A stretch of 64,000 bases of DNA. Origin: Onthophagus taurus (taxonomy: Eukaryota > Arthropoda > Insecta > Coleoptera > Scarabaeidae). This document shows, piece after piece, positions 1 to 64,000 of this stretch. The translations under genes and the position numbers were made by a program. The notes under the pieces were generated by a model. It did no database searches and was not told the DNA's origin. It saw only the letters and a program-made list of their open reading frames with translations. Every line of letters starts with the position of its first letter. The stretch's first letter is position 1. Location: contig NW_027248940.1 of assembly GCF_036711975.1 (NCBI RefSeq), forward strand, positions 4,960,001 to 5,024,000. The letters run 5' to 3'.

Positions 1-1510
1 CTACGTTGGCACGATTACTCTTCAGATGTTGTCAAATAGATTGTCATTTGTTGTATCGGAGTATCTTATACAGGCTGGTCAAAAATTGAATTACTCTTTC
101 TCCATATTCAATTGTGAGGAAGTCGAAAATTTTAAATGGAACGCCCCATTTTTTTAGCCTATCAGAAAGAGAATTTAATTCTCTACAAATTATCTATGAA
201 CATTCCCATACCTATTTATTGTAGTTTGCCTCATATTGCGAAATTTATTAAAACATGCACGGAATGCAGGTTTTTTTATTAGAAAGCTATGGAATTTTGA
301 GAGTTTTTGGTCCATGTTTGTATTATTGTTGTCATTAGTTACATTTGACGACGGGTGTAAGTCATTGAACATCATGGTAAATTATTCCAACGCCGATATT
401 TGAAGTTTATTTTGTATTGATGGCGAATGTAATAAACTTTTGGACAGGGCGTGTCGAACACTTAATGAGAGATGCCTAACAAACCTAACGCCCATCACAA
501 GGAAAAATTTCAAAAAATTGATAAAGAATTTCTTAGTTCTGGATATATCGAGACCAAAAGACATCGCATATTTCCGGTCACTAGTGATGAAGACAAGGAA
601 ATAAATATTTTATCTACAACTATTGAATTATCTATTCGTTATACATTTGATTTTTGACGGGTAATGACACATATTACTCATGACTGACAAAGTGTTGAAT
701 AATGAAGCCATTATTCCACAGTTCTGACACGGCCTACTAATCAAAAAATAAAATATTAACAGAAATGACAGCTTTCTTATATTGAGGTTATGTCTGAAAT
801 GTCTATCAAGTTTATTTTTTTTTTCTTTTTTTGATTTTTTTTTTTTAAATTAAAAAGTTGCAGATAAAGTATAGTATTCAACTTACGTATAATGGATGTT
901 ACCCACTCAGATTACAATTTTGAAATTTCATCTTCGTGGGTAACAGCCGCCATTATACGCTTGTTGAATAATATACTATTATTGTATTTTATTGCATTTC
1001 CAAATTCCATTTAATAACAAATTTATGTTATAAATTTATATTTTTATTTAAATCTAATTTTTGTCATTACTTTTTGTTTTAATAGTTTCATTTATTTGAT
1101 CTTGTGTTTGTTATTTTTGGTAAGCAAACTAAAAGATTATCAATCGTAGTTAATAGTACAAATAGTAATAGAAATAAATTAAACAAAAAACTGTCAAAAT
1201 GTCATGGCCTTCTAATAAAAATACGAACTGTTTCCTGCATTTCCTGCATGTTTTGATAAATTTACGAATATGAGAGAAACTACAATAAATAGATATAGGA
1301 ATGTTTATAGATAAATTGTAGAGAATTAAATTCCCTTTCGTGTAGGCTAATAAAATATGGGGCGTTCCATTTAAAATTTTCGACTTTCTCCCCATTGAAT
1401 ATGGAGACACGGTAATTCAATTTTTGACCAACCTGTATAAGATACTCTGATACAATATATGACAATCTATTTGAGAGAATCTGAAGAGTAATCGTGCCAA
1501 TTTAGAGCTT
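1..1510. mobile_element. Inverted-repeat (foldback-like) element, left edge cut by window
   Basis: Bases 1-290 reappear as a diverged reverse complement at about 1200-1502: each arm has the block read as gattactcttcag near its outer end and a catgcangnaatgcag-like block near its inner end. Short ORFs in the two arms are mirror shadows of each other, not genes. The centre (300-1190) holds AT-rich DNA and a nested repeat at 611-980. No transposase is recognisable, so this is probably non-autonomous. The left boundary may lie outside the window. Confidence 0.6.
611..980 (+). repeat. MITE-like repeat, copy 1 (second copy at 49083)
   Basis: This stretch from tatctacaactattg to aataatatactatt is nearly the same as 49083-49474. 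Its last ~115 bp fold on themselves: a left block (about 868-913) reading attcaacttacgtataatgg pairs with the terminal block attcaacaagcgtataatgg in reverse. The loop differs from the second copy, which has a GC-rich short repeat there. There is no coding capacity. The shared edges of the two copies in unrelated flanks fix the unit boundaries. Confidence 0.65.
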
Positions 1511-2254
1511 TTTTGAATGAACGTTGGCTGGGATATAGGGTTTTAAAGAGCATGGTGAAATTTGCCAAAAAAACCTTAAAATCAAAATAACTCGAAAACG
1601 AAAAACGCTAGGTACCAATAACTTTTATGAAAGTCAACATATTTTTTTACGTACAATTAAAAGGTGCAATAAAAACTATAGCATTCTATTTGAAATAACA
1701 AAGTTATGGTCTACTTCCGGTAGACCAGAAGTGGCAAAAATTTCAAAACTGTACGAATACTGGAACCTAAAAAAGTTCTAACGAACCAGTTACGTGAGAC
1801 ACTCTGTATATAAACTTTGAATGCGATGCGCGAACGGAAGATATTGTCCGATTTCGGGGGGCGGGGATGAGGTAAATTTTTCGACTTTGAGCCCCAAGGT
1901 CGTTTTGTATAAAAATTCAAATAGATAAATCAACTTTTACACTGGTTTACACCACCTGCAATTCTGGCTATTTTTAACGAAAAATTTTCAACCCCCTTCA
2001 CGGTGTGGAAAGGGGGTGGGGTAGGGGGGGTTGGCTTTTTTTTTCTTGTAGCGTACTTCAAGATTATGCTATGTACAAAAAATTAGCTCGATCGCACATC
2101 ATTTACACCTCCTACGATTTTTCATAACCCGATGCGCGAACGGAACATATTGTCCAATTTCAAAATTTTTTTTTCTCTGAGTTCGTATTAACAAGTAGCA
2201 AGTTTTTCGCACTATTACGATTCGATTCGGAAACTGATGTTTGATCTCCATATA
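1511..2254. other. AT-rich intergenic, no gene seen
   Basis: I find no convincing coding region here. The ORF at 1711-1920 on the minus strand is low-complexity and unconserved by eye. A motif at 1700-1730 (acttccggtagacc) resembles the acttccggtataaccgg motif in the TIRs of the mariner-like elements at 36.7 and 51.0 kb, so this may be an old fragment of that family. Confidence 0.4.
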
Positions 2255-2521
2255 CAGGGTGATTCACATAAGAACCGACACAGAGCAGGGACATGTAAAG
2301 GACAATACATTAAAATGATTTAACGCAACTTATCTCTATACTAAGTTGTACCCCTGAGGAGTTATAGGCCTTCAATGTTGGGTCTTAAATTTTTAAAATA
2401 TTGATTATCTTCGTAATACATTAAGCTAGAAAAACCAAATTTGGTATACGTTATGAGTGTACCGAATGTATTAATTGGTAGCAAGTTGAAACCAATTGAG
2501 GCATTTCAAATTGTTGATTAA

Positions 2522-2905
2522 GGGTGATGGTCCCCTCAATTTTGACAGATTTTTTTAACCTTTTGGGGGATTTAATACATTATTACCTCATTTCATGTGG
2601 AATTTAATTCTAAAACTTTTTTTACTCAGGTTATAAAACCTGGTCGTCAAATAACTTTATAACCTATTGGTCAAGTTTGACGTACAATTTCATAGCCGAC
2701 TACTGAATTTTTTGATGATTTTAAGTAGCATTGAGGAAATACGTGTCTTTAGTTATTTGAGTTTTTTATGAAAACGACAAAGTTTCTTAAAAAATAGTAA
2801 GAGTAAGAAAAGTTTTAGAATTAAATTCTATATGAAATGAAGTAGTAATGTATTAAATCTGCCAAAAGGTTAAAAAATCTGTCAAAATTTAGGGTACCAT
2901 CACCC
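2522..2905. repeat. Palindromic MITE nested in the outer element
   Basis: The left end gggtgatggtcccctcaatt and the right end aatttagggtaccatcaccc are inverted repeats, and the match runs inward for over 100 bp (blocks such as ttaatacattattac and gtaatgtattaaat). The whole unit is about 384 bp and almost perfectly two-armed with a centre near 2715. It has no ORF. I could not identify a clear TSD. Confidence 0.6.
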
Positions 2906-3330
2906 ATAATTAACCCTTTGAAATTACGGCTCGGAATTTTACAAATTTAAGTATTCGAATAGTCGTATAATTTTCAATTCGAATAATTGGAATAGTCGAA
3001 TAATTCGAATATTTATTAATATTCGACTAGTGAAGTAGTTGTCGACTAGTCGTCGACTAGTCAAATAGTCATCGACTAGTCGAATCGTCGAATTTTTCAA
3101 ATATTCGGATTATTTGATTAACAAAACGTATACTACTAATTTTTCAGAATTTCAGGAGAAACAAATAAACAAGTAAGAATATGTTTTTCCTCGTTAAGTT
3201 AAAAATTAATACAACAATAAAGAGAAAAAGAAAAATGTATTAATAATATAATAACGTAATGACTACAAATTTACACTTAAAAAACGAATTTTTTTTACAT
3301 TGTCTGATTTTAGACAAGCGCGTTTCGCGT

Positions 3331-5228
3331 TCACACATTACCAGCTTTTGAGAAGCTACGCTCCGATGAAACTGATGTCGCAGGAATAGAGAGATAACGT
3401 TTTGCATACTTTGACAATTTCGGATACTTATTTTCATTGTTTTTCCACCACTGCAAAGGACACATATTCTTTTGTATATGGCAGTCTGAATAATACATAT
3501 CAACTTCATTTAAATCAGCCGCTGCTGAATTTTCATTTGGAAACAAAATATCAAAGGCACTTTTTTTTTAGGGTTATGATTCATTTCATTTTCTGTATCT
3601 TCCAAAGTTGACTGTAAAATATTCTTGAAATGTCGTTTTGTTTGAAATAATGAACCAGTAAACCGTTCTTTATTCATAAATCGAGGATCTAAGAATGTAC
3701 TTAGGTCAAAAATTCCAATTTTTCCTCCAGCGGTGACGGACATATTTTCAAATCTGGATTGAAATTCATTCTGTAATAAACGCTGCAAATTTTGTAATAA
3801 TTTAGGCTCATCTTCCTTAGTTTTTGAAATAAAATTTTCCGCTACGGATTTTAAAATGGGCATTACAATTGAAATGGTTGGTTGCGACTCTGAAGATAAC
3901 AGTGTAGTAACTAATTCAAATGGTTCCAACATTGCAATACAATACTCCATAGTAATCCATTCCTCCTCTTCCAGCATCAAATATCCGGCTTGTATTCTTG
4001 ATATAATAGTTCTGTCTGATAGAACACTAAGTATAGCTTCACGTTGTTCAACTAATCTTTTCAACATGTAATATGTGGAGTTCCAGCGCGTTCTTACTGC
4101 TTGAATAAGTTTATGTTTTTGCAGTCCTAGTTGTTCCTGCTTAGTATTCAAGGCTGTTGATGCTATATATGAATGTTTAAAATGGGAAACAATGCTGCTG
4201 CACTTAACTATTAATGGCTTAATGTAATCAGCGTCTAATACTTTATTTAAAACTCATTGTAAGTTATGTGCATAACAAGTAATTGCATCAACGGACATTT
4301 CTTCAGTTGCAGAGACAATGTTGGCAGCGTTATCATGCACAATGGCTACACATTTATCATTAATTTCCCACTCATTTATAATATTATTTATTTTATTTTG
4401 TAAGTTTAATGCTGTGTGTCTATCTTCCATACTTTCAGTTGTGATATTACGAGACACTTCTACCCAATTTTGATTTATGTAATGACAGGTTAAGCTGATA
4501 TATGATTCAGTTGCCCTTGATGTCCAACAATCCGTGGTTATGGCAATGTGTGGCACATCTTTTAATTCTTTGATTAGGCTTTGTTTTTGAATTTTATAAA
4601 GGGCATCTACACGTATTTGGATAGTCTTTGCTGTCGGTGTTTTGTAAGTGGGACAAATAAATTTTAACAAATTTTTGAATCCACGATTTTCAACAAATGA
4701 CACTGGTAGTGAATCAATGCAAATCATTTTTGTTATTAGTTGAGTTATGTCCTCTTCTCTTTGTTTGGAAATTTTTTTGGAAAAAAAGATATTATCGATT
4801 TTTGTTTGAACCGATGAAGTCAAACTTATTTGGCTTGCTGAGTCTGACTAAGTTTCGGTTTCCAGTTCATCCGATACTTCGGCGCTTACTAAATCTGATG
4901 TTGTTGACGTACTACAAAACAAAAGTTGATTTAAGCAAGGTCTATAAGTAAATATTTTCTTTATAAACAGAACAAGATGAGACATTACAAAAAGGAATGG
5001 ATCAATAAATTGTATCAAATAAACTACATATCGGTTGATAAATTTTAATAAATAATATAATATTTAATGAACATACCTTGTAATTTTAGAAATATGCTTA
5101 TTTCTTAAATGATTCCACAAATTACTAGTTGTGCTGTTTCTAGTAGCATTATAGCTGCAAAATTTGCACTGCACTCGAGTTTCTTTTCGGTCGAAATATA
5201 TCCAAATTTTGCTACGGGTAGTACTCAT
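3331..5228 (-). pseudogene. hAT transposase, BED finger plus hATC domain, inactivated
   Basis: The reading begins at ATG 5228 with a BED zinc finger (CKFC pair, then HLRNKH) in a first exon ending at 5077 with donor AAG|GTATGT; the second exon starts near 4912 after a tttgttttgtag acceptor. The middle (4254-4823) carries the RNase H-like start IAITTDCWTSRA typical of ZBED/hAT transposases. The C-terminal hATC dimerisation motif SIPATSVSSERSFSKAGNV lies at about 3335-3395. Two lesions are visible: a TGA at 4254-4256 where Trp is expected after HNLQ, and a frameshift near 3550-3570 at a run of T. In the family this protein cuts and pastes the element; here it is very likely dead. Confidence 0.85.
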
Positions 5229-5639
5229 TTTCAACACAAAAATTATTTCACTGAATTAAATTGAAAAGTTAGTAGCACAAATCTAACCTCCGCCACACCA
5301 CAAATAATATTAAACAAGTCGGCTGGGCAGCGTAGGCTTTATATCGACTTGATAAAAACAAGTTCCAACACGCACAGGGCACAGACACGATTGTCAGGGC
5401 TCACCGCACTACAACTATTGAGTGTTATTAGAATAGTCGAATATTCAAATATTCGACTATTAATAGAATAGTCGACTATTCAAATATTCGACTATTAATA
5501 GAATTATTGATATCGTATATATCCATATTCACCAGAGAGTTTAATAAAAATAGGTTGTAAATAATTAATACTGAGGTGATCATTCTTTTTTTTTATTGTC
5601 TATACCAGGTTTCGGGACCCTGCCCTTCTTTGGTAGACC

Positions 5640-6325
5640 CATTGAGGTCTTATATATAATCTAGAGTGCGTATGCTGTTGTCCCCACCACGCCTAAAATG
5701 AAGCCAGAAAGGTCGCCATGTTAGATGTACCAACTTAGCGGGAAATTCAAAATTCTTATATTATGCAAGAATTTACATTATTTTAAACTGGAAAGACAGA
5801 AAATAATAACCAAAATAAAACACATTAAGTTTTTATTAATAAATAATTATATAATATTTTAAAAGAACTTAATAATTTTTAACAAAACCCTTATAATTAA
5901 CATAAACTAAGTGAAAATATTTAAAACAATTCTGATTGATCACGTTAACCTTTTGTTTATAAATAATTGTTAGTTTATTTTAAAAGAACTGAACATTCCT
6001 TAATAATAAACTTTACTTGAACTTCATTGTTAATTTCAAGTCAAATACCCAGAAACATTTTATGGACTGTTGTAAATAATCTTCCAACCTACCAAATTAT
6101 AAACAACATATGTGAAACAAAAAGAATTCGAAAACCCTCAACAAAAATAAATTTTAATAAAAATAACAATATGTTTATGAGAATTGTGAGGTTATAATTG
6201 TAGGTACAATAGAGACTTGAAACTATAGCTAAGTTCAGGTCGGTACATCCAACATGTCTAACTTTCTGATTACCCCCACCACCACCACCACATACGCACT
6301 CTAGATTATATATAAGACCTCAATG
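5640..6325. mobile_element. 686-bp MITE with 8-bp target duplication
   Basis: TIRs of about 95 bp start cattgaggtcttatatataa and end with the mirror image. The duplication ggtagacc occurs at 5632-5639 and 6326-6333. The opposite inverted arm of PLE-1 carries the unoccupied site once, as ggtctacc near 8698-8705, proving that this MITE came after PLE-1. An accaccaccacc tract lies just inside the right TIR. An 8-bp duplication suggests mobilisation by a hAT or P-type transposase; the ends do not match the hAT elements in this window. Confidence 0.8.
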
Positions 6326-7125
6326 GGTAGACCCTACAAAGTACAATAGACCTATTAGATATTATTAACAATATTAAATTAACACTGATTGATCTTGTTT
6401 AGACTTACGTCATATTCATTAGAATAATACAAACATTAAAACTTAAGATGAACTAAATAACAATTGAATTGCACGTGCGGAGAAAAGGTTTAACCGGTTT
6501 AACTGTCGGAACACATTGAATAATTTTGGAGGTTAAGATGTCGATAATACAGAAATTGACCAAATAAATTTAAATTCAAACTAGCCACGGTTATAAATAA
6601 AAGTTAAATGTAAAATAAAATAAAATGTACGTCACGGATAAAATTAGGATCATTTACATCATTAAACAGATCTTCTTGTATAATACAAGCATTCATAGGG
6701 AACAATTAACCAAGGGTTAGTATTGAAGTGACATTGGGGCATGGGTTGTAAGTGGTGCAGGTTTGAGCCGCCTCCAAACTCGAACCTCTCTTCCACTCAC
6801 ATTAACAAAATTAGAAAGAAAAGGGACAGTCATCATAAAAACCAATGCCAGGACCATAAAACAGAATAAATGAATCAACTACGTTACTAAATTGAAACAG
6901 GAGATCAGCCACATGAGAGATTATCAAAATTTAAAAATTAGATAAACATTATATACACTAACACTAAAATAAAATAGCATCAGTTTGGAAAAATAGAGCT
7001 AAATAAATAGGGGGGGGGGGGGAATGAGTTATGTAAATGTGACATTGGGGCATGGGGTGCAAGTGGTGCAGCATTCAAGTCGCCTCCAAACTCGAACCTC
7101 TCTTCCACTTGCACTGTAAGGTTTA

Positions 7126-8139
7126 CTAAGTCTTGTCTTCTTTTCTTCTGGGGAAAGGGTTCCTCAGACATCCATATAGTGGTTGGTAAATTGGTGTAAT
7201 TTGTTCATTTAGGCTAGTTAGATTCGTGTTGTTTTTGATGAATCTATTTATCTCATATGTCTCCATGTATTCCATAAGGTTGCTCTTTGTTAAGTGGTGT
7301 AGTAGCTTAACATGTTTCGTTTCGTCAAAGTCGTGATTGTTGAAGGTGAAATGTCTACCAAAATTCGACTTGGAGTTGGTTTTGTGTTCCTTTATCCGTG
7401 TTTGTAAATTCCTGCCAGTTTCTCCAATGTACGTTGCGGAGCAGGTCCCGCATTGAAGTTGGTAAACACCACTTTTTGCCAAAATGTCCGTTTTATCTTT
7501 ATTGTTGACTAGAATATTTTTTAATGTATTTTTATTTTTAAATGAGATTGTAATGTCGTTTTCATGGAATATTTTCCTAATTCTGTGTGAGATTGTTCCC
7601 GGATATGTAATTGACCTGTAGGTAATTTCTCCATTCTTCGTTTTGTTATGCAATGTAGTTAAGCGTTCTATCTCTACCTTGTTTCGATATCTTGAGATTA
7701 GTCTCTGTATGATGTGTTGTGGAAAGGAGTTTTCACTGGCAATTTGTTGGATGATTAAGATATCTCTCTCTAAATCCTGTTGTTCTAAATTGGAGTTAAA
7801 TGCTCTATGTAGGTAGGTCCTGAGGGCTGCCATCTTATGGGTGCTGTCATGGTAGGAGTCGAAAGGGATAATTGCATTGGTCTGTGTAGGTTTTCTAAAT
7901 ATTGTGTATTTAATTTCGTTGCCCAAACGTTGAATTGTGAAGTCAAGAAAGTTTATTCTATTTTCTATTTCCATTTCTAAAGTGAAAAGTATCTTTGGAT
8001 GTAATTCGTTTATGTATTCATGGAGATTATGAATTATTTGTTCATCTTTGACGAAAACCAATATGTCGTCCACATATCTGATCCAGGTAATTATTTCATT
8101 GACATATTGGTCTCTCATGTGGCTGATCTCCTGTTTCAA
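7126..8139 (-). pseudogene. PLE reverse transcriptase C-terminus plus GIY-YIG endonuclease
   Basis: This 337-residue frame starts inside the RT palm: the motif WIRYVDDILVFVKDE supplies the catalytic Asp pair near residue 23. A thumb-like region (LHPKILFTLEMEIENRINFLD, FRKPTQTNA) follows. Residues about 222-265 form a GIY-YIG nuclease domain (GVYQLQCGTCSATYIGETGR, then TRIKEHK). RT followed by GIY-YIG is the diagnostic order of Penelope-like retroelements. The first RT motifs are missing because the copy breaks where the inverted arm begins (about 8110-8140), so the protein is incomplete although the remaining frame is open. Confidence 0.88.
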
Positions 8140-8702
8140 TTTAGTAACGTAGTTGATTCATTTATTCTGTTTTATGATCCTGTCATTGGTTTTTATGATG
8201 ACTGTCCCTTTTCTTTCTAATTTTGTTAATGTGAGTGGAAGAGAGGTTCGAGTTTGGAGGCGGCTCAAACCTGCACCACTTACACCCCATGCCCCAATGT
8301 CACTTCAATACTAACCCTTGGTTAATTGTTCCGTATGAATGCTTGTATTATACAAGAAGATCTGTTTAATGATGTAAATGATCCTGATTTTATCCGTGAC
8401 GTACATTTTATTTTATTTTACATTTAACTTTTATTTATAACCGTGGCTAGTTTGAATTTAAATTTATTTGGTCAATTTCTGTATTATCGACATCTTAACC
8501 TCCAAAATTATTCAACGTGTTCCGACAGTTAAACTGGTTAAACCTTTTCTCCGCACGTGCAATTCAATTGTTATTTAGTTCATCTTAAGTTTTAATGTTT
8601 GTATTATTCTAATGAATATGACGTAAGTCTAAACAAGATCAATCAGTGTTAATTTAATATTGTTAATAATATCTAATAGGTCTATTGTACTTTGTAGGGT
8701 CT

Positions 8703-8732
8703 ACCGAAGAAGGGCAGGGTCCCGAAACCTGG
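8703..8732 (+). ncRNA. Hammerhead-ribozyme-like motif in PLE-1 arm (degenerate)
   Basis: The order ccgaaga, a short GGG/CCC hairpin, then cgaaac follows the hammerhead core plan (CUGANGA, stem II, GAAA) with C in place of U in the first box. The mirror copy is in the left arm at 5603-5631 on the minus strand. Hammerhead ribozymes are known in the terminal repeats of Penelope-like elements. The first-box substitution makes activity doubtful. Confidence 0.35.
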
Positions 8733-9147
8733 TATAGACAATAAAAAAAAAGAATGATCACCTCAGTATTAATTATTTACAACCTATTTTTATATTAATA
8801 GAATAGTCGACTATTCAAATATTCTACTTTTCGGCTTATAAATTATGAAAATTACGAATATTCGACTATTCGAATACGATTCCGAGCCCTATTTGAAATA
8901 CCTCAATTAGGTTCAATTTGCTACCAATTAATACCCTTGGTACACTCATAACGTATACCAAATTTGGTTTTTCTAGCTTAATTTATTATGATGATATTGA
9001 AATTATTAAAAATTTAAGAGCCAACTTTGAAGGCCTATAACAACTCAGGTGTATAACTTAGTATATAGGTAAGTTACTTTAAATCACTTTAACTTATTGT
9101 CCTCTATATGTCCCTGCTCTGTGTCGGTATTTATGTGAATCACCCTG

Positions 9148-9534
9148 TATATATTTTTTTATATTTTTTGTATAATTTTATATTATGAATTACTATTATT
9201 TATTTCATTTGGTTTTCGTCTCTGTATGTATTTTTTCTGGCTTATATTGCGCTAATATATCTATTTCTGTTTGATTTCTTTATGTCAATTTTGTGATGCA
9301 GTATTGGGTGGGACACCCGGTATATAATTTAATTTAAAATTTTTTAAACGTAAGCAATATAAATTACTTCATTGTTATTTAAGTTCTTATTTTTTTTATT
9401 TACAAAATTTATAAAAATAAATTTAATAATTGTTTTTATAATTTTACATTTACTTTTAATTCGATTTCATCTTTTTGAGTTTTAGTTGGTTCGATGGTGC
9501 TTTTGAGAAAATTAAATATTATTACATTTTTCTT
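9148..9534. other. AT-rich 3' flank of the Toll receptor gene
   Basis: No gene is visible. On the minus strand an AATAAA (plus-strand tttatt at 9395-9400) lies about 135 bp after the receptor stop codon and could serve as its polyadenylation signal. A gggacacccggtata block near 9310 resembles a mariner-like terminus, but no partner was found. Confidence 0.4.
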
Positions 9535-12042
9535 TCATTTTACATTTAAACTTTCTTCTTCTCCGGTTAATCCCGGTCCTAAAGCATTCCTCAATTTCTC
9601 CCAAAATTGTTTTTGTTTATTTTCCGTAGAATCCCATTGCAAATAAATCCTGGTTTTCATAAGATACTTCAACATCGGACTTATATTACCACTTGAAATA
9701 TTTCCTAATTTAATCATAATCAAGGAATCATTAACACATTCCCCTCGTTCGTTCTCAAAAAATAACCGATTATTTTCAGCAACCTGAGCTTCCCAAGTGC
9801 ACCACTGCGATTTAATGTAAGAATTGCTGATGATCAACAAAGTTTTTCTACTTCTCGATAGGCACTCCAAAACCGATTCGGATATGATGGTCCCGAGTTC
9901 GAAATCTCTTTCGTAGACGCATAATTTAAGGAATGGCTCGTAATTCTCCAACATGCTAACTAATCTTATAACGAAATTTCTGTCTTCGGTGCTGTAAGAA
10001 ACGAAAGCGTCGTATAAATAATTTGAATGCCCTTTGATGCTGTCTCGTTTTTTATTAAATTGGGTTCTTTGTGCGATGGATAATTTCGTTAAGAAGATCC
10101 AATATCGAATGTGCCATCGATAAATATAACAAAGAATTAAAGTTATTAAAAAGAAGCTTCCGCAAATTAACGAAGGTACTAAATATCTGGTAATTTGTAT
10201 TTCTTTTTCTTTTTGACACGTTTTATAATTATTTTGGTAATATTCAACGATCGTTGTGTTTTCAGCTGATTCCGGTAATAAACAAAAAGTGCTCGTTTGG
10301 TTTAAAAGATTTAAAATGTGATTGATTTTCTCGCGGGATAAAGATCCAAACGGTTCGATTAATTGGTCGCAATCGCAATGAAAAGGATTATTTGAGAAAT
10401 CAACGACTTTAAAATCAGAAATATCTTTTAGCATAGCCTCGGTTAAATAGGTAAGTGGGTTTCTTGAAACTGTTAAATTTTCTAATGCGGTTTTAATATA
10501 TAATCGATTATGCCAAGTTTTTAATCGGTTATCATTTAAATTTAAAACTTTTAACGTTCTCAATGCAAATATAAAGTCGGGGGTTATCTCGGAAAGAAAA
10601 TTTTTTCGGAGATTTAACGTTTCTAGTGACGCTAATCCTCCAAAGATGTCGATACTAGGGAAATATTCAATCTTGCAACTTTCCAACGATAAATATTTTA
10701 GATTAATTAACCCGGTGAAAATTTCTTTAACCCAAGAGTATTGTGGGAAATGATTATCCCCTAAGTTTAAATATTCCAAATTTGAGAGTTCGTTAAAAGT
10801 GTTGTCAGATATTAACATGATGTTTGAATGGAAAAGATTTAATTTTTTTAGATTTATTAGCCCATTTAAACTTCGATTATACATCCTTATTATGTTATTA
10901 TAGCTTAAATCGAGCGTTTTTAATGATGTCATGTTGCTAAATTTACTCTGATTTTCTCGCAAGGTAAAATAAGATTTTCCAGGATTTGTGTTTCCCGACA
11001 TATCAAGCACTTCCAACGTAGGTATTAAAACGGCTTTAGGAGCCGTAATCATTTTATTCTCTCTTAAATGTAGTTGCTTTAAATTCTTGAACTTAATAAA
11101 AGCATTTTCTTTAATACCAGTAATCATACACTCCTCTAAAATTAAACTTTCGATATTAGGCATCTCCGGAAAAGTGTTATCATCGATCGTGTGGAATTGA
11201 TTTCTATTTAAAATTAGCTCCGTTATCGTTGTATTTGCAATCACATTAAAAAGTTTATTGGGAACTCGCGTTTTAAATCCCCATCCTTTTAAGTTTAGTG
11301 ACATCAAAGGAATTTTGTGTTCACCAATTTTTTTTAAAACATCAATCATGTTTATTTCCTCCACTACAGTTTCGCTAACACTCAAATTCCTTAAATTTTT
11401 TAAATAAATAAACGCTTCGGGGTGAATATAATCGATTTGGCAGTCATCAAGAAAAATATTTTCCACTCCGCTTCCATTTAAATTCGCAAAATCATCCTTT
11501 TCGACCCTTCGACAATCCAATTCCGATAAAACAATCGTTGATAACTTCGGCATAAACGAAGCTTTAAACGCCATCGAAGCATCTTTGATTTCATTAAACC
11601 CATTATGAATTAATCGCAACGTCACCAAGCTATTTAATCCTTCAAAAACATCTTCATCCAAACTCATCAACGAGGGGTTAAAAGAAATCGATAAAGTTTC
11701 CAATTTATTTAAATTTTTTAAAGCTCCAATTCGAATCGATAATAATTTCATGTGATTTTCAATGTACAACCCGGTTAAATGCAATAAATTATCGAAATCA
11801 CCGGGGAAAATTTCCTTAATTCCACAATCCATTATTTTGAAGCATTTAAGTGCTGTCTGGAAGTATTTGGGGAAAGTTTCGCACCTAAAATAGTAACAAA
11901 TTGCGTAGGCATCAATGTATTCCCTACATTTGCATTGACCACGAAAAAAAGCCCTTTGTTTTATTGCACTATCATCTTCGGATGTGCACGATTTTCCCAA
12001 TTGAAACAACAACGACACAAAAAATGTTGTTACGATCAACAT
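9535..12042 (-). CDS. Toll-like receptor, single exon, 835 aa
   Basis: A hydrophobic N-terminus (residues 1-18) acts as a signal peptide. A long leucine-rich-repeat ectodomain follows (about 75-545, units such as LKTLDLSYNNI and LEYLNLGDNHF), closed by a cysteine cap beginning NPFHCDCDQ (about 550-615). A transmembrane helix lies at about 622-645 (SLICGSFFLITLILCYIY). A cytoplasmic TIR domain spans about 672-815, with YDAFVSYSTEDRNF (box 1), a loop ending ERDFELGTIISES (box 2 region) and late QFWEKLRNAL. In insects such receptors bind Spätzle-type ligands and recruit MyD88 through TIR to induce NF-kB-driven immune or developmental programmes. The frame is intact and intronless. Only one C-terminal cysteine cap is seen, which leans towards the TLR layout rather than long Toll-6/7/8 types. 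Orthology is unresolved. Confidence 0.93.
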   Translation of the reverse strand: MLIVTTFFVSLLFQLGKSCTSEDDSAIKQRAFFRGQCKCREYIDAYAICYYFRCETFPKYFQTALKCFKIMDCGIKEIFPGDFDNLLHLTGLYIENHMKLLSIRIGALKNLNKLETLSISFNPSLMSLDEDVFEGLNSLVTLRLIHNGFNEIKDASMAFKASFMPKLSTIVLSELDCRRVEKDDFANLNGSGVENIFLDDCQIDYIHPEAFIYLKNLRNLSVSETVVEEINMIDVLKKIGEHKIPLMSLNLKGWGFKTRVPNKLFNVIANTTITELILNRNQFHTIDDNTFPEMPNIESLILEECMITGIKENAFIKFKNLKQLHLRENKMITAPKAVLIPTLEVLDMSGNTNPGKSYFTLRENQSKFSNMTSLKTLDLSYNNIIRMYNRSLNGLINLKKLNLFHSNIMLISDNTFNELSNLEYLNLGDNHFPQYSWVKEIFTGLINLKYLSLESCKIEYFPSIDIFGGLASLETLNLRKNFLSEITPDFIFALRTLKVLNLNDNRLKTWHNRLYIKTALENLTVSRNPLTYLTEAMLKDISDFKVVDFSNNPFHCDCDQLIEPFGSLSREKINHILNLLNQTSTFCLLPESAENTTIVEYYQNNYKTCQKEKEIQITRYLVPSLICGSFFLITLILCYIYRWHIRYWIFLTKLSIAQRTQFNKKRDSIKGHSNYLYDAFVSYSTEDRNFVIRLVSMLENYEPFLKLCVYERDFELGTIISESVLECLSRSRKTLLIISNSYIKSQWCTWEAQVAENNRLFFENERGECVNDSLIMIKLGNISSGNISPMLKYLMKTRIYLQWDSTENKQKQFWEKLRNALGPGLTGEEESLNVK

Positions 12043-12661
12043 AATTTTTGTATTTTAAAACTTGCCTCTATCTAAAACAACAAATTAATTTGATTAATAA
12101 AGAGCCTCTTTAAAAGAGGTTACTGTATTCGTTATTAAAATTGCATGATATGGGCCATCAACCCAGGTTTTCTCTTAATTACACCAAAAATAGCGTACAT
12201 TATTTAAAATTAAATGTTAATTTTTTTTCTATTATGGTTAAATGAGGTTAAAGTTTTTTTTTTACTTGATAACAAATAAATGCGTCTACATATTCTAAAT
12301 ACTTACTTAGATTTCGTAGAAAAAGAAAATAAAATTCTTTTGTGGTTAAGTTATTTATATTTAAAAATTAAAATAACTTACCTAACAATTAAAACATTTC
12401 CAAATTAAAACTAAGTCTAAGCTCTTTGCCGTTCACTTACTGTTTGTGCTTACATTTTCAAAACTTGTAACTTCAACCTCAAAGCATTGTGTGTCATGCG
12501 CATTAAAACTTAGTAAAAGTTTAATATAATTTAAGTTGGTAACAATGGGGGCTAATATTTTTCATTTAATTTTATTAATTTAAAGACGATTAAAAATTTA
12601 TCACAGAAGCCCACTTTTACCACCTCTTGATAAATTTTCCGATAGATAAATTGGTAATTAT
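12043..12661. other. Upstream flank of the Toll receptor, with a MITE-end fragment
   Basis: AT-rich DNA that should contain the receptor promoter; I see no clear core motif. At about 12607-12652 a block reading cccacttttaccacctcttg...gatagataaattgg matches 35800-35845, so it is a dispersed repeat end, next to the 3' tail of the non-LTR element. Confidence 0.4.
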
Positions 12662-13639
12662 CCCTTATTTATTTATTTATTTATTTATTTTATTTCCGAA
12701 ATTACAGGGTTGCCCCTAATTACAAATTTCAGAACTTAAGTCTACTAGTACATAATATAACCAGCCCCGGATCTAGGGGGGGGCAAGCCGGGGTAGTTGC
12801 CCCGGGCGGCATTTTATGGGGGCGCCTAATTCATATACATATATGTAGCAAAAAGAAAAATAAATTTGTTTCACTAAAAACACCTTACGTCTTACAAGGG
12901 AAGTATCAGAACTGTCCCTCACCGATTTTGTTGAAATTTGGTACAGCGATAGTATGGCCAAAAATAAGGTTTACGTATTTTTTTATACGTGCTAATAAAG
13001 ATAACCCCTTTCCTTAAGAATAATGTGATAAACTGTAACACTTTTGAACAATATATTGAAGAAAACCATAAATTAGTTGTAAATTAAGATTTACGCAGTA
13101 AAATAAACCCTATACGACATTAAGGGGTGCCTGGGGTTAACTACCCTAACCACCCCAAAAAAATTTTTTTTGCGGAAATTGCTTGTCGATTTTGGTGCAA
13201 TTTCCCACGTTGATTTTTTCATACGTTAGGTAGTACTATTGTAAGAACTTACACGGGTTAGAAGTTTGGGGTAGAAAATATATTTTCGCTAATAACTTTC
13301 ATACTCCTTCAGAAAAATGTTTTTTATCCTTATTCTATTTAAATAACACAAAAGTTAGGATAATTTTATAAATATATATTAATAATGAGTTAAAAAGTAA
13401 CTGACAAAAGAATGGTTGACTATCACAAATTGTATTCTACATTATTAATTTAATTTCCTTTTTTTATTCAATATATTGTCGGCAATAATGAAAATCATTG
13501 AAATAATGTTTTAAACACAACGATTGTTTACGCCATGCACAAGTTATAACAGCTATATCTCCACAGATATCGCACGTAGGTTTTTCATTGGAAAAGCAAA
13601 CCTCCACTGGATTTTCAAACTGTTCTGGTCTCTCCTCTA

Positions 13640-14145
13640 TATATCCAGATGCAAACTAGGCGTATTTAAAAACATTAATAAATCGTGAGGGAGACAACTG
13701 GTTATGCGTTAAGGATTGCAATTTTAAAATGTTATCTCGCTGATGCAAATTGACATCGTACTGGTAGAGAATAACTTGATCAGAAAATCTTCTAATGAAA
13801 TTTTTTCATATTCTAAAATCAAATACATCCAGGGGTTGAATTTGACCTGTTGTCCCTGCAGGTATAGACAAATATTTAAACTTAACATCCGACGGAGTTA
13901 CTTCACTAATAATTTCAGGGCAGTGGCCACTCCAAAAATCCAGTAATGGTGATGATTTGGGTCCGGTGTTTGTGAAATAGACATTTTGTAGCCAATTTTT
14001 CATATGAGCAGAAGTCGGTTTACTTTGATGCCAAAACGAATATGTTATCTGCTTTGAACATTGTACTTATTACCCTCGGTCCAAACGTACCAGAGGATTC
14101 TAACAATGTAGAATACAATTTTTGATACTTAACCATTTTTTTTTC
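13640..14145 (-). pseudogene. DDE transposase remnant of long-TIR element, copy 1
   Basis: Read on the minus strand, the sequence parallels the better copy at 17912-18411: an MVKYQK-like start near 14135, then LLLDFWSGHCPEIISEVT (about 13925-13950) and IPAGTTGQIQPLDVF (about 13815-13860). Single-base indels and loss of a short GKPTSAHM-type segment break the frame. The layout of a catalytic Asp followed by SGHCP and then an IQPLDV block is typical of DDE enzymes of the broad pogo/Tc1-like assemblage, but I cannot place it in a named superfamily. Confidence 0.7.
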
Positions 14146-14412
14146 ATATTGTTGTAAACATTTCCTGTCCGAAAGTTTAAGCATAACACACATTACACCA
14201 AAAATAAAGACACAGATTCATTTCAATAAAAACGTTTACTAGAAAATAAAGATGTTAATTATCACGAGAGACATTTAAAATAAATTGACGAGATTCGAAG
14301 GTTCCTGAAGATGGTTTTGTAAATAAACCGAAACCGGTAGAATTTAAAACAATAAATTCATTTTTAATAAAAGTACAAACAGAAAAAAGTATTTTACTTT
14401 ATTTTTTTTCAG
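14146..14412 (+). mobile_element. ~265-bp insertion with hammerhead-like motif
   Basis: Copy 2 of the host element reads straight from taaccattttttt to cagttgc at about 18405-18426, whereas copy 1 has about 265 extra bases between these points, so this is an insertion into a T-run. At 14304-14338 it carries cctgaagatgg, a GGTTT/AAACC hairpin, then cgaaaccggt, the hammerhead box order, followed by an AATAAA-rich tail. No ORF is present. It looks like a short non-autonomous retroelement (PLE-derived or retrozyme-like). Confidence 0.6.
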
Positions 14413-15235
14413 TTGCCTTTTAACTTATTATTAATAAATATTTATATAATTATTCTAACTTTTGTGTTATTTAAATAGAATAAGGATAAAAAAGCTTTTT
14501 CTGTAGGAGTATGAAAGTTATTAGCGAAAATATATTTTCTACCCCAAACTTCTAACCCTTGTAAGTTCTTACAATAGTACTATCTAACGTATAAAAAAAT
14601 CATCATGGTAAATTGCACCAAATCGACAAACAATTTTCGCAAAAAAAAAATTATGGGGTGGTTAGGGTAGTTAACCCCAGCCACCCCTTAATGTCGTATA
14701 AGGTTTATTTTACTGCGTAAATCTTAATTTACATCTAATTAAGGGTTTTCTTCAAAATATTGTTCAAAAGTGTAACAGTTTATCACATTATTCTTAAGGA
14801 AAGGGGTTATCTATCATACCCCATAACATTGCAGGGGATGGTCAGAGGCATATAAGAAAAAACACGTAATTAATATTTTTAAACGTACTATAAGGATACT
14901 TAATATCGCCAAAATCGACAGGGTAGTTTTTAAAATATTCCAAAAAACTAGGGGTAGTTTACCCCCTGAAGCCCTCAGATATATGTGTGATATATCAATG
15001 GAAAGCTCTTTGAAAATGAATATCAGTTTACATTTACCACATTTCGATAGCTATTTTCGTTTTCAGCCTATAAGCGAATATATATATTTCGCCCCGATTT
15101 CCAACCCTTATAACTCGCCCCAGGGGCTTTATTAGCACGTATAAAAAAATACGTAAACCTTATTTTTGGCCATACTATCGCTGTACCAAATTTCAACAAA
15201 ATCGGTGAGGGACAGTTCTGATACTTCCCTTGTTA

Positions 15236-15751
15236 GTACATATATTGCGCGCGTTGTGCATATATCGATTACGCATTGTTCAAAATAAACATTTTAGATC
15301 TTGTCGTAACATGTTTTTTGAATTCTTATTACTCTACGCTTAAAAACATAATCACAGACGTATCTGATCTATGCTGCATGCGGAAAATAAGCTAAGATAT
15401 CGGCTGGTCACGTGTATTACGTGTGGTAACGACTGCATTTATTTATGTAGTTGGATTAACTAGCTGGTTTGCTGTTTGTGTAAGTGGTTAGTGACTACTA
15501 GTGTTATAATTATTTGTAAAATCAAACTACTAATAGGTAAGGAAGAATTTACGAGAATTTAATTAATTCGTTATTGTTTTACTTGAAAGCCTTCTTTTTA
15601 TTATTCGCACATTGTTTACGACTCTTACCTCTTAACCTCTTACTTCATATACGGTATTTCCCCGGACTGTTACAAAGACGTAAAAAAATTATTACTAATT
15701 TTTCAAACATAGCTCTGCTTAAATAATAAATAAATAATTTCTACGCTTACT
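15236..15751. other. Internal hAT element 2 sequence, no readable ORF
   Basis: This is the part of hAT element 2 between the nested insertion and its transposase remnant. Several stop codons occur in every frame and I can recognise no domain. The upstream two-thirds of the transposase appears to have been deleted. Confidence 0.5.
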
Positions 15752-15958
15752 ATGAAAGTTAATTCATTATTCCCACTTTGTGAGCGAAGTTTCAGCAAAT
15801 TGAAATTAATTAAAACCTATCTTCGTTCAACAATGAGTCAAGAACGTCTATCTGGTCTCGCAATCCTAGCTATCGAAAATAAAACGGCTTGTGAGACAAA
15901 CTTTGATTCAATCATAGATTCTTTCGCGGAAAGAAAAGCCAGACGCGTAAAGTTGTAG
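15752..15958 (+). pseudogene. hAT transposase C-terminal (hATC) fragment
   Basis: A 68-residue frame has the hATC signature around CERSFSKLKLIKTYLRSTM followed by ERLSGLAILAIE and an acidic/basic tail. This matches the end of TTF-type/ZMYM1-like hAT transposases, where the block mediates dimerisation. The first residues (LFPLCERSF) show a substitution at the usual SAERSF position. The N-terminal BED/TTF and catalytic regions are absent, so it is a relic. Confidence 0.8.
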
Positions 15959-16419
15959 CGTGTAAAATTAATTTAAAAAAAATTAAAATTAAAGTAAAAT
16001 TAAGTATTTTATTTCTCCCAATCATAAAAAATCTTCCAATTCCAATATTCCCATACAATTTATTGCCTACACTTGAAAATATTAAGTAAACTTTACGTTA
16101 AATAATAGTATATTTCATTACAAATTATAATTGACGTTTTCGGTTTTCGGTGTCGTGTACTGTAATTTTATTTTCTGAATTTTTGTAAATAATTAGCTCA
16201 AAATGTTAGAGGGGAGGGGCGCCAAAGTCCATTATTGCCCCGGTTCAGAAAAATCGTAGATCCGGGGCTGAATATAACCAACAAAAATAACAAAACAACC
16301 AAGATCAAGCATAAATGTTAATTAACCCATCACAGAACGCGCGGAGGATATATTGAACCAAAACTTTAAAAAATGAATAGAATTACATCACAAATTACAG
16401 AATTCAATGACAAAAATCA

Positions 16420-16563
16420 AGTTTGGCTACTGGGTGGCTGCAGCACTTATCAAAGGTGTCAAATGTTTAAACGATCTAATACCAATGCCAAACAGAGGTA
16501 TGAAGGAAGAAGCCGACAGTGTGTTGTACAGTGAAAGGATTGTAATAAGAGGAGAATTTCGTC
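16420..16563 (-). pseudogene. C-terminal end of the split non-LTR RT ORF
   Basis: On the minus strand this piece continues the RT frame that stops at 23360. After removing the long-TIR element and one TCA duplication, the codons run in frame from PRFSTEL into RRNSPLITILSLYN and end at a TAG near 16427. The short ORFs reported across 16407-16667 and 23256-23357 are chimeras of RT tail and transposon TIR. This restores the history of the locus, not a working gene. Confidence 0.82.
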
Positions 16564-17358
16564 TCACAAGGGAAGTATCAGAACTGTCCCTCACCGATTT
16601 TGTTGAAATTTGGTACAGCGATAGTATGGCCAAAAATAAGGTTTACGTATTTTTTTATACGTGCTAATAAAGCCCCTGGGGCGAGTTATAAGGGTTGGAA
16701 ATCGGGGCGAAATATATATATTCGCTTATAGGCTGAAAACGAAAATACCTATCGAAATGTGGTAAATGTAAACTGATATTCATTTTCAAAGAGCTTTCCA
16801 TTGATATATCACACATATATCTGAGGGCTTCAGGGGGTAAACTACCCCTAGTTTTTTGGAATATTTTAAAAACTACCCTGTCGATTTTGGCGATATTATG
16901 TGTCCTTATAGTACGTTTAAAAATATTAATGACGTGTTTTTTCTTATTTGCCTCTGACCATCCCCTGCAAAGTTACGGGGTATGATAGATAACCCCTTTC
17001 CTTAAGAATAATGTGATAAACTGTTACACTTTTGAACAATATTTTGAAGAAAACCATTAATTAGATGTAAATTAAGATTTACGCAGTAAAATAAACCCTA
17101 TACGACACTAAGGGGTGGCTGGGGTTACCTACCCTAACCACCCCAAAAATTATTCTTTTTTTCGAAAATTGTTTGTCGATTTTGGTGCAATTTACCACGA
17201 TGATTTTTTTATACGTTAGGTAGTACTATTGTAAGAACTTACAAGGGTTAAAAGTTTGGGGTAGAAACTATATTTTCGCTAATAACTTTCATACTCCTAC
17301 AGAAAAAGCTTTTTTATCCTTATTCTATTTAAATAACACAAAAGTTAGGATAATTATA

Positions 17359-17909
17359 CAGGTGCCCATTATGGATAGAATATAGCATATATCTTGATAA
17401 GTATCAACTTTATAAATAAAACATTTTATACAAAAGTTGTTTAATATTTTATTTGTCATAATAAGACTGCATTCAATTGTTTTCAATTCAGAAAACAAAT
17501 GCGTAACGAATAATACTTACATTTTTTTAAATGGCAATGTATTCTTTCGTTAGGCTCATTTGATAGAGATTACTTTTCTCTTTACGATGGCGTAAAATTT
17601 TTGTACCCTTACATTAGAAAATTTTTGAAAAAAATATAAAAATGTTTATTAATAAAAATAAATCAATAACATTAATCTAGATACCCGAGGTCTCAAATTA
17701 TAACTGTAAATTAAATGTACGTACAAAATAAAATAAATAAATGAAAAATTAGTGTACATCTCCAATAATTCGAGGTACTTCGAGGTACTTGACGATCTCG
17801 GATATCTAATGGCAAATAAAATATTAAATAACTTTTGTATAAAATGTTTTTTTATAAAGTTGATACCTATCAAGATATATACTATATTCCATAGATAATG
17901 GGCACCCTG
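17359..17909. mobile_element. Mariner-type MITE (CAGGTGCCCATTAT ends)
   Basis: The ends caggtgcccattat and ataatgggcaccctg lie between TA dinucleotides (17357-17358 and 17910-17911). The arms match inward over about 100 bp (blocks acaaaagttgtttaatattt and its mirror). A longer relative of the left half recurs inverted at 20650-20930. No transposase survives. Confidence 0.75.
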
Positions 17910-17911
17910 TA

Positions 17912-18411
17912 TATCCAGATGCAAACCAGGCGTATTTAAAAACATTAATAAATCGTGGAGGAGACAACTGGTTATGCGTTAAGGAGTGCAATTTTAAAAT
18001 GTCATCTCGCTGATGCAAATTGACATCGTACTGGTAGAGAATAACTTGATCAGAAAATCTTCTAATGAAATTTTTCCATATTCTAAAACGAAATACATCC
18101 AGGGGTTGAATTTCACCTGTTGTCCCTACAGGTATAGACAAATATTTAAACTTAACATCCGATGGAGTTACTTCACTAATAATTTCAGGGCAGTGGCCAC
18201 TCCACGTATCCAGTAATAGTAATGATTTGGGTCCGGTGTTTGGAAAATAGACATTTGGTAGCCAATTTTTCATATGAGCAGAAGTCGGTTTACCAGACTT
18301 TGATGCCAAAACGAATATGTTATCTGCTTTGAACATTGTACTTATTACCCTCGGTCCAAACGTACCAGAGGATTCTAACAATGTAGAATACATTTTTCGA
18401 TACTTAACCAT
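17912..18411 (-). pseudogene. DDE transposase fragment of long-TIR element, copy 2
   Basis: From MVKYRKMYSTLLESSG at 18411 this is the best-preserved piece of the family's transposase, about 165 residues. It carries MFKADNIFVLASKSGKPTSA, then a catalytic-type block LLLLDTWSGHCPEI (Asp), and IPVGTTGEIQPLDVFRFR followed by IWKNFIRRFSDQV. The pattern of an Asp strand then a QPLDV strand resembles the DDE_1-like fold of pogo relatives, but WSGHCP instead of APGH and the 3-bp target duplication are unlike Tigger/pogo. The frame runs on into the neighbouring MITE after about 17912, so the C-terminus is replaced. No first catalytic Asp could be seen. Confidence 0.72.
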
Positions 18412-19475
18412 TTTTTTGCAGTTGCTTTTTAACTCATTATTAATAAATATTTATATAATTATCCTAACTTTATAGTGTTATTTAAATAGAATAAGGATAA
18501 AAAAGCTCTTTCTGTAAGAGTATGAAAGTTATTAGCGAAAATATATGTTCTATCCCAAACTTCTCACCCTTGTAAGTTCTTACAACAGTACTACCTAACG
18601 TATAAAAAAATCATGGTGGTAAATTGGACCAAAATCGACAAACAATTTTCGCAAAAAAAAATAATTTTTGGGGTGGTTAGGGTAGTTAACCCCAGCCACC
18701 CCTTAATGTCGTATAGGGTTTATTTTACTGCGTAAATCTTAATTTACATCTAATTAATGGTTTTCTTCAAAATATTGTTCAAAAGTGTAACAGTTTATCA
18801 CATTATTCTTAAGAGGATAACCTATTAGCAAAAACAACGAATACCATTTTATTCAGCCATCGTTTAAAATTTTTGTATGTTTGTTACATCAAAATTTCTA
18901 TTTTTTTATATAGTTTTTAGTGATGCATTTAGTTTTTTCAAAAAATGTCGCGTAACGTTTCTAAAATCACGTTTTAAAAAATTTTTAAAAACGGAATGCA
19001 TCACGAGGTAGTGGAATGTAAAGTAAATCATATTTAAAGAGTTCAATTTTTTTATTCAATGCAGCAAATTTAAATAAAATGGGTTTAAAACGTGTAGTCC
19101 GTTTTGATTGCTTGTGGAGTATAAATACGGCAACATCGCAAATATTGCTCCGTCCGAAACATTGCCCGAGACATAGTGGAGCTCGGTATTCTCAGTAACC
19201 GAGACGGCCGAGACGTCGGCGTAGTGTCTCCCAAGAAAAACAAACCTGAAGCGATTAATATTTTCAGATAGATCAAAAAATTTGTATATCATTAATTTAA
19301 ATTTAAACATTTAATTTACGTAGAATGCAAAACAATGTCTAAATGTGGCAATACATTTTTAATAATGAAAATATTTGCATAATTATCTGATCATCTACTA
19401 TTAGATTAATTATTAAAATAAATACAAAATAAAAATATAAAGAAGCACCAAAGGTATATTTTAAAATAAATAATA

Positions 19476-20585
19476 CAGGTAAACGTCGTTTTGCGCCGGT
19501 TCGATTTACGCCGATTCACAATTACGCCGATTGGCGCCGGCGTGGGATTCCCCAGGAGATTTTTACAGACTGGTATAAAAATTATTTTTGCCCTACTGTG
19601 CTTAAATTTTGTGACCGCAATAACCTTCCAATGAAAGCAATCCTCCTATTAGACAATGCCCCAGGACATCAGCAAAATCTTGACACCTTAGACACGGAAT
19701 TGGACGTCAAGGCAATTTACATGCCTCCTAGCACAGCCTCCGTTTTATAACACATGGATCAGGGGTAATGTCTACCTTTAAAGCGTATTATTTGCACATA
19801 ACATTAAAAGCAATGATTAAGGCGATAGATACTAATTCCAATGGAACCGTCAAAGATTATTGGCGATCATACAGACATTTTAAAAGGAATAAATAATCTA
19901 AAGTCTGTTTGGGACGAAGTGACAAACAATTGTTTAAACGGCGTTTGACGTAAACTTTTGCCTGGATTTATACAAGGTGCAAGTGTAGAAGTGGTAAATA
20001 ACATTAACATAGACGAGGACATCAGGCTTACACGCGAATGTGGATTCGAAGACGTAACAACTGAAGATGAGACCGAACTGTTAGACGTGCATGACCAACC
20101 ACTATCAAATCAAGAATTAGAAAAGTTGATCTAGGCATATGATAGCCCTCAATCAGAAAATTCCGAAGAAGAAGAGGAGGATGAGAAAGAAAATGATAGG
20201 AAAATCCTAAAAACGGATGATCTAACTCGTATCCTTTCCTCTATAGAAAGATTAACAGGTGAGCTCTCTGAGATAGATGGGGATTACACTCGAAGCGCAA
20301 ATGTTAAAAGAAGTGTCACAGCTGCCGTTCGACCTTATGCAAATGAAATTGGAATATATATAGAATATGTATTAAATTAATTAAAACAAACAACATCTCT
20401 CTCTCAAATCATCTCTCTCAAAATTCTAAGAACAATCTAACATGTTTTAATGTTAGATTGTTCTTAGAATTTTGACATGGAACTTAACCTTATATCGTCC
20501 ATTATATTTGTGTTCATTTTACGCCGATTTTGTTTATGCCGGTGTCTCTCGGAACGGAACCCCGGCGTAAAACGACGTTTACCTG
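19476..20585 (+). mobile_element. Tigger/pogo-type element with transposase remnant
   Basis: TIRs caggtaaacgtcgttttgcg and its mirror lie between TA dinucleotides. The plus strand, across frame breaks, reads a DDE block: LLLDNAPGHQQNLDTLD near 19645-19690, then MPPSTASV and a broken HMDQGVMSTFKAYYLH near 19745-19800, the DNAPGH...MDQG arrangement of Tigger/pogo transposases. The first third of the enzyme is missing and several stops are present, so this is a deleted, inactive copy. Confidence 0.85.
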
Positions 20586-20649
20586 TACAATATAAATAAT
20601 AAAAAAATATATTAACTCATAAAAAACTAAAAATTTTCTTAATAACAAT

Positions 20650-20930
20650 TTTTAAATTTTTTCAAATATTTTCTGATATAAGGGTACTAAAATGTTACAT
20701 CATCGTAAAGAGAAAAACAATCTCTATCAAATGAGCTTAACGAAAGGGTACATTGCCATTTAAAAAAATTCAAGTGTTATTCATTGCTCATTTGTTTTCT
20801 GAAATATAAGCAATTGAATGATGTCTTATTATGGCAAATAAAATATTAAACAACTTTTGTATAAAATGTTTTTTTATAAAGTCAACATTTACCGAGATAT
20901 ATACTATATTCCATAAATAATGGGCACCCT
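20650..20930 (-). mobile_element. Half copy of the CAGGTGCCCATTAT mariner family
   Basis: The sequence is the reverse complement of 17359-17640, with matching blocks such as gaaagggtacattgccattt and atactatattccat, and ends with aatgggcaccct. The other terminus is absent, so it is a truncated copy. Confidence 0.65.
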
Positions 20931-21038
20931 ATATAAAAATATATGGTGTTTTTGTAAGTGGTGGCATAATTTCAACCACATATACTGCTAGGAGCAAAAA
21001 TTATGACAGCTAGTCTAAACATTTTTAATCTTTAAATA

Positions 21039-22502
21039 CAGGTTGATTTATTAGCTCACCATCAAACTTTGACATATGATAGCTAATCCAATTACCAAAA
21101 AAACAATGTTAATGAACATATATCCTACTTCAATTATTTACGAAATTATAACACTTTAAAGTTTTCTGCAGCGAATTTATTAATAGTCAGTAAAATCAAA
21201 TATTCAACAAAAACAAAGTTGTCATTGTAATATATCAGTTTGCTGTAAGGTTTAATTATTACATACAAGAAGAAACTCAAAATGTACGCTTATAGCACTG
21301 AAGAGTATGCTGATATAATTTTCGTGTATTTTTTTTGCAATTGAAACGGTCGACAATCAGTATCAGAATATCAAGAAAGATTTCCACAGCGTCATTTGCC
21401 ATATTATTCAGTTTTTAGCGATTCTTTCAGAAGACTTTGAGAAACAGGTAATCCTATTCGACCGCATGTAGTTAATGTAGCGGACGAAGAAGCTGTAATT
21501 AATGCTGTCATTGATAATTCTTCCATCAGCACTCGAAGAATAGCACACAACATACCTGTAAGTCAACATTTTGCATGGCGCGTATTGAATCGACAAGTCC
21601 TTCATCCGTATCGTAAACAGAACGTTCAAGCTCTACAGCCAGGAGATAATCAGCAACGGTTAGCATTTTGTGAATGGTTATTGTAGTAACATGCCCAAAA
21701 TAATGACTTCATTTCAAATGATCGCTGGACAGATGAATCATGTTTTACACGAGATGGTATAAATAATTACCATAATGAACATATCTGGGCATTACAAAAT
21801 CTGCATGCGATTAGACCAAGGAAATTTCAACAACGTTTGGGGTGGATTATTTAACAACAATTTACTAGGTTTGCATGTACTTGATGGACGTTTGAACGCT
21901 GTAAACTACAGATTTTTTTGAACAACACACTTTTCGATTTACTTGAAGATATACCTCTTAATGTATGTAATTCAAAATATGTGGTACCAGCACGATGATG
22001 CCCCCCTCATCGCGGAAGAATAGTTGTCGAGTGGTTAAATAAATATTTTCCAAACAAGTGGATTGGTAATGGTCCATTTGCTTGGCCACCTAGATCCCCC
22101 TACCTTAATCCATTGGATTTCTACTTATTGGGTCATATGATACAAATTGTGTATCAAGTGGAAATTAACACACGAAAACAGTCATTAAACAGAATACAAA
22201 TGGCTGCTACTGGAACAAGAAATCAACCAGACATTTTAATTCGGCTGAAGAACTCTTTAATTCGTCATTGTGAAGCATGTATTCCTTCTTCAGAAGGAGT
22301 CTATTTTGAACAATACATATTTGTAATATTTATGTGTTTTAAAAATAATGTAGCAGTTAATTATGATATAAAAATGAAAACTTTAAAGTGTTATAATTTC
22401 GTAATTAATTAAAATAGGACATATGTTCATTAACATTTTTTTTTTTTTTTTGGATTAGCTATCATATGTCAAAGTTTGATGGTGAGCTGATAAATCACCC
22501 TG
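21039..22502 (+). mobile_element. Mariner-like element with degenerate transposase
   Basis: The TIRs read gatttattagctcaccatca and its mirror (tgatggtgagctgataaatc), extending over 50 bp, between TA dinucleotides (21037-21038 and 22503-22504). The transposase is read on the plus strand at 21330-22412. About 1.46 kb is near the usual full length for the group. Confidence 0.85.
21330..22412 (+). pseudogene. Mariner-family transposase, frame-broken
   Basis: In pieces the plus strand reads: an N-terminal HTH region like VSEYQERFPQRHLPYYSVF (about 21358-21415), an RRIAHNIPVSQ second helix (about 21535), QPGDNQQRLAFCEWLL (about 21640-21685), a catalytic DESCF-like piece near 21735, and a C-terminal stretch WPPRSPYLNPLDFYLLGHM (about 22083-22140). 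The order matches insect mariner/Tc1-like transposases with an N-terminal DUF4817-like HTH. Multiple stops and frameshifts show inactivity. A 99-residue open piece at 22113-22412 is only its C-terminus. Confidence 0.82.
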
Positions 22503-23359
22503 TATAAATCAATAAATGGCTAAGGTATAGATTATCTGTAATAATTTTAATGATTTGTCATATACAGATAAAATTTGGTATACTGTGCAATTTTATAATG
22601 AGGAATCTGATAAGATCGGCATCCACCAACATTCCTTTTCGTGAAAATATGTAATTTTAACTAACAATTGATAATAATGAAATACTAGCAATAACAGCTA
22701 TGTTCCAAAAAGCGGCCCCGACTCGTATTCAAATGCATTCAACTAAGAATAAAATCAACGTCGCTGATTGTCGAGAAATTACCCGACAATCGGACAGTTC
22801 TAGTCGCCATCGGCTTGGCACGCCAGCCCGATCGAGTACACATGGAGCGGTGTTGCCGCATTAAGCGTGTTCACGAGGGAATCTCGTTTCGAATTTTTCG
22901 CCAGCTAGGTAGGCCTCTTAAGGAAAGGGGTTATCTATCATACCCCGTAACTTTGCAGGGGATGGTCAGAGGCAAATAAGAAAAAATACGTCATTAATAT
23001 TTTTAAACGTACTATAAGTATACTTAATATCGCCAAAATCGACAGGGTAGTTTTTAAAATATTCCAAAAAACTAGGGGTAGTTTACCCCCTGAAGCCCTC
23101 AGATATATGTGTGATATATCAATGGAAAGCTCTTTGAAAATGAATATCAGTTTACATTTACCACATTTCGATAGCTATTTTCGTTTTCAGCCTATAAGCG
23201 AATATATATATTTCGCCCCGATTTCCAACCCTTATAACTCGCCCCAGGGGCTTTATTAGCACGTATAAAAAAATACGTAAATCTTATTTTTGGCCATACT
23301 ATCGCTGTACCAAATTTCAACAAAATCGGTGAGGGACAGTTCTGATACTTCCCTTGTCA

Positions 23360-24560
23360 GTTCAGTTGAAAACCGAGGAATATAGAAAAGATTCTTTAGA
23401 ATACCACAATATGCAGGCGCATAGAAACCAATATTTTCTAATATTAATGGAGCATTTATACCATTATTCAACATTTTATACAGAAAACAGAGTGATATAA
23501 TTTTTCTTCTGAGAGACAACCTGGTGATCTTAAATAATTTGCGTGCAAATTCGTACGATCTAAAACCAATGAAAACACGGAATTTTTTGTAGTAGAGATA
23601 CCTAATGAAATTATTTTGAATAGTTTCTATTAAATTAGAATAAAGAATTGACCCGGGATCCCATACTATTACCGCATATTCCAGCTTAGATCGCACTAAA
23701 GAATTGAACAGTAATTGCAGCGTCTGTAAGTTTGAGAAACTGTACCCATTTCTAATGACAAATCCTAAGAGACGCAAAGCTGTGGTTGCTGTGGCTTTAA
23801 TATGTTCAGTAAAGCATAAACCAGGCGAACACAACACACCCAAGTCTCTCTTTTTAACAACACACCTCAAATTCACATTATTTATTTTATATACAAATTC
23901 TATCGGCCTCTTCCTCAATGTATACGTCATTGACTCACATTTAGACACATTAAAATGGAGCTTGTTGAGCCGACACCAATTAAATACGTTATCTAAATCA
24001 GACTGTAAGGACCGGCAGTCAGTTAAGTCGTGTACAGTTGTGAATATCTTCAGATCGTCCGCAAAGAGTAAGCATCTGGTTGAGTTAATTACCAGGGGCA
24101 AATCATTTATAAATAACAAAAATAACAAAGGTACCAGATTACTACCCTGCGGAACCCCTGAATCAATCCCCAACATATCTGATACTGCGTTTTTATAAGA
24201 GACGTAATAAAATCTGTTGGACAAATATGAAACAAAAAAACTAAGAGTAGAATAAGAAAACCCGTGTTGTGCCAGCTTGTGCAGAAGCGTATCATGATCC
24301 ACCCTATCGAATGCTTTTGCAAAATCCGTGTAGATAACATCCACTTGAGCTCTAGCATCCAATGCTTTGGAAACGTAATCCGTAAAGATAGTTAAGTTGG
24401 TCTCCACAGAGCGACCAGGAATAAATCCATGCAATAAAAGTTTTACTTGATTGAAAATCCTGCGATAAATCAATTGTTCGAAAAGTTTAGCAAAACAGGA
24501 GATTACCGATATAGGTCTATAATTTCCTACATCACCATCAGATAGTTTATCAGAAGGATG
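23360..24560 (-). pseudogene. Non-LTR reverse transcriptase, 5' truncated and split
   Basis: The frame begins near 24565 (HFYHPSDKLSDGDVGNYRPI) upstream of the first Met and shows RT motifs in order: FAKAFDRVDHDTLL (about 24300), SGVPQGSNLVPLLFLLFIND (about 24125-24180) and the catalytic FADDLKIF (about 24060). A thumb region with RDLGV and YAVIVWDPGS follows. There is no endonuclease because the copy is 5' truncated. At 23359 it is interrupted by the long-TIR element, and the tail continues at 16563. The RT itself has no stop codon, so the copy was fairly young when interrupted. Confidence 0.88.
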
Positions 24561-24575
24561 GTAAAAGTGGACCAG

Positions 24576-24737
24576 AGTGAGAGAACAATATTGCTAAAAT
24601 TAATAAAATTTTTTCTGTGACGGGAAAAAGTTTGACATTTTATCTCTGTTGACATCTCTGTTGAATTACATTTTTCCCGGAGATAGTATATATGAACACA
24701 CAAGTAAATTAGTTACATTAGATTTAATTAGATATAA
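24576..24737. other. Short AT-rich spacer
   Basis: The gap lies between the truncated 5' end of one non-LTR element and the poly-A end of the next. A loose inverted pair (gacgggaaaaa and tttttcccgg) occurs at 24620-24680. I see no gene. Confidence 0.3.
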
Positions 24738-24841
24738 CTTTTTTTTTTAAACGACGTCGGTGAAAATCTGCTATACAGACATCTTATCTGGGATGATGAG
24801 CGGCCAGATAGTGTGGGGTTGAGGTCAAAGACTCCGACCCA

Positions 24842-25324
24842 CTAAAAACCCCTTTCCTCGTCTTCCCCGGGAACACTCTCACGAGTTTTTTCGGAGTATT
24901 GTGTATTTATTCCCTTTCCCATCGTACCTTCTCCTCCCTTTCCTTCGTCACAACGCCCTCTCTTACAACCCCTTCCACAATTTTCTTCACTCTCTAACAT
25001 GACTTTCGTGCAGCTTTCAGGGGTCAGCTTAGTATTCAGTTTTTCCCACGTTTCCTCATGTGTTTCTTTCCATCTTTGGCAAGCAAAAAACGTGTGCTCC
25101 GCGTCATCTACTTTCTCTTTGCAGTAATCACACATTACTTCCTCTCTTCTCTTGTATTTGTGGAGGTAGGCATTAAAGCAGCCATGATCACTCAAGAATT
25201 GACACATATAATAATTTATTTTTCCCCATTGCCGAGTAACCCATGTTTTAACTTTCGGAATTATTCTTTTCGTCCATTGTGCTTTTCCGGTGTTCTTGGC
25301 CCATCGGCTGTTCCATTCCTGCAT
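24842..25324 (-). pseudogene. R1-clade ORF2 C-terminal domain
   Basis: A 160-residue open piece starts at MQEWNSRWAKNTGKAQWTKR and shows the R1-type linker WTKRIIPKVKTWV, then a zinc-binding cluster CDYCKEKVDDAEHTFFACQRW (CxxC...HxxxxC) at about residues 65-90, and an acidic end with a stop before the 3' UTR. In R1-clade elements this cysteine-histidine motif follows the RT and contributes to RNA/DNA handling. The piece is joined to its RT only across the inserted fragment 25326-26622. Confidence 0.8.
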
Positions 25325-25325
25325 T

Positions 25326-26622
25326 ATTGAATAATAATAATAATAAATCCTTTATTTTCAACCATACAATACATTATTATCAAGAAAAAATATATATACA
25401 TATTTATATCAATAAAAAGCAGAACTAAAACAAAATAAATGTATGGCAGAAAAAAGGTGCTGGGTTCAAATTGCCACAAAAGTGGTATTTGTTCTACCAC
25501 CCAGCCCTATTACAAAAGAAAACAAAAACTAGAAGAAAAAACAAACAATACAAAAAATATAATAAAAAACCAACTAAATTAAATTACACTACAACAAAAT
25601 TGCTAAAGTAATAACAAACCTAGCTGTCATTGAATTTAGTATCAGGCTCCTAAGCTACTCAACTGACCCGCCATGATGGAAGCCTTCAATCTTCGCTTAA
25701 AGATCTGGATAGACATATTGGTCTTGACATGAACAGGAACGCCATTGTATATGTGAGCGATTTGATAACTAAACGACTTTTTAAAAAATTCATGTTTATG
25801 TTGTGGAGGAGTCAAATTGCCCTTAAACCTTAAGTTCAATGTATGCACATCAGACCTAAATCTTATTTTATGGTAAAGATAAGCAGACGATAAAGAAAAA
25901 ACGAGATGTATAGCTGCGTGTCATCAGCATTAGAGTGAGACAGAAAGTTTATGAAAGAAGACGCAAAAATAGAGTATAGAAGGGGTCCTAGAAGCAATCC
26001 CTGTGGTACCCCAGAAGCAACATCCGAAAAAGTAGATCTATCTCCATCAACCTCAACACATTGCACCCGATCACGGAGATAGCTAAGCATGAAAATCGAA
26101 GCTGAATTACTTAAACCAATGTGTTGCACAATCGCAAACATTATTGAATGATTCAGAGTATCGAAGGCCTTACTATAATCAAGCAAGCAGAGTAAGGTCA
26201 TTTTACCCTCATCAGATGCCCGCAGCACATCGTCGATTATGCTGAGCAGTGCTGTCGAACATCCATGAACTTTCCTGAAACCCGATTGTACGCTGGGCAG
26301 AATATTGCAAATATTTACATATTCCTTCAGCTGCGCTTCAATCATTCTTTCTGCCAACCTTCCCAAAACAGGCAGAATACTTATTGGTCTCAAGTGACCA
26401 AACTCTGTAACATTTAACTTTTTTGGTAATGGCTTAACCAAAGATCGTTTCCAACATGCAGGGAAGACACTTTATGCAAGACAAGCATTTATTAAATGAG
26501 TAAGACATGGTACAAGATGCGGGGAGCACAATTGAACAAATGAAATGTTTAGACCATCAACGCCCGCACAGTTTTTTCGAAGAGATGAAATGAGAGATGT
26601 ATTCTCGTCAGCTTTTGTTTGT
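25326..26622 (-). mobile_element. CR1/Jockey-like fragment with internal deletion
   Basis: The 3' tail is a TTA/AAT microsatellite at 25328-25345. The coding part lies on the minus strand (25642-26620). It sits inside the R1-clade element: R1 RT ends at about 26625 and resumes at 25324. The 5' end starts in the middle of the RT-preceding region. Confidence 0.78.
25642..26620 (-). pseudogene. CR1-like RT, internally deleted
   Basis: The frame reads RKNCAGVDGLNISFVQLCSP before 26460, then LRPISILPVLGRLAERMIE, DYSKAFDTLNHSI (RT motif A), ASGVPQGLLLGPLLYSIFAS (motif B) and SNADDTQLYISF (motif C, with Asn where Tyr is usual). Directly after motif C, near 25855, the sequence jumps to the element's C-terminal part (LKFKGNLTPPQHKH-like, 25642-25848), so the thumb is deleted. 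A stop also separates 26441 from the upstream part. It is closely similar in layout to the plus-strand element at 31.4-34.2 kb. Confidence 0.8.
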
Positions 26623-26624
26623 GT

Positions 26625-27900
26625 TTTTTAATCTCAGACGCCACGCTCCAAGCTTTGTACGCGTACAGCATCTGCGAAAAAACAACCGAGCCTATCAATT
26701 TTCTTTTCTCAGCACTTGGTCGAACCCATTATTTACGGTTTTCTGCGCCTTAGTGTATATATATTCGACATGAGGGCCCCATCTCACGTCTCTACCAATT
26801 GTTACACACAGGTATTTGAGTGCGCTACAAGAATTTACAATATGTCTTGTCACATTAGTCTCAATTTCTCCTCTATTTTTCCTACTTTTCATTAACACAC
26901 ATTCCGTTTTCTCTGGGGACAGCTTTAAACCCATAAACTCTCATTTATCTACAATTACTTCAATAACGCGATGTGCAATGTTAGGAATATTCTCCTTATT
27001 CCAACCAGAAATTACAATGGCCAAGTCATCTGGATATGCCACTAACGCCTTCAATTTGTATATCATTTAATATTTGATCAAAAAAATTATTCCAAAGTAG
27101 TGGACCCAAAACAGAACCCTGAGGGACACCTCTTGTCATCGGGAAACTGGCATTACTACAAACAACATATCTCTCTCTAAGGTAGTCTTTAATACAGTTA
27201 ATTAACTGTATAGATATTTCTTTTTCTTCCATACATCTAATTATCTGTTCCCATGGGGCAGAACCAAACGCATTTTTAACATCAAATATTATTAAACAGC
27301 ATAATTTCGTTTTCCCCCTCCTGGATTTATCTGTATTTCTCGCTGCATGTAAAACTTCTTCAATTGCATGCACTGTCGATTTTCCTTTTCTAAAGCCATA
27401 TTGATTATCAGATATTCTTTGTTTTTTCATCAGTTCTTCTACTATACTTTCTTTCAAGATAACTTCATATAATTTTCCAAAACAATCTAATAAACAAAGG
27501 TGTTGTGTAGGCTGTTTTTCCTTATTTTCTTGGTTTTTCAATTAATACTAATGTACTTGTTTTCCATATATCAGGAAAAATTCCCTGCTCCAACAAGATA
27601 TTAAACATTTCAGCGACTTCCATTGAAATTACATATATGGTATCTTTGACTATTTCTGGCGTAATTTGATCCAGACCATGAGCTTTTTATTCTTAAGATG
27701 TTTAACCAGTTCTAATAATTCCTCTTCCGTCACCTTTCTAATGCTCTGATTCCACCTTTGTCTGCTCCACACAACCCTATTTCCCACTGGGAAAAGTTCT
27801 TTTATAACATTTTGTAATTTATCACCATTGAGCGTGACTCTCGGTGTGTTTTTTGTTCTTTTAAAAACTATTTTCTAGGCATCTTGCATACATCTTGCTC
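26625..27900 (-). pseudogene. R1-clade ORF2 reverse transcriptase, broken
   Basis: Minus-strand pieces: 27541-27026 contains CLLDCFGKLYEVILK, NQYGFRKGKSTVHAI, IIFDVKNAFGSAPWEQII (motif A) and TRGVPQGSVLGPLLWNNFFD (motif B). The next part (about 27025-26935) encodes VKALVAYPDDLAIVISGW-like sequence where the catalytic Y-DD is altered. 26934-26695 holds the thumb (LKLSPEKTECVLM, LKYLCVTIGRDVRWGPHVEYI). Frameshifts and stops separate the pieces. The run ends at 26625 where another element has inserted. Confidence 0.8.
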
Positions 27901-28760
27901 TAGTTCATTACAGAGTTTCCTTCAGGCATCGTTTTTTACTCTGCTTATTTCATTTTTGTGACAGCGCGAACTTTCATATCGCGTTTTTGCTGCTCTCTTT
28001 TCTCTTTCATTTCCATTCTGTAAATTAATTCTTGTAAATATGCACCTGTTTCCATTTGCTTTAACTCTCGCTTCTGCAACCCTATCCATCCACCAATACA
28101 CTTGTTTTCCTTTGTAGCATTTTATTTTTCTTTTAACATAAATTTTATCACAGGCTGCTGCTACTACTGCAATTAACTTGGTAGGAGTAAGAACATCTAC
28201 TGCTTGAATTTTTCTTTTAACTTCCTTTTGAAATTCGTTCACTAATCCTACCTTCCGAAACCACCTCTCTTCTTGAACTATTTCTTCACTCTGCTGTGCA
28301 TTCCTAATTTTAACTTGATCACTAAGGTTTTCGTCTTCTAAAATTTTGCAGTTTTCAATACAATTAATTACGTCAATTTTACACATCGTTATATCTATAT
28401 TCGACTCCTGATTTCCTCTTCTCCATGTAGGTTTATTACCCCTATTGGGAATTGCTATGTTTTGCACAAATATCCATTCACACAATATTTTCCCTCTTGC
28501 GTCTTCTCTTTTTGAACCCCATAAGGATAGCGTAAAAATCTCCCATAATAAAAATCTCTTTTCCCTTGTTCCCATGTACTACCACAGCAATTTTCTTTAA
28601 TTTTCCCTCATACCCTACTAATGTTTCATTATAGCATCCAATCCAGAAACCTATGTTAGTCTTTATCGCTACAAACCCAGGCCCTTCTTCCTATTTAAAA
28701 ACTTTTATTTCATTATTAACTAATTTTATTGCCACATCACAAACTTTGTCCGTGAACCAT
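27901..28760 (-). pseudogene. R1-clade ORF2 endonuclease C-terminal part and linker
   Basis: The open piece 28575-27922 begins in the APE-like endonuclease: a GDF-like block is frame-broken near 28545 (the sequence reads LLWEIF in the open frame), then ARGKILCEWIFVQN, PNRGNKPTWRRGNQESNIDIT (the pTw...S-IDvT block of R1 endonucleases), then a basic linker before the RT. 28760-28576 continues upstream with stops. The first part of the endonuclease lies at 29820-29691, beyond an inserted fragment. Confidence 0.72.
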
Positions 28761-29678
28761 TATTATTATTATTATTGCTGCCGGGCTGAGGAGAGCGGCC
28801 CTCTCGTTACCGCGACCTATAAGATCTATTGTAACTTTAGCCCTCCAAAGGTTTAGGGCAAATGTAGGGCCTTAATGAACCTTAGTATTATCCTGAGGTC
28901 TTGAACCTTTATGTCGGTAGGTAACAGGGGAGTTTTACCGAAGATGTTGTGTCTTAGACGGCCTCTGGCGACGCAATTGCACAGTATATGTTCAGCAGTT
29001 TCTGACTCGTCGTTGCATAGTCGACAAGTTTGATCCTCAGCTTGTCCAATGTGGAAGAGGTGGTATTTTAGGGGCGCATGGCCGGTCAGGTAGCCTGAGA
29101 GCGTTCTTAGATACCCTTTGCTGAGGCATAAAACCTCTTTGGTTTTGTTTTGCGACGGAGTTATCATACTCTTCGCTTGTCTGTGACCTGGAAGTTCTTT
29201 CCAGCGTAAGGCTATCTTTGAAACCTCCCAGTTGTTGATTATTTGTTTTAGGTGGCTTTTTTGTAGTCCACAACCAGGTTGGGGTCCAATAAAGGGCGTG
29301 TTTGCTGCCTCTTTGGCCAGCTTGTCGGCCTTCTCATTGCCCTCAATGTTGCTGTGACCTGGAACCCACCATAGGGTAACATTATTGCCCCTAGCGAGTT
29401 CTCTCAGGTTGTTGGTACACTCTGATCAGTGCGGAGTCACAGGTGTAGGCCTGAATAGCCTTTAAGGCGGGCCTGTCTGTGAAAATGTTTATGGATGCAC
29501 CTTTTTGTCCCTTTTGTAGGTTCAAAGCGGTGCAGAAGTTTATAGCAAGAACTTCTGCTTAGAAAATTGTTAAGTCCCAGCTGAGGGGCAATTTGATGTG
29601 GATATTTGGTCCATTGATGCCCATGCCTACTCCAGATCTTACTGTCTTTGAAGCATCGGTGTACCAGGCTAGGGCTCC
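28761..29678 (-). mobile_element. 5'-truncated non-LTR fragment with RNase H domain, 12-bp TSD
   Basis: The 12-bp word tccgtgaaccat flanks it at 28749-28760 and 29679-29690. On the minus strand it starts inside an RNase H domain (YTDASKTVRSGVG near 29655-29620, later WWVPGHSNIEGNEKADKLAK near 29370-29310), continues to a CRLCNDESETAEHILCNC zinc-type motif (about 29030-28975) and ends in an AAT microsatellite tail at 28761-28780. RNase H after RT marks I-like or related clades. Truncation, tail and variable-length target duplication fit target-primed reverse transcription. Confidence 0.85.
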
Positions 29679-29690
29679 TCCGTGAACCAT

Positions 29691-29820
29691 CTAGTTCCCT
29701 CAATTTTTTTTTTTTAGGTTCTGACACAACAACAATATCAATCAACATTTCTTCAATACACTTATCTATTAAATTCATTGCTTCAACCCCTCTATTAACA
29801 TTTACTTGTAATATATTCAT
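29691..29820 (-). pseudogene. R1-clade ORF2 start, endonuclease N-terminus
   Basis: ATG at 29820-29818 overlaps the ORF1 stop (TGA 29819-29817). The first residues MNILQVNVNRGVEAMNLIDK and IDIVVVSEPKKKK match the start of an R1-type APE endonuclease (N-x-NR-x-x-A-M-D-L, then the EP dipeptide with the metal-binding Glu). The frame is cut at 29690 by the inserted RNase H fragment. Confidence 0.78.
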
Positions 29821-31200
29821 TTAATTATTGTGCTGTAACTTGTCTTTGAATCAAATCGTTTTCTATAGCTCCCCTTTCTGTCTCCTTTCATCCGCATCTG
29901 CTGTCTGTTCACCTTCCTCAGTTTATTTAATTTTGTCTTAAACTCATTAAATATCCCAGTCCCAGCTTTATATCCTTCTTGTTTACAAATTGGACAAAAT
30001 TCTTGATTTCCGCATTTGTCTGCCACATGTCCTTTTTTGCCACCTTTAAAACATAACGCTCTTCTATCTGGTCCAGTACGATTTTTAATTAAATCACCAT
30101 ATCCCCAGCATTTATAGCATTTCTGCATATCTATTCGTTTTTCTAATTCACAAATTGTAAAACCAATTCTTACTTTTTTATTTTCAAGTAAAATCTCAGC
30201 ACTTTTTTTGTAAAGTTTAATTGTTAATGCTTTAGTTTCATCCCTCAAGGGTCGAAATTCTCTTATTTTTAGGTAATGTTTACCAGCTGCCAAAACAGAA
30301 TCAATTGCCTCTTTTACATCCTTCTTTTTAACCAAGGCATCCATACCTCTTATATGGATAATTTCATTGTCATCCTCCCCTATTTTTTTATAAATCATAT
30401 TTTCCCCATTTTTTCTTATCGTTTGGCTTACTCTATTTAGGTTACTACCTAAATTAGTAAAATTAGTAATTAAATTACGTTACTACCATCTTCTGGTTAG
30501 GCTATCTAAGGGATTATTACCACGGTTACGGCTATTTTACGCACTCTGATTGGCTAGTAGATGGGTTTATCTATAAGATAAATTTAACTAAAAGATGGTA
30601 GTAATGGACCTTAAGGTGTCACCTTCCTTTTCCATCGTAATTAGTAACTTTCCACTTTTTGTACTTTTAATAGTTTTTATTCCTTCCTTAATATTCTCTT
30701 TACCTAAGGTACCTTTAACTTCTTTCAATGTTTCCGTAAAATTTTTCCCTCCTCCTTCCACAACTAAAGCATACGTTTTCCGCTGTTGCTCTTTTAGTTT
30801 TTCTTCTTCTAATTCATCAGTATATACAACAATCTTTGAATCGGATGCGTGAAAGACACACTCCATCATTTTGGCCAGTTTTTCTGTGTCCATATTTTTA
30901 ATTTTATGCTTAACAATCAATTTGTCATCTTTTGTTTCTTGTTTTAAAATTTTAATACTATCAAAAAGAGCTTTTTCCATATCATTATAGAAAAATATAA
31001 TAATTTTTTTACTTTTTTTCTTCATTTGTCCCTTATTTTTGATCTTATAATCTTGTTCAATCACTCCCATATCCTCTTTTATTTCATCCAACTCTGGAAA
31101 TCTCATTTTAAATTTTCTTTGTATTCCTTTCCATTGATCTATTAGTTGGATCTACAGCCACTATCATCACTGTTCCATCTTTCACATTTAATGGGTTCCC
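29817..31200 (-). pseudogene. R1-clade ORF1 (gag-like, CCHC knuckles)
   Basis: Piece 31106-30600 is charged and lysine-rich (ELEEEKLKEQQRKTYALVVEG). Piece 30398-29817 holds an RRM-like stretch and three clustered cysteine-histidine knuckles around CYKCWGYGDLIKN, CFKGGKKGHVADKC (second Cys replaced by Gly) and CPICKQEGYKAG. This is the nucleocapsid-type ORF1 of R1 elements, which coats the RNA. A MITE at about 30470-30612 separates the pieces, and the N-terminal part is displaced to 34610-34883. Confidence 0.78.
30470..30612. repeat. Short MITE with near-perfect TIRs (copy A)
   Basis: The ends ttactaccatcttctggtta and the mirror agatggtagtaatgg bracket about 135 bp containing the block ctgattggctagtagatggg. 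The same unit occurs in the opposite orientation at 35855-35990. It splits ORF1 of the R1-clade element. No ORF. Confidence 0.7.
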
Positions 31201-31229
31201 TTTTCTAATTTTTAGTTTTAGTTTTTAAT

Positions 31230-34200
31230 AATTGCACGAAAGGCGCAATTATTAAAAACAGCTGCTGGAAAGTTGGGGCCGAGAGCGGTGTGGACATCTA
31301 ACTGTAACATTTATACCAAGTGGGGTGGAAGATACTTAGAAATAAGAAGATTAGAAGATATCCCTAAAAAGGAGGATGAGACACATGCGTAATGAAGGTT
31401 TATTTTTTTTTTTTTCTAACACTTATTTTTTTTTAAACGCTTACTTTATAATACACTTCATTGTTTCATTTTGTTATTGTTGGGTTGAATTTGCTGTGTT
31501 ATTCTTGGTTGGTTCACTTGTTTATGGGATCGGTGGGGTTGTCTGTTGCTCATTTAAATGTAAGATCTTTATTGCCTAAACTAAATGATATTGACTATTT
31601 GTTGCGTAATTATAATTTTGACATATTTTGTTTATCTGAGACGTGGTTGAGCGGAGCTGTTCTTGATAATGCTCTTAACATAAATGGCTATACCTTCTTT
31701 AGAAGGGATAGGGATGGTCGTGGTGGTGGGGTAGGAATTTACGTAAGAGCTGATTTGCACTGTGAGTATATTCCGTGTCAGGGCGATTATGAGCAGGTAT
31801 GGGTTGCAGTTAAGGACAAAGGTAAAAAATATGCCTTTGGATGTATTTATAGACCTCCTTCTTTTACTAGTTCTATTTTTATTGTTCAATTAGAGGCTCA
31901 ATTGTCTGATCTTCGTTTGAATTATGATTTTGTTGCTTGTGCTGGTGATGCCAACATTAACTTGTTGAACGAAGAAATAAGTGAGGCTATATCTTCGGGC
32001 GGTTGGTATGTTGCAGCTTATATCCGATCCTACCAGAGTCACGGAAGCTACGGCAACCCTGTTAGATATCGTTGCGGTTTCAGATGAGCTGGTGGTGACT
32101 GATTCTGGTGTGATTAATTCAGATATTTCTGACCATGATTTGGTGTTTTGTCGTCTGAAATGTGAATCTTTGAAACCCGTGCCATTTATGCATACTTATA
32201 GGGATTTCTCACAATTTAATTATGAATCATTTTTTGCTGATCTACGCGCAATTCCCCTTCATCATATGTTTCACATGGAATTGGAACAAAAATTAGAATT
32301 CTTTAATGAAACCTTATTAAATCTTATCGATTGCCATGCACCAATGCGTACTGTAAGAATCCGTAAACCAAAGATGCCCTGGTTGACTGACAATATCGTC
32401 TTATGAGAGATGAGGCTAAAACAAGGTACAAAAAATGCAGAACTGCTGGGTCTTGGGATTATTACAAGCAATTACGAAATTTCACAACTAATGCTATCCG
32501 ACACGAAAAGATAGCATACTTTAATAATTTACATACACGCACGGATAAAAAAGGAATGTGGAACACTATTCGTCGATGTCATATAGGGAGTAAAAAGTCG
32601 AAAGATATACCGTCTCATCTTTCAAACGTAAATCAGATAAACAATTCATTTGTTGGTGGTACTCCTGACGTCAATATTAATAACATAAAGGATACGATAC
32701 TATTTTACTCAAATAACAGCTATAGCGATACGAATACCCCCTTTGATCTTCACACGGTAGATGAAGATACTGTATTTGGCATTATCAGGTCAATCACTAG
32801 TAAGTCTGTTGGCTCTGATGGCATATCTGCGCAGATGATTGAATTAGTAGCTCCTTATGCCCTTCCATATATCACACATCTCATAAACAGCTGCATAATT
32901 GAGTCACATTTTCCCTCACAGTGGAAGTCTGCTGTGGTCATTCCAATACCGAAAATCGAAAAACCTACTGAATTTAAGCACCTGCGACCGATTTCTATTC
33001 TTCCTACCTTGAGCAAAGTACTGGAAAAAGTTATTTCCTACCAATTTAAAAACTTTATTATTTCAAATGATATATTACCAGACTGTCAATCGGGATTTGT
33101 GCCTGGACGTAGTTGCACAACTGCACTTTTAAATGTCACTGACGATATATTAAAGGCCAAAGACGGTAAAGAGTGCACCGCTTTAGTGTTATTGGATTTT
33201 AGCAAAGCGTTCGATGTTGTTGACCATGATATTGTGCTGTCGATGCTTCACTATATTGGAGGTGGGGAGGAATTTATAAGGTTGATTAAGACGTATTTAA
33301 TAGACAGATGCCAATGTGTACAGGTCAATGGCTTAATTTCTGAACCATTGAAGCTGAAGCGTGGAGTACCGCAGGGGTCGGTGTTAGGTCCTTTGCTGTT
33401 TTGTTTATACACATCTATGCTTCCAAAAGCTGTCAATTATTGTAAAATTCATATGTATGCTGACGACACTCAGCTATACTACAACTTTCCGTTTCCTGAA
33501 TATGAGGGGGCAGCATGGAAAATTAATAAGGACTTAGCGAATGTCAGTGAATTTGCAAAGAATCACGCCTTGATATTAAACCCTGATAAAAGTGTAGTTA
33601 TTCTGTTTGGCAGAAATGTGGAAGTCGAGAAATTGAAAGCTAATCTGATTCTTAGGTTGAACGGTTTCAATATACCTATTGTTGATCAGGCAAGGAATCT
33701 TGGGCTAGTTGTTGATAATGCCTTTAGGTACAAACAGCACATTACTAAAACATTAAGTGTTTGTTTTTTGAAATTAAAATTACTCTATTCTTTCAAAGAT
33801 ATTTTTAATTTAAAAATGAAAAAGGTGCTTTGTGAATGTTTTGTACTGTCTTTGCTTAATTATTGTATTCCTGTCTACTATCCATGTTTGGATTCCATGG
33901 ATAGATTGAGAGTGCAAAGTATCACAAGGTTGTCACAACTGGCTCGCCTAATTATTTGAGTAAAAAGATTCAGTTTAGAGGAGATCTACACAGTATAAAT
34001 ATTAGAAATAAAAATGTTGTTAATCCGCCTGCTCATAGTACAGCTCTGTTTTGTCGTGCGTTTAGCTACTGTGCCTATAAGCTGTATAATTCTATCCCCG
34101 TCACCATTAGGGCCAAAAGGGAGGGTGCTTTCAGAACGTTATTGTTTAGGCATTTGTTTGAGCGACAGTGACTTCTTGTTTGCTTTGTAGTGGATCAATC

Positions 34201-34606
34201 TAATTTTAATGCGAGTGGAATAATTTGTTTTTGTTTTATTTCATTATATTATTTTTTTATTTTATTAGCTCATATATAAGATAGATTATAAGTGAAATGA
34301 AGATTATAATGCAGAATCAATTAATAGTTTTAGTTTTTAGGAGTAGGCATGTACTACGATTGAATAAAAGTGCAATTATTTTTAAGGTTAAGTGGAAGAG
34401 CAGAAGCGGGCCATATTATGGTCGCATTCTGAACTTCGCCTTAGGATTTCCACCTGTTTTGTATTTAAGTTATTTTTCTTTTTAAATATTGTTTTTTTTT
34501 CTTTTTTGATTATCTTTATTTTGCATTATAGTAACTATAGTTACTATTATTATTGTTTGTTCTCTTTACTCTGGAAATAAAGGCAGTTTATTATTATTAT
34601 TATTAA
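31230..34606 (+). mobile_element. CR1/Jockey-like non-LTR retrotransposon, near full length
   Basis: An endonuclease-RT ORF region (31461-34171) is followed by a 3' UTR (34172-34570) and a TTA microsatellite tail (34580-34604). It lies inside ORF1 of the minus-strand R1-clade element, which resumes at 34610. The 3' part (33985-34604) has a second, 5'-truncated copy at 59875-60490. The 5' boundary is approximate; a possible TSD (about taattt) is too short to be sure. Confidence 0.8.
31461..34171 (+). pseudogene. Endonuclease-reverse transcriptase, three frameshifts
   Basis: The APE-type endonuclease starts HLNVRSLLPKLNDIDYLL with LSETWL (metal-binding Glu) and ends SDISDHDLVFC (catalytic His). 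The RT follows with HLRPISILPTLSKVLEK, DFSKAFDVVDHDIVL (motif A), KRGVPQGSVLGPLLF (motif B) and YADDTQLYY (intact catalytic motif C, about 33455-33480). The thumb and a C-terminal domain (NPPAHSTALFCRAFSYCAY) complete it. The frame changes at about 32005-32020, 32404 and 33920-33940; each looks like a single-base slip, so the copy is recent. The start codon choice within 31461-31525 is uncertain. Confidence 0.88.
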
Positions 34607-34609
34607 TTT

Positions 34610-34883
34610 CTATATTTTTGTATGATTCTTTAGCCCATTTTAATTCCTCAATAATTTTCCATTCCTCAAAATTTAGAATCCCCTCTTCCAAATAAAAAAA
34701 TCCTTCTGTCCTAGTCCGAATTCCAAGCTCTTTCGTTAGTTTGTACCTTTCCCTATGATTTACCAGCCAATCTTTAATAAGTTTACTATTTAAAATTCCT
34801 ACTTGTTTTTGAAATTCAATCGATATTTCTTTAATTTCCCTTTTCGTATTTTGCTCAATCCTTTTTTCCAAATCTTTTTGCAA
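34610..34883 (-). pseudogene. R1-clade ORF1 N-terminal piece
   Basis: A lysine/glutamate-rich coiled-coil-like piece (DLEKRIEQNTKREIKEISIE...) runs to YKNIEI, where the inserted CR1/Jockey-like element begins. It then resumes at about 31200 with RKGNPLNVKDGTVMIVAVDP on the same strand. This assignment rests on strand, position and composition, not on a conserved domain. Confidence 0.6.
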
Positions 34884-35217
34884 TTTAATTACAGTCGTAA
34901 TTGTTTCAGATAAAATAAAAACTTCTGAACTGTCTTATAGATAAATATCTTAAAGATAAATATCGAAATAAATTTTCTTCTAACACTTAATATCCTTTAA
35001 TATTAGTGTTAAAAAGACTTAAAATCGATAACAACGAAAATAATATTTACACAAATCAAGAAATTCTTAATTCATTTTTTATACATGAAGAGCGCGACAA
35101 AGTTCATAGTATGATTCCCAGATCTTCTTTGACAGCTCGAATTGAGCCGTTGGGACTGGGCTCGAAATAAGCCAAGGTATTCACCTCTTCCGCTGTATTA
35201 TCTACTACATTTCTCGG

Positions 35218-35460
35218 TCAGTTTAACACGTGATTAATTCGTCCAAAATGCAAACAGTTTGCTTCTATTCTTCTAAATTTACCTTTTGTCATCGGAGGTA
35301 AATGTGGATTGCTTTCATTAAACATTCTGCAAGTTCTACTAAGAACTTTGTCGCACTTTCCGTGCACAAAAAAATAAATTAAGGATTTCTCTTCATTTGT
35401 ATAAACATTATTTACGTTATTAATATCCATTTTAACTGGTTTTAGACTCGCAAGCATCAA
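35218..35460 (-). pseudogene. Mariner transposase HTH fragment (DUF4817-like)
   Basis: An 80-residue frame reads NNVNNVYTNEEKSLIYFFVHGKCD...SRTCRMFNESNPHLPPMTKGKFRRIEANCLHFGRINHVLN. The YTNEE start, the Y/FNE-x-x-P-x-x-P centre and the RIE-x-N end match the N-terminal DNA-binding HTH of insect mariner-like transposases. Nothing of the catalytic domain follows. A relative lies at 51849-52145. Confidence 0.7.
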
Positions 35461-35799
35461 ACAACGTAAATCACACTCTGACGTTCGTCAATAACATGGT
35501 GTGCAATCTTACTACTATAAAAATGTAGACCCAGGTTTTAGTACCCTCACAATCCACTGGATGACGTTGTAGACTGAATTTGTAGCAATCTGCATTATCT
35601 ACACAAATAAGGCGCTTGTAACCATAGAAAAATTTATATGTAACGTCAAACTTAAAGGTGAAAGCAAACGTCACATTTTTGTTTTCTCGTTTGGTGTGAT
35701 AACTGGTGATAACCTCGTTGTATAAGCAAATATTCTTCCTTACTTTCCTTTGGCTTAGTGTTTTATATCCTTTAGTTAACTGTTTAAATAAACTAGGGC

Positions 35800-35995
35800 C
35801 ACTTTTACCACCTCTTCATAACTTTATCCGATAGATAAATTGGCGCTCTTAGGTCCATTACTACCATCTTTTAGATAAATTTATCTTATAGATAAACCCA
35901 TCTACTAGCCAATCAGAGCGCGAAAAATAGCCGTAACCGTGGTAATAATCTCTTAGATAGCTTAACCAGAAGATGGTAGTAACGAGCCTTAGCCA
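35800..35995. repeat. MITE cluster: accacctcttgataa end plus copy B of the ttactaccatctt MITE
   Basis: 35800-35845 matches 12607-12652. 35855-35990 is the mirror-image copy of the MITE at 30470-30612 (blocks ccattactaccatctttt, ccatctactagccaatcag, agatggtagtaac). No coding potential; the reported ORF at 35861-36058 is a shadow. Confidence 0.7.
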
Positions 35996-36920
35996 ATGAG
36001 AGCAATAGATATTATATTTAAAATTATGAATTTTGTCTTGGAAAAACTTTAAATTCATATTTTTTGCATTTATTTGTAAAATGTACTTGACCTCTTCAAA
36101 ATAAAGTATTGGTATAAACCGGTATAGAAATACCTATATTTAAATTTCGCGCTTTAACCTAATTAGTTCCCTCACAATCCCCTTGGGAGCGCTGAATGTA
36201 CCAAAAAATAGTGAGGAGATGACCTTCTATATACATAATATATATAAGTTTTTCTATGGTCAATAAATCATTAAAGATTTGTTTTCCATGGCACATTAGG
36301 TTAATATCGATATGATATATGAGCATTTTTCAAAAAACCCTAATTATTTCCCAAACTATTAATGTTAGATATAGATAAAAGATGTAAAATGAGACGCCAA
36401 AGACGACTAAGCAATAAAATTTGGGAGGTGCCATTTAAAAAAATTAAGTTATGGTACTTTAAAATTTCGAAAAATTAACTTGCCATAGTAAAGTGACCAA
36501 ACGATCTAGACAGCCGTTCTCGGCACCAAAACATACTTCATCATGTTGCTTAAGCATGTTCTGAATCCTAAATTGATATCTCAAAAATCGAGTGTTCTCT
36601 GATTTTTTGAACAAATGTCTGCTGGAGCAGATTTTTCTAGAAAAATTCGAATAACTCGAGATCGGCTGAATCAAATTGCAAAAAGTAAAGTTATTCATAA
36701 GCCTTGAAGACAGACAAATCCAAATATGTTAAAATATACAGGATGTTCTATTTAAAAAAATAAAGTAGGTGGCGACTTCCGGTATAACCGGAAGTGCTAG
36801 AAATCTGAAAATATTTTAGTCGAAGAGAACGCAATTGATAATACTTAAATCTGAATTCTCAAATTTCTATTTTATCCAGAACCCCAGAAACGTCTAATGA
36901 CCGGTCTCGCGTATTCTCAG

Positions 36921-38785
36921 CGTATTTATATCTTATCTTAAACTTCAATCTTTTGTCTTCAATTTAAGATCTATATCGTTTCATTACTCTCAAAAATAGA
37001 GTTGATATCATTCTTTAAATATTTGAAATCTTTATTTAACCTAAATTTAACAACTCCTTTTTAAATCAAGTTTCTCGCCAAATTTTTATAATCACACCTC
37101 TACGTATTTATATCTTATCTTAAACTTCAATCTCTTATCTTTAATTTAAGATATAAATCGTTTGATTACTTTCAAAAATAGAGTTGATATGGTTTTTGTA
37201 ATATTTGAGATCTTTATTTAACCTGAATTTAACAACTCCTTTTTAAATCAAATTTGTCGGCAAATTTTTATTATCACACCCCTACGTATTTAGATCTTAT
37301 TTTAAACTTCAATCTTTTATCTTTAATTTAAGATCTAAATTGTTTTAATACCTTCAAAAATTCAGTTGATATGGTTTTTTAAATATTTGGGATCTTTATT
37401 TAACCTACATTTAACAATTCCTTTTTAAACCAAAATTTTCGTCTAATTTTTATAATCACACCTCTACGTATTTATATCTTATCTTAAACTTCAATCATTT
37501 ATCTTTAATTTAAGATCTAAATCGTTTCATTACTTTCAAAATTAGAGTTGATATAATTTTTTAAATATTTGAGATCTTTATTTAACCATTTAACAACACC
37601 TTTTTAAATCAAAATTTTCGCCTAATTTTTATAATCACACCTTAACGTATTTATATCTTATCTTAATCTTCAATCATTTATCTTCAATTTAAGATCTAAA
37701 TCGTTTCATTACTATCAAAAATAGAGTTGATATAATTTTTTAAATATTTGAGATCTTTATTTAACCTAAATTTAACAACTCCTTCTTAAATCAAATTTGT
37801 CGGAAAATTTTTATTATTACACCTCAACGTATTTATATCTTATCTTAAATTTCAATCATTTATCTTCAATTTAAGGTCTAAATCGTTTCATTACTCTCAA
37901 AAATAGAGTTGATATGATTTTTTAAATATTCGAGATCTTTATTTAACCTAAATTTAACAACTCCTTTTTAAATCAAATTTGTCGGCAAATTTTTATCATC
38001 ACACCTCTACGTATTTATATCTTATCTTAAACTTGAATCTTTTATCTTCAATTTAAGATATAAATTGTTTCATTACTCTCAAAAATAGAGTTGAAATGAT
38101 TTTTTAAATATTCGAGATCTTTATTTAACCTAAATTTAACAACTCCTTTTTAAATCAAGTTTCTCGCTTAATTTTTATAATCACACCTCTACGTATTTAT
38201 ATCTTATCTTAAACTTCAATCATTTATCTTTAATTTAAGATCCTAATTGTTTCATTACTCTCAAAAATAGAGTTGATATTATTTTTTAAATATTTGAGAT
38301 CTTAAATTAACCTAAATTGAACAACCCCTTTTTAAACTAAATTTTTATAATCATACCTTAACGTATTTATATGTTATCTCAAATTTCAATCATTTATCTT
38401 CAACTTAAGATATAAATCGTTTGATTACTCTCAAAAATAGAGTTGATATGATTTTTTAAATATTTGAGATCTTTATTTAACCTAAATTTACCATCTCCTT
38501 TTTAAACCAAAATTTTCGCCTAATTTTTATAATCACACCTCTACGTATTGATATCTTATCTTAAACTTCAATCATTTATCTTCAATTTAAGATATAAATT
38601 GTCTCATTACTCATAAAAATAGAATTGATATGATTTTTTTAAATGTTTGAGATGTTTATTTAACATCTCCTTTTTAAACTAAATTTTTATAATCACATCT
38701 CAACGTATTTATATCTTATCTTAAAGTTCAATGTTTTATTCTCAATTTAAGATATAAATCGTTTCATTATTCTCAGAAATAGAGT
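36921..38785 (+). repeat. Satellite A: tandem array of a 182-bp unit, about 10-11 copies
   Basis: The landmark cgtatttatatcttatctta recurs at 36921, 37103, 37285, 37467, 37646, 37828, 38010, 38192, 38362, 38544 and 38704: seven spacings of 182 bp, plus 179, 170 and 160 from small deletions. Each unit carries tttaatttaagatctaaat, tagagttgatatgatttttt and gagatctttatttaacct in order. Copies differ by about 5-15% by eye. The array abuts a truncated mariner TIR on the left and stops about 190 bp before the FBXO21 start codon. Confidence 0.93.
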
Positions 38786-38978
38786 CGGTCAATTTTAAGC
38801 GACATCTTCAATCCAAGCCCCAAACTAAGCTTCTTTTACCATTTCCAATCGTATTACAGTATTCTGTTAATAACCAGCTGATGTTTACCACAACATTGTA
38901 AAATCAAGTTTTTATCTAATCATTGTGTTTGGTTTGAACTAAATCTGATTAATTGATTTTTAGAAATACTTTGAAGAA

Positions 38979-40848
38979 ATGTTAGATAATCTCCCTTTAG
39001 AAGTCCTTCAAATCATAATAGAACAAAAATCCTTGGATATTCGGGATTTAATTAACCTCTCCTCAACCTGTTCTTATTTAAGAAGAATCATTTTAAGCAA
39101 CAACATCCTTTGGAAAAATCGGTACTTAGAGAAGTGGTCAAAAATAGATAAATCAGAAGAGATTGGGAATTACTATGAGGAAATTTGCCACCTTTATGTG
39201 ATACGCCAAAAAGTAGATGAAACATTAACAAGTTTCGCAACAAATTTCATGAATAAAGAACATTTATCAGACGCAGATTTCAAACCATTTCTCGAATTAA
39301 TTAATTCCCGAAACACGAATAGATACTACATAGAAGATTATTTATGGATTATCCTAAATGATCACTCCAAAATCAACACTTATGATGTGGTTCCTTTAAA
39401 AACTCGGGGAAACCTGACCTTTAAATATTACAGCTTAATAAGTTTACGTTATTTAAGACATATTTATTTGGAAAAAGCTTGGAAAGCTTTTAACTTATTA
39501 AAAGAAGAGGATCAATTGTTAGAAATAGGCGCAACCATGTTAACGCAATGGTGTAGACCCGAATGTGATATTAAAATTAAAAAGATACGAAATCAATTCG
39601 ATAAAATAGCCGAGGAGGTTAAAGAATATTTAAAAATTAATTCCCCGAATCATCCTTTAATTCAAACGAATCAGGAGGATTTAAATTTATGGCGGGATAA
39701 AATCATTTATAAGAATCAATTTTCCTCGGCGGATTGCAAGGTTATTTTGGATGTTATGCAAAAAGTTATTTGCCAAAGGATGGATTTTTGTGGGAATCAA
39801 GACGATTATTTCAACATTAATAATTCGTTTATAACCGAGGTGCTTGAATCAAAACGAGGGCTTCCAATTACTTTATCAATACTTTATGAAGGTGTTGCAA
39901 GGAGGTTGGGGGTTAATTTAGAACCGGTTAATACCCCCTCACACTTTTTATTGAGATTTATTCAACATGACACTTTAAATGGGGAGATGTATTACGTTGA
40001 CGTTTATAATCGGGGTTTGATGAGTTTTGCTGGAAATTCTAATTATGACGTGAACCCAATAACGAGGGCTTCAACTAAAATTGTTTGTTTTAATCAATTT
40101 TATTAAGTATTTATTAAAGATTTTTTTGTTTTAGGTGATTGAACGCATGGTGAATAACCTCCAAGTCGCTTTAAGAGAGCGATTACAACCCCCAGATAAT
40201 GGAGTCCAATTAATGCGTTCAATTTTGGAGTTAAACCACATCCTGCATCCTTACGATTTAGGAGTAACCCTCTCTTTAACGCATTACTACATGAAATTCG
40301 GGATTGATACAACCCCATTAAAAGAAATTTTACAAACTAGGAATTACCTCAATCGAGATTTAGCCAACGATATTTTAGATTTATTATCAATCAATGAATA
40401 CGCCTCAAAAAATCGAAATTCTTTACCCCACTTTTTAAATGAGTGTAATGGACGAAATCGAATACAAAATTATCGACACCCTGATGTCAAATTTGCTATT
40501 GGGATGGTTATGAGACACAAATTGTTTAATTATACTTGCGTTATTTATGGTTGGGATCATATTTGTGCTGAAAGTGATGCGTGGAAACGGGAGATGAATG
40601 TGGATCAGTTGCAGTTTGGGGCGAGACAGCCGTTTTATCAGGTTTTGGTGGAGGATGGGACTAAAAGATACGCGGCGCAGGAGAATTTGATTTTTAGCGG
40701 GGTTAAAAATGGGTTGGATAAGAATCCGGAGGTCGGGAGGTTTTTTACTCATTTCTTTAGAGACCAATATGTGCCAAATTGCGTGAAAAATGAGGAATAT
40801 CCGAATGATGTTGAAGTGAGGATGAAATTTCATTTAGAAGTTTCGTAA
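38979..40848 (+). CDS. FBXO21: F-box only protein 21-like, two exons, about 605 aa
   Basis: Exon 1 (38979-40082) opens with an F-box (LDNLPLEVLQIIIE...LRRIILSNNILWKNRY, residues 1-50). Near residues 285-330 is the SirB1/transglutaminase-like region (KRGLPITLSILYEGVARRLG then HFLLRF). Exon 2 (40135-40848) starts VIERMVNNL and includes the YccV/HspQ hemimethylated-DNA-binding-type domain (HPDVKFAIGMVMRHK, CVIYGWD, GARQPFYQVLVEDGTKRYAA). F-box, SirB1-like and YccV domains in this order are diagnostic of FBXO21, the substrate receptor of an SCF ubiquitin ligase; total length is close to the mammalian ~628 aa. I place the 52-bp intron at 40083-40134 (phase 0); without splicing the frame stops at 40104-40106. 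AATAAA lies at 40912-40917. Confidence 0.92.
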
Positions 40849-41396
40849 ATGACGACTAAAAAATGTTAATGTTAATAATTGGTGAAAAGTTGGAACGTTT
40901 TTCTAAGATCAAATAAAAATATATTCTATAAATTGATATTTTTATTATTTATGAAGTTAAAGCTTTAAATCTATAACATTAAGACATGCAGAATTGGATA
41001 TAAAATGTCATAACAATGATGTTTATGCAAAATAAGAAATTATTTCTCTGTAAGAAAAATTAAAATAACTCATATCTTCCTTATTTTTAAAAGATGAAAC
41101 GCACACACATGCAAATATTGTACAAAATCATTGCTTGGGTCAATGTTAGGTAGTATTTTAATAAACAATTCAATAATAAAAATATTTATAATGTATTATG
41201 TACAATAAAAAACATTATGAATAGTAAAAAATAATACAAACATTGTATTAACAAAATAAACTTATAATTCCTAACAATAAAAATATGTAATAAGAGTTTT
41301 ACGTTTTTAAAAAATCATCCAAGGTAATGTCTTCTGTGTCTGAATGCTTAGTAGCATCTTCAGTTACAGCAGCAAAATTTTGTAGTAAGTCAACTT
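40849..41396. other. FBXO21 3' flank, first satellite B fragment and Tigger 3' end
   Basis: 40849-41060 is the 3' UTR and flank that is repeated after the second FBXO21 copy (50776-50884 and 52788-52860). At 41066 a satellite B fragment (tcttccttatttttaaaagatg) begins. From about 41309 the minus strand encodes the C-terminus of the Tigger transposase. Confidence 0.6.
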
Positions 41397-44300
41397 ACTA
41401 CAGTAAAATATGTTTACCCAGTAAACAAGAAACATCTGTGAAACATTTCAATTTTAACGTACAGTGAATTAAATGAAACATTTTAAAACTACGTTTCATA
41501 TACGTGACAGATACGATTTTTACGAAACGTATCAAAAGATAGGTATGAAATACATTTCAGTAGGAATATTTATGAAATATCATCAAAATATGCATCAGAA
41601 ACATTTTATTTGAAACATTTCTTTACAAATGTGTCTGAAACATATCTGGAATATCTTCATCGCGGTGGCGCGGTCAGCGTCTTGTCACGTCTTGTTCATT
41701 GTCTGTTTTGTTCAGTTCGAATCGTTCGAATATTGGTTTAGAATGGCACAAGTTTTGTATAAGTTTTTTTTAAATATCACCTCTAGATTTAGTTAATGAA
41801 AATACGGCTAATAAACAAGATTTAAAGAAACAAACCTACGTAAAGAATTTTTTGTAATTCGCTACGGTAATGGAAGCTATAACAGTACTCAAACGGGTGC
41901 TGTAATGAGACTCTTTAAAGCATCCGATGTTGTAATGAGATTTTAGTAACATTTTATGGAACCAGTTCAAGTTGGTGACATTGGGTCATTAATTTTTCTA
42001 GTTGTCAATGTGACAATTTTTGTCTATGGATGTTTAAACACGTTCTTAGCATCGAATACAAGGTCCACAATGATGAGGACATTGAACACTGAGCAAGTTT
42101 CTTATTTTGGGAGGTGTACATGAAACATTTTTTTTCAGGTGAATACATTTTGTGTTTTGACAGTTTCTAATTGTCAATTCAAATTTCTATTTTCAAGTGT
42201 TACGGTGTTACCAACTGCTGCATACCTATTTCCCTACATTGTCAAAATTTATTTTATTTTTGTTAAAAAAAAGGGATAAAAACGCGAATTACAAAAAATA
42301 GCATAAAAAACACGTTTCATAAGACTTAAAGCACTCATTCATTAAAAAACTCGTGGCTTTGCCACTCGTTTTTCAATTTGAATTCGTGCACTTCAAAAGT
42401 GTCTTACGAAACTTGTTTTTTAATATACTATTTTGTAATTCGCTACGGTAATGGAAGGTATAACAGTACTCAAACGGGTGCTGTAATGAGACTCTTTACA
42501 GCATCCGATGCTGTAATGAGATTTTAGTAACATTTTATGGAACCAGTTCAAGTTGGTGACATTGGGTCATTAATTTTTCTAGTTGTCAATGTGACAATTT
42601 TTGTCTATGGATAAAATCTGGTTTAAACACGTTCTTAGCATCAAATACAAGGTCCACAATGATGAGGACATGGACTCTGAGCAATTTCTCTTATTTTGGG
42701 AGGTGTACATCAAACGTTTTTTTCAGGTGAATATATTTTGTGTTTTGACAGTTTCTAATTGTCAATTCAAAGTTTCTATTTTCAAGTGTTCCGGTGTTAC
42801 CAACTGCTACATACCTGTTTCCCTACATTGCCAGAATTTACTTTATTTTTGTTAAAAAAAAAGTATAAAAACGCGAATTACAAAAAATAGCATAAAAAAC
42901 ACGTTTCATAAGACTTAAAGCACTCATTCATTAAAAGACTCGTGGCTTCGCCACTCGTTTTTCAACTTGAATTCGTGCATTTCAAGCGTGTCTTACGACA
43001 CTTTTTTAATATACTATTACGTTTTCCGTAGGTCAAATCATAACCTATAAGGTTTGATCACGATTCCCGCTAAATTTGGTTGTTTTTCTCCTGCAATCAT
43101 AGAAAATTATGTAGTTATATAGTTTTACGTTCGTGTGATGTGAGATAAGATGGAAAGAAAAGAATTAAAATTGAATATCTCTAGGAGACATTTTCGTAGA
43201 TTGGTAAACGTGTTTACATTTCAGAAATAATTCAAAACCGTTAATGAAACATTTTAATAATGTACCGTAATTGTCACCTGTATGTTGCAGAAACATTAGC
43301 AGTTTCAGACACGTTTCAACTATCTTTCAGAAATATGTCGATGAAACATTTCATGTTCCAATAATGTGTATCAGAAATGTTTCTGAAACGCAAATTTGTT
43401 TACTGGGTCATCGCATGTAATTTCTTCTTCATCTTGATTTAAAATTATGTCTGCAATGTCGTTTACCTCCATCCCTTCAAAATGTACCTCTTCTGCATAT
43501 TGAACCAAATCATTGACAATCCCTTCAAGATCATCAGTGCCTGCTCCTTCGGCATCTTTAGTAGATTCTGGCCACAGTTTTCTCCAAACCCCTTTTAAAC
43601 AACTGTGTTTGACTTCTATCCAAGATTCTCCAACATTTTCGACTGCTTTTAAAATATTAAACTGCTTCCATATTACTTTGATTGAGATTTCATCATTGAG
43701 ATGTTGAAAAAGTTGTTTGAACGTCCTACGTATAGATAATAAGCTTTAAAATTAGAAATGACACCTTGATCCATGGGCTGTATAAGAGCCGTTGTGTTAG
43801 GGGGAAGAAAAATAAATTTTATGTTTTCGCAGATTTCGTCTAGATGAGGAGGATGGCTGGGAGCGTTGTCTAGTAGAATTAAAATTTTAAAATCAAGATT
43901 TTCTTTCAAGCAATGGTTTTTAAGTTCGGGCACAGCAATATCGCTTACCCACTCTCGGAACAGAGTTGCTATCATCCATCATTTTTTGTTCCATCTCCAA
44001 TGAACTGGTAATGAATTTCTTTGATGATTCTTCATTGCCTTTGGATTTTGAGTAGTATTAATTAACAAAGGCTTGAGTCGGAGATCACCTGCTGCATTAG
44101 CCCCGGGAAGAAGAGTTATTCGGTCTTTATTTGCCTTAAAGCCAGGTGCATGTTTTTCTTGTTGTGAAATGTAAGTTCTCTTTGGTAGTCTTTTCTGCAT
44201 CTCCACTCCATGCTTCTCCCTTCAATGCTACATTGTGCAGTTTAGCTCTTGATTAAAATTTTTGAAACCAACCTCGACTTGCGTGAAAAGTTCGTCTTTA

Positions 44301-44480
44301 TGAACATGTTCAGGTTTTGACTTTAATTCTTCAAATATGGATAAAGCTTTTTCTTGTATGTTGGTCCTACTTACTGGTACTTTACGTTGATTTTGTTCCT
44401 CTATCCACGTAGAGAGGAGAGATTCCATTAAGAAGAAATATTGTATTCTTAGTTTTCTTTACGATTTTTCCACTCATTTT
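41309..44480 (-). pseudogene. Tigger/jerky-like (CENP-B/DDE) transposase, split and broken
   Basis: Read from about 44480 downward: a remnant start MSGKIVKKTK with the CENP-B HTH largely gone, then STWIEEQNQRKVPVSRTNIQEKAL (44400-44330, second HTH), a frame-broken core, and the DDE block LILLDNAPSHPPHLDEIC...FLPPNTTALIQPMDQGVISNFKAYYL (43890-43735). The acidic C-terminus runs to 43409 and, after an insertion (41397-43408), continues in frame with LLQNFAAVTEDATKHSD to TLDDFLKT and a stop near 41309. In this family the enzyme moves Tigger elements at TA sites. Stops and frameshifts at 44206-44228, 43975-43979 and about 43680 disable it. The right TIR ends cgagacccaagtg at about 44825; the left TIR was not found. 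Confidence 0.85.
41397..43408. mobile_element. Inverted-repeat element with ~580-bp internal tandem duplication
   Basis: The left end cccagtaaacaagaaacat and the right end atgtttctg...gtttactggg are inverted, bounding about 2 kb inserted in the Tigger C-terminal coding region. Inside, 41848-42430 and 42431-43018 are direct repeats starting ttttgtaattcgctacggta, including ggaaccagttcaagttggtg and a short actcgtggctttgccactcg hairpin. Motifs such as gaaacatttc occur many times near both ends. The left junction contains the palindrome gtagtaagtcaacttactac. The TSD is unclear and no transposase is present. Confidence 0.65.
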
Positions 44481-44829
44481 GATCTATAAATAAGAAATAC
44501 GTACACGTGAAACATAATCTATATGAACGCGAGATTACATAATTGTTCAATGTAATTCTGACTCCAATAATCATCAATAATATATTAACTTACCTCAATG
44601 TGTCTTGGCAATTTGACAGTTTCACTATCGCTAAGACCGCCGTTTCAAGAAGGACTACCGGTATCATGCATGAAAACGAATGCGCACGATTCCACGCAGT
44701 GAATGCGAGTGAATCCTCGTTTTATTTCATTTGTAGCGACGCATATCGAATCATAACAACGCAACTCTCAGATACAGTCCTATATCTATGACGCAAATTG
44801 AATCGACGCAAATCGAGACCCAAGTGTAC

Positions 44830-45515
44830 CTACAAACTCTGCTTATATGCTGCAGTATGCAGATGATAAAGCGTTAATCACTCACGATATGACCTTAAAA
44901 AAGCATTAAATAAACTTTAAACATTGACTGTGGGTGTAGAAAAATGATTCAAAATTTGGCGAATTCACACAAACTCTCAGAAATCACAACTGCTTCTACC
45001 TTTTCAACGGACTTCTGAATATTCTCTGACCATCAGATTAGCGAACATCTTGGTCCAACTAAAGAAGACATGCAAATATTTAGGAAGAACCATGGGATAA
45101 CTTGTTGGATAACGGAAATAAATTGAAAAACATTCAAGTGGCAGAGACATCAGCTATTAGAACCATCGCCATATTAAGAAATCCTAGAAATCCTCTGTGC
45201 AATCCCTCTATTAAATCCCTATATGCGAAAACACAAATTATTCCAATCATTGAACGCTTATCCGTCCTAGCACCAAAGTCATACAAGAAAATGTCCTCAA
45301 ACCTTTTCCCTCTCTTCCAACGCTCTGATTTTGACACCATTTTTAAAACCATCAACGAATTTAAACAATGATCAGCGATCTTTACATGGGCAGGAGGGCC
45401 ACGGTCAGCAGCCCGTTTCAGTACTATGGCTAATGAGTGTTATATAATTTATTGTATGATATGTTTCAATATTTAATTGTACATTTACTGAAATAAATAT
45501 CTTCTCTCTCTCTCT
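44830..45515 (+). pseudogene. Jockey-like RT 3' fragment
   Basis: Scattered frames read LQYADDKALITHD (RT catalytic motif C, about 44855-44885), later NILVQLKKTCKYLGRTM-like sequence and a C-terminal open piece (45102-45371) ILRNPRNPLCNPSIKSLYAK...SKSYKKMSS that is typical of the thumb end of Jockey-type RTs. A tctctctctctc tail follows at about 45505. The fragment is heavily mutated and sits at the edge of a satellite B unit. Confidence 0.65.
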
Positions 45516-45519
45516 TATT

Positions 45520-45690
45520 TTCCTTATTTTTAAAAGATGGAATGCGTTCTATATCTCATATTGAAGCTCAAACATTCTAATTTATGATAAGATTTAGAAA
45601 AGGCAAGGCTGGATTGTAAAAATTTTGCGAAATGTAATGATAAACAAGAAATTGCCAGAATTATGCAAGAACCTTTAGAAAACTTAAAAA
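45520..45690. repeat. Satellite B unit
   Basis: It begins attttccttatttttaaaagatgg, continues through caaacattctaatttatgat and aagaaattgccagaattatg, and ends in an A/T-rich run. These landmarks recur in order at 46560, 52890, 53066, 53255, 53880, 54005, 54190, 57836, 57990, 59410, 59470 and 59650, with a period of about 175-190 bp where units are adjacent. Confidence 0.85.
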
Positions 45691-46555
45691 TTTTTTAAAA
45701 TCGTATCTTTCAATTCGTATCTTCGACTAATTTTAAACGCATTAAAGCTACTCCAACGTTCATCATCGTAAACAATCAAAGTACCACTACGATCATGATT
45801 TTCTGCTCGCGAAACATAAGATCCGTGATCAACCCAACCCACGTTGCAGTCATTCCCGATCTGTGCTCCGATCACTTGGGTATTCTGGAACACTTGCAGT
45901 TAACGATTCCCATTTCAAGACCAAGCCAGCCCAAATAAAGTCGGAAAATACTACAATTTCCCATTTCCAAAGTTCATCGTAAGGTTAATTAAGGAAAAGA
46001 GACGAATATACCGCGTCTTTAGAATATCTGTGGCACCAGACTTAAAAAGGAAATTTAATGTACTGAACAAATATATTCAAGCCTTAATCAAACAATTCAA
46101 AACCGAAAAGTATATTGAAACCTGTGATAATATCAATAAGTCAAAAGGCAAAAGATACTGGGAAGAAGTTCGAAAATTATCCATATATCAAAAGTCTCCT
46201 GAAACCCACAAACTTATTGACCCCTCAGATTACCTTACGGGGATTACCTTCAGCGTGTGTTTTCATTCTCGGAAGATGCTTCTTTCTGCTCCGTCATCAA
46301 AGCGGGAATAGACGACTGGTATAAATCTGCTTTCACCACCCAGGCCGACACTTCCGAAGATGCTGTGATCCACGAAGACACTAAAGTAAACTAGATTCAA
46401 GAATCAAGATTCTAGCAAAGACTTTCCCGGGCAGTACGGTCGATAGCTCTTTTAGGCCAACTTTTTTTTTATATACACATATTATTTTTCATATATTATA
46501 TTTATTTTTTAGGTTGTAATTATTATTTGTTAGCGTGAATAAATTTTGTTTTCTC
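45690..46555 (+). pseudogene. Jockey-like endonuclease C-terminus and linker fragment
   Basis: The plus strand reads THVAVIPDLCSDHLGILEHLQL (end of an APE endonuclease, with the SDH catalytic His, about 45838-45900), PISRPSQPK, then the linker MAPDLKRKFNVLNKYIQALI...GKRYWEEVRKLSIYQKSPE (46030-46210), and then jumps to a 3' UTR with a ttctctcttctc tail near 46545. The RT is deleted. The family appears to be the same as at 44830-45515, given the similar tails. Confidence 0.68.
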
Positions 46556-46559
46556 TCTT

Positions 46560-46717
46560 CTCATATTTTCCTTATTTTGAAAAGATAGAACGCGTTCAAT
46601 ATCACAAATTGAAGCTCAAACATTGGAAATTATGATAAGATTTAGAAAAGGCAGGGTTTGATTATAAAAATTTTGAGAAATATAACTATAAATAAGAAAT
46701 TGCTAAATTATGTGAGA
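46560..46717. repeat. Satellite B unit joined to FBXO21 copy 2
   Basis: The unit runs tattttccttattttgaaaag...aaattgctaaattatgtgaga and then changes abruptly at 46717-46719 into FBXO21 exon 1 sequence (gggggttaatttagaacc). The third FBXO21 scrap joins after the same monomer position (aaattatgcgaga, 55920-55932). Confidence 0.85.
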
Positions 46718-47661
46718 TAGGGGGTTAATTTAGAACCGGTTAATACCCTCTTTACACTCTTTATTGAAATTTGTTCAACGTGACACTTTAAATGGGGAGA
46801 TGTATTACGTTGACGTTTATAATCGGGGTTTGATGAGTTTTGCTGGAAATTCTAATTACGATGTAAACCCAATAACGAGGGCTTCAACTAAAATTGTTTG
46901 TTTTAATCAATTTTATTAAGTATTTATTAAAAATTTTTTTGTTTTAGGTGATTGAACGCATGGTGAATAACCTCCAAGTCGCTTTAAGAGAGCGATTACA
47001 ACCCCCAGATAATGGAGTCCAATTAATGCGTTCAATTTTGGAGTTAAACCACATCCTGCATCCTTACGATTTAGGAGTAACCCTCTCTTTAACGCATTAC
47101 TACATGAAATTCGGGATTGATACAACCCCATTAAAAGAAATTTTACAAACTAGGAATTACCTCAATCGAGATTTAGCCAACGATATTTTAGATTTATTAT
47201 CAATCAATGAATACGCCTCAAAAAATCGAAATTCTTTACCCCACTTTTTAAATGAGTGTAATGGACGAAATCGAATACAAAGTTATCGACACCCTGATGT
47301 CAAATTTGCTATTGGGATGGTTATGAGACACAAATTGTTTAATTATACTTGCGTTATTTATGGTTGGGATCATATTTGTGCTGAAAGTGATGCGTGGAAG
47401 CGGGAGATGAATGTGGATCAGTTGCAATTTGGGGCGAGACAGCCGTTTTATCAGGTTTTGGTGGAGGATGGGACTAAAAGATACGCGGCGCAGGAGAATT
47501 TGATTTTTAGCGGGGTTAAAAATGGGTTGGATAAGAATCCCGAGGTGGGGAGGTTTTTTACTCATTTCTTTAGAGACCAATATGCGCCAAATTGCGTGGA
47601 AGATGAGGAATTTCCGAATGATGTTGAAGTGAGAATGAAATTTCATTTAAAAGTTTCGTAA
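46718..47661 (+). pseudogene. FBXO21 copy 2, 5'-truncated partial duplication
   Basis: It starts within exon 1 at GVNLEPVNT (homologous to 39908 in copy 1) and keeps the end of exon 1, a similar intron and all of exon 2 (46948-47661, 237 residues open). Exon 2 differs from copy 1 at only a few residues (for example IQNYRHP to IQSYRHP and VPNCVKNEEYPN to APNCVEDEEFPN). The exon 1 piece has a one-base frameshift (accctctttacactc versus accccctcacac). The F-box and half the SirB1-like region are absent and no promoter sequence was copied. Expression as a YccV-domain-only protein cannot be excluded. Confidence 0.88.
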
Positions 47662-47739
47662 ATGAAGAGTACAAAATGTTGATGTTAATTTTATTATAAA
47701 AATTGTGACATAATTCCCTCCTTTATTTCTAAAACTCCA

Positions 47740-47778
47740 ATTATAACGACGTTTCGGGGAATGTTCCCATCATCAGGT
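47740..47778 (-). ncRNA. Hammerhead-ribozyme-like motif in PLE-2 (best match)
   Basis: On the minus strand: cctgatgatgggaaca, then ttccccgaaacgtcg. This has the box CUGAUGA, a 5-6 bp stem II (UGGGAA/UUCCCC) closed by a short loop, box GAAAC, and a tiny stem III-like acgtcgt, the layout of minimal hammerheads reported in Penelope-like elements. The other arm (50654-50690, plus strand) has a degenerate copy (ccggatgatggg...cccgaaatgtcg). Stem I could not be closed convincingly by eye. Confidence 0.5.
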
Positions 47779-48073
47779 TAATAGTACTCTTATCTAAAGA
47801 AACACGAATTACTAAATTAAAAATAACATAATTACTATTAGAAACATGAAAAACAATCTCCATACACTTAAATCACAAAAGATTTTTTTGTTTAGTTTAT
47901 AGAATATGATTCTTACCTAAGACTATTAATCAATTTTTATCATTAATTGTTTCTTAAATTTATTCCGATACATCTTATCATGCTTACGAATCAAGTCTAA
48001 GAGAAATTTTCATACAAGGTCAGATAACAATTGTATTCCTTTGTCCGAAACCTGTTTTCTCTCCCATATTCTA

Positions 48074-49072
48074 TTATATCACTAATTTATTTAAAATATC
48101 CGCATAATGTGCCCCTATTCTTTCTACATCGGTTTTAAAATTAACTGTTTTATTATTATTTTTTGTTATGAAGATTGACTCTAAATTTTTCCTTATTTGT
48201 ATGTTTTTATTTGTTGTTAATATCTTAGGATTATCAAAATCAAACTTATGATTTAAAGTTACAGAATGTTGGCACAAAGCTGTTTTGTTTTGAATTTTTA
48301 TTTGTTTAGTATCGTATTTGTGTTGTTGTATTCGTTTTTTAAGATGTTGTTTTGATTCCCCTATATATATTTTATTACAATCAATGCAATTTAATTGGTA
48401 TATAGTATCTACTTTATCTAAAGTTTTGATTTTGTCCTTCATGTTTGATATTAAGGTGCCGATTTTGTTGTTATTGTATTTAGCGAATTTTATTTCGGAT
48501 ATTTCATACTTTTTAAAGATGTTCGTTATTTTATTTGTTAGTGCTGGTATATATTTGATTTTACAAAATTCTTTATTATGAGTACTTTTGCTATTAATTG
48601 CTTGAGTACTAACATCGTTTTCCTGACAAATCTGCTCTATATTACTCTGTCTAAGTATGAATTGTGTAATTAAGGATTGTCTAAAAATTGGCTTATCCTT
48701 TTTGTTCATATCTCCTTTCCCATTTTCTGCATCTGCATTCCCAGCTTTTTGATGATTATCTTGTGGGGTTGTGTTATTTGTTGTGACTTCCAGTCCTTGT
48801 ATATTATTTAGTATCGTAAACCATGAGTTATTGATCAAGTGCTTGGGATAAAAATTATTTAACAAAATATAAATTTTTTGTTTTATTTCTTTCAAAAAGG
48901 GTTTATCTGTCAATTTTATCGCTCTATATATATAATTGTTCATCGTGTTTATAATTTGCGACTTTGGGTGATTACTATGGTAATTCAATAGTCTATCACT
49001 GCTTTTATCTTTTTTATACCATTTCGTCCTTATTATGTTATTGTCATTATCGATGATAATTGACATATCCAA
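48074..49072 (-). pseudogene. PLE-2 post-palm region plus GIY-YIG endonuclease
   Basis: The 332-residue frame starts LDMSIIIDNDNNIIRTKWYKK (the strand after the RT catalytic motif), runs through a basic linker and ends with a GIY-YIG nuclease (VDTIYQLNCIDCNKIYIGES, then KKRIQQHKYDT, residues about 225-265) and a C-terminal TDVERIGAHYADILNKLVI. In Penelope-like elements this nuclease nicks target DNA. The frame is open but separated from its RT by the MITE at 49083-49474, so the full protein cannot be made. Confidence 0.88.
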
Positions 49073-49082
49073 AAAATGTATT

Positions 49083-49474
49083 TATCTACAACTATTGAAT
49101 TATCTATTCGTTATACAATTGATTTTTGACGGGTAATGACACTCATTACCCATGACAGACAAAGTGTTGAATAATGAGGCCATTATTCCACACTTCTGAC
49201 ACTGCCTACTAATCAAAAAATAAAATATTAACAGAAATGACAGCTTTCTTATATTGAGGTTATGTCTGAAATGTCTATCAAGTTTATTTTTTTTTCGTTT
49301 TTTTGATTTTTTTTTCAAAATTAAATAGTTGTAGATAAAGTATAGTATTCAACTTGCGTATAATGGATGTTACCCACTCAGATTACAACACTCGCTCGCT
49401 TCGCTCGCTCGTGTTGCAACTTCTTCTTCGTGGGTAACAGCCGCCATTATACGCTTGTTGAATAATATACTATT
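49083..49474 (+). repeat. MITE-like repeat, copy 2, inside PLE-2 RT
   Basis: It matches 611-980 in order and has the same terminal fold. Copy 2 carries the loop caacactcgctcgcttcgct followed by cgctcgtgttg (49388-49418) where copy 1 has attttgaaatttc. Its edges fall exactly between RT and thumb coding sequences. Confidence 0.75.
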
Positions 49475-50117
49475 GTGATTGTTTCGGTATTTCCACCGTG
49501 AATTTCAATCTATCATGAAAATCATTAAAAACATCTAACAATTGGGAATATTGTCCTTTGGGCAAGATAATCAATAGATCATCTATATACTTCGTTATCA
49601 ACAAAGGTTTTATTGGTGTTTTATTCAACTGTGTGTCTAATAAATGATTTAAAATTATCCCGCTTAAATTTACACTTAAACTCGACCCCATTGGTAATCC
49701 AAAGATTTGCCTATATGTTTCATTATATGTGAAGTAATTATTAAAAGTGCATAACTTTATGCCCTCAATAAATAATCTTTTGTTTTTAATCAGGGTGTAT
49801 TCTTCAATATGTTGCCAATTTTGTTCCACCAATTCGATCATTTTATGCAATGGTATATTAGTGAACAACGATTGTACGTCAAAACTTACTATATCAATGT
49901 CATTTAAATTTTCTAAGTTTAACGATTTTATTTTCTTCTTTAATTCCCACGCACTTTTGACGTCATATTCATTTAATGAATTTAAATAATTTAATGATTT
50001 ATTTAAGAACTTTGCTAATTGATTGGTAGGTCCATTAATATTATTTATTATAGGTCTCAAAGGTTTATCATCTTTATGTATTTTGAGTAGTCCATGAATC
50101 CTAGGGGTTGTATAATA
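49475..50117 (-). pseudogene. PLE-2 reverse transcriptase core
   Basis: The reading enters as PRIHGLLKIHKDDKPLRPIINNINGPTNQLAKFL at about 50100, then DIDIVSFDVQSLFTNIPL (motif A), FGLPMGSSLSVNLSGIILNHL (motif B) and LLITKYIDDLLIILPK (catalytic motif C, near 49590). The palm is complete and open down to 49480, where the MITE interrupts KFTVEIPKQS. The N-terminal third of the usual PLE protein is absent because the inverted arm joins at 50117. Confidence 0.88.
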
Positions 50118-50154
50118 CGATACTAAACAAATAAAAATTCAAAACAAAACAGCT

Positions 50155-50358
50155 TTGTGCCAACATTCTGTAACTTTAAATCATAAGTTTGATTTCGATA
50201 ATCCTAAGATATTAACAACAAATAAAAACATAGAAATAAGGAAAAATTTAGAGTCAATCTTCATAACAAAAAATAATAATAAAACAGTTAATTTTAAAAC
50301 CGATGTAGGAAGAATAGGGGCACATTATGCGGATATTTTAAATAAATTAGTGATATAA
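50155..50358 (+). pseudogene. PLE-2 C-terminal fragment in inverted arm
   Basis: A 67-residue open piece reads CQHSVTLNHKFDFDNPKIL...GAHYADILNKLVI, almost the same as the last residues of 48074-49072 but on the opposite strand. It lies downstream of the GIY-YIG core, so it has no catalytic part. It is a marker of the head-to-head arrangement rather than a gene. Confidence 0.85.
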
Positions 50359-50884
50359 TAGAATATGGGAGAGAAAACAGGTTTCGGACAAAGGAATACA
50401 ATTGTTATCTGACCTTGTATGAAAATTTCTCTTAGACTTGATTCGTAAGCATGATAAGATGTATCGGAATAAATTTAAGAAACTATTAATGATAAAAATT
50501 GATGAATAGTCTTAGGTAAGAATCATATTCTATAAACTAAACAAAAAAATCTTTTGTGATTTAAGTGTATGGAGATTGTTTTTCATGTTTCTAATAGTAA
50601 TTATGTTATTTTTAATTTAGTAATTCGTGTTTCTTTAGATAAGAGTATTATTAACCGGATGATGGGAACATTTCCCGAAATGTCGTTATAATTGGAGTTT
50701 TAGAAATAAAGGAGGGAATGATGTCACAATTTTTATAATAAAATATACCAAAGCCTCCATAAACTAAAAAATATAGTTGATGTTAATAATTGGTGAAAAG
50801 TTGCAACGTTTTTCTAAGATCAAATAAAAATATATTCTATAAATTGATATTTTTATTATTTATGAAATTAAGTCTTCAAATATA

Positions 50885-52787
50885 CAGGGAGTCTTAGCGA
50901 GATCGGTCATTAGACGTTTCTGGGGTTCTGGCCAAAATAAAAATTTGAGAATTCAGACTTAAGTATTATTAATTACGATCTCTTCGACGAAAATATTTTC
51001 AGATTTCTTACACTTCCGGTTATACCGGAAGTCGCCACCTACTTTATTTTTTTAAATGGAACACCCTGTATATTTTTACATATTTGGATTTGTCTGTTTT
51101 CAAGGTTTATAAATAACTTTACTTTTTGTAATTTGATTCGGCCGTTCACGAGTTATTCGAATTTTTCTAGAAAAATCTGCTCCAGTGGACATTTGTTCAA
51201 AAAATCATAGAACACTGGTTTTTTTGAGATATCAATTTAGGATTCAGAACATGCTTAAACAACATTATGGAGTATGTTTTGGTGCCGAGAACGGCTGTCT
51301 AGAACGTTTGGTCACTTTACTATGGCACGTTAATTTTTCGAAATTTGGAAATACCATAACTTCATTTTTTTAAATGGCACCCCCTATATTTTATTACTTA
51401 GTCGTCTTCGGTATCTCATTCTACATCTTTTATATCCCATATATCCCATACCTAACATTAATAGTTTGGGAGATAATTAGGGTTTTTTGAAAAATGCACA
51501 CATATCATATGGATATTTAGCATAGTGTGCCATGAAAAACAAGCCTTCTCAATGAGTTCTTGTCAAAGACTCACTTGTTTACGCCACTTGATGCATGTGA
51601 GCTAATAATTATCTGTTAGGTCCCTTAATATTAGTACTGAAAAGAGTTAAAATCGATAACAATAACGAAAGTAATATTTACACAAATCAAGATATTTTTA
51701 ATTTATTTTTTATGTATGAAAAGCGCGACAATGTTCGTAGTATGATTCCCAGATCTTCTTTGGCAGCTCGAATTGAGTTGTTGGGACTGGGCTCGAAATA
51801 AGCCAAGGTATTCATCTCTTCCGTTGCATTATCTAATACATTTTTTGGTCAGTTTAACACGTGATTAATTCGTCCAAAATGCAAAAAATTTGCTTCTATT
51901 CTTCTAAATTTACCTTTTGTCGTCGGAGGTAAATGTGGATAATTTTCATTAAACATTTTGCAAGTTCTACTAAGAACTTTGTCGCACTTTTCGTGCACAA
52001 AAAATAAATTATGGATTTCTTCATTTGTATAAACATTATTTACGTTATTAACATACATTTTAACTAGTTTTAGACTCACAAGCATCAAACAACGTAAATC
52101 AGACTTTGACGTTTGCCAATAAGTCATTAAACATTTGTTTTCCATGGCATACTAGGTTAATATCGATATGATATGTGAGCATTTTTCAAAAAACCCTAAT
52201 TATTTTTCAAACTATTAATGTCAGGCATAGGACATATGCAGTACAAAAGATGTAAAATGAGACGCCGAAGACGACCAAGTACTAAAATGTGGGGGATGCC
52301 ATTTAAAAAAATTAAGTTATGGTGCTTCCAAATTTCGAAAAGTTAATGTGTCATAGTAAAGTGACCAAACGATCTAGACAGCCGTTCTCGGCACCAAAAC
52401 ATACTCCATAATGTTGTTTCATGTTCTGAATCCTAAATTGATATCTCAAAAAAAACAGTGTTCTATGATTTTTTGAACAAATGTCCGCTGGAGCAGATTT
52501 TTCTAGAAAAATTCTAATAACTCGTGAACGGCCGAATCAAATTGCAAAAAGTAAAGTTATTTATAAACCTTCAAAACAGACAAATAAAAATATGTAAAAA
52601 TATACAGGGTGTTCCATTTAAAAAAATAAAGTAGGTGGCGACTTTCGGTATAACCGGAGTGCTAGAAATCTGAAAATATTTTAGGCGAAGAGAACGTAAT
52701 TGATAATACTTAAGTCTGAATTCTCAAATTTTTATTTTGGCCAGAACCCCAGAAACGTCTAATGACCGGTCTCGCTGAGACATCGTG
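50885..52787 (-). mobile_element. Mariner-like element with long TIRs, in FBXO21 copy 2 flank
   Basis: The ends cagggagtcttagcgagatc and gaccggtctcgctgagacat...gtg lie between TA dinucleotides; TIRs match inward over several hundred bp (50885-51570 against 52150-52787). Copy 1 of the host flank (40971-40990, tctataacattaag) shows the unoccupied site with a single TA. It contains only the HTH part of a transposase (51849-52145), so it is internally deleted. Confidence 0.85.
51849..52145 (-). pseudogene. Mariner transposase HTH fragment (DUF4817-like), copy 2
   Basis: A 98-residue frame includes VYTNEEIHNLFFVHEKCDKV, FNENYPHLPPTTKGKFRRIE and LHFGRINHVLN. It matches 35218-35460 and represents the N-terminal DNA-binding helix-turn-helix of an insect mariner transposase without its catalytic domain. 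The upstream MENKCLMTYWQTSK part is specific to this copy and may be non-coding. Confidence 0.7.
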
Positions 52788-52879
52788 TATAACATTAAGA
52801 CATGCAGAGTTGGATATAAAATGTCATAACAATGATGTTTATGCAAAATAAGAAATTATTCCTCTCTAAAAAAAATTTA

Positions 52880-53279
52880 AATAAACCATATTTTCCTTAT
52901 TTTTAAAAGATGGAACAGCTTTTATATCTCAATTGAACCTCAAACATTCTAATTTAACATAGGATTAAGAAAAGGCAGGGTTTGATTGTAAAAATGTTGA
53001 GATATATAATGATAAACAAGAAATTTCCAAATTATGCGAGAACTTGTAGAAAACTTAAAAAATCTTATCTTCCTTATTTTTAAAAGATGAAACGCGTTTT
53101 ATATCTCAAATTGAACCTCAAACATTCTAATTTGTGATAAGATTTAGAAAAGGCAGGGTTTGATTGTAAAAGTTTTGAAAAATATAATGATAAACCAGAA
53201 ATTGCCAAATTTTGCGCAAACTTGTAGAAAACTTAATAATTTAAAAAAAATCATATCTTCATTATTTTTAAAAGATGCA
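52880..53279. repeat. Satellite B, 2.3 adjacent units
   Basis: The landmark ccttatttttaaaagatg occurs at 52895, 53072 and (as cattatttttaaaagatg) 53260, giving periods of 177 and 188 bp. Between them run caaacattctaattt, ggcagggtttgattgta and gataaac-agaaattgccaaat. The third unit is cut at 53279 by an insertion. Confidence 0.88.
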
Positions 53280-53870
53280 ACCTTCTTCAGAGACTGGTTC
53301 AAAGTCACATCGAACCAGTTTCTATTCTAATTCTAATAACGGAATTGTCTGTTTTCTTCGACGTTTTAATTTGTGATATAGTATGTTTATTTTAATTTCG
53401 AATTTTACACGCTTTAAATTCTACGCACATGCGTATTTAGTTACTTTTTATAGATATCAACATAAAAACATGTTTTTTACATTTTTCGATCCAGTTGTTA
53501 AGACATTTTCGACACGTTTACCATGACCGATTGTGCACATTGTTTTATCTCTAAAATCTACCCATTTGTGATTTTTAAACGGAATTTCGCCATTAGTTTA
53601 ACAATATAATAGTTTCCGCTGTTCAAAAATTTTATTTTCAACTTGTAAGTACATTACTCTAAGTATCATTTTATTTAGATTTAATTTACCTTAATTCTAT
53701 AATCTAACATGTTTAAATTATCAAAAATTCAACTTTTGTAGCTATTCTGAAGATGCCTGCTAGGACAGGCGAAACATGTTAATAAAGAGAGGTATTATTA
53801 TTATATAATACAAGAAATTTTGTACTAACCAGTAAAAGTGCAAAACTCACAAAAAACCTTCGTTACCTCT
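53280..53870 (+). mobile_element. ~590-bp insertion with hammerhead-like motif near its 3' end
   Basis: It splits a satellite B unit (resuming at about 53875 with aaattctaatttatgata). Near the 3' end, 53746-53782 reads ctgaagat, GCCTG-ctagga-CAGGC, then gaaacatgtt and an aataaagag tail: CUGANGA box, perfect 5-bp stem II, GAAA box. There is no ORF. It looks like a short non-autonomous retroelement related to Penelope-like terminal repeats or to retrozymes. This is inference. Confidence 0.55.
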
Positions 53871-54285
53871 AAATTAAATTCTAATTTATGATAAAATTTA
53901 GAAAAGGCAGGGTTTGATAGTAAAAATTTTGAGAAATATAATGATAAACAACAAATTGCCAAATTATGCGAGAACTTGTAAGAAAATTAAAAATTAAAAA
54001 AGATCATATTTTCCTTATTTTTTAAAGATGGAACCCGCTCTTTATCTCAAATTAAAGCTCAAACATTCTAATTTATAATAAGATTTATAAAAGGCAGGGT
54101 TTGATCGTAACAATTTTGAGAAATATAATGATAAACAAGAAATTGCCAAATTCTACGTGAAATGGTAGAAAACTTAAAAATTTAAAAGAATTATATCTCC
54201 TTATTTTTACAAGATGGAACGCGTTCTTGTCTCAAATTAAACCTCAAACATTCTAATTTATGATAAGATTTAAAAAAGGCAGATG
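53871..54285. repeat. Satellite B, about two units
   Basis: Landmark ccttatt at 54013 and 54199 (186 bp apart), each followed by caaacattctaattta and aaggcag. It is cut at about 54285 by a Ty3/gypsy fragment. Confidence 0.85.
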
Positions 54286-54539
54286 TTGGAATGTTTAACA
54301 GTTATTTTATTTTCACAACATAATTACTAAATAATACGTGTTGTCTGAATAAATTTATTTAAAGGAAAAACATATCATGATATTCTGGATTCAGGGAATG
54401 GATTTTGTGGGCATGAGGCTACAAGTACTCCCCCTTCCAAGAAGAAATAAATTTAACCATAAAATGTAAATTAACTAATTGTAAATATTTTAATGTTAAA
54501 AACATATTCTTACAGATTTATTTGTAATTTATTACAACC

Positions 54540-55905
54540 AATTTCCAATATTAACTGACAATTGCTTGTTATCTTTTAAAATAATAAAGTTTTTTTGAAA
54601 GCGTTTGATAACTTTAAAAGGGCCTTCAAACCTTGGTGCAAAGGAAGATTTAAAATGATTTAGTTTTAAGAAAAAAAAGTCTGAAACAAATAAATCTTTA
54701 TGAATGAAAGCTTTAATTTTGAATGGAATGTAGTAGGTACTGGTTTTAAACTTGAAAACGTTTCTTTAAGACTAACTAGAATGGTTGTGATTAGATTCTT
54801 AATTATCATCATATATGTTAAGGTATATTAATATAAATGATAGTCGTACTTAATGATGAAATAATTTTATTTTTATTTTCTGGTTTCGATCTGTTTTGGC
54901 TTATGTTGTCATCTTAACCCATAATAATGTTACTTCCCTTCTCTCTTCTTTTCTTTTTCTCCTATCATTTGTGTTTATTTTACAATATTTCTTGTCTTTA
55001 TTTAACAAATTTTGTGTGTAATCTAACTTATTATTATAAACCTTCACCATTTATTTTTAGGCGTAATTTGTGCCTAAAAGTTTAATAATAGGAGAAAAAA
55101 AGAAGAGAGAAGAAAAGTAAAATTATTATGGTTTTTAAAAAACGTAAATCGCAATAATGTGGTTTCCTGAAGATAACAATATAAGCCGAAACCGGTCGAA
55201 ACCAAAAATAAAAATAAAATTATTTCATCGTTAAGTACGACTATCATTTATATTAATATAACTTAACTAGAAGTGGTTCCACTTCTAAATGGTCTTGTAA
55301 AGTAACAATAAATTCTCCAGGTAGGCGGAGGGGTTAACCAACTCTGCGAGGGAACAACCTATATCTTCTTTAAGTGAAGATCTAAGGCCCAATAGTACAA
55401 TTGGAGGTCATTGTTCCCCCTGTAGTCGTTTCCTCTGGCAGCAATGGCAGTTTTAAAGGTTCTATGGAACCTTCCTAATATGCCATTACTTTGGGGATGA
55501 AAGGCTGAAGTGTGGATCTGATCAGATCCTAGCAATCTATTGAAATAATTAATACAATTAATTTATATTTTTCTTCGTTTACATCTATTGGCGAAATAAT
55601 CGGGATTTGAATTGCCTTCCTTGATTATGTGTGATAGTGTGTGGTATACCAAATCTTGAGAAATGTTGATTTAGTAGTGTTGCGGCTATAGTAGATGTCG
55701 TAGTGTCAGGTATTGGGTACGCTTCGGGCCATCTAGTGAAGCGATCTATGGCTGTTTCCAAAAAAAAACAGCCTAATGAAGGTGTAAAGGGACCTGTTAT
55801 ATCTATGTGTATTATATGTTAGAATCTACTAGTAGGTAGATTAAGCTTCTGGGGTGGAGATTTTGTGTATCTTTAGATTTTAGTTTTCTGGCAAGTTACG
55901 CAAGT
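54540..55905 (-). pseudogene. Ty3/gypsy integrase, degenerate
   Basis: Frame-broken minus-strand pieces show the end of the zinc-binding domain (CVTCQKTK near 55885), the core HIDITGPFTPSLG (first catalytic Asp, about 55800), TAIDRFTRWPEAYPIPD, HFSRFGIPHTIT followed by a DQG-like site reading NQG (second Asp replaced), and FHPQSNGILGRFHRTFKTAIA, where the catalytic Glu is Gly. The C-terminal DNA-binding part (FEGPFKVIKRFQKNFIILK) lies at about 54630-54570, beyond the inserted repeat. With catalytic residues lost it cannot integrate DNA. Confidence 0.8.
54812..55268. mobile_element. Inverted-repeat insertion with hammerhead-like motif in gypsy remnant
   Basis: The arm ggtatattaatataaatgat...gtacttaatgatgaaat on the left is the mirror of atttcatcgttaagtacg...atcatttatattaatata on the right. 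At 55166-55195 (plus) the right arm reads cctgaagataaca...gccgaaaccggt, with a degraded mirror at about 54880-54916. The centre is AT-rich without ORF. The arrangement mimics the head-to-head arms of the Penelope-like elements in miniature. Confidence 0.6.
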
Positions 55906-55925
55906 TTTACATTGCCAAATTATGC

Positions 55926-56071
55926 GAGATTGCAAATTACACTTTTTATTGAAATTTATTCAACATGACACTTTAAATGGGGAGATGTGTTACGTTGACG
56001 TTTGAATCGGGGTTTGCTGAGTATTGCTGGAAATTCGAATTACGATGTGAACCCCTTAACGAGAGCATCAG
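55926..56071 (+). pseudogene. FBXO21 third scrap (end of exon 1)
   Basis: From cactttttattgaaattt to accccttaacgagagcatca it matches 39942-40072 of copy 1 (the HFLLRFIQHD...NPITRAS region) with several changes, including a one-base loss that breaks the frame (gacgtttgaatcgg). The left side joins satellite B after aattatgcgagattgc, the same monomer position as copy 2. The right side is replaced by a Penelope-like element at 56072. Confidence 0.85.
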
Positions 56072-57620
56072 GTGAAGCACCACATCGACTCCGCTGCAGC
56101 ACGTAGAATCTTGATTAGGACAGAACAAGCACTACTACGAGAAAGAATCCACAAGACCTTCAATGATCTACAGAAAATAAGTGAGAGGTTACTACGACTC
56201 CACCTCTCACTTTCCAATTGTATGTCCGGAGAAGACTGAGATAAAGTGGACAGACTAACAATGGAGATGGCTGATCGTGAATTCCAGAAGACAGGTGACA
56301 CGCGCATCAAGAAGTTTGAATCTCTGGAACACCGGATACAAAAGAAGAAATGTAATAGTTTACCAGTAAAAACAATCGTCATCAATAGATCGAGTGTCTC
56401 ACTAACGAAAGACGAAACCATTGTGCTCGCCAAAGGATTAAACTACGCAATCGCCCCGAAGAAGGTCCCAAAAGAGGAAATCATCCGCGAAGTGGAAGTA
56501 GCTGTTCGAGGAATGCCCGCACTAAAAGCCAAAGACATCCGACAAGAAGTTGCGAGAGTACTGAAGTCAGTAAAGCCACCGAAATCCAACTTGACAGTTG
56601 GTGAAAAGAAGGCACTCCGATCTATTAAAGAAAAGTCTGAAATCGTCGTGTTTTCAGCAGACAAGGGGAATGCCACCGTGGTTATGGACAAAAAAGAATA
56701 TGACGACAAAATGATGAACTTACTGGAACCAGCCACGTACAGGAAGATCAAGAAGGACCCCACAGACAGAATCGTAAGGAAAATGAAGGACCTGATAAAA
56801 TCTACAGGAATTCCAGCAGAACAGCAGAAAGGTTTGTTTGTGCAGGTGCCGGTACCACCAAGAATTTATGGACTACCGAAGATTTATAAATCAGACGTCC
56901 TTCTCCGCCCTATCGTCACTGCCATCAACTCCCCAACGTACAAATTGGCCAAATATCTTGAAAGATTCTATCTCCTTTCATAGGGAATACGGAATCGTAT
57001 GTCAGGGATTCTACACACTTTGTGGAATCGGTAAAAGGTAAAAGCTAGATGCTAAGGATATTTTGGTGAGTTTCGATGCGGAATCCCTTTTTACTAGGGT
57101 ACCAGTTAAGGTTGCTGTAGATGGCCTCCGCCAAAAGCTCATTCCGGAGGGATTACCAGAATACATGCCAGATCTAGTGGAGTACTGTTTATCATCGACG
57201 CATTTCAGCTAGAAGGGAGAATTTTATGAGTAGTTCGAAGGAGCAGCCATGGGATCTTCATTATCGCCAGTTATAGCGAAAGTCTACATGGAATTATTCG
57301 AAGAAGACGTTTTGAAGAAGACCTGGTGGAAACAAAACTATGGCTTCGATTAGTGGATAACACGTTTGTAATATGGCAACATGGTCAAAAATGGCTCCAA
57401 GAGTTCACGGATCACTTGAACTCTCAACATCCCATGATTAAGTTTACCGTGGAAACAGAAACTGCCAAAAAACTACCTTTCCTAGATGTGTTGGTCACCA
57501 GGACGATAAATGGAAATATGTAACTTGGTGTATATCGGAAGAAGACCCATACCAACAGGTACTTGCAGGCATCATCACATCATCATCCCCAACAAAAGAG
57601 GTCCGTGATCCGCACTGGTG
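56072..57620 (+). pseudogene. Penelope-like element 3, RT region, 3' truncated
   Basis: A 245-residue frame (56246-56983) carries VVFSADKGNATVVMDKKEYD and PPRIYGLPKIYKSDVLLRPIV, the conserved pre-palm blocks of Penelope-like RTs. After frameshifts come VSFDAESLFTRVPV (motif A, about 57070), GAAMGSSLSPVIAKVYME (motif B, about 57245-57300) and RLVDNTFVIW (57345-57375), where the second catalytic Asp is Asn, then ETAKKLPFLDVLVTR. The reading breaks off near 57620 before the GIY-YIG domain. This third PLE family is more GC-rich than PLE-1 and PLE-2. Confidence 0.85.
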
Positions 57621-57835
57621 GTGAACACGAAGGCCTCCTCCCGCCTCACACCGGACGCGACGCAATTAGTTAATAATTAGCTTTAATTGATTATTAATTA
57701 GTTTTCCGACTTATATATTGTTCCCGATTTTCGATTTTGTCACTTCGAACCATGAAAACATGACATCCAACACGTCACACCTTTTCTTAAAAGACGCACG
57801 GCAAAACCCGAAAGTTTCTAGTTTTAGTTAGTTAG
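57621..57835. other. Spacer, no gene seen
   Basis: It starts with a GC-rich piece (cctcctcccgcctcacaccg) and becomes AT-rich (attagttaataattag). It may be the distal part of PLE-3. No conserved frame found. Confidence 0.3.
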
Positions 57836-58100
57836 ATGGAACGCGTTCTATATCTCAAATTGAAGCTCAAACATTTTAATTTATGATAAGATTTAGAACA
57901 GGCAGGGTTTGATTGTAAAAATTGTGGGAAATATAATGATAAATAAGAAATTGCAAAATTATGCGAGAACTTGTAGAAAAATTTAAAAAATCATATCTTC
58001 CTTATTTTTAAAAGATGGAATGCGCTCTTTATCTCAAATTGAAGCACACACATTCTAATTTAGAAAAAGCAGGGTTGGATTGTCCAAATTTTGAGAAATA
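57836..58100. repeat. Satellite B, about 1.5 units
   Basis: gatggaacgcgttctatatc at 57836, then a new unit from catatcttccttatttttaa (57990). It is interrupted at 58100 by a Tc1 element inside gagaaata|taatgataaac and continues after it at 59400. Confidence 0.85.
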
Positions 58101-59399
58101 CACTGTTGGAAATAATTCACGAGCACACCCTATATAATCTGAACGCGTGAAGATAAATCCATAATATTTGCGGAGCACAAAGCTTTACTGTAGACGAGTT
58201 TATTCAGCGAGTTTCGAGTTGTTCCGTCGCGGCATTGTTGACTGAGCCGCCCTTCCAAGTGGAACATTCCGTCGCTATGGAGAGCGAAGTGGATGGAAAA
58301 TACCGGTCGTTTTTAGTGTGGTGTGATGGACTACATTGTTATCGTACTCTGTGCGCAATGGATGGGCGATCGCGTTACTTAAGCGAGTTTGAGCGAGGAA
58401 TGTTTGTGGGTATGCACATTGAGGGTGTATCGTTCCGTGAAATTGCGCGTTGTCTCGAGCGGTCGTTATCGGCAGTGCAACGGGCATAGCGAGAATGGTC
58501 TGAGGTAGGACATAGGTACCTACAGCCGCGGCCGGGATGGCCCTCCGCGACCCCAGCACACGAGGATCGCACTCTTGTGCTTAGCGCTTTAGCGTCGTGT
58601 GCGTCCTCTTCAAGCCAACTTGGAGCTGTTTGACCACCGGCAGGGAAAGGCGCACTCACTACGCGAACTGTATGGCGGCGTTTGGTAGATAGTGGACTGC
58701 GCGCGCGTCGTGCGATACAGCGGATTCCAGTAACACCCGAGCACCACAGCATACGTCACGAGTGGGTCAACGCTAGGCATTAGTGGGTTGCCGAGTAGAG
58801 GGACATTTTGTTTTCCGACGAATCAAGATTCGAATTGAGCACCATAACGCAGACCAGTATAGCAGACCATAACGGGTCAACGATACGTAGATGAGGTGCA
58901 ACGGTCCGTAGTGCTTCCCTACGTTCGGCGGCGCCCAAGTCTGCTATACATGCACGACAACGTCCGAACGCACATCGGGCGTATTGTACAGACCTTTGTG
59001 GAAGAGCACCGTATACGAATGCTTCCTAGGCCAGCTCGTTTTCCGGATCTGAATCCAATCGAACATGTATGGGACATGACTGGTCGGAGACTTCTACGTT
59101 ATCCGGCCCCCTCGGCTAACGTTGAGGAGCTTTGGAGGCGAGTTGAGGTGGCATGGTTGGCCATCCATCTTGCTACAATACAGCGACTTATAGACTCCAT
59201 GCCACGTCGTGTAGCGATGGCACGCGAAGCTCACGGGGATACTCCCGCTATTGATGTTTCTCCTCCCAGCAAAGTTGTGCCGCTCTCCATGTGGGAGTAA
59301 GTTACACTACTTTAGTACTACTTCCATACCAAATTTTATTGCGCTAGACTCACGCGTTCTGATTATACAGGGTGTGCTCGTGAATTATTTCCAACAGTG
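58101..59399 (+). mobile_element. Tc1-type transposon, 1299 bp, in satellite B
   Basis: TIRs cactgttggaaataattcac (left) and gtgaattatttccaacagtg (right) lie between TA dinucleotides. The insertion point in the satellite monomer is exact, because intact monomers read gagaaatataatgataaac. The element is conspicuously GC-richer than its surroundings and has only a few lesions in its gene, which points to a comparatively recent arrival. Confidence 0.92.
58275..59300 (+). pseudogene. Tc1-family transposase with several stops
   Basis: The N-terminal HTH region reads LSEFERGMFVGMHIEGVSFREIARCLERS (58378-58465), the second helix region RRLVDSGLRARR (about 58680), the first catalytic block DILFSDESRFEL (58800-58840), then YMHDNVRTHIGRIVQTFVEE (58945-59010, second Asp) and PDLNPIEHVWDM (59045-59080, Glu): the DD34E arrangement of Tc1 transposases. 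A TAG at 58487, further TGA/TAG codons and at least one frameshift near 58870-58900 break it. The 3' part (58896-59300) is open for 134 residues. Confidence 0.85.
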
Positions 59400-59720
59400 T
59401 ATAATAACAAACAAGAAATTGCCAAATTATGCCAGAACTTATAGAAAAATAAAAGATTTTAAAAAACATATCTTCCTTATTTTTAAGTGATGGAACGCGT
59501 TCTATATTTCAAATTGAACCTCAAACATTCTAATTTATGATAAGATTTAGAAAAAGGCAGGGTTTGATTGTAACCATTTTGGGAAATGTAACGATAAACA
59601 AGAAATTGCCAAATTATGCGAGAACATATGGAAAAATTAAAAAAAATCATATGTTCATTATTTTTAAAAGATGGAACGCGTTCTATATCTCAAATTGAAG
59701 CTCAAACATTCTACGTTATT
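59400..59720. repeat. Satellite B, remaining units
   Basis: Continuation of the monomer interrupted at 58100, then cttccttatttttaagtgatgg (59470) and gttcattatttttaaaagatgg (59650). The array dies out after 59715. Confidence 0.85.
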
Positions 59721-59874
59721 ATAAGAATTGCTCAAAATGAAAATTAAAGTAAAATGTCCTGGACGGCGGACCGAACAGATCTCCTGTATGCCAATACATT
59801 TAGGCCAAAAACGTCGACCCCCAATCTATCGACTGTCCTTTCCATCCTCAATACCGGGGAGTTGCGATAAGCAC
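59721..59874. other. Spacer with GC-rich patch
   Basis: A piece reading ggacggcggaccgaacagat and gtcgacccccaatctatcga precedes the CR1 fragment. Unrecognised. Confidence 0.3.
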
Positions 59875-60490
59875 ACAGTATAAATATTAGAAATAAAAAT
59901 GTTCTTAATCCGCCTGCTCATAGTACAGCTCCGTTTTGTCGTGCGTTTAGCTACTGTGCCTATAAGCTGTATAATTCTATCCCCATCACCATTAGGGCCA
60001 AAAGGGAGGGTGCTTTCAGAACGTTATTGTTTAGGCATTTATTAGAGCGACAGTGACTTCTTGTTTGCTTTGTAGTGAATCAATCTAGTTTTAATGCAAG
60101 TGGAATAATTTGTTTTTGTTTTATTTCATTATATTATTTTTTATTTTATTAGCTCATATATAAGTTAGATTATAAGTGAAATGAAGATTATAATGCAGAA
60201 TCAATTAATAATAGTTTTAGTTTTTAAGAGTAGGCATGTACTACGATTGAATAAAAGTGCAATTATTTTAAGGTTAAGTGGAAGAGCAGAAGCGGACCAT
60301 ATTATGGTCGCATTCTGAACTTCGCCTTAGGATTTCCACCTGTTTTGTATTTAAGTTATTTTTCTTTTTAAATATTGTTTTTTTTTCTTTTTTGGTTATC
60401 TTTATTTTGCATTATAGTAACTATAGTTACTATTATTATTGTTGTTCTCTTTACTCTGGAAATAAAGGCAGTTTATTATTATTATTATTT
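59875..60490 (+). mobile_element. 5'-truncated CR1/Jockey-like 3' fragment
   Basis: It is almost identical to 33985-34604: it begins cacagtataaatattag within the C-terminal coding end (NPPAHSTA, 59910-60055), includes the same 3' UTR (ccatattatggtcgcattct) and ends in a TTA microsatellite at 60473-60489. It has inserted into the RT gene that continues at 60490 on the opposite strand. Confidence 0.9.
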
Positions 60491-60895
60491 GTTCTCGCTG
60501 TGGGTTTAAATTTAAAACATAAATACCTCACGAACCTTTTCTGCACACCTTCCAGTCTATCAATATACACCTCATATTGTGGGTTCCAAACAGTACTGGA
60601 ATACATAAGAATACTAAGAACGTATGCCATGTATAATCTAATGACGGCTTCCGGGTTCGTGAAGTGTACAGCAGATCTCACAATAAAGCCCAACATGCTG
60701 TAGGCTCTTCTCACCACTCCGTCAATATGTTCATCAAATAACAATTTTTGGTCAAAAATTACACCAAGATCATTCACCATGGTTACTCTCTTAACAAAAT
60801 TCGTACCCAATTTGTAATCATACGTTATATATGTTCGTTTCTTGGTGAATCAAATAACGCTACACTTGCGGCAATTCAGTTGTAATCTATTATTA
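60490..60895 (-). pseudogene. Non-LTR RT thumb fragment
   Basis: The minus strand reads TYITYDYKLGTNFVKRVTMVNDLGVIFDQKLLFDEHIDGVVRRAYSMLGFIVR, then RLYMAYVLSILMYSSTVWNPQYEVYIDRLEGVQKRF: the thumb and connection region typical of Jockey-superfamily RTs. Upstream it breaks near 60840-60895 and downstream it stops at the inserted CR1 fragment. Confidence 0.8.
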
Positions 60896-61097
60896 TTTTT
60901 TTATTATTATTTTTCATATAGGTATACTTGCAACATGGATTTTAATTTCAATTAGAACATTTATTTCGCAAGCTAAGATAATACAGCTAAGTAAGGTTGT
61001 TGAATGAAACAGATTTTCTTCGTATTCTCTTGTGTTCTAAATGTGCTTGTCTACATAAATTATTTTTAAGCATTAAAAACTACAGTGCTTTTAACAA

Positions 61098-61952
61098 TTA
61101 TTTTCTTAATACTGTATAAAAAGAATACGACATTCGCAAAATCTGGAAAACGTAAGATTAATTTATTATAATCTTTAAATAAGTGAAATAACGTACCTTA
61201 ACTAAAAGTGGTAAAGATAATTCAACAAATTTCGAAGCGGTGAAAACAACTGGTTTGTTCATTCGTAATATGTTTATAATCATCATACTTTTCAATGATT
61301 TACTCACCGAAAACCATTCATTTTGGTAAATAGCAAACGGTATCTCTGCAAACTAAATAACAAATTGTTTCAATCTTGTATCAGTTTAAGTTAACCATTT
61401 TGATATTTACAGCTATAGATGTATTTTGAGCAAAAATACAGTAAATCGAGAGTTGGGTCGCCAAAGCAAAATAAACTTGGAGTTGAACGAAAAACGCCGC
61501 GCTATAAGCTTCAAGCTAAAATATTACAATAATTAATAACTAAATTATAATCTAAAAGATACAGCGAGAATTTAAAAACTTACATTTGTTGTCATAAATA
61601 GGCAACACATTAAATTAAATAGAGAAAATATAACTTGTACAAAAGCGATGTGTTGAAAAATACTTTCAATGTCGCTTGAAATTCTACCAAAATCAAGAAA
61701 AATATAAGCTGTGAAATAAAATTAGATATATAATTTACCTTAGTAATCTTTGTAACGACTTTGTTAATTCTTTCATATCAAGATTAATTCTATTTTCCAA
61801 TTCCGGATTTAATTTGTCGTATAATAAGCTGTAATCTTTGGGTAAATCAATATTTTTTAAAGAACGAGCTACATTTGTTGCAAAGAGATCGCGTAGAACA
61901 TTAACGTCGATGTATAAATGAAGAAGTAAAATCACAAAAAATGTATCGCAAG
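61098..61952 (-). CDS. Odorant receptor (7tm_6), C-terminal five exons
   Basis: Exons on the minus strand: A 61952-61739 (CDTFFVILLLHLYIDVNVLRD..., ending LQRLLR), B 61708-61584 (AYIFLDFGRISSDIESIFQH), C 61515-61411 (LEAYSAAFFVQLQVYFALAT), D 61352-61197 (FAEIPFAIYQNEWF...RMNKPVVFTASKFVELSL) and E 61142-61098 (ILRMSYSFYTVLRK, stop). D and E hold the insect odorant-receptor hallmarks AIYxxxW, KPxxxTAxKF and SYSxYTVL. B-C, C-D and D-E introns are 68, 58 and 54 bp, GT-AG, all phase 0. Such receptors form ligand-gated channels with Orco in sensory neurons. Exons A and B are only 30 bp apart and in different frames, and no upstream exons were found, so this may be a pseudogene. Confidence 0.82.
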
Positions 61953-62159
61953 CTAAAAAGGAATGAAAAGAACATTAATATCCAAAACAAATTTTTTAAA
62001 ACATAACCCAACCAATTATGAAATTGTATTTGGAAGTAAAAAATTTTAGTGAGTTAGCTCTCCTAGATTCCGATGTAGATGAAACTAGTCAGAGTTATTA
62101 ATTATAATACTAAAAGCAATTAGAGTATAACAAGTTTTTGTTTAATATTTAAACCTGAA
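61953..62159. other. AT-rich flank upstream of the odorant receptor fragment
   Basis: I looked for earlier receptor exons on the minus strand and found none that I can support. The remaining upstream sequence is replaced by Jockey fragments from about 62160. Confidence 0.35.
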
Positions 62160-62895
62160 TAAGACACTGGTATAATGGTGGCAAGCAAAATCGACTTCAA
62201 ATACTTAGGTGACATCCGATACACAAGATTAAACTTCTCCTCCCACATTCAGAAATCCAGCGTACAAATTGTTTACTCTACCATTATCTCCTCACCATTA
62301 AGCTACAATAAAAACTTCAGGTCGTGTTAGATCACAAATTTAGATATGACTTTAGAAAATTACGATTGAAACAGTACGTAAAGAAGAAGGCAGAACTAGA
62401 ACTAAAATATAGGACAATGAACTTGTGACAATAAATTGCTGATTTATTAGCGCGTTCTGCAAGAAAATTGTTTTATATGTTGTTTATATGCACTAAAGCC
62501 AAAGAAACTCCGGCTACATTTTTCTAGCATGGAGAAAATGATCCAGCGAACTATCCAGAATGCATTGTGATTAAGGAACAAGTCATCAGGAATAAGAAAA
62601 CAGTAAATTCATGTAAAAGAAAGCCAGGCGTCTCGTATGCTGAAAAAGCGAGTGGTGAAACTGCAGAGAAAACTAATGTAATACTGAAGAGATCTAATAC
62701 TTGAATGAGGAGAACCACTATAAACAATATACGCACGTCTAGATAGCATCGAAAGCAACTTAAACCAAGGAGTGATTCAAAAAAAAAAATTCAAAATCTA
62801 AAAAGCATCAACTAAAAATAATGCTCTGGAATTCCAATGGTCTTCGACAGCATCCAACTACACTACCAGTAATACTTAAAGAAAACAATGTTGAT
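62160..62895 (+). pseudogene. Jockey-like fragments (RT scrap, ORF1 end, ORF2 start)
   Basis: The plus strand contains SKIDFKYLGDIRYTRLNFSSHIQK (RT thumb scrap, 62185-62260). Next come an ORF1 zinc-knuckle tail (HGENDPANYPECIVIKEQVI, then GVSYAEKAS, 62530-62655) and an ORF2 start (MLWNSNGLRQHPTTLPVILK, 62821-62880), which matches the opening of Jockey endonucleases (WNxNGLR). It is cut at about 62895 by the element that follows. All pieces are short and broken. Confidence 0.68.
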
Positions 62896-62899
62896 AAGG

Positions 62900-64000
62900 G
62901 AAATGTCCCATTGGGACATGGGGCACAATGGGACATTTTAAATTATGGCGCCATTACTTGCTGTTTTTACTTTTAATAAAGTGTACCAGAGGGCAATACC
63001 TTGCTTCAAATTCTCCAAACGTTTCGCGCTGTTTTGTGACGTACGGAAATTTTTATTCAATTTTAAGTGTTTTATGGTAGTTGCTGAAAAAGTTGCATGA
63101 AAATTGGTAAGTGGATATTTTCTATATTTCAAGCAAATGGTTTAAAATCAATTAATCACTAAGAACACACAATATTGAGACTTATGTTCATGGTTTTATT
63201 TATTGTATAGACCTAACCTATTATTTTGCAATGATCTTATGTTCAATACAGTCAGTGGGGGCACTTTGGGACAAAAGGTGCCCCTTACATTGAGACTGTT
63301 CCAATTTACCCCCGCCTAATAAAATTAAGGAAAAAAATGTTTCAGGACTCAGGACATAAAAAATGGTCCGTACGTACAAGAGAAAAACAGATCGTGCTTC
63401 CATATCTGAGGAAGACATTGTTGCTGCAGTTAGAGATGTTATTGATGGAAGCTTATCAATAAGAAATGCTGCAGCAACACATAATATCAAGAAATCTACC
63501 TTAGTCAACAGGTTGAATAAAGTCAAAAAGCGGAAAGCAGAAGAAAACAGAGATGGGGAAACAGGAGAGTCTCTTGCTGCGCAACCGACTGAAGATGATG
63601 AAGGAGAGGAAAATAATAAAAATAACAACTTTCCGCCTGAAACCACGAATCTTGCCACAGTAGAAAGTGATTCAAACGACCTATTTTATTGGCCATTTCA
63701 GTCGAAATATAGCACCCAACAAGTTTTTACCGCAAACCAGGAACAACAATTGTGCGAGTATCCAATGCAAAGTTCAAAAATAAATTACGGGCTGACGTAT
63801 TCGCAAGCTCAGATACTAGCGTTTGAATTTGCTCAAAAACTTAACAGAAAATACCCAACGAGCTGGGATAAGAACAAGAGAGCGGGTTTGGACTGGATGA
63901 AATCTTTGATGAAAAGGTTCAGCAATCTCAGTTTAAGAAAACCTGAAAACACCAGTCTAGTCAGGGCAACAGGATTTAACGAAACCAACGTGAAACAATT
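62900..64000 (+). mobile_element. pogo/CENP-B-type transposon, cut by right window edge
   Basis: The left end region has the palindrome-rich block aaatgtcccattgggacatg and ggggcacaatgggacat (62903-62940), echoed by gtgggggcactttgggacaa and aggtgcccctt at 63254-63285, likely transposase-binding repeats. An open transposase ORF starts at 63363. The insertion interrupts a Jockey ORF2 start. The right end lies beyond the window. Confidence 0.6.
63363..64000 (+). CDS. pogo/CENP-B-like transposase, N-terminal 212 codons, open at right edge
   Basis: From ATG 63363 the frame is uninterrupted for 212 codons to the window edge. The N-terminus MVRTYKRKTDRASISEEDIV then IDGSLSIRNAAATHNIKKST is a Psq/CENP-B-type HTH. 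An acidic linker (DDEGEENNKNNN) follows. Then comes a second region (YSQAQILAFEFAQKLNRKYP then WDKNKRAGLDWMKSLMKRFSNLSLRKPE), the CENP-B second-HTH type found before the DDE domain, which should lie outside the window. A possible 5' UTR intron runs from 63107 (attg|gtaagt) to about 63251 (ttcaatacag). The intact frame among so many dead copies suggests a young or domesticated gene. Confidence 0.8.
   Translation, partial: MVRTYKRKTDRASISEEDIVAAVRDVIDGSLSIRNAAATHNIKKSTLVNRLNKVKKRKAEENRDGETGESLAAQPTEDDEGEENNKNNNFPPETTNLATVESDSNDLFYWPFQSKYSTQQVFTANQEQQLCEYPMQSSKINYGLTYSQAQILAFEFAQKLNRKYPTSWDKNKRAGLDWMKSLMKRFSNLSLRKPENTSLVRATGFNETNVKQ

Follow-up and report, generated by a model that had tools for sequence, protein, structure and literature searches.

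The last half of an FBXO21-like gene of Onthophagus taurus has been copied twice into the repeats that adjoin it, probably by way of one ancient joint. A partial tandem duplication plus one additional copy account for the structure of the window, i.e. of the whole 64,000-nucleotide stretch of DNA analysed here, and we consider it likely that a tandem duplication from one joint was followed by further copying and by later conversion in the larger of the two spare copies.

The gene, its partial copies and the surrounding satellites

Copy 1 is an intact two-exon FBXO21-like gene (38979-40848), after which comes a satellite with a monomer of ~179 bp (satellite B); the earlier note had already placed this satellite behind the gene, and the array indeed runs from 41049. 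Its F-box-like, Transglut_core2 and YccV-like domains lie in one gene without internal stop (translation, Pfam), a protein from Onthophagus taurus in the nr database differs from it at one residue, and copy 1 has the appearance of a functional gene. It resembles FBXO21 and FBXO21-like proteins in its domain order (F-box-like, Transglut_core2, YccV-like) and its 605 aa, but O. taurus has at least three such paralogues, which are diverged from one another, the two besides copy 1 being 47% and 43% identical. The features of the locus are as follows, with the evidence in brackets.

36921..38785, minus strand: satellite A array, ~182-bp period, in opposite orientation to satellite B (TRF, BLAST, consensus mapping)
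38979..40082, plus strand: FBXO21-like exon 1, copy 1, intact (translation, Pfam F-box-like and Transglut_core2, named nr protein)
40083..40134: intron, copy 1
40135..40848, plus strand: FBXO21-like exon 2, copy 1 (translation, Pfam YccV-like domain)
40849..41048, plus strand: 3' flank of copy 1, present in copy 2 too (BLAST and alignment)
41049..41102, plus strand: first part of the satellite B array behind the gene, beginning at consensus phase 1 (alignment)
45513..45709, plus strand: satellite B monomer (BLAST, monomer comparison)
46551..46717, plus strand: satellite B monomer that ends in ...GTGAGA at joint 2 (bases read, monomer comparison)
46718..47689, plus strand: copy 2, with homology to 39906-40876, a frameshift and a stop at its 5' end, and an open exon 2 (BLAST, alignment, translation)
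47690..50776, no strand assigned: insert 1 in copy 2 (inverted repeat, Pfam RVT_1 and GIY-YIG, direct repeat)
50777..50881, plus strand: copy 2 continued, 3' flank, right-hand limit approximate (BLAST, alignment)
50882..52787, no strand assigned: insert 2 in copy 2, foldback-like through its inverted ends, with approximate limits (both ends match one repeat in L035, in opposite orientations)
52788..52864, plus strand: last part of the 3' flank of copy 2, which passes into satellite B just as that of copy 1 does (BLAST, alignment)
52865..53281, plus strand: satellite B monomers after copy 2 (TRF, alignment)
53878..54282, plus strand: satellite B monomers to the left of the insert next to joint 3 (monomer comparison)
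55911..55929, plus strand: remnant of satellite B that ends in ...GCGAGA at joint 3 (19/19 bases match)
55930..56070, plus strand: fragment 3, consisting of TTG (as 39906-39908), a 6-base filler and a part homologous to 39941-40073 (bases read, alignment)
57835..58099, plus strand: satellite B resumes (monomer comparison)
59409..59729, plus strand: last satellite B monomers found in the array (monomer comparison)

Satellite A, upstream of the gene, is on its minus-strand BLAST matches to satellite B (72% over 97 columns, 67% over 242 columns) a diverged, inverted member of the widespread superfamily to which satellite B belongs. Immediately before the array start at 41049, the stretch 40940-41050 has no more homology to the satellite than shuffled sequences do (309/500 reach its score).

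Copy 1 (39902-40876) matches 46714-47689 at 97.1%, and further matches to it lie at 50763-50881 (92%) and 52788-52916 (93%). Copy 2 thus contains the 3' flank and the start of the satellite with two inserts in between; in other words, it is the segment 39906-41048 with its satellite flank, split twice, and the recurrence of the flank of copy 1 after copy 2, as noted earlier, is borne out. Insert 1, which we take to be Penelope-like, has 631-bp inverted arms (47688-48318 and 50114-50744, by BLAST) and carries reverse transcriptase and GIY-YIG domains on the minus strand (Pfam RVT_1, GIY-YIG). It is bordered by the direct repeat TTGATGTTAAT (47679-47689 and 50777-50787), likely a target-site duplication. 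Exon 2 of copy 2 is open throughout and keeps its YccV-like domain (translation, Pfam), and none of 213 candidate annotated proteins matched the 269-aa frame at E <= 0.001 in a search made weak by its word and length filters. That the extra copies are an assembly artefact or unmerged haplotypes is scarcely credible, as the copies are ~3-10% apart, joints 2 and 3 are unlike each other, and copy 2 holds two inserts, neither of which is found in copy 1.

Origin of the two joints

Read base by base, with a slash at the junction, joint 2 is ...AAATTATGTGAGA(46717)/TAGGGGGTTAATTT and joint 3 is ...AAATTATGCGAGA(55929)/TTG-CAAATT-ACACTTTTTATTG. The earlier note had proposed that copy 2 and the third scrap start directly after the same point of satellite B and had called for this alignment, which puts both joints at the same monomer position, GAGA/T in each case. 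It had also placed the entries into exon 1 at 39908 and 39942; their closeness stands (34 bp), and the exact bases are 39906 at joint 2 and 39941 in fragment 3 after the filler. Fragment 3 matches copy 1 at 90% over 55939-56070 and ends at 56070 within exon 1, exon 2 being wholly absent. Two independent joints would coincide in this manner with a probability of ~5e-4, a rough estimate that combines agreement in the monomer base to within 1, entry points no more than 34 bp apart in a 1143-bp fragment, and a common orientation.

From a simple tandem duplication one would expect a single novel joint and an otherwise identical right flank; both were found (BLAST, alignment), and the right flanks of copies 1 and 2 match into the satellite. 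We propose an illegitimate exchange that produced a tandem duplication: through end joining or template switching, guided by no more than a few bases of homology, base 39906 of exon 1 would have become attached to a satellite monomer directly behind its GAGA, and the 3' half of the gene would have been copied along with its 3' flank and part of the satellite. Exon and satellite have GAG alone in common at the joint. A satellite-like exon sequence guiding the exchange was considered and discarded, 39860-39960 aligning to the satellite no better than shuffled sequences (282/500 reach its score). Fragment 3 would have come from the same joint by further duplication, probably unequal exchange, and the spare copies would then have decayed and gained inserts.

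Because copy 3 keeps the gene's own TTG (39906-39908) directly behind GAGA, the offset of 34 bp between the entry points probably reflects a small deletion (39909-39940) of later date, and the joint is most likely common to both copies, although a match of TTG has a 1 in 64 probability of being fortuitous. Copies 2 and 3 agree against copy 1 at 39955, 40046 and 40049, and only the first of these is polarised, as derived: at 39955 both encode Lys, in contrast to Arg in copy 1, in the L038 paralogue and in 7 of 8 further FBXO21 proteins in the alignment, the exception being P0002 with Lys. This Arg-to-Lys change supports inheritance of one joint.

Some of the data stand against this history. Copies 2 and 3 differ at 13/133 sites and copies 1 and 3 at 12/132, and copies 1 and 3 agree against copy 2 at 39946, 39960, 39967 and 40052. 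Since the paralogue sides with copies 1 and 3 at 39946 and 39960, these two look like changes in copy 2. The sister relation of copies 2 and 3 consequently rests on few sites. Moreover, had the unit moved as a block, the satellite pieces before joints 2 and 3 should match better than they do: the piece 54185-54282 agrees with the joint-2 monomer at 78/98 sites, compared with 120/133 between fragments 2 and 3 (p 0.035 by Fisher's test, and p 0.001 in a binomial test that takes 120/133 as fixed). A satellite exchange may have replaced one of the pieces, or the original monomer may have been lost when 54283-55910 was inserted. The joint-2 monomer is the most divergent one generally (77-88% to other monomers).

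A different account has two independent exchanges at one monomer position, reflecting a preferred break phase, with copy 3 entering ~34 bp further in. The joint phase is 176 of 179, ~4 bases from phase 1, at which the array starts after the gene, and the phases of array edges elsewhere bear on this account. These were taken from 28 loci and the window (L058 and L059 yielded no edges and L038 was left out), giving 26 5' edges and 30 3' edges. The 5' edges are non-uniform in phase (p 0.002; after de-duplication n=20, R 0.485, p 0.008, mean phase 7), but the joints are 3' edges of the satellite, which show no significant clustering (p 0.20; de-duplicated n=23, p 0.23). In a random-cut control 5' edges were uniform (n=312, p 0.28) and 3' edges slightly non-uniform (n=360, p 0.014). 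As the test was devised after a few edges had been seen, it is a lead only. The lack of significant clustering at 3' edges, the TTG of the gene directly after GAGA in copy 3 and the derived change common to copies 2 and 3 make independent exchanges quite improbable. Of the two options offered by the earlier note, single joining with further copying is thus favoured over repeated exchange at one monomer. We also would like to mention a broader conjecture, on which we would place little weight: the ~180-bp superfamily may have a preferred boundary phase near GAGAAC/TTGTAG, a break-prone site driving array spread and capture of neighbouring genes, after which the captured genes would go on exchanging sequence with their copies inside the satellite; arrays would start, and the FBXO21 joint would have formed, near this boundary.

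Alternatively, no tandem duplication took place and the fragment was inserted into an existing array, for instance as filler captured during repair or through a circle that integrated again. The satellite ends at phase 176 to the left of copy 2 and resumes at phase 1 to its right, almost uninterrupted, for which the chance is ~5%. Copy 1, however, has the same right-hand junction between gene and satellite (41048/41049), and filler placed elsewhere would need another exchange; we regard insertion as very unlikely and retain tandem duplication from one joint.

Probable exchange between the gene and copy 2

Divergence between copies 1 and 2 is patchy, an observation absent from the claims of the earlier note: 4/675 sites differ in 40053-40727, the best low-divergence interval (0/300 permutations as extreme), versus 29/467 outside it. 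The tract extends to silent sites. Synonymous and noncoding differences number 3/~180 inside and 19/~254 outside (p 0.007) and nonsynonymous ones 1/~495 inside and 10/~213 outside (p 4e-5), both p values being optimistic because the interval was picked by the scan itself. Such a pattern suggests gene conversion involving the gene and the copy embedded in the satellite, in which a later tract (~40053-40727) would have made the gene and the middle of copy 2 alike again.

Protein constraint on copy 2, which would leave the duplication history unchanged, might instead lie behind the low-divergence middle, with the open exon 2 and its YccV-like domain in favour. We judge this unlikely: divergence inside the tract is lower at silent and noncoding sites as well, and copy 2 has a broken 5' end. 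Under conversion, the gene seems to exchange sequence with its partial copies, and pseudogenes of this kind could thereby change the working gene. A possible example is the one residue (at 40469) that is Ser in the named O. taurus protein, Asn in copy 1 of this assembly, and Ser also in copy 2.

Copy number and comparison with known systems

A DNA search of the whole 290.8-Mb genome with copy 2, of the kind the earlier note had recommended, gave four places (4/4 candidates scored), three of them in the window and the fourth a paralogue with a 70% match (C15:5308686-5309027); copies beyond the three were not listed. Pairwise identities of 14 monomer pieces held no higher-order pattern, a comparison of low power with many partial pieces. 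The suggestion that exon 2 and its flank have become a higher-order satellite unit therefore finds no support, there being two extra copies only, fragment 3 lacking exon 2, and the monomer pieces showing no pattern of higher order. For the same reason of copy number, a macrosatellite with many gene-bearing units was set aside. Among the literature matches listed, none had a title that dealt with this locus or with satellites of O. taurus.

The locus is a fairly ordinary case of local duplication, and the change of a gene into a satellite is not what it shows. Its value is that of a clear fossil, in which a gene beside a satellite array sheds partial copies into that array. Partial tandem gene duplication with ectopic gene conversion is a known general kind of event, to which the locus is alike in its one novel joint, truncated 5' end, kept 3' flank and patchy divergence from the source gene; it differs in that the joint partner is a satellite monomer and the spare copies lie inside a satellite array. 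In macrosatellites with gene exons, such as D4Z4, a gene segment is repeated together with its repetitive flank, as it is here, but the present locus has only two extra copies, diverged and broken, and no long array. For Tribolium madens, inverted (dyad) satellite arrangements are described that consist of large arrays in putative (peri)centromeric regions (PMC13081366). Both beetles have satellite arrays of one family in opposite orientations, which in O. taurus are two short, diverged arrays on either side of a gene.

The FBXO21-like gene and its partial copies

Features of the window (positions in the window)
36921-38785: satellite A, upstream of the gene, period about 182 bp
38979-40848: FBXO21-like gene, copy 1 (from translation; exons 38979-40082 and 40135-40848, intron of 52 bases)
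41049-59729: satellite B, downstream of the gene, period about 179 bp
55930-56070: fragment 3 (copy 3), about 90% identical to the other copies, ending at 56070 within exon 1

Translation of copy 1 gives a protein of 605 aa without internal stop, carrying F-box-like, Transglut_core2 and YccV-like domains and identical, save for one residue, to the nr entry 'F-box only protein 21-like [Onthophagus taurus]', a match that points to the dung beetle O. taurus as the source species. Copy 2, a partial duplicate inside satellite B, is 97.1% identical to copy 1 over the 3' half of the gene and 92-93% over the 3' flank, where the alignment carries on into the satellite. Two inserts interrupt it. One has inverted arms of 631 bp, carries RT and GIY-YIG domains and is bounded by a direct repeat of 11 bases; the other (50882-52787) is foldback-like. 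A piece of the latter's repeat family, at 36439-36910, lies directly against satellite A on its outer side, and an insert with matching inverted ends and a DDE_3 domain lies inside satellite B at 58100-59400. In the rest of the window, exact 16-base words of the gene and its flank (38979-41049) are absent outside the copies, the sole exception being a single word from the intron, which recurs at 47878 and 50554.

Joints between satellite B and the gene fragments

The earlier note placed the FBXO21 fragments at one position of satellite B, an observation that we confirm: the junctions opening copies 2 and 3 (joints 2 and 3) both read GAGA|T. At joint 2, satellite ending in GTGAGA is followed by TAGGGGGTTAATTT, copy 1 from 39906 being TTGGGGGTTAATTT; at joint 3, GCGAGA is followed by TTG, six other bases and then ACACTTTTT (39941). 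Both joints are most simply read as descendants of a single ancestral one, GAGA|TTGGGGG, from which copy 2 would derive via a T-to-A change and copy 3 by the swapping of 32 bases (39909-39940) for six. Between the two origins proposed earlier, one joining event with amplification or repeated exchange, the single event is favoured.

Copies 2 and 3 have bases in common, unlike copy 1, at 39955, 40046 and 40049. The change at 39955 replaces a mostly conserved Arg with Lys; Arg is found in seven of eight other aligned FBXO21 proteins and in a paralogue on the same contig (L038), and Lys in the eighth, the O. taurus protein P0002. At 39946, 39960, 39967 and 40052 copy 2 stands apart from copies 1 and 3, with which the L038 paralogue agrees at 39946 and 39960. 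Because pairwise differences amount to 13/133 (copies 2 and 3), 12/132 (1 and 3) and 7/133 (1 and 2), the grouping of copies 2 and 3 as sisters depends on a small number of sites together with the joint. The satellite pieces before the two joints match at 78 of 98 positions, compared with 120 of 133 for the adjoining gene fragments (p 0.035 by Fisher's test, p 0.001 by a binomial test); this lower likeness of the satellite counts against block duplication, unless satellite exchange or loss came later. The proposal that FBXO21 exon 2 and its flank had entered a higher-order satellite unit is unsupported, as the monomer similarities of satellite B contain no higher-order pattern.

In phases of the consensus monomer, the array after the gene starts at 1 and the joint ends at 176, which leaves the satellite nearly unbroken across copy 2; the chance of such near-continuity is about 5%. 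Among 28 fetched loci and the window, counted after de-duplication, 5' array edges are clustered in phase (n=20, p 0.008), and 3' edges, the class containing the joints, show no phase clustering (n=23, p 0.23). The clustering was noticed after the fact and is offered only as a lead.

Probable exchange between the gene and copy 2

Of 1142 aligned sites, 33 distinguish copy 1 from copy 2. An interval scan places the lowest divergence at 40053-40727 (4/675 differences, against 29/467 in the remainder), and none of 300 permutations was as extreme. Synonymous and noncoding differences number 3 of about 180 sites inside the interval and 19 of about 254 outside (Fisher p 0.007, which is optimistic since the interval was picked by the scan). 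As selection on the protein would not remove silent differences, exchange between gene and copy is preferred, and gene conversion over 40053-40727 appears the better reading of the sequences. Position 40469, Asn in the window's gene and Ser in both copy 2 and the nr protein, is a candidate converted or polymorphic site.

Related satellites and paralogues in the genome

Satellites A and B, which flank the gene, are distant relatives within one superfamily of about 180 bp and are mutually inverted. The window covers bases 4960001-5024000 of contig C15. In the genome searched (290.8 Mb, 33 contigs), satellite B has at least 81 matches on six contigs and satellite A at least 216; the superfamily is present on many contigs. 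Two loci, L035 (C3:11.59 Mb) and L036 (C3:11.56 Mb), hold satellite B arrays in opposite orientation, and about 1.65 kb of the right flank of L036 is common to L035, in pieces at 85-89% identity; either the region was duplicated in inverted orientation or the satellite is part of a repeated element. At L037 (C5:7.42 Mb), oppositely oriented satellite arrays stand face to face, about 1.6 kb apart.

The L038 paralogue (C15:5.307 Mb, about 306 kb downstream) matches the O. taurus protein P0003, which is 43% identical to the copy 1 protein; P0002, a third FBXO21-like protein in the database listing for this species, is 47% identical. Satellite A-like fragments lie upstream of the paralogue (L038 1319-1459), and tandem repeats (4853-5793 and 6625-8308; periods 188 and 174) start about 300 bases past its last matched codon, the first being weakly similar to satellite B (73%, 82 columns). 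The paralogue itself is built as two blocks with a short gap, resembling the layout of the copy 1 gene.
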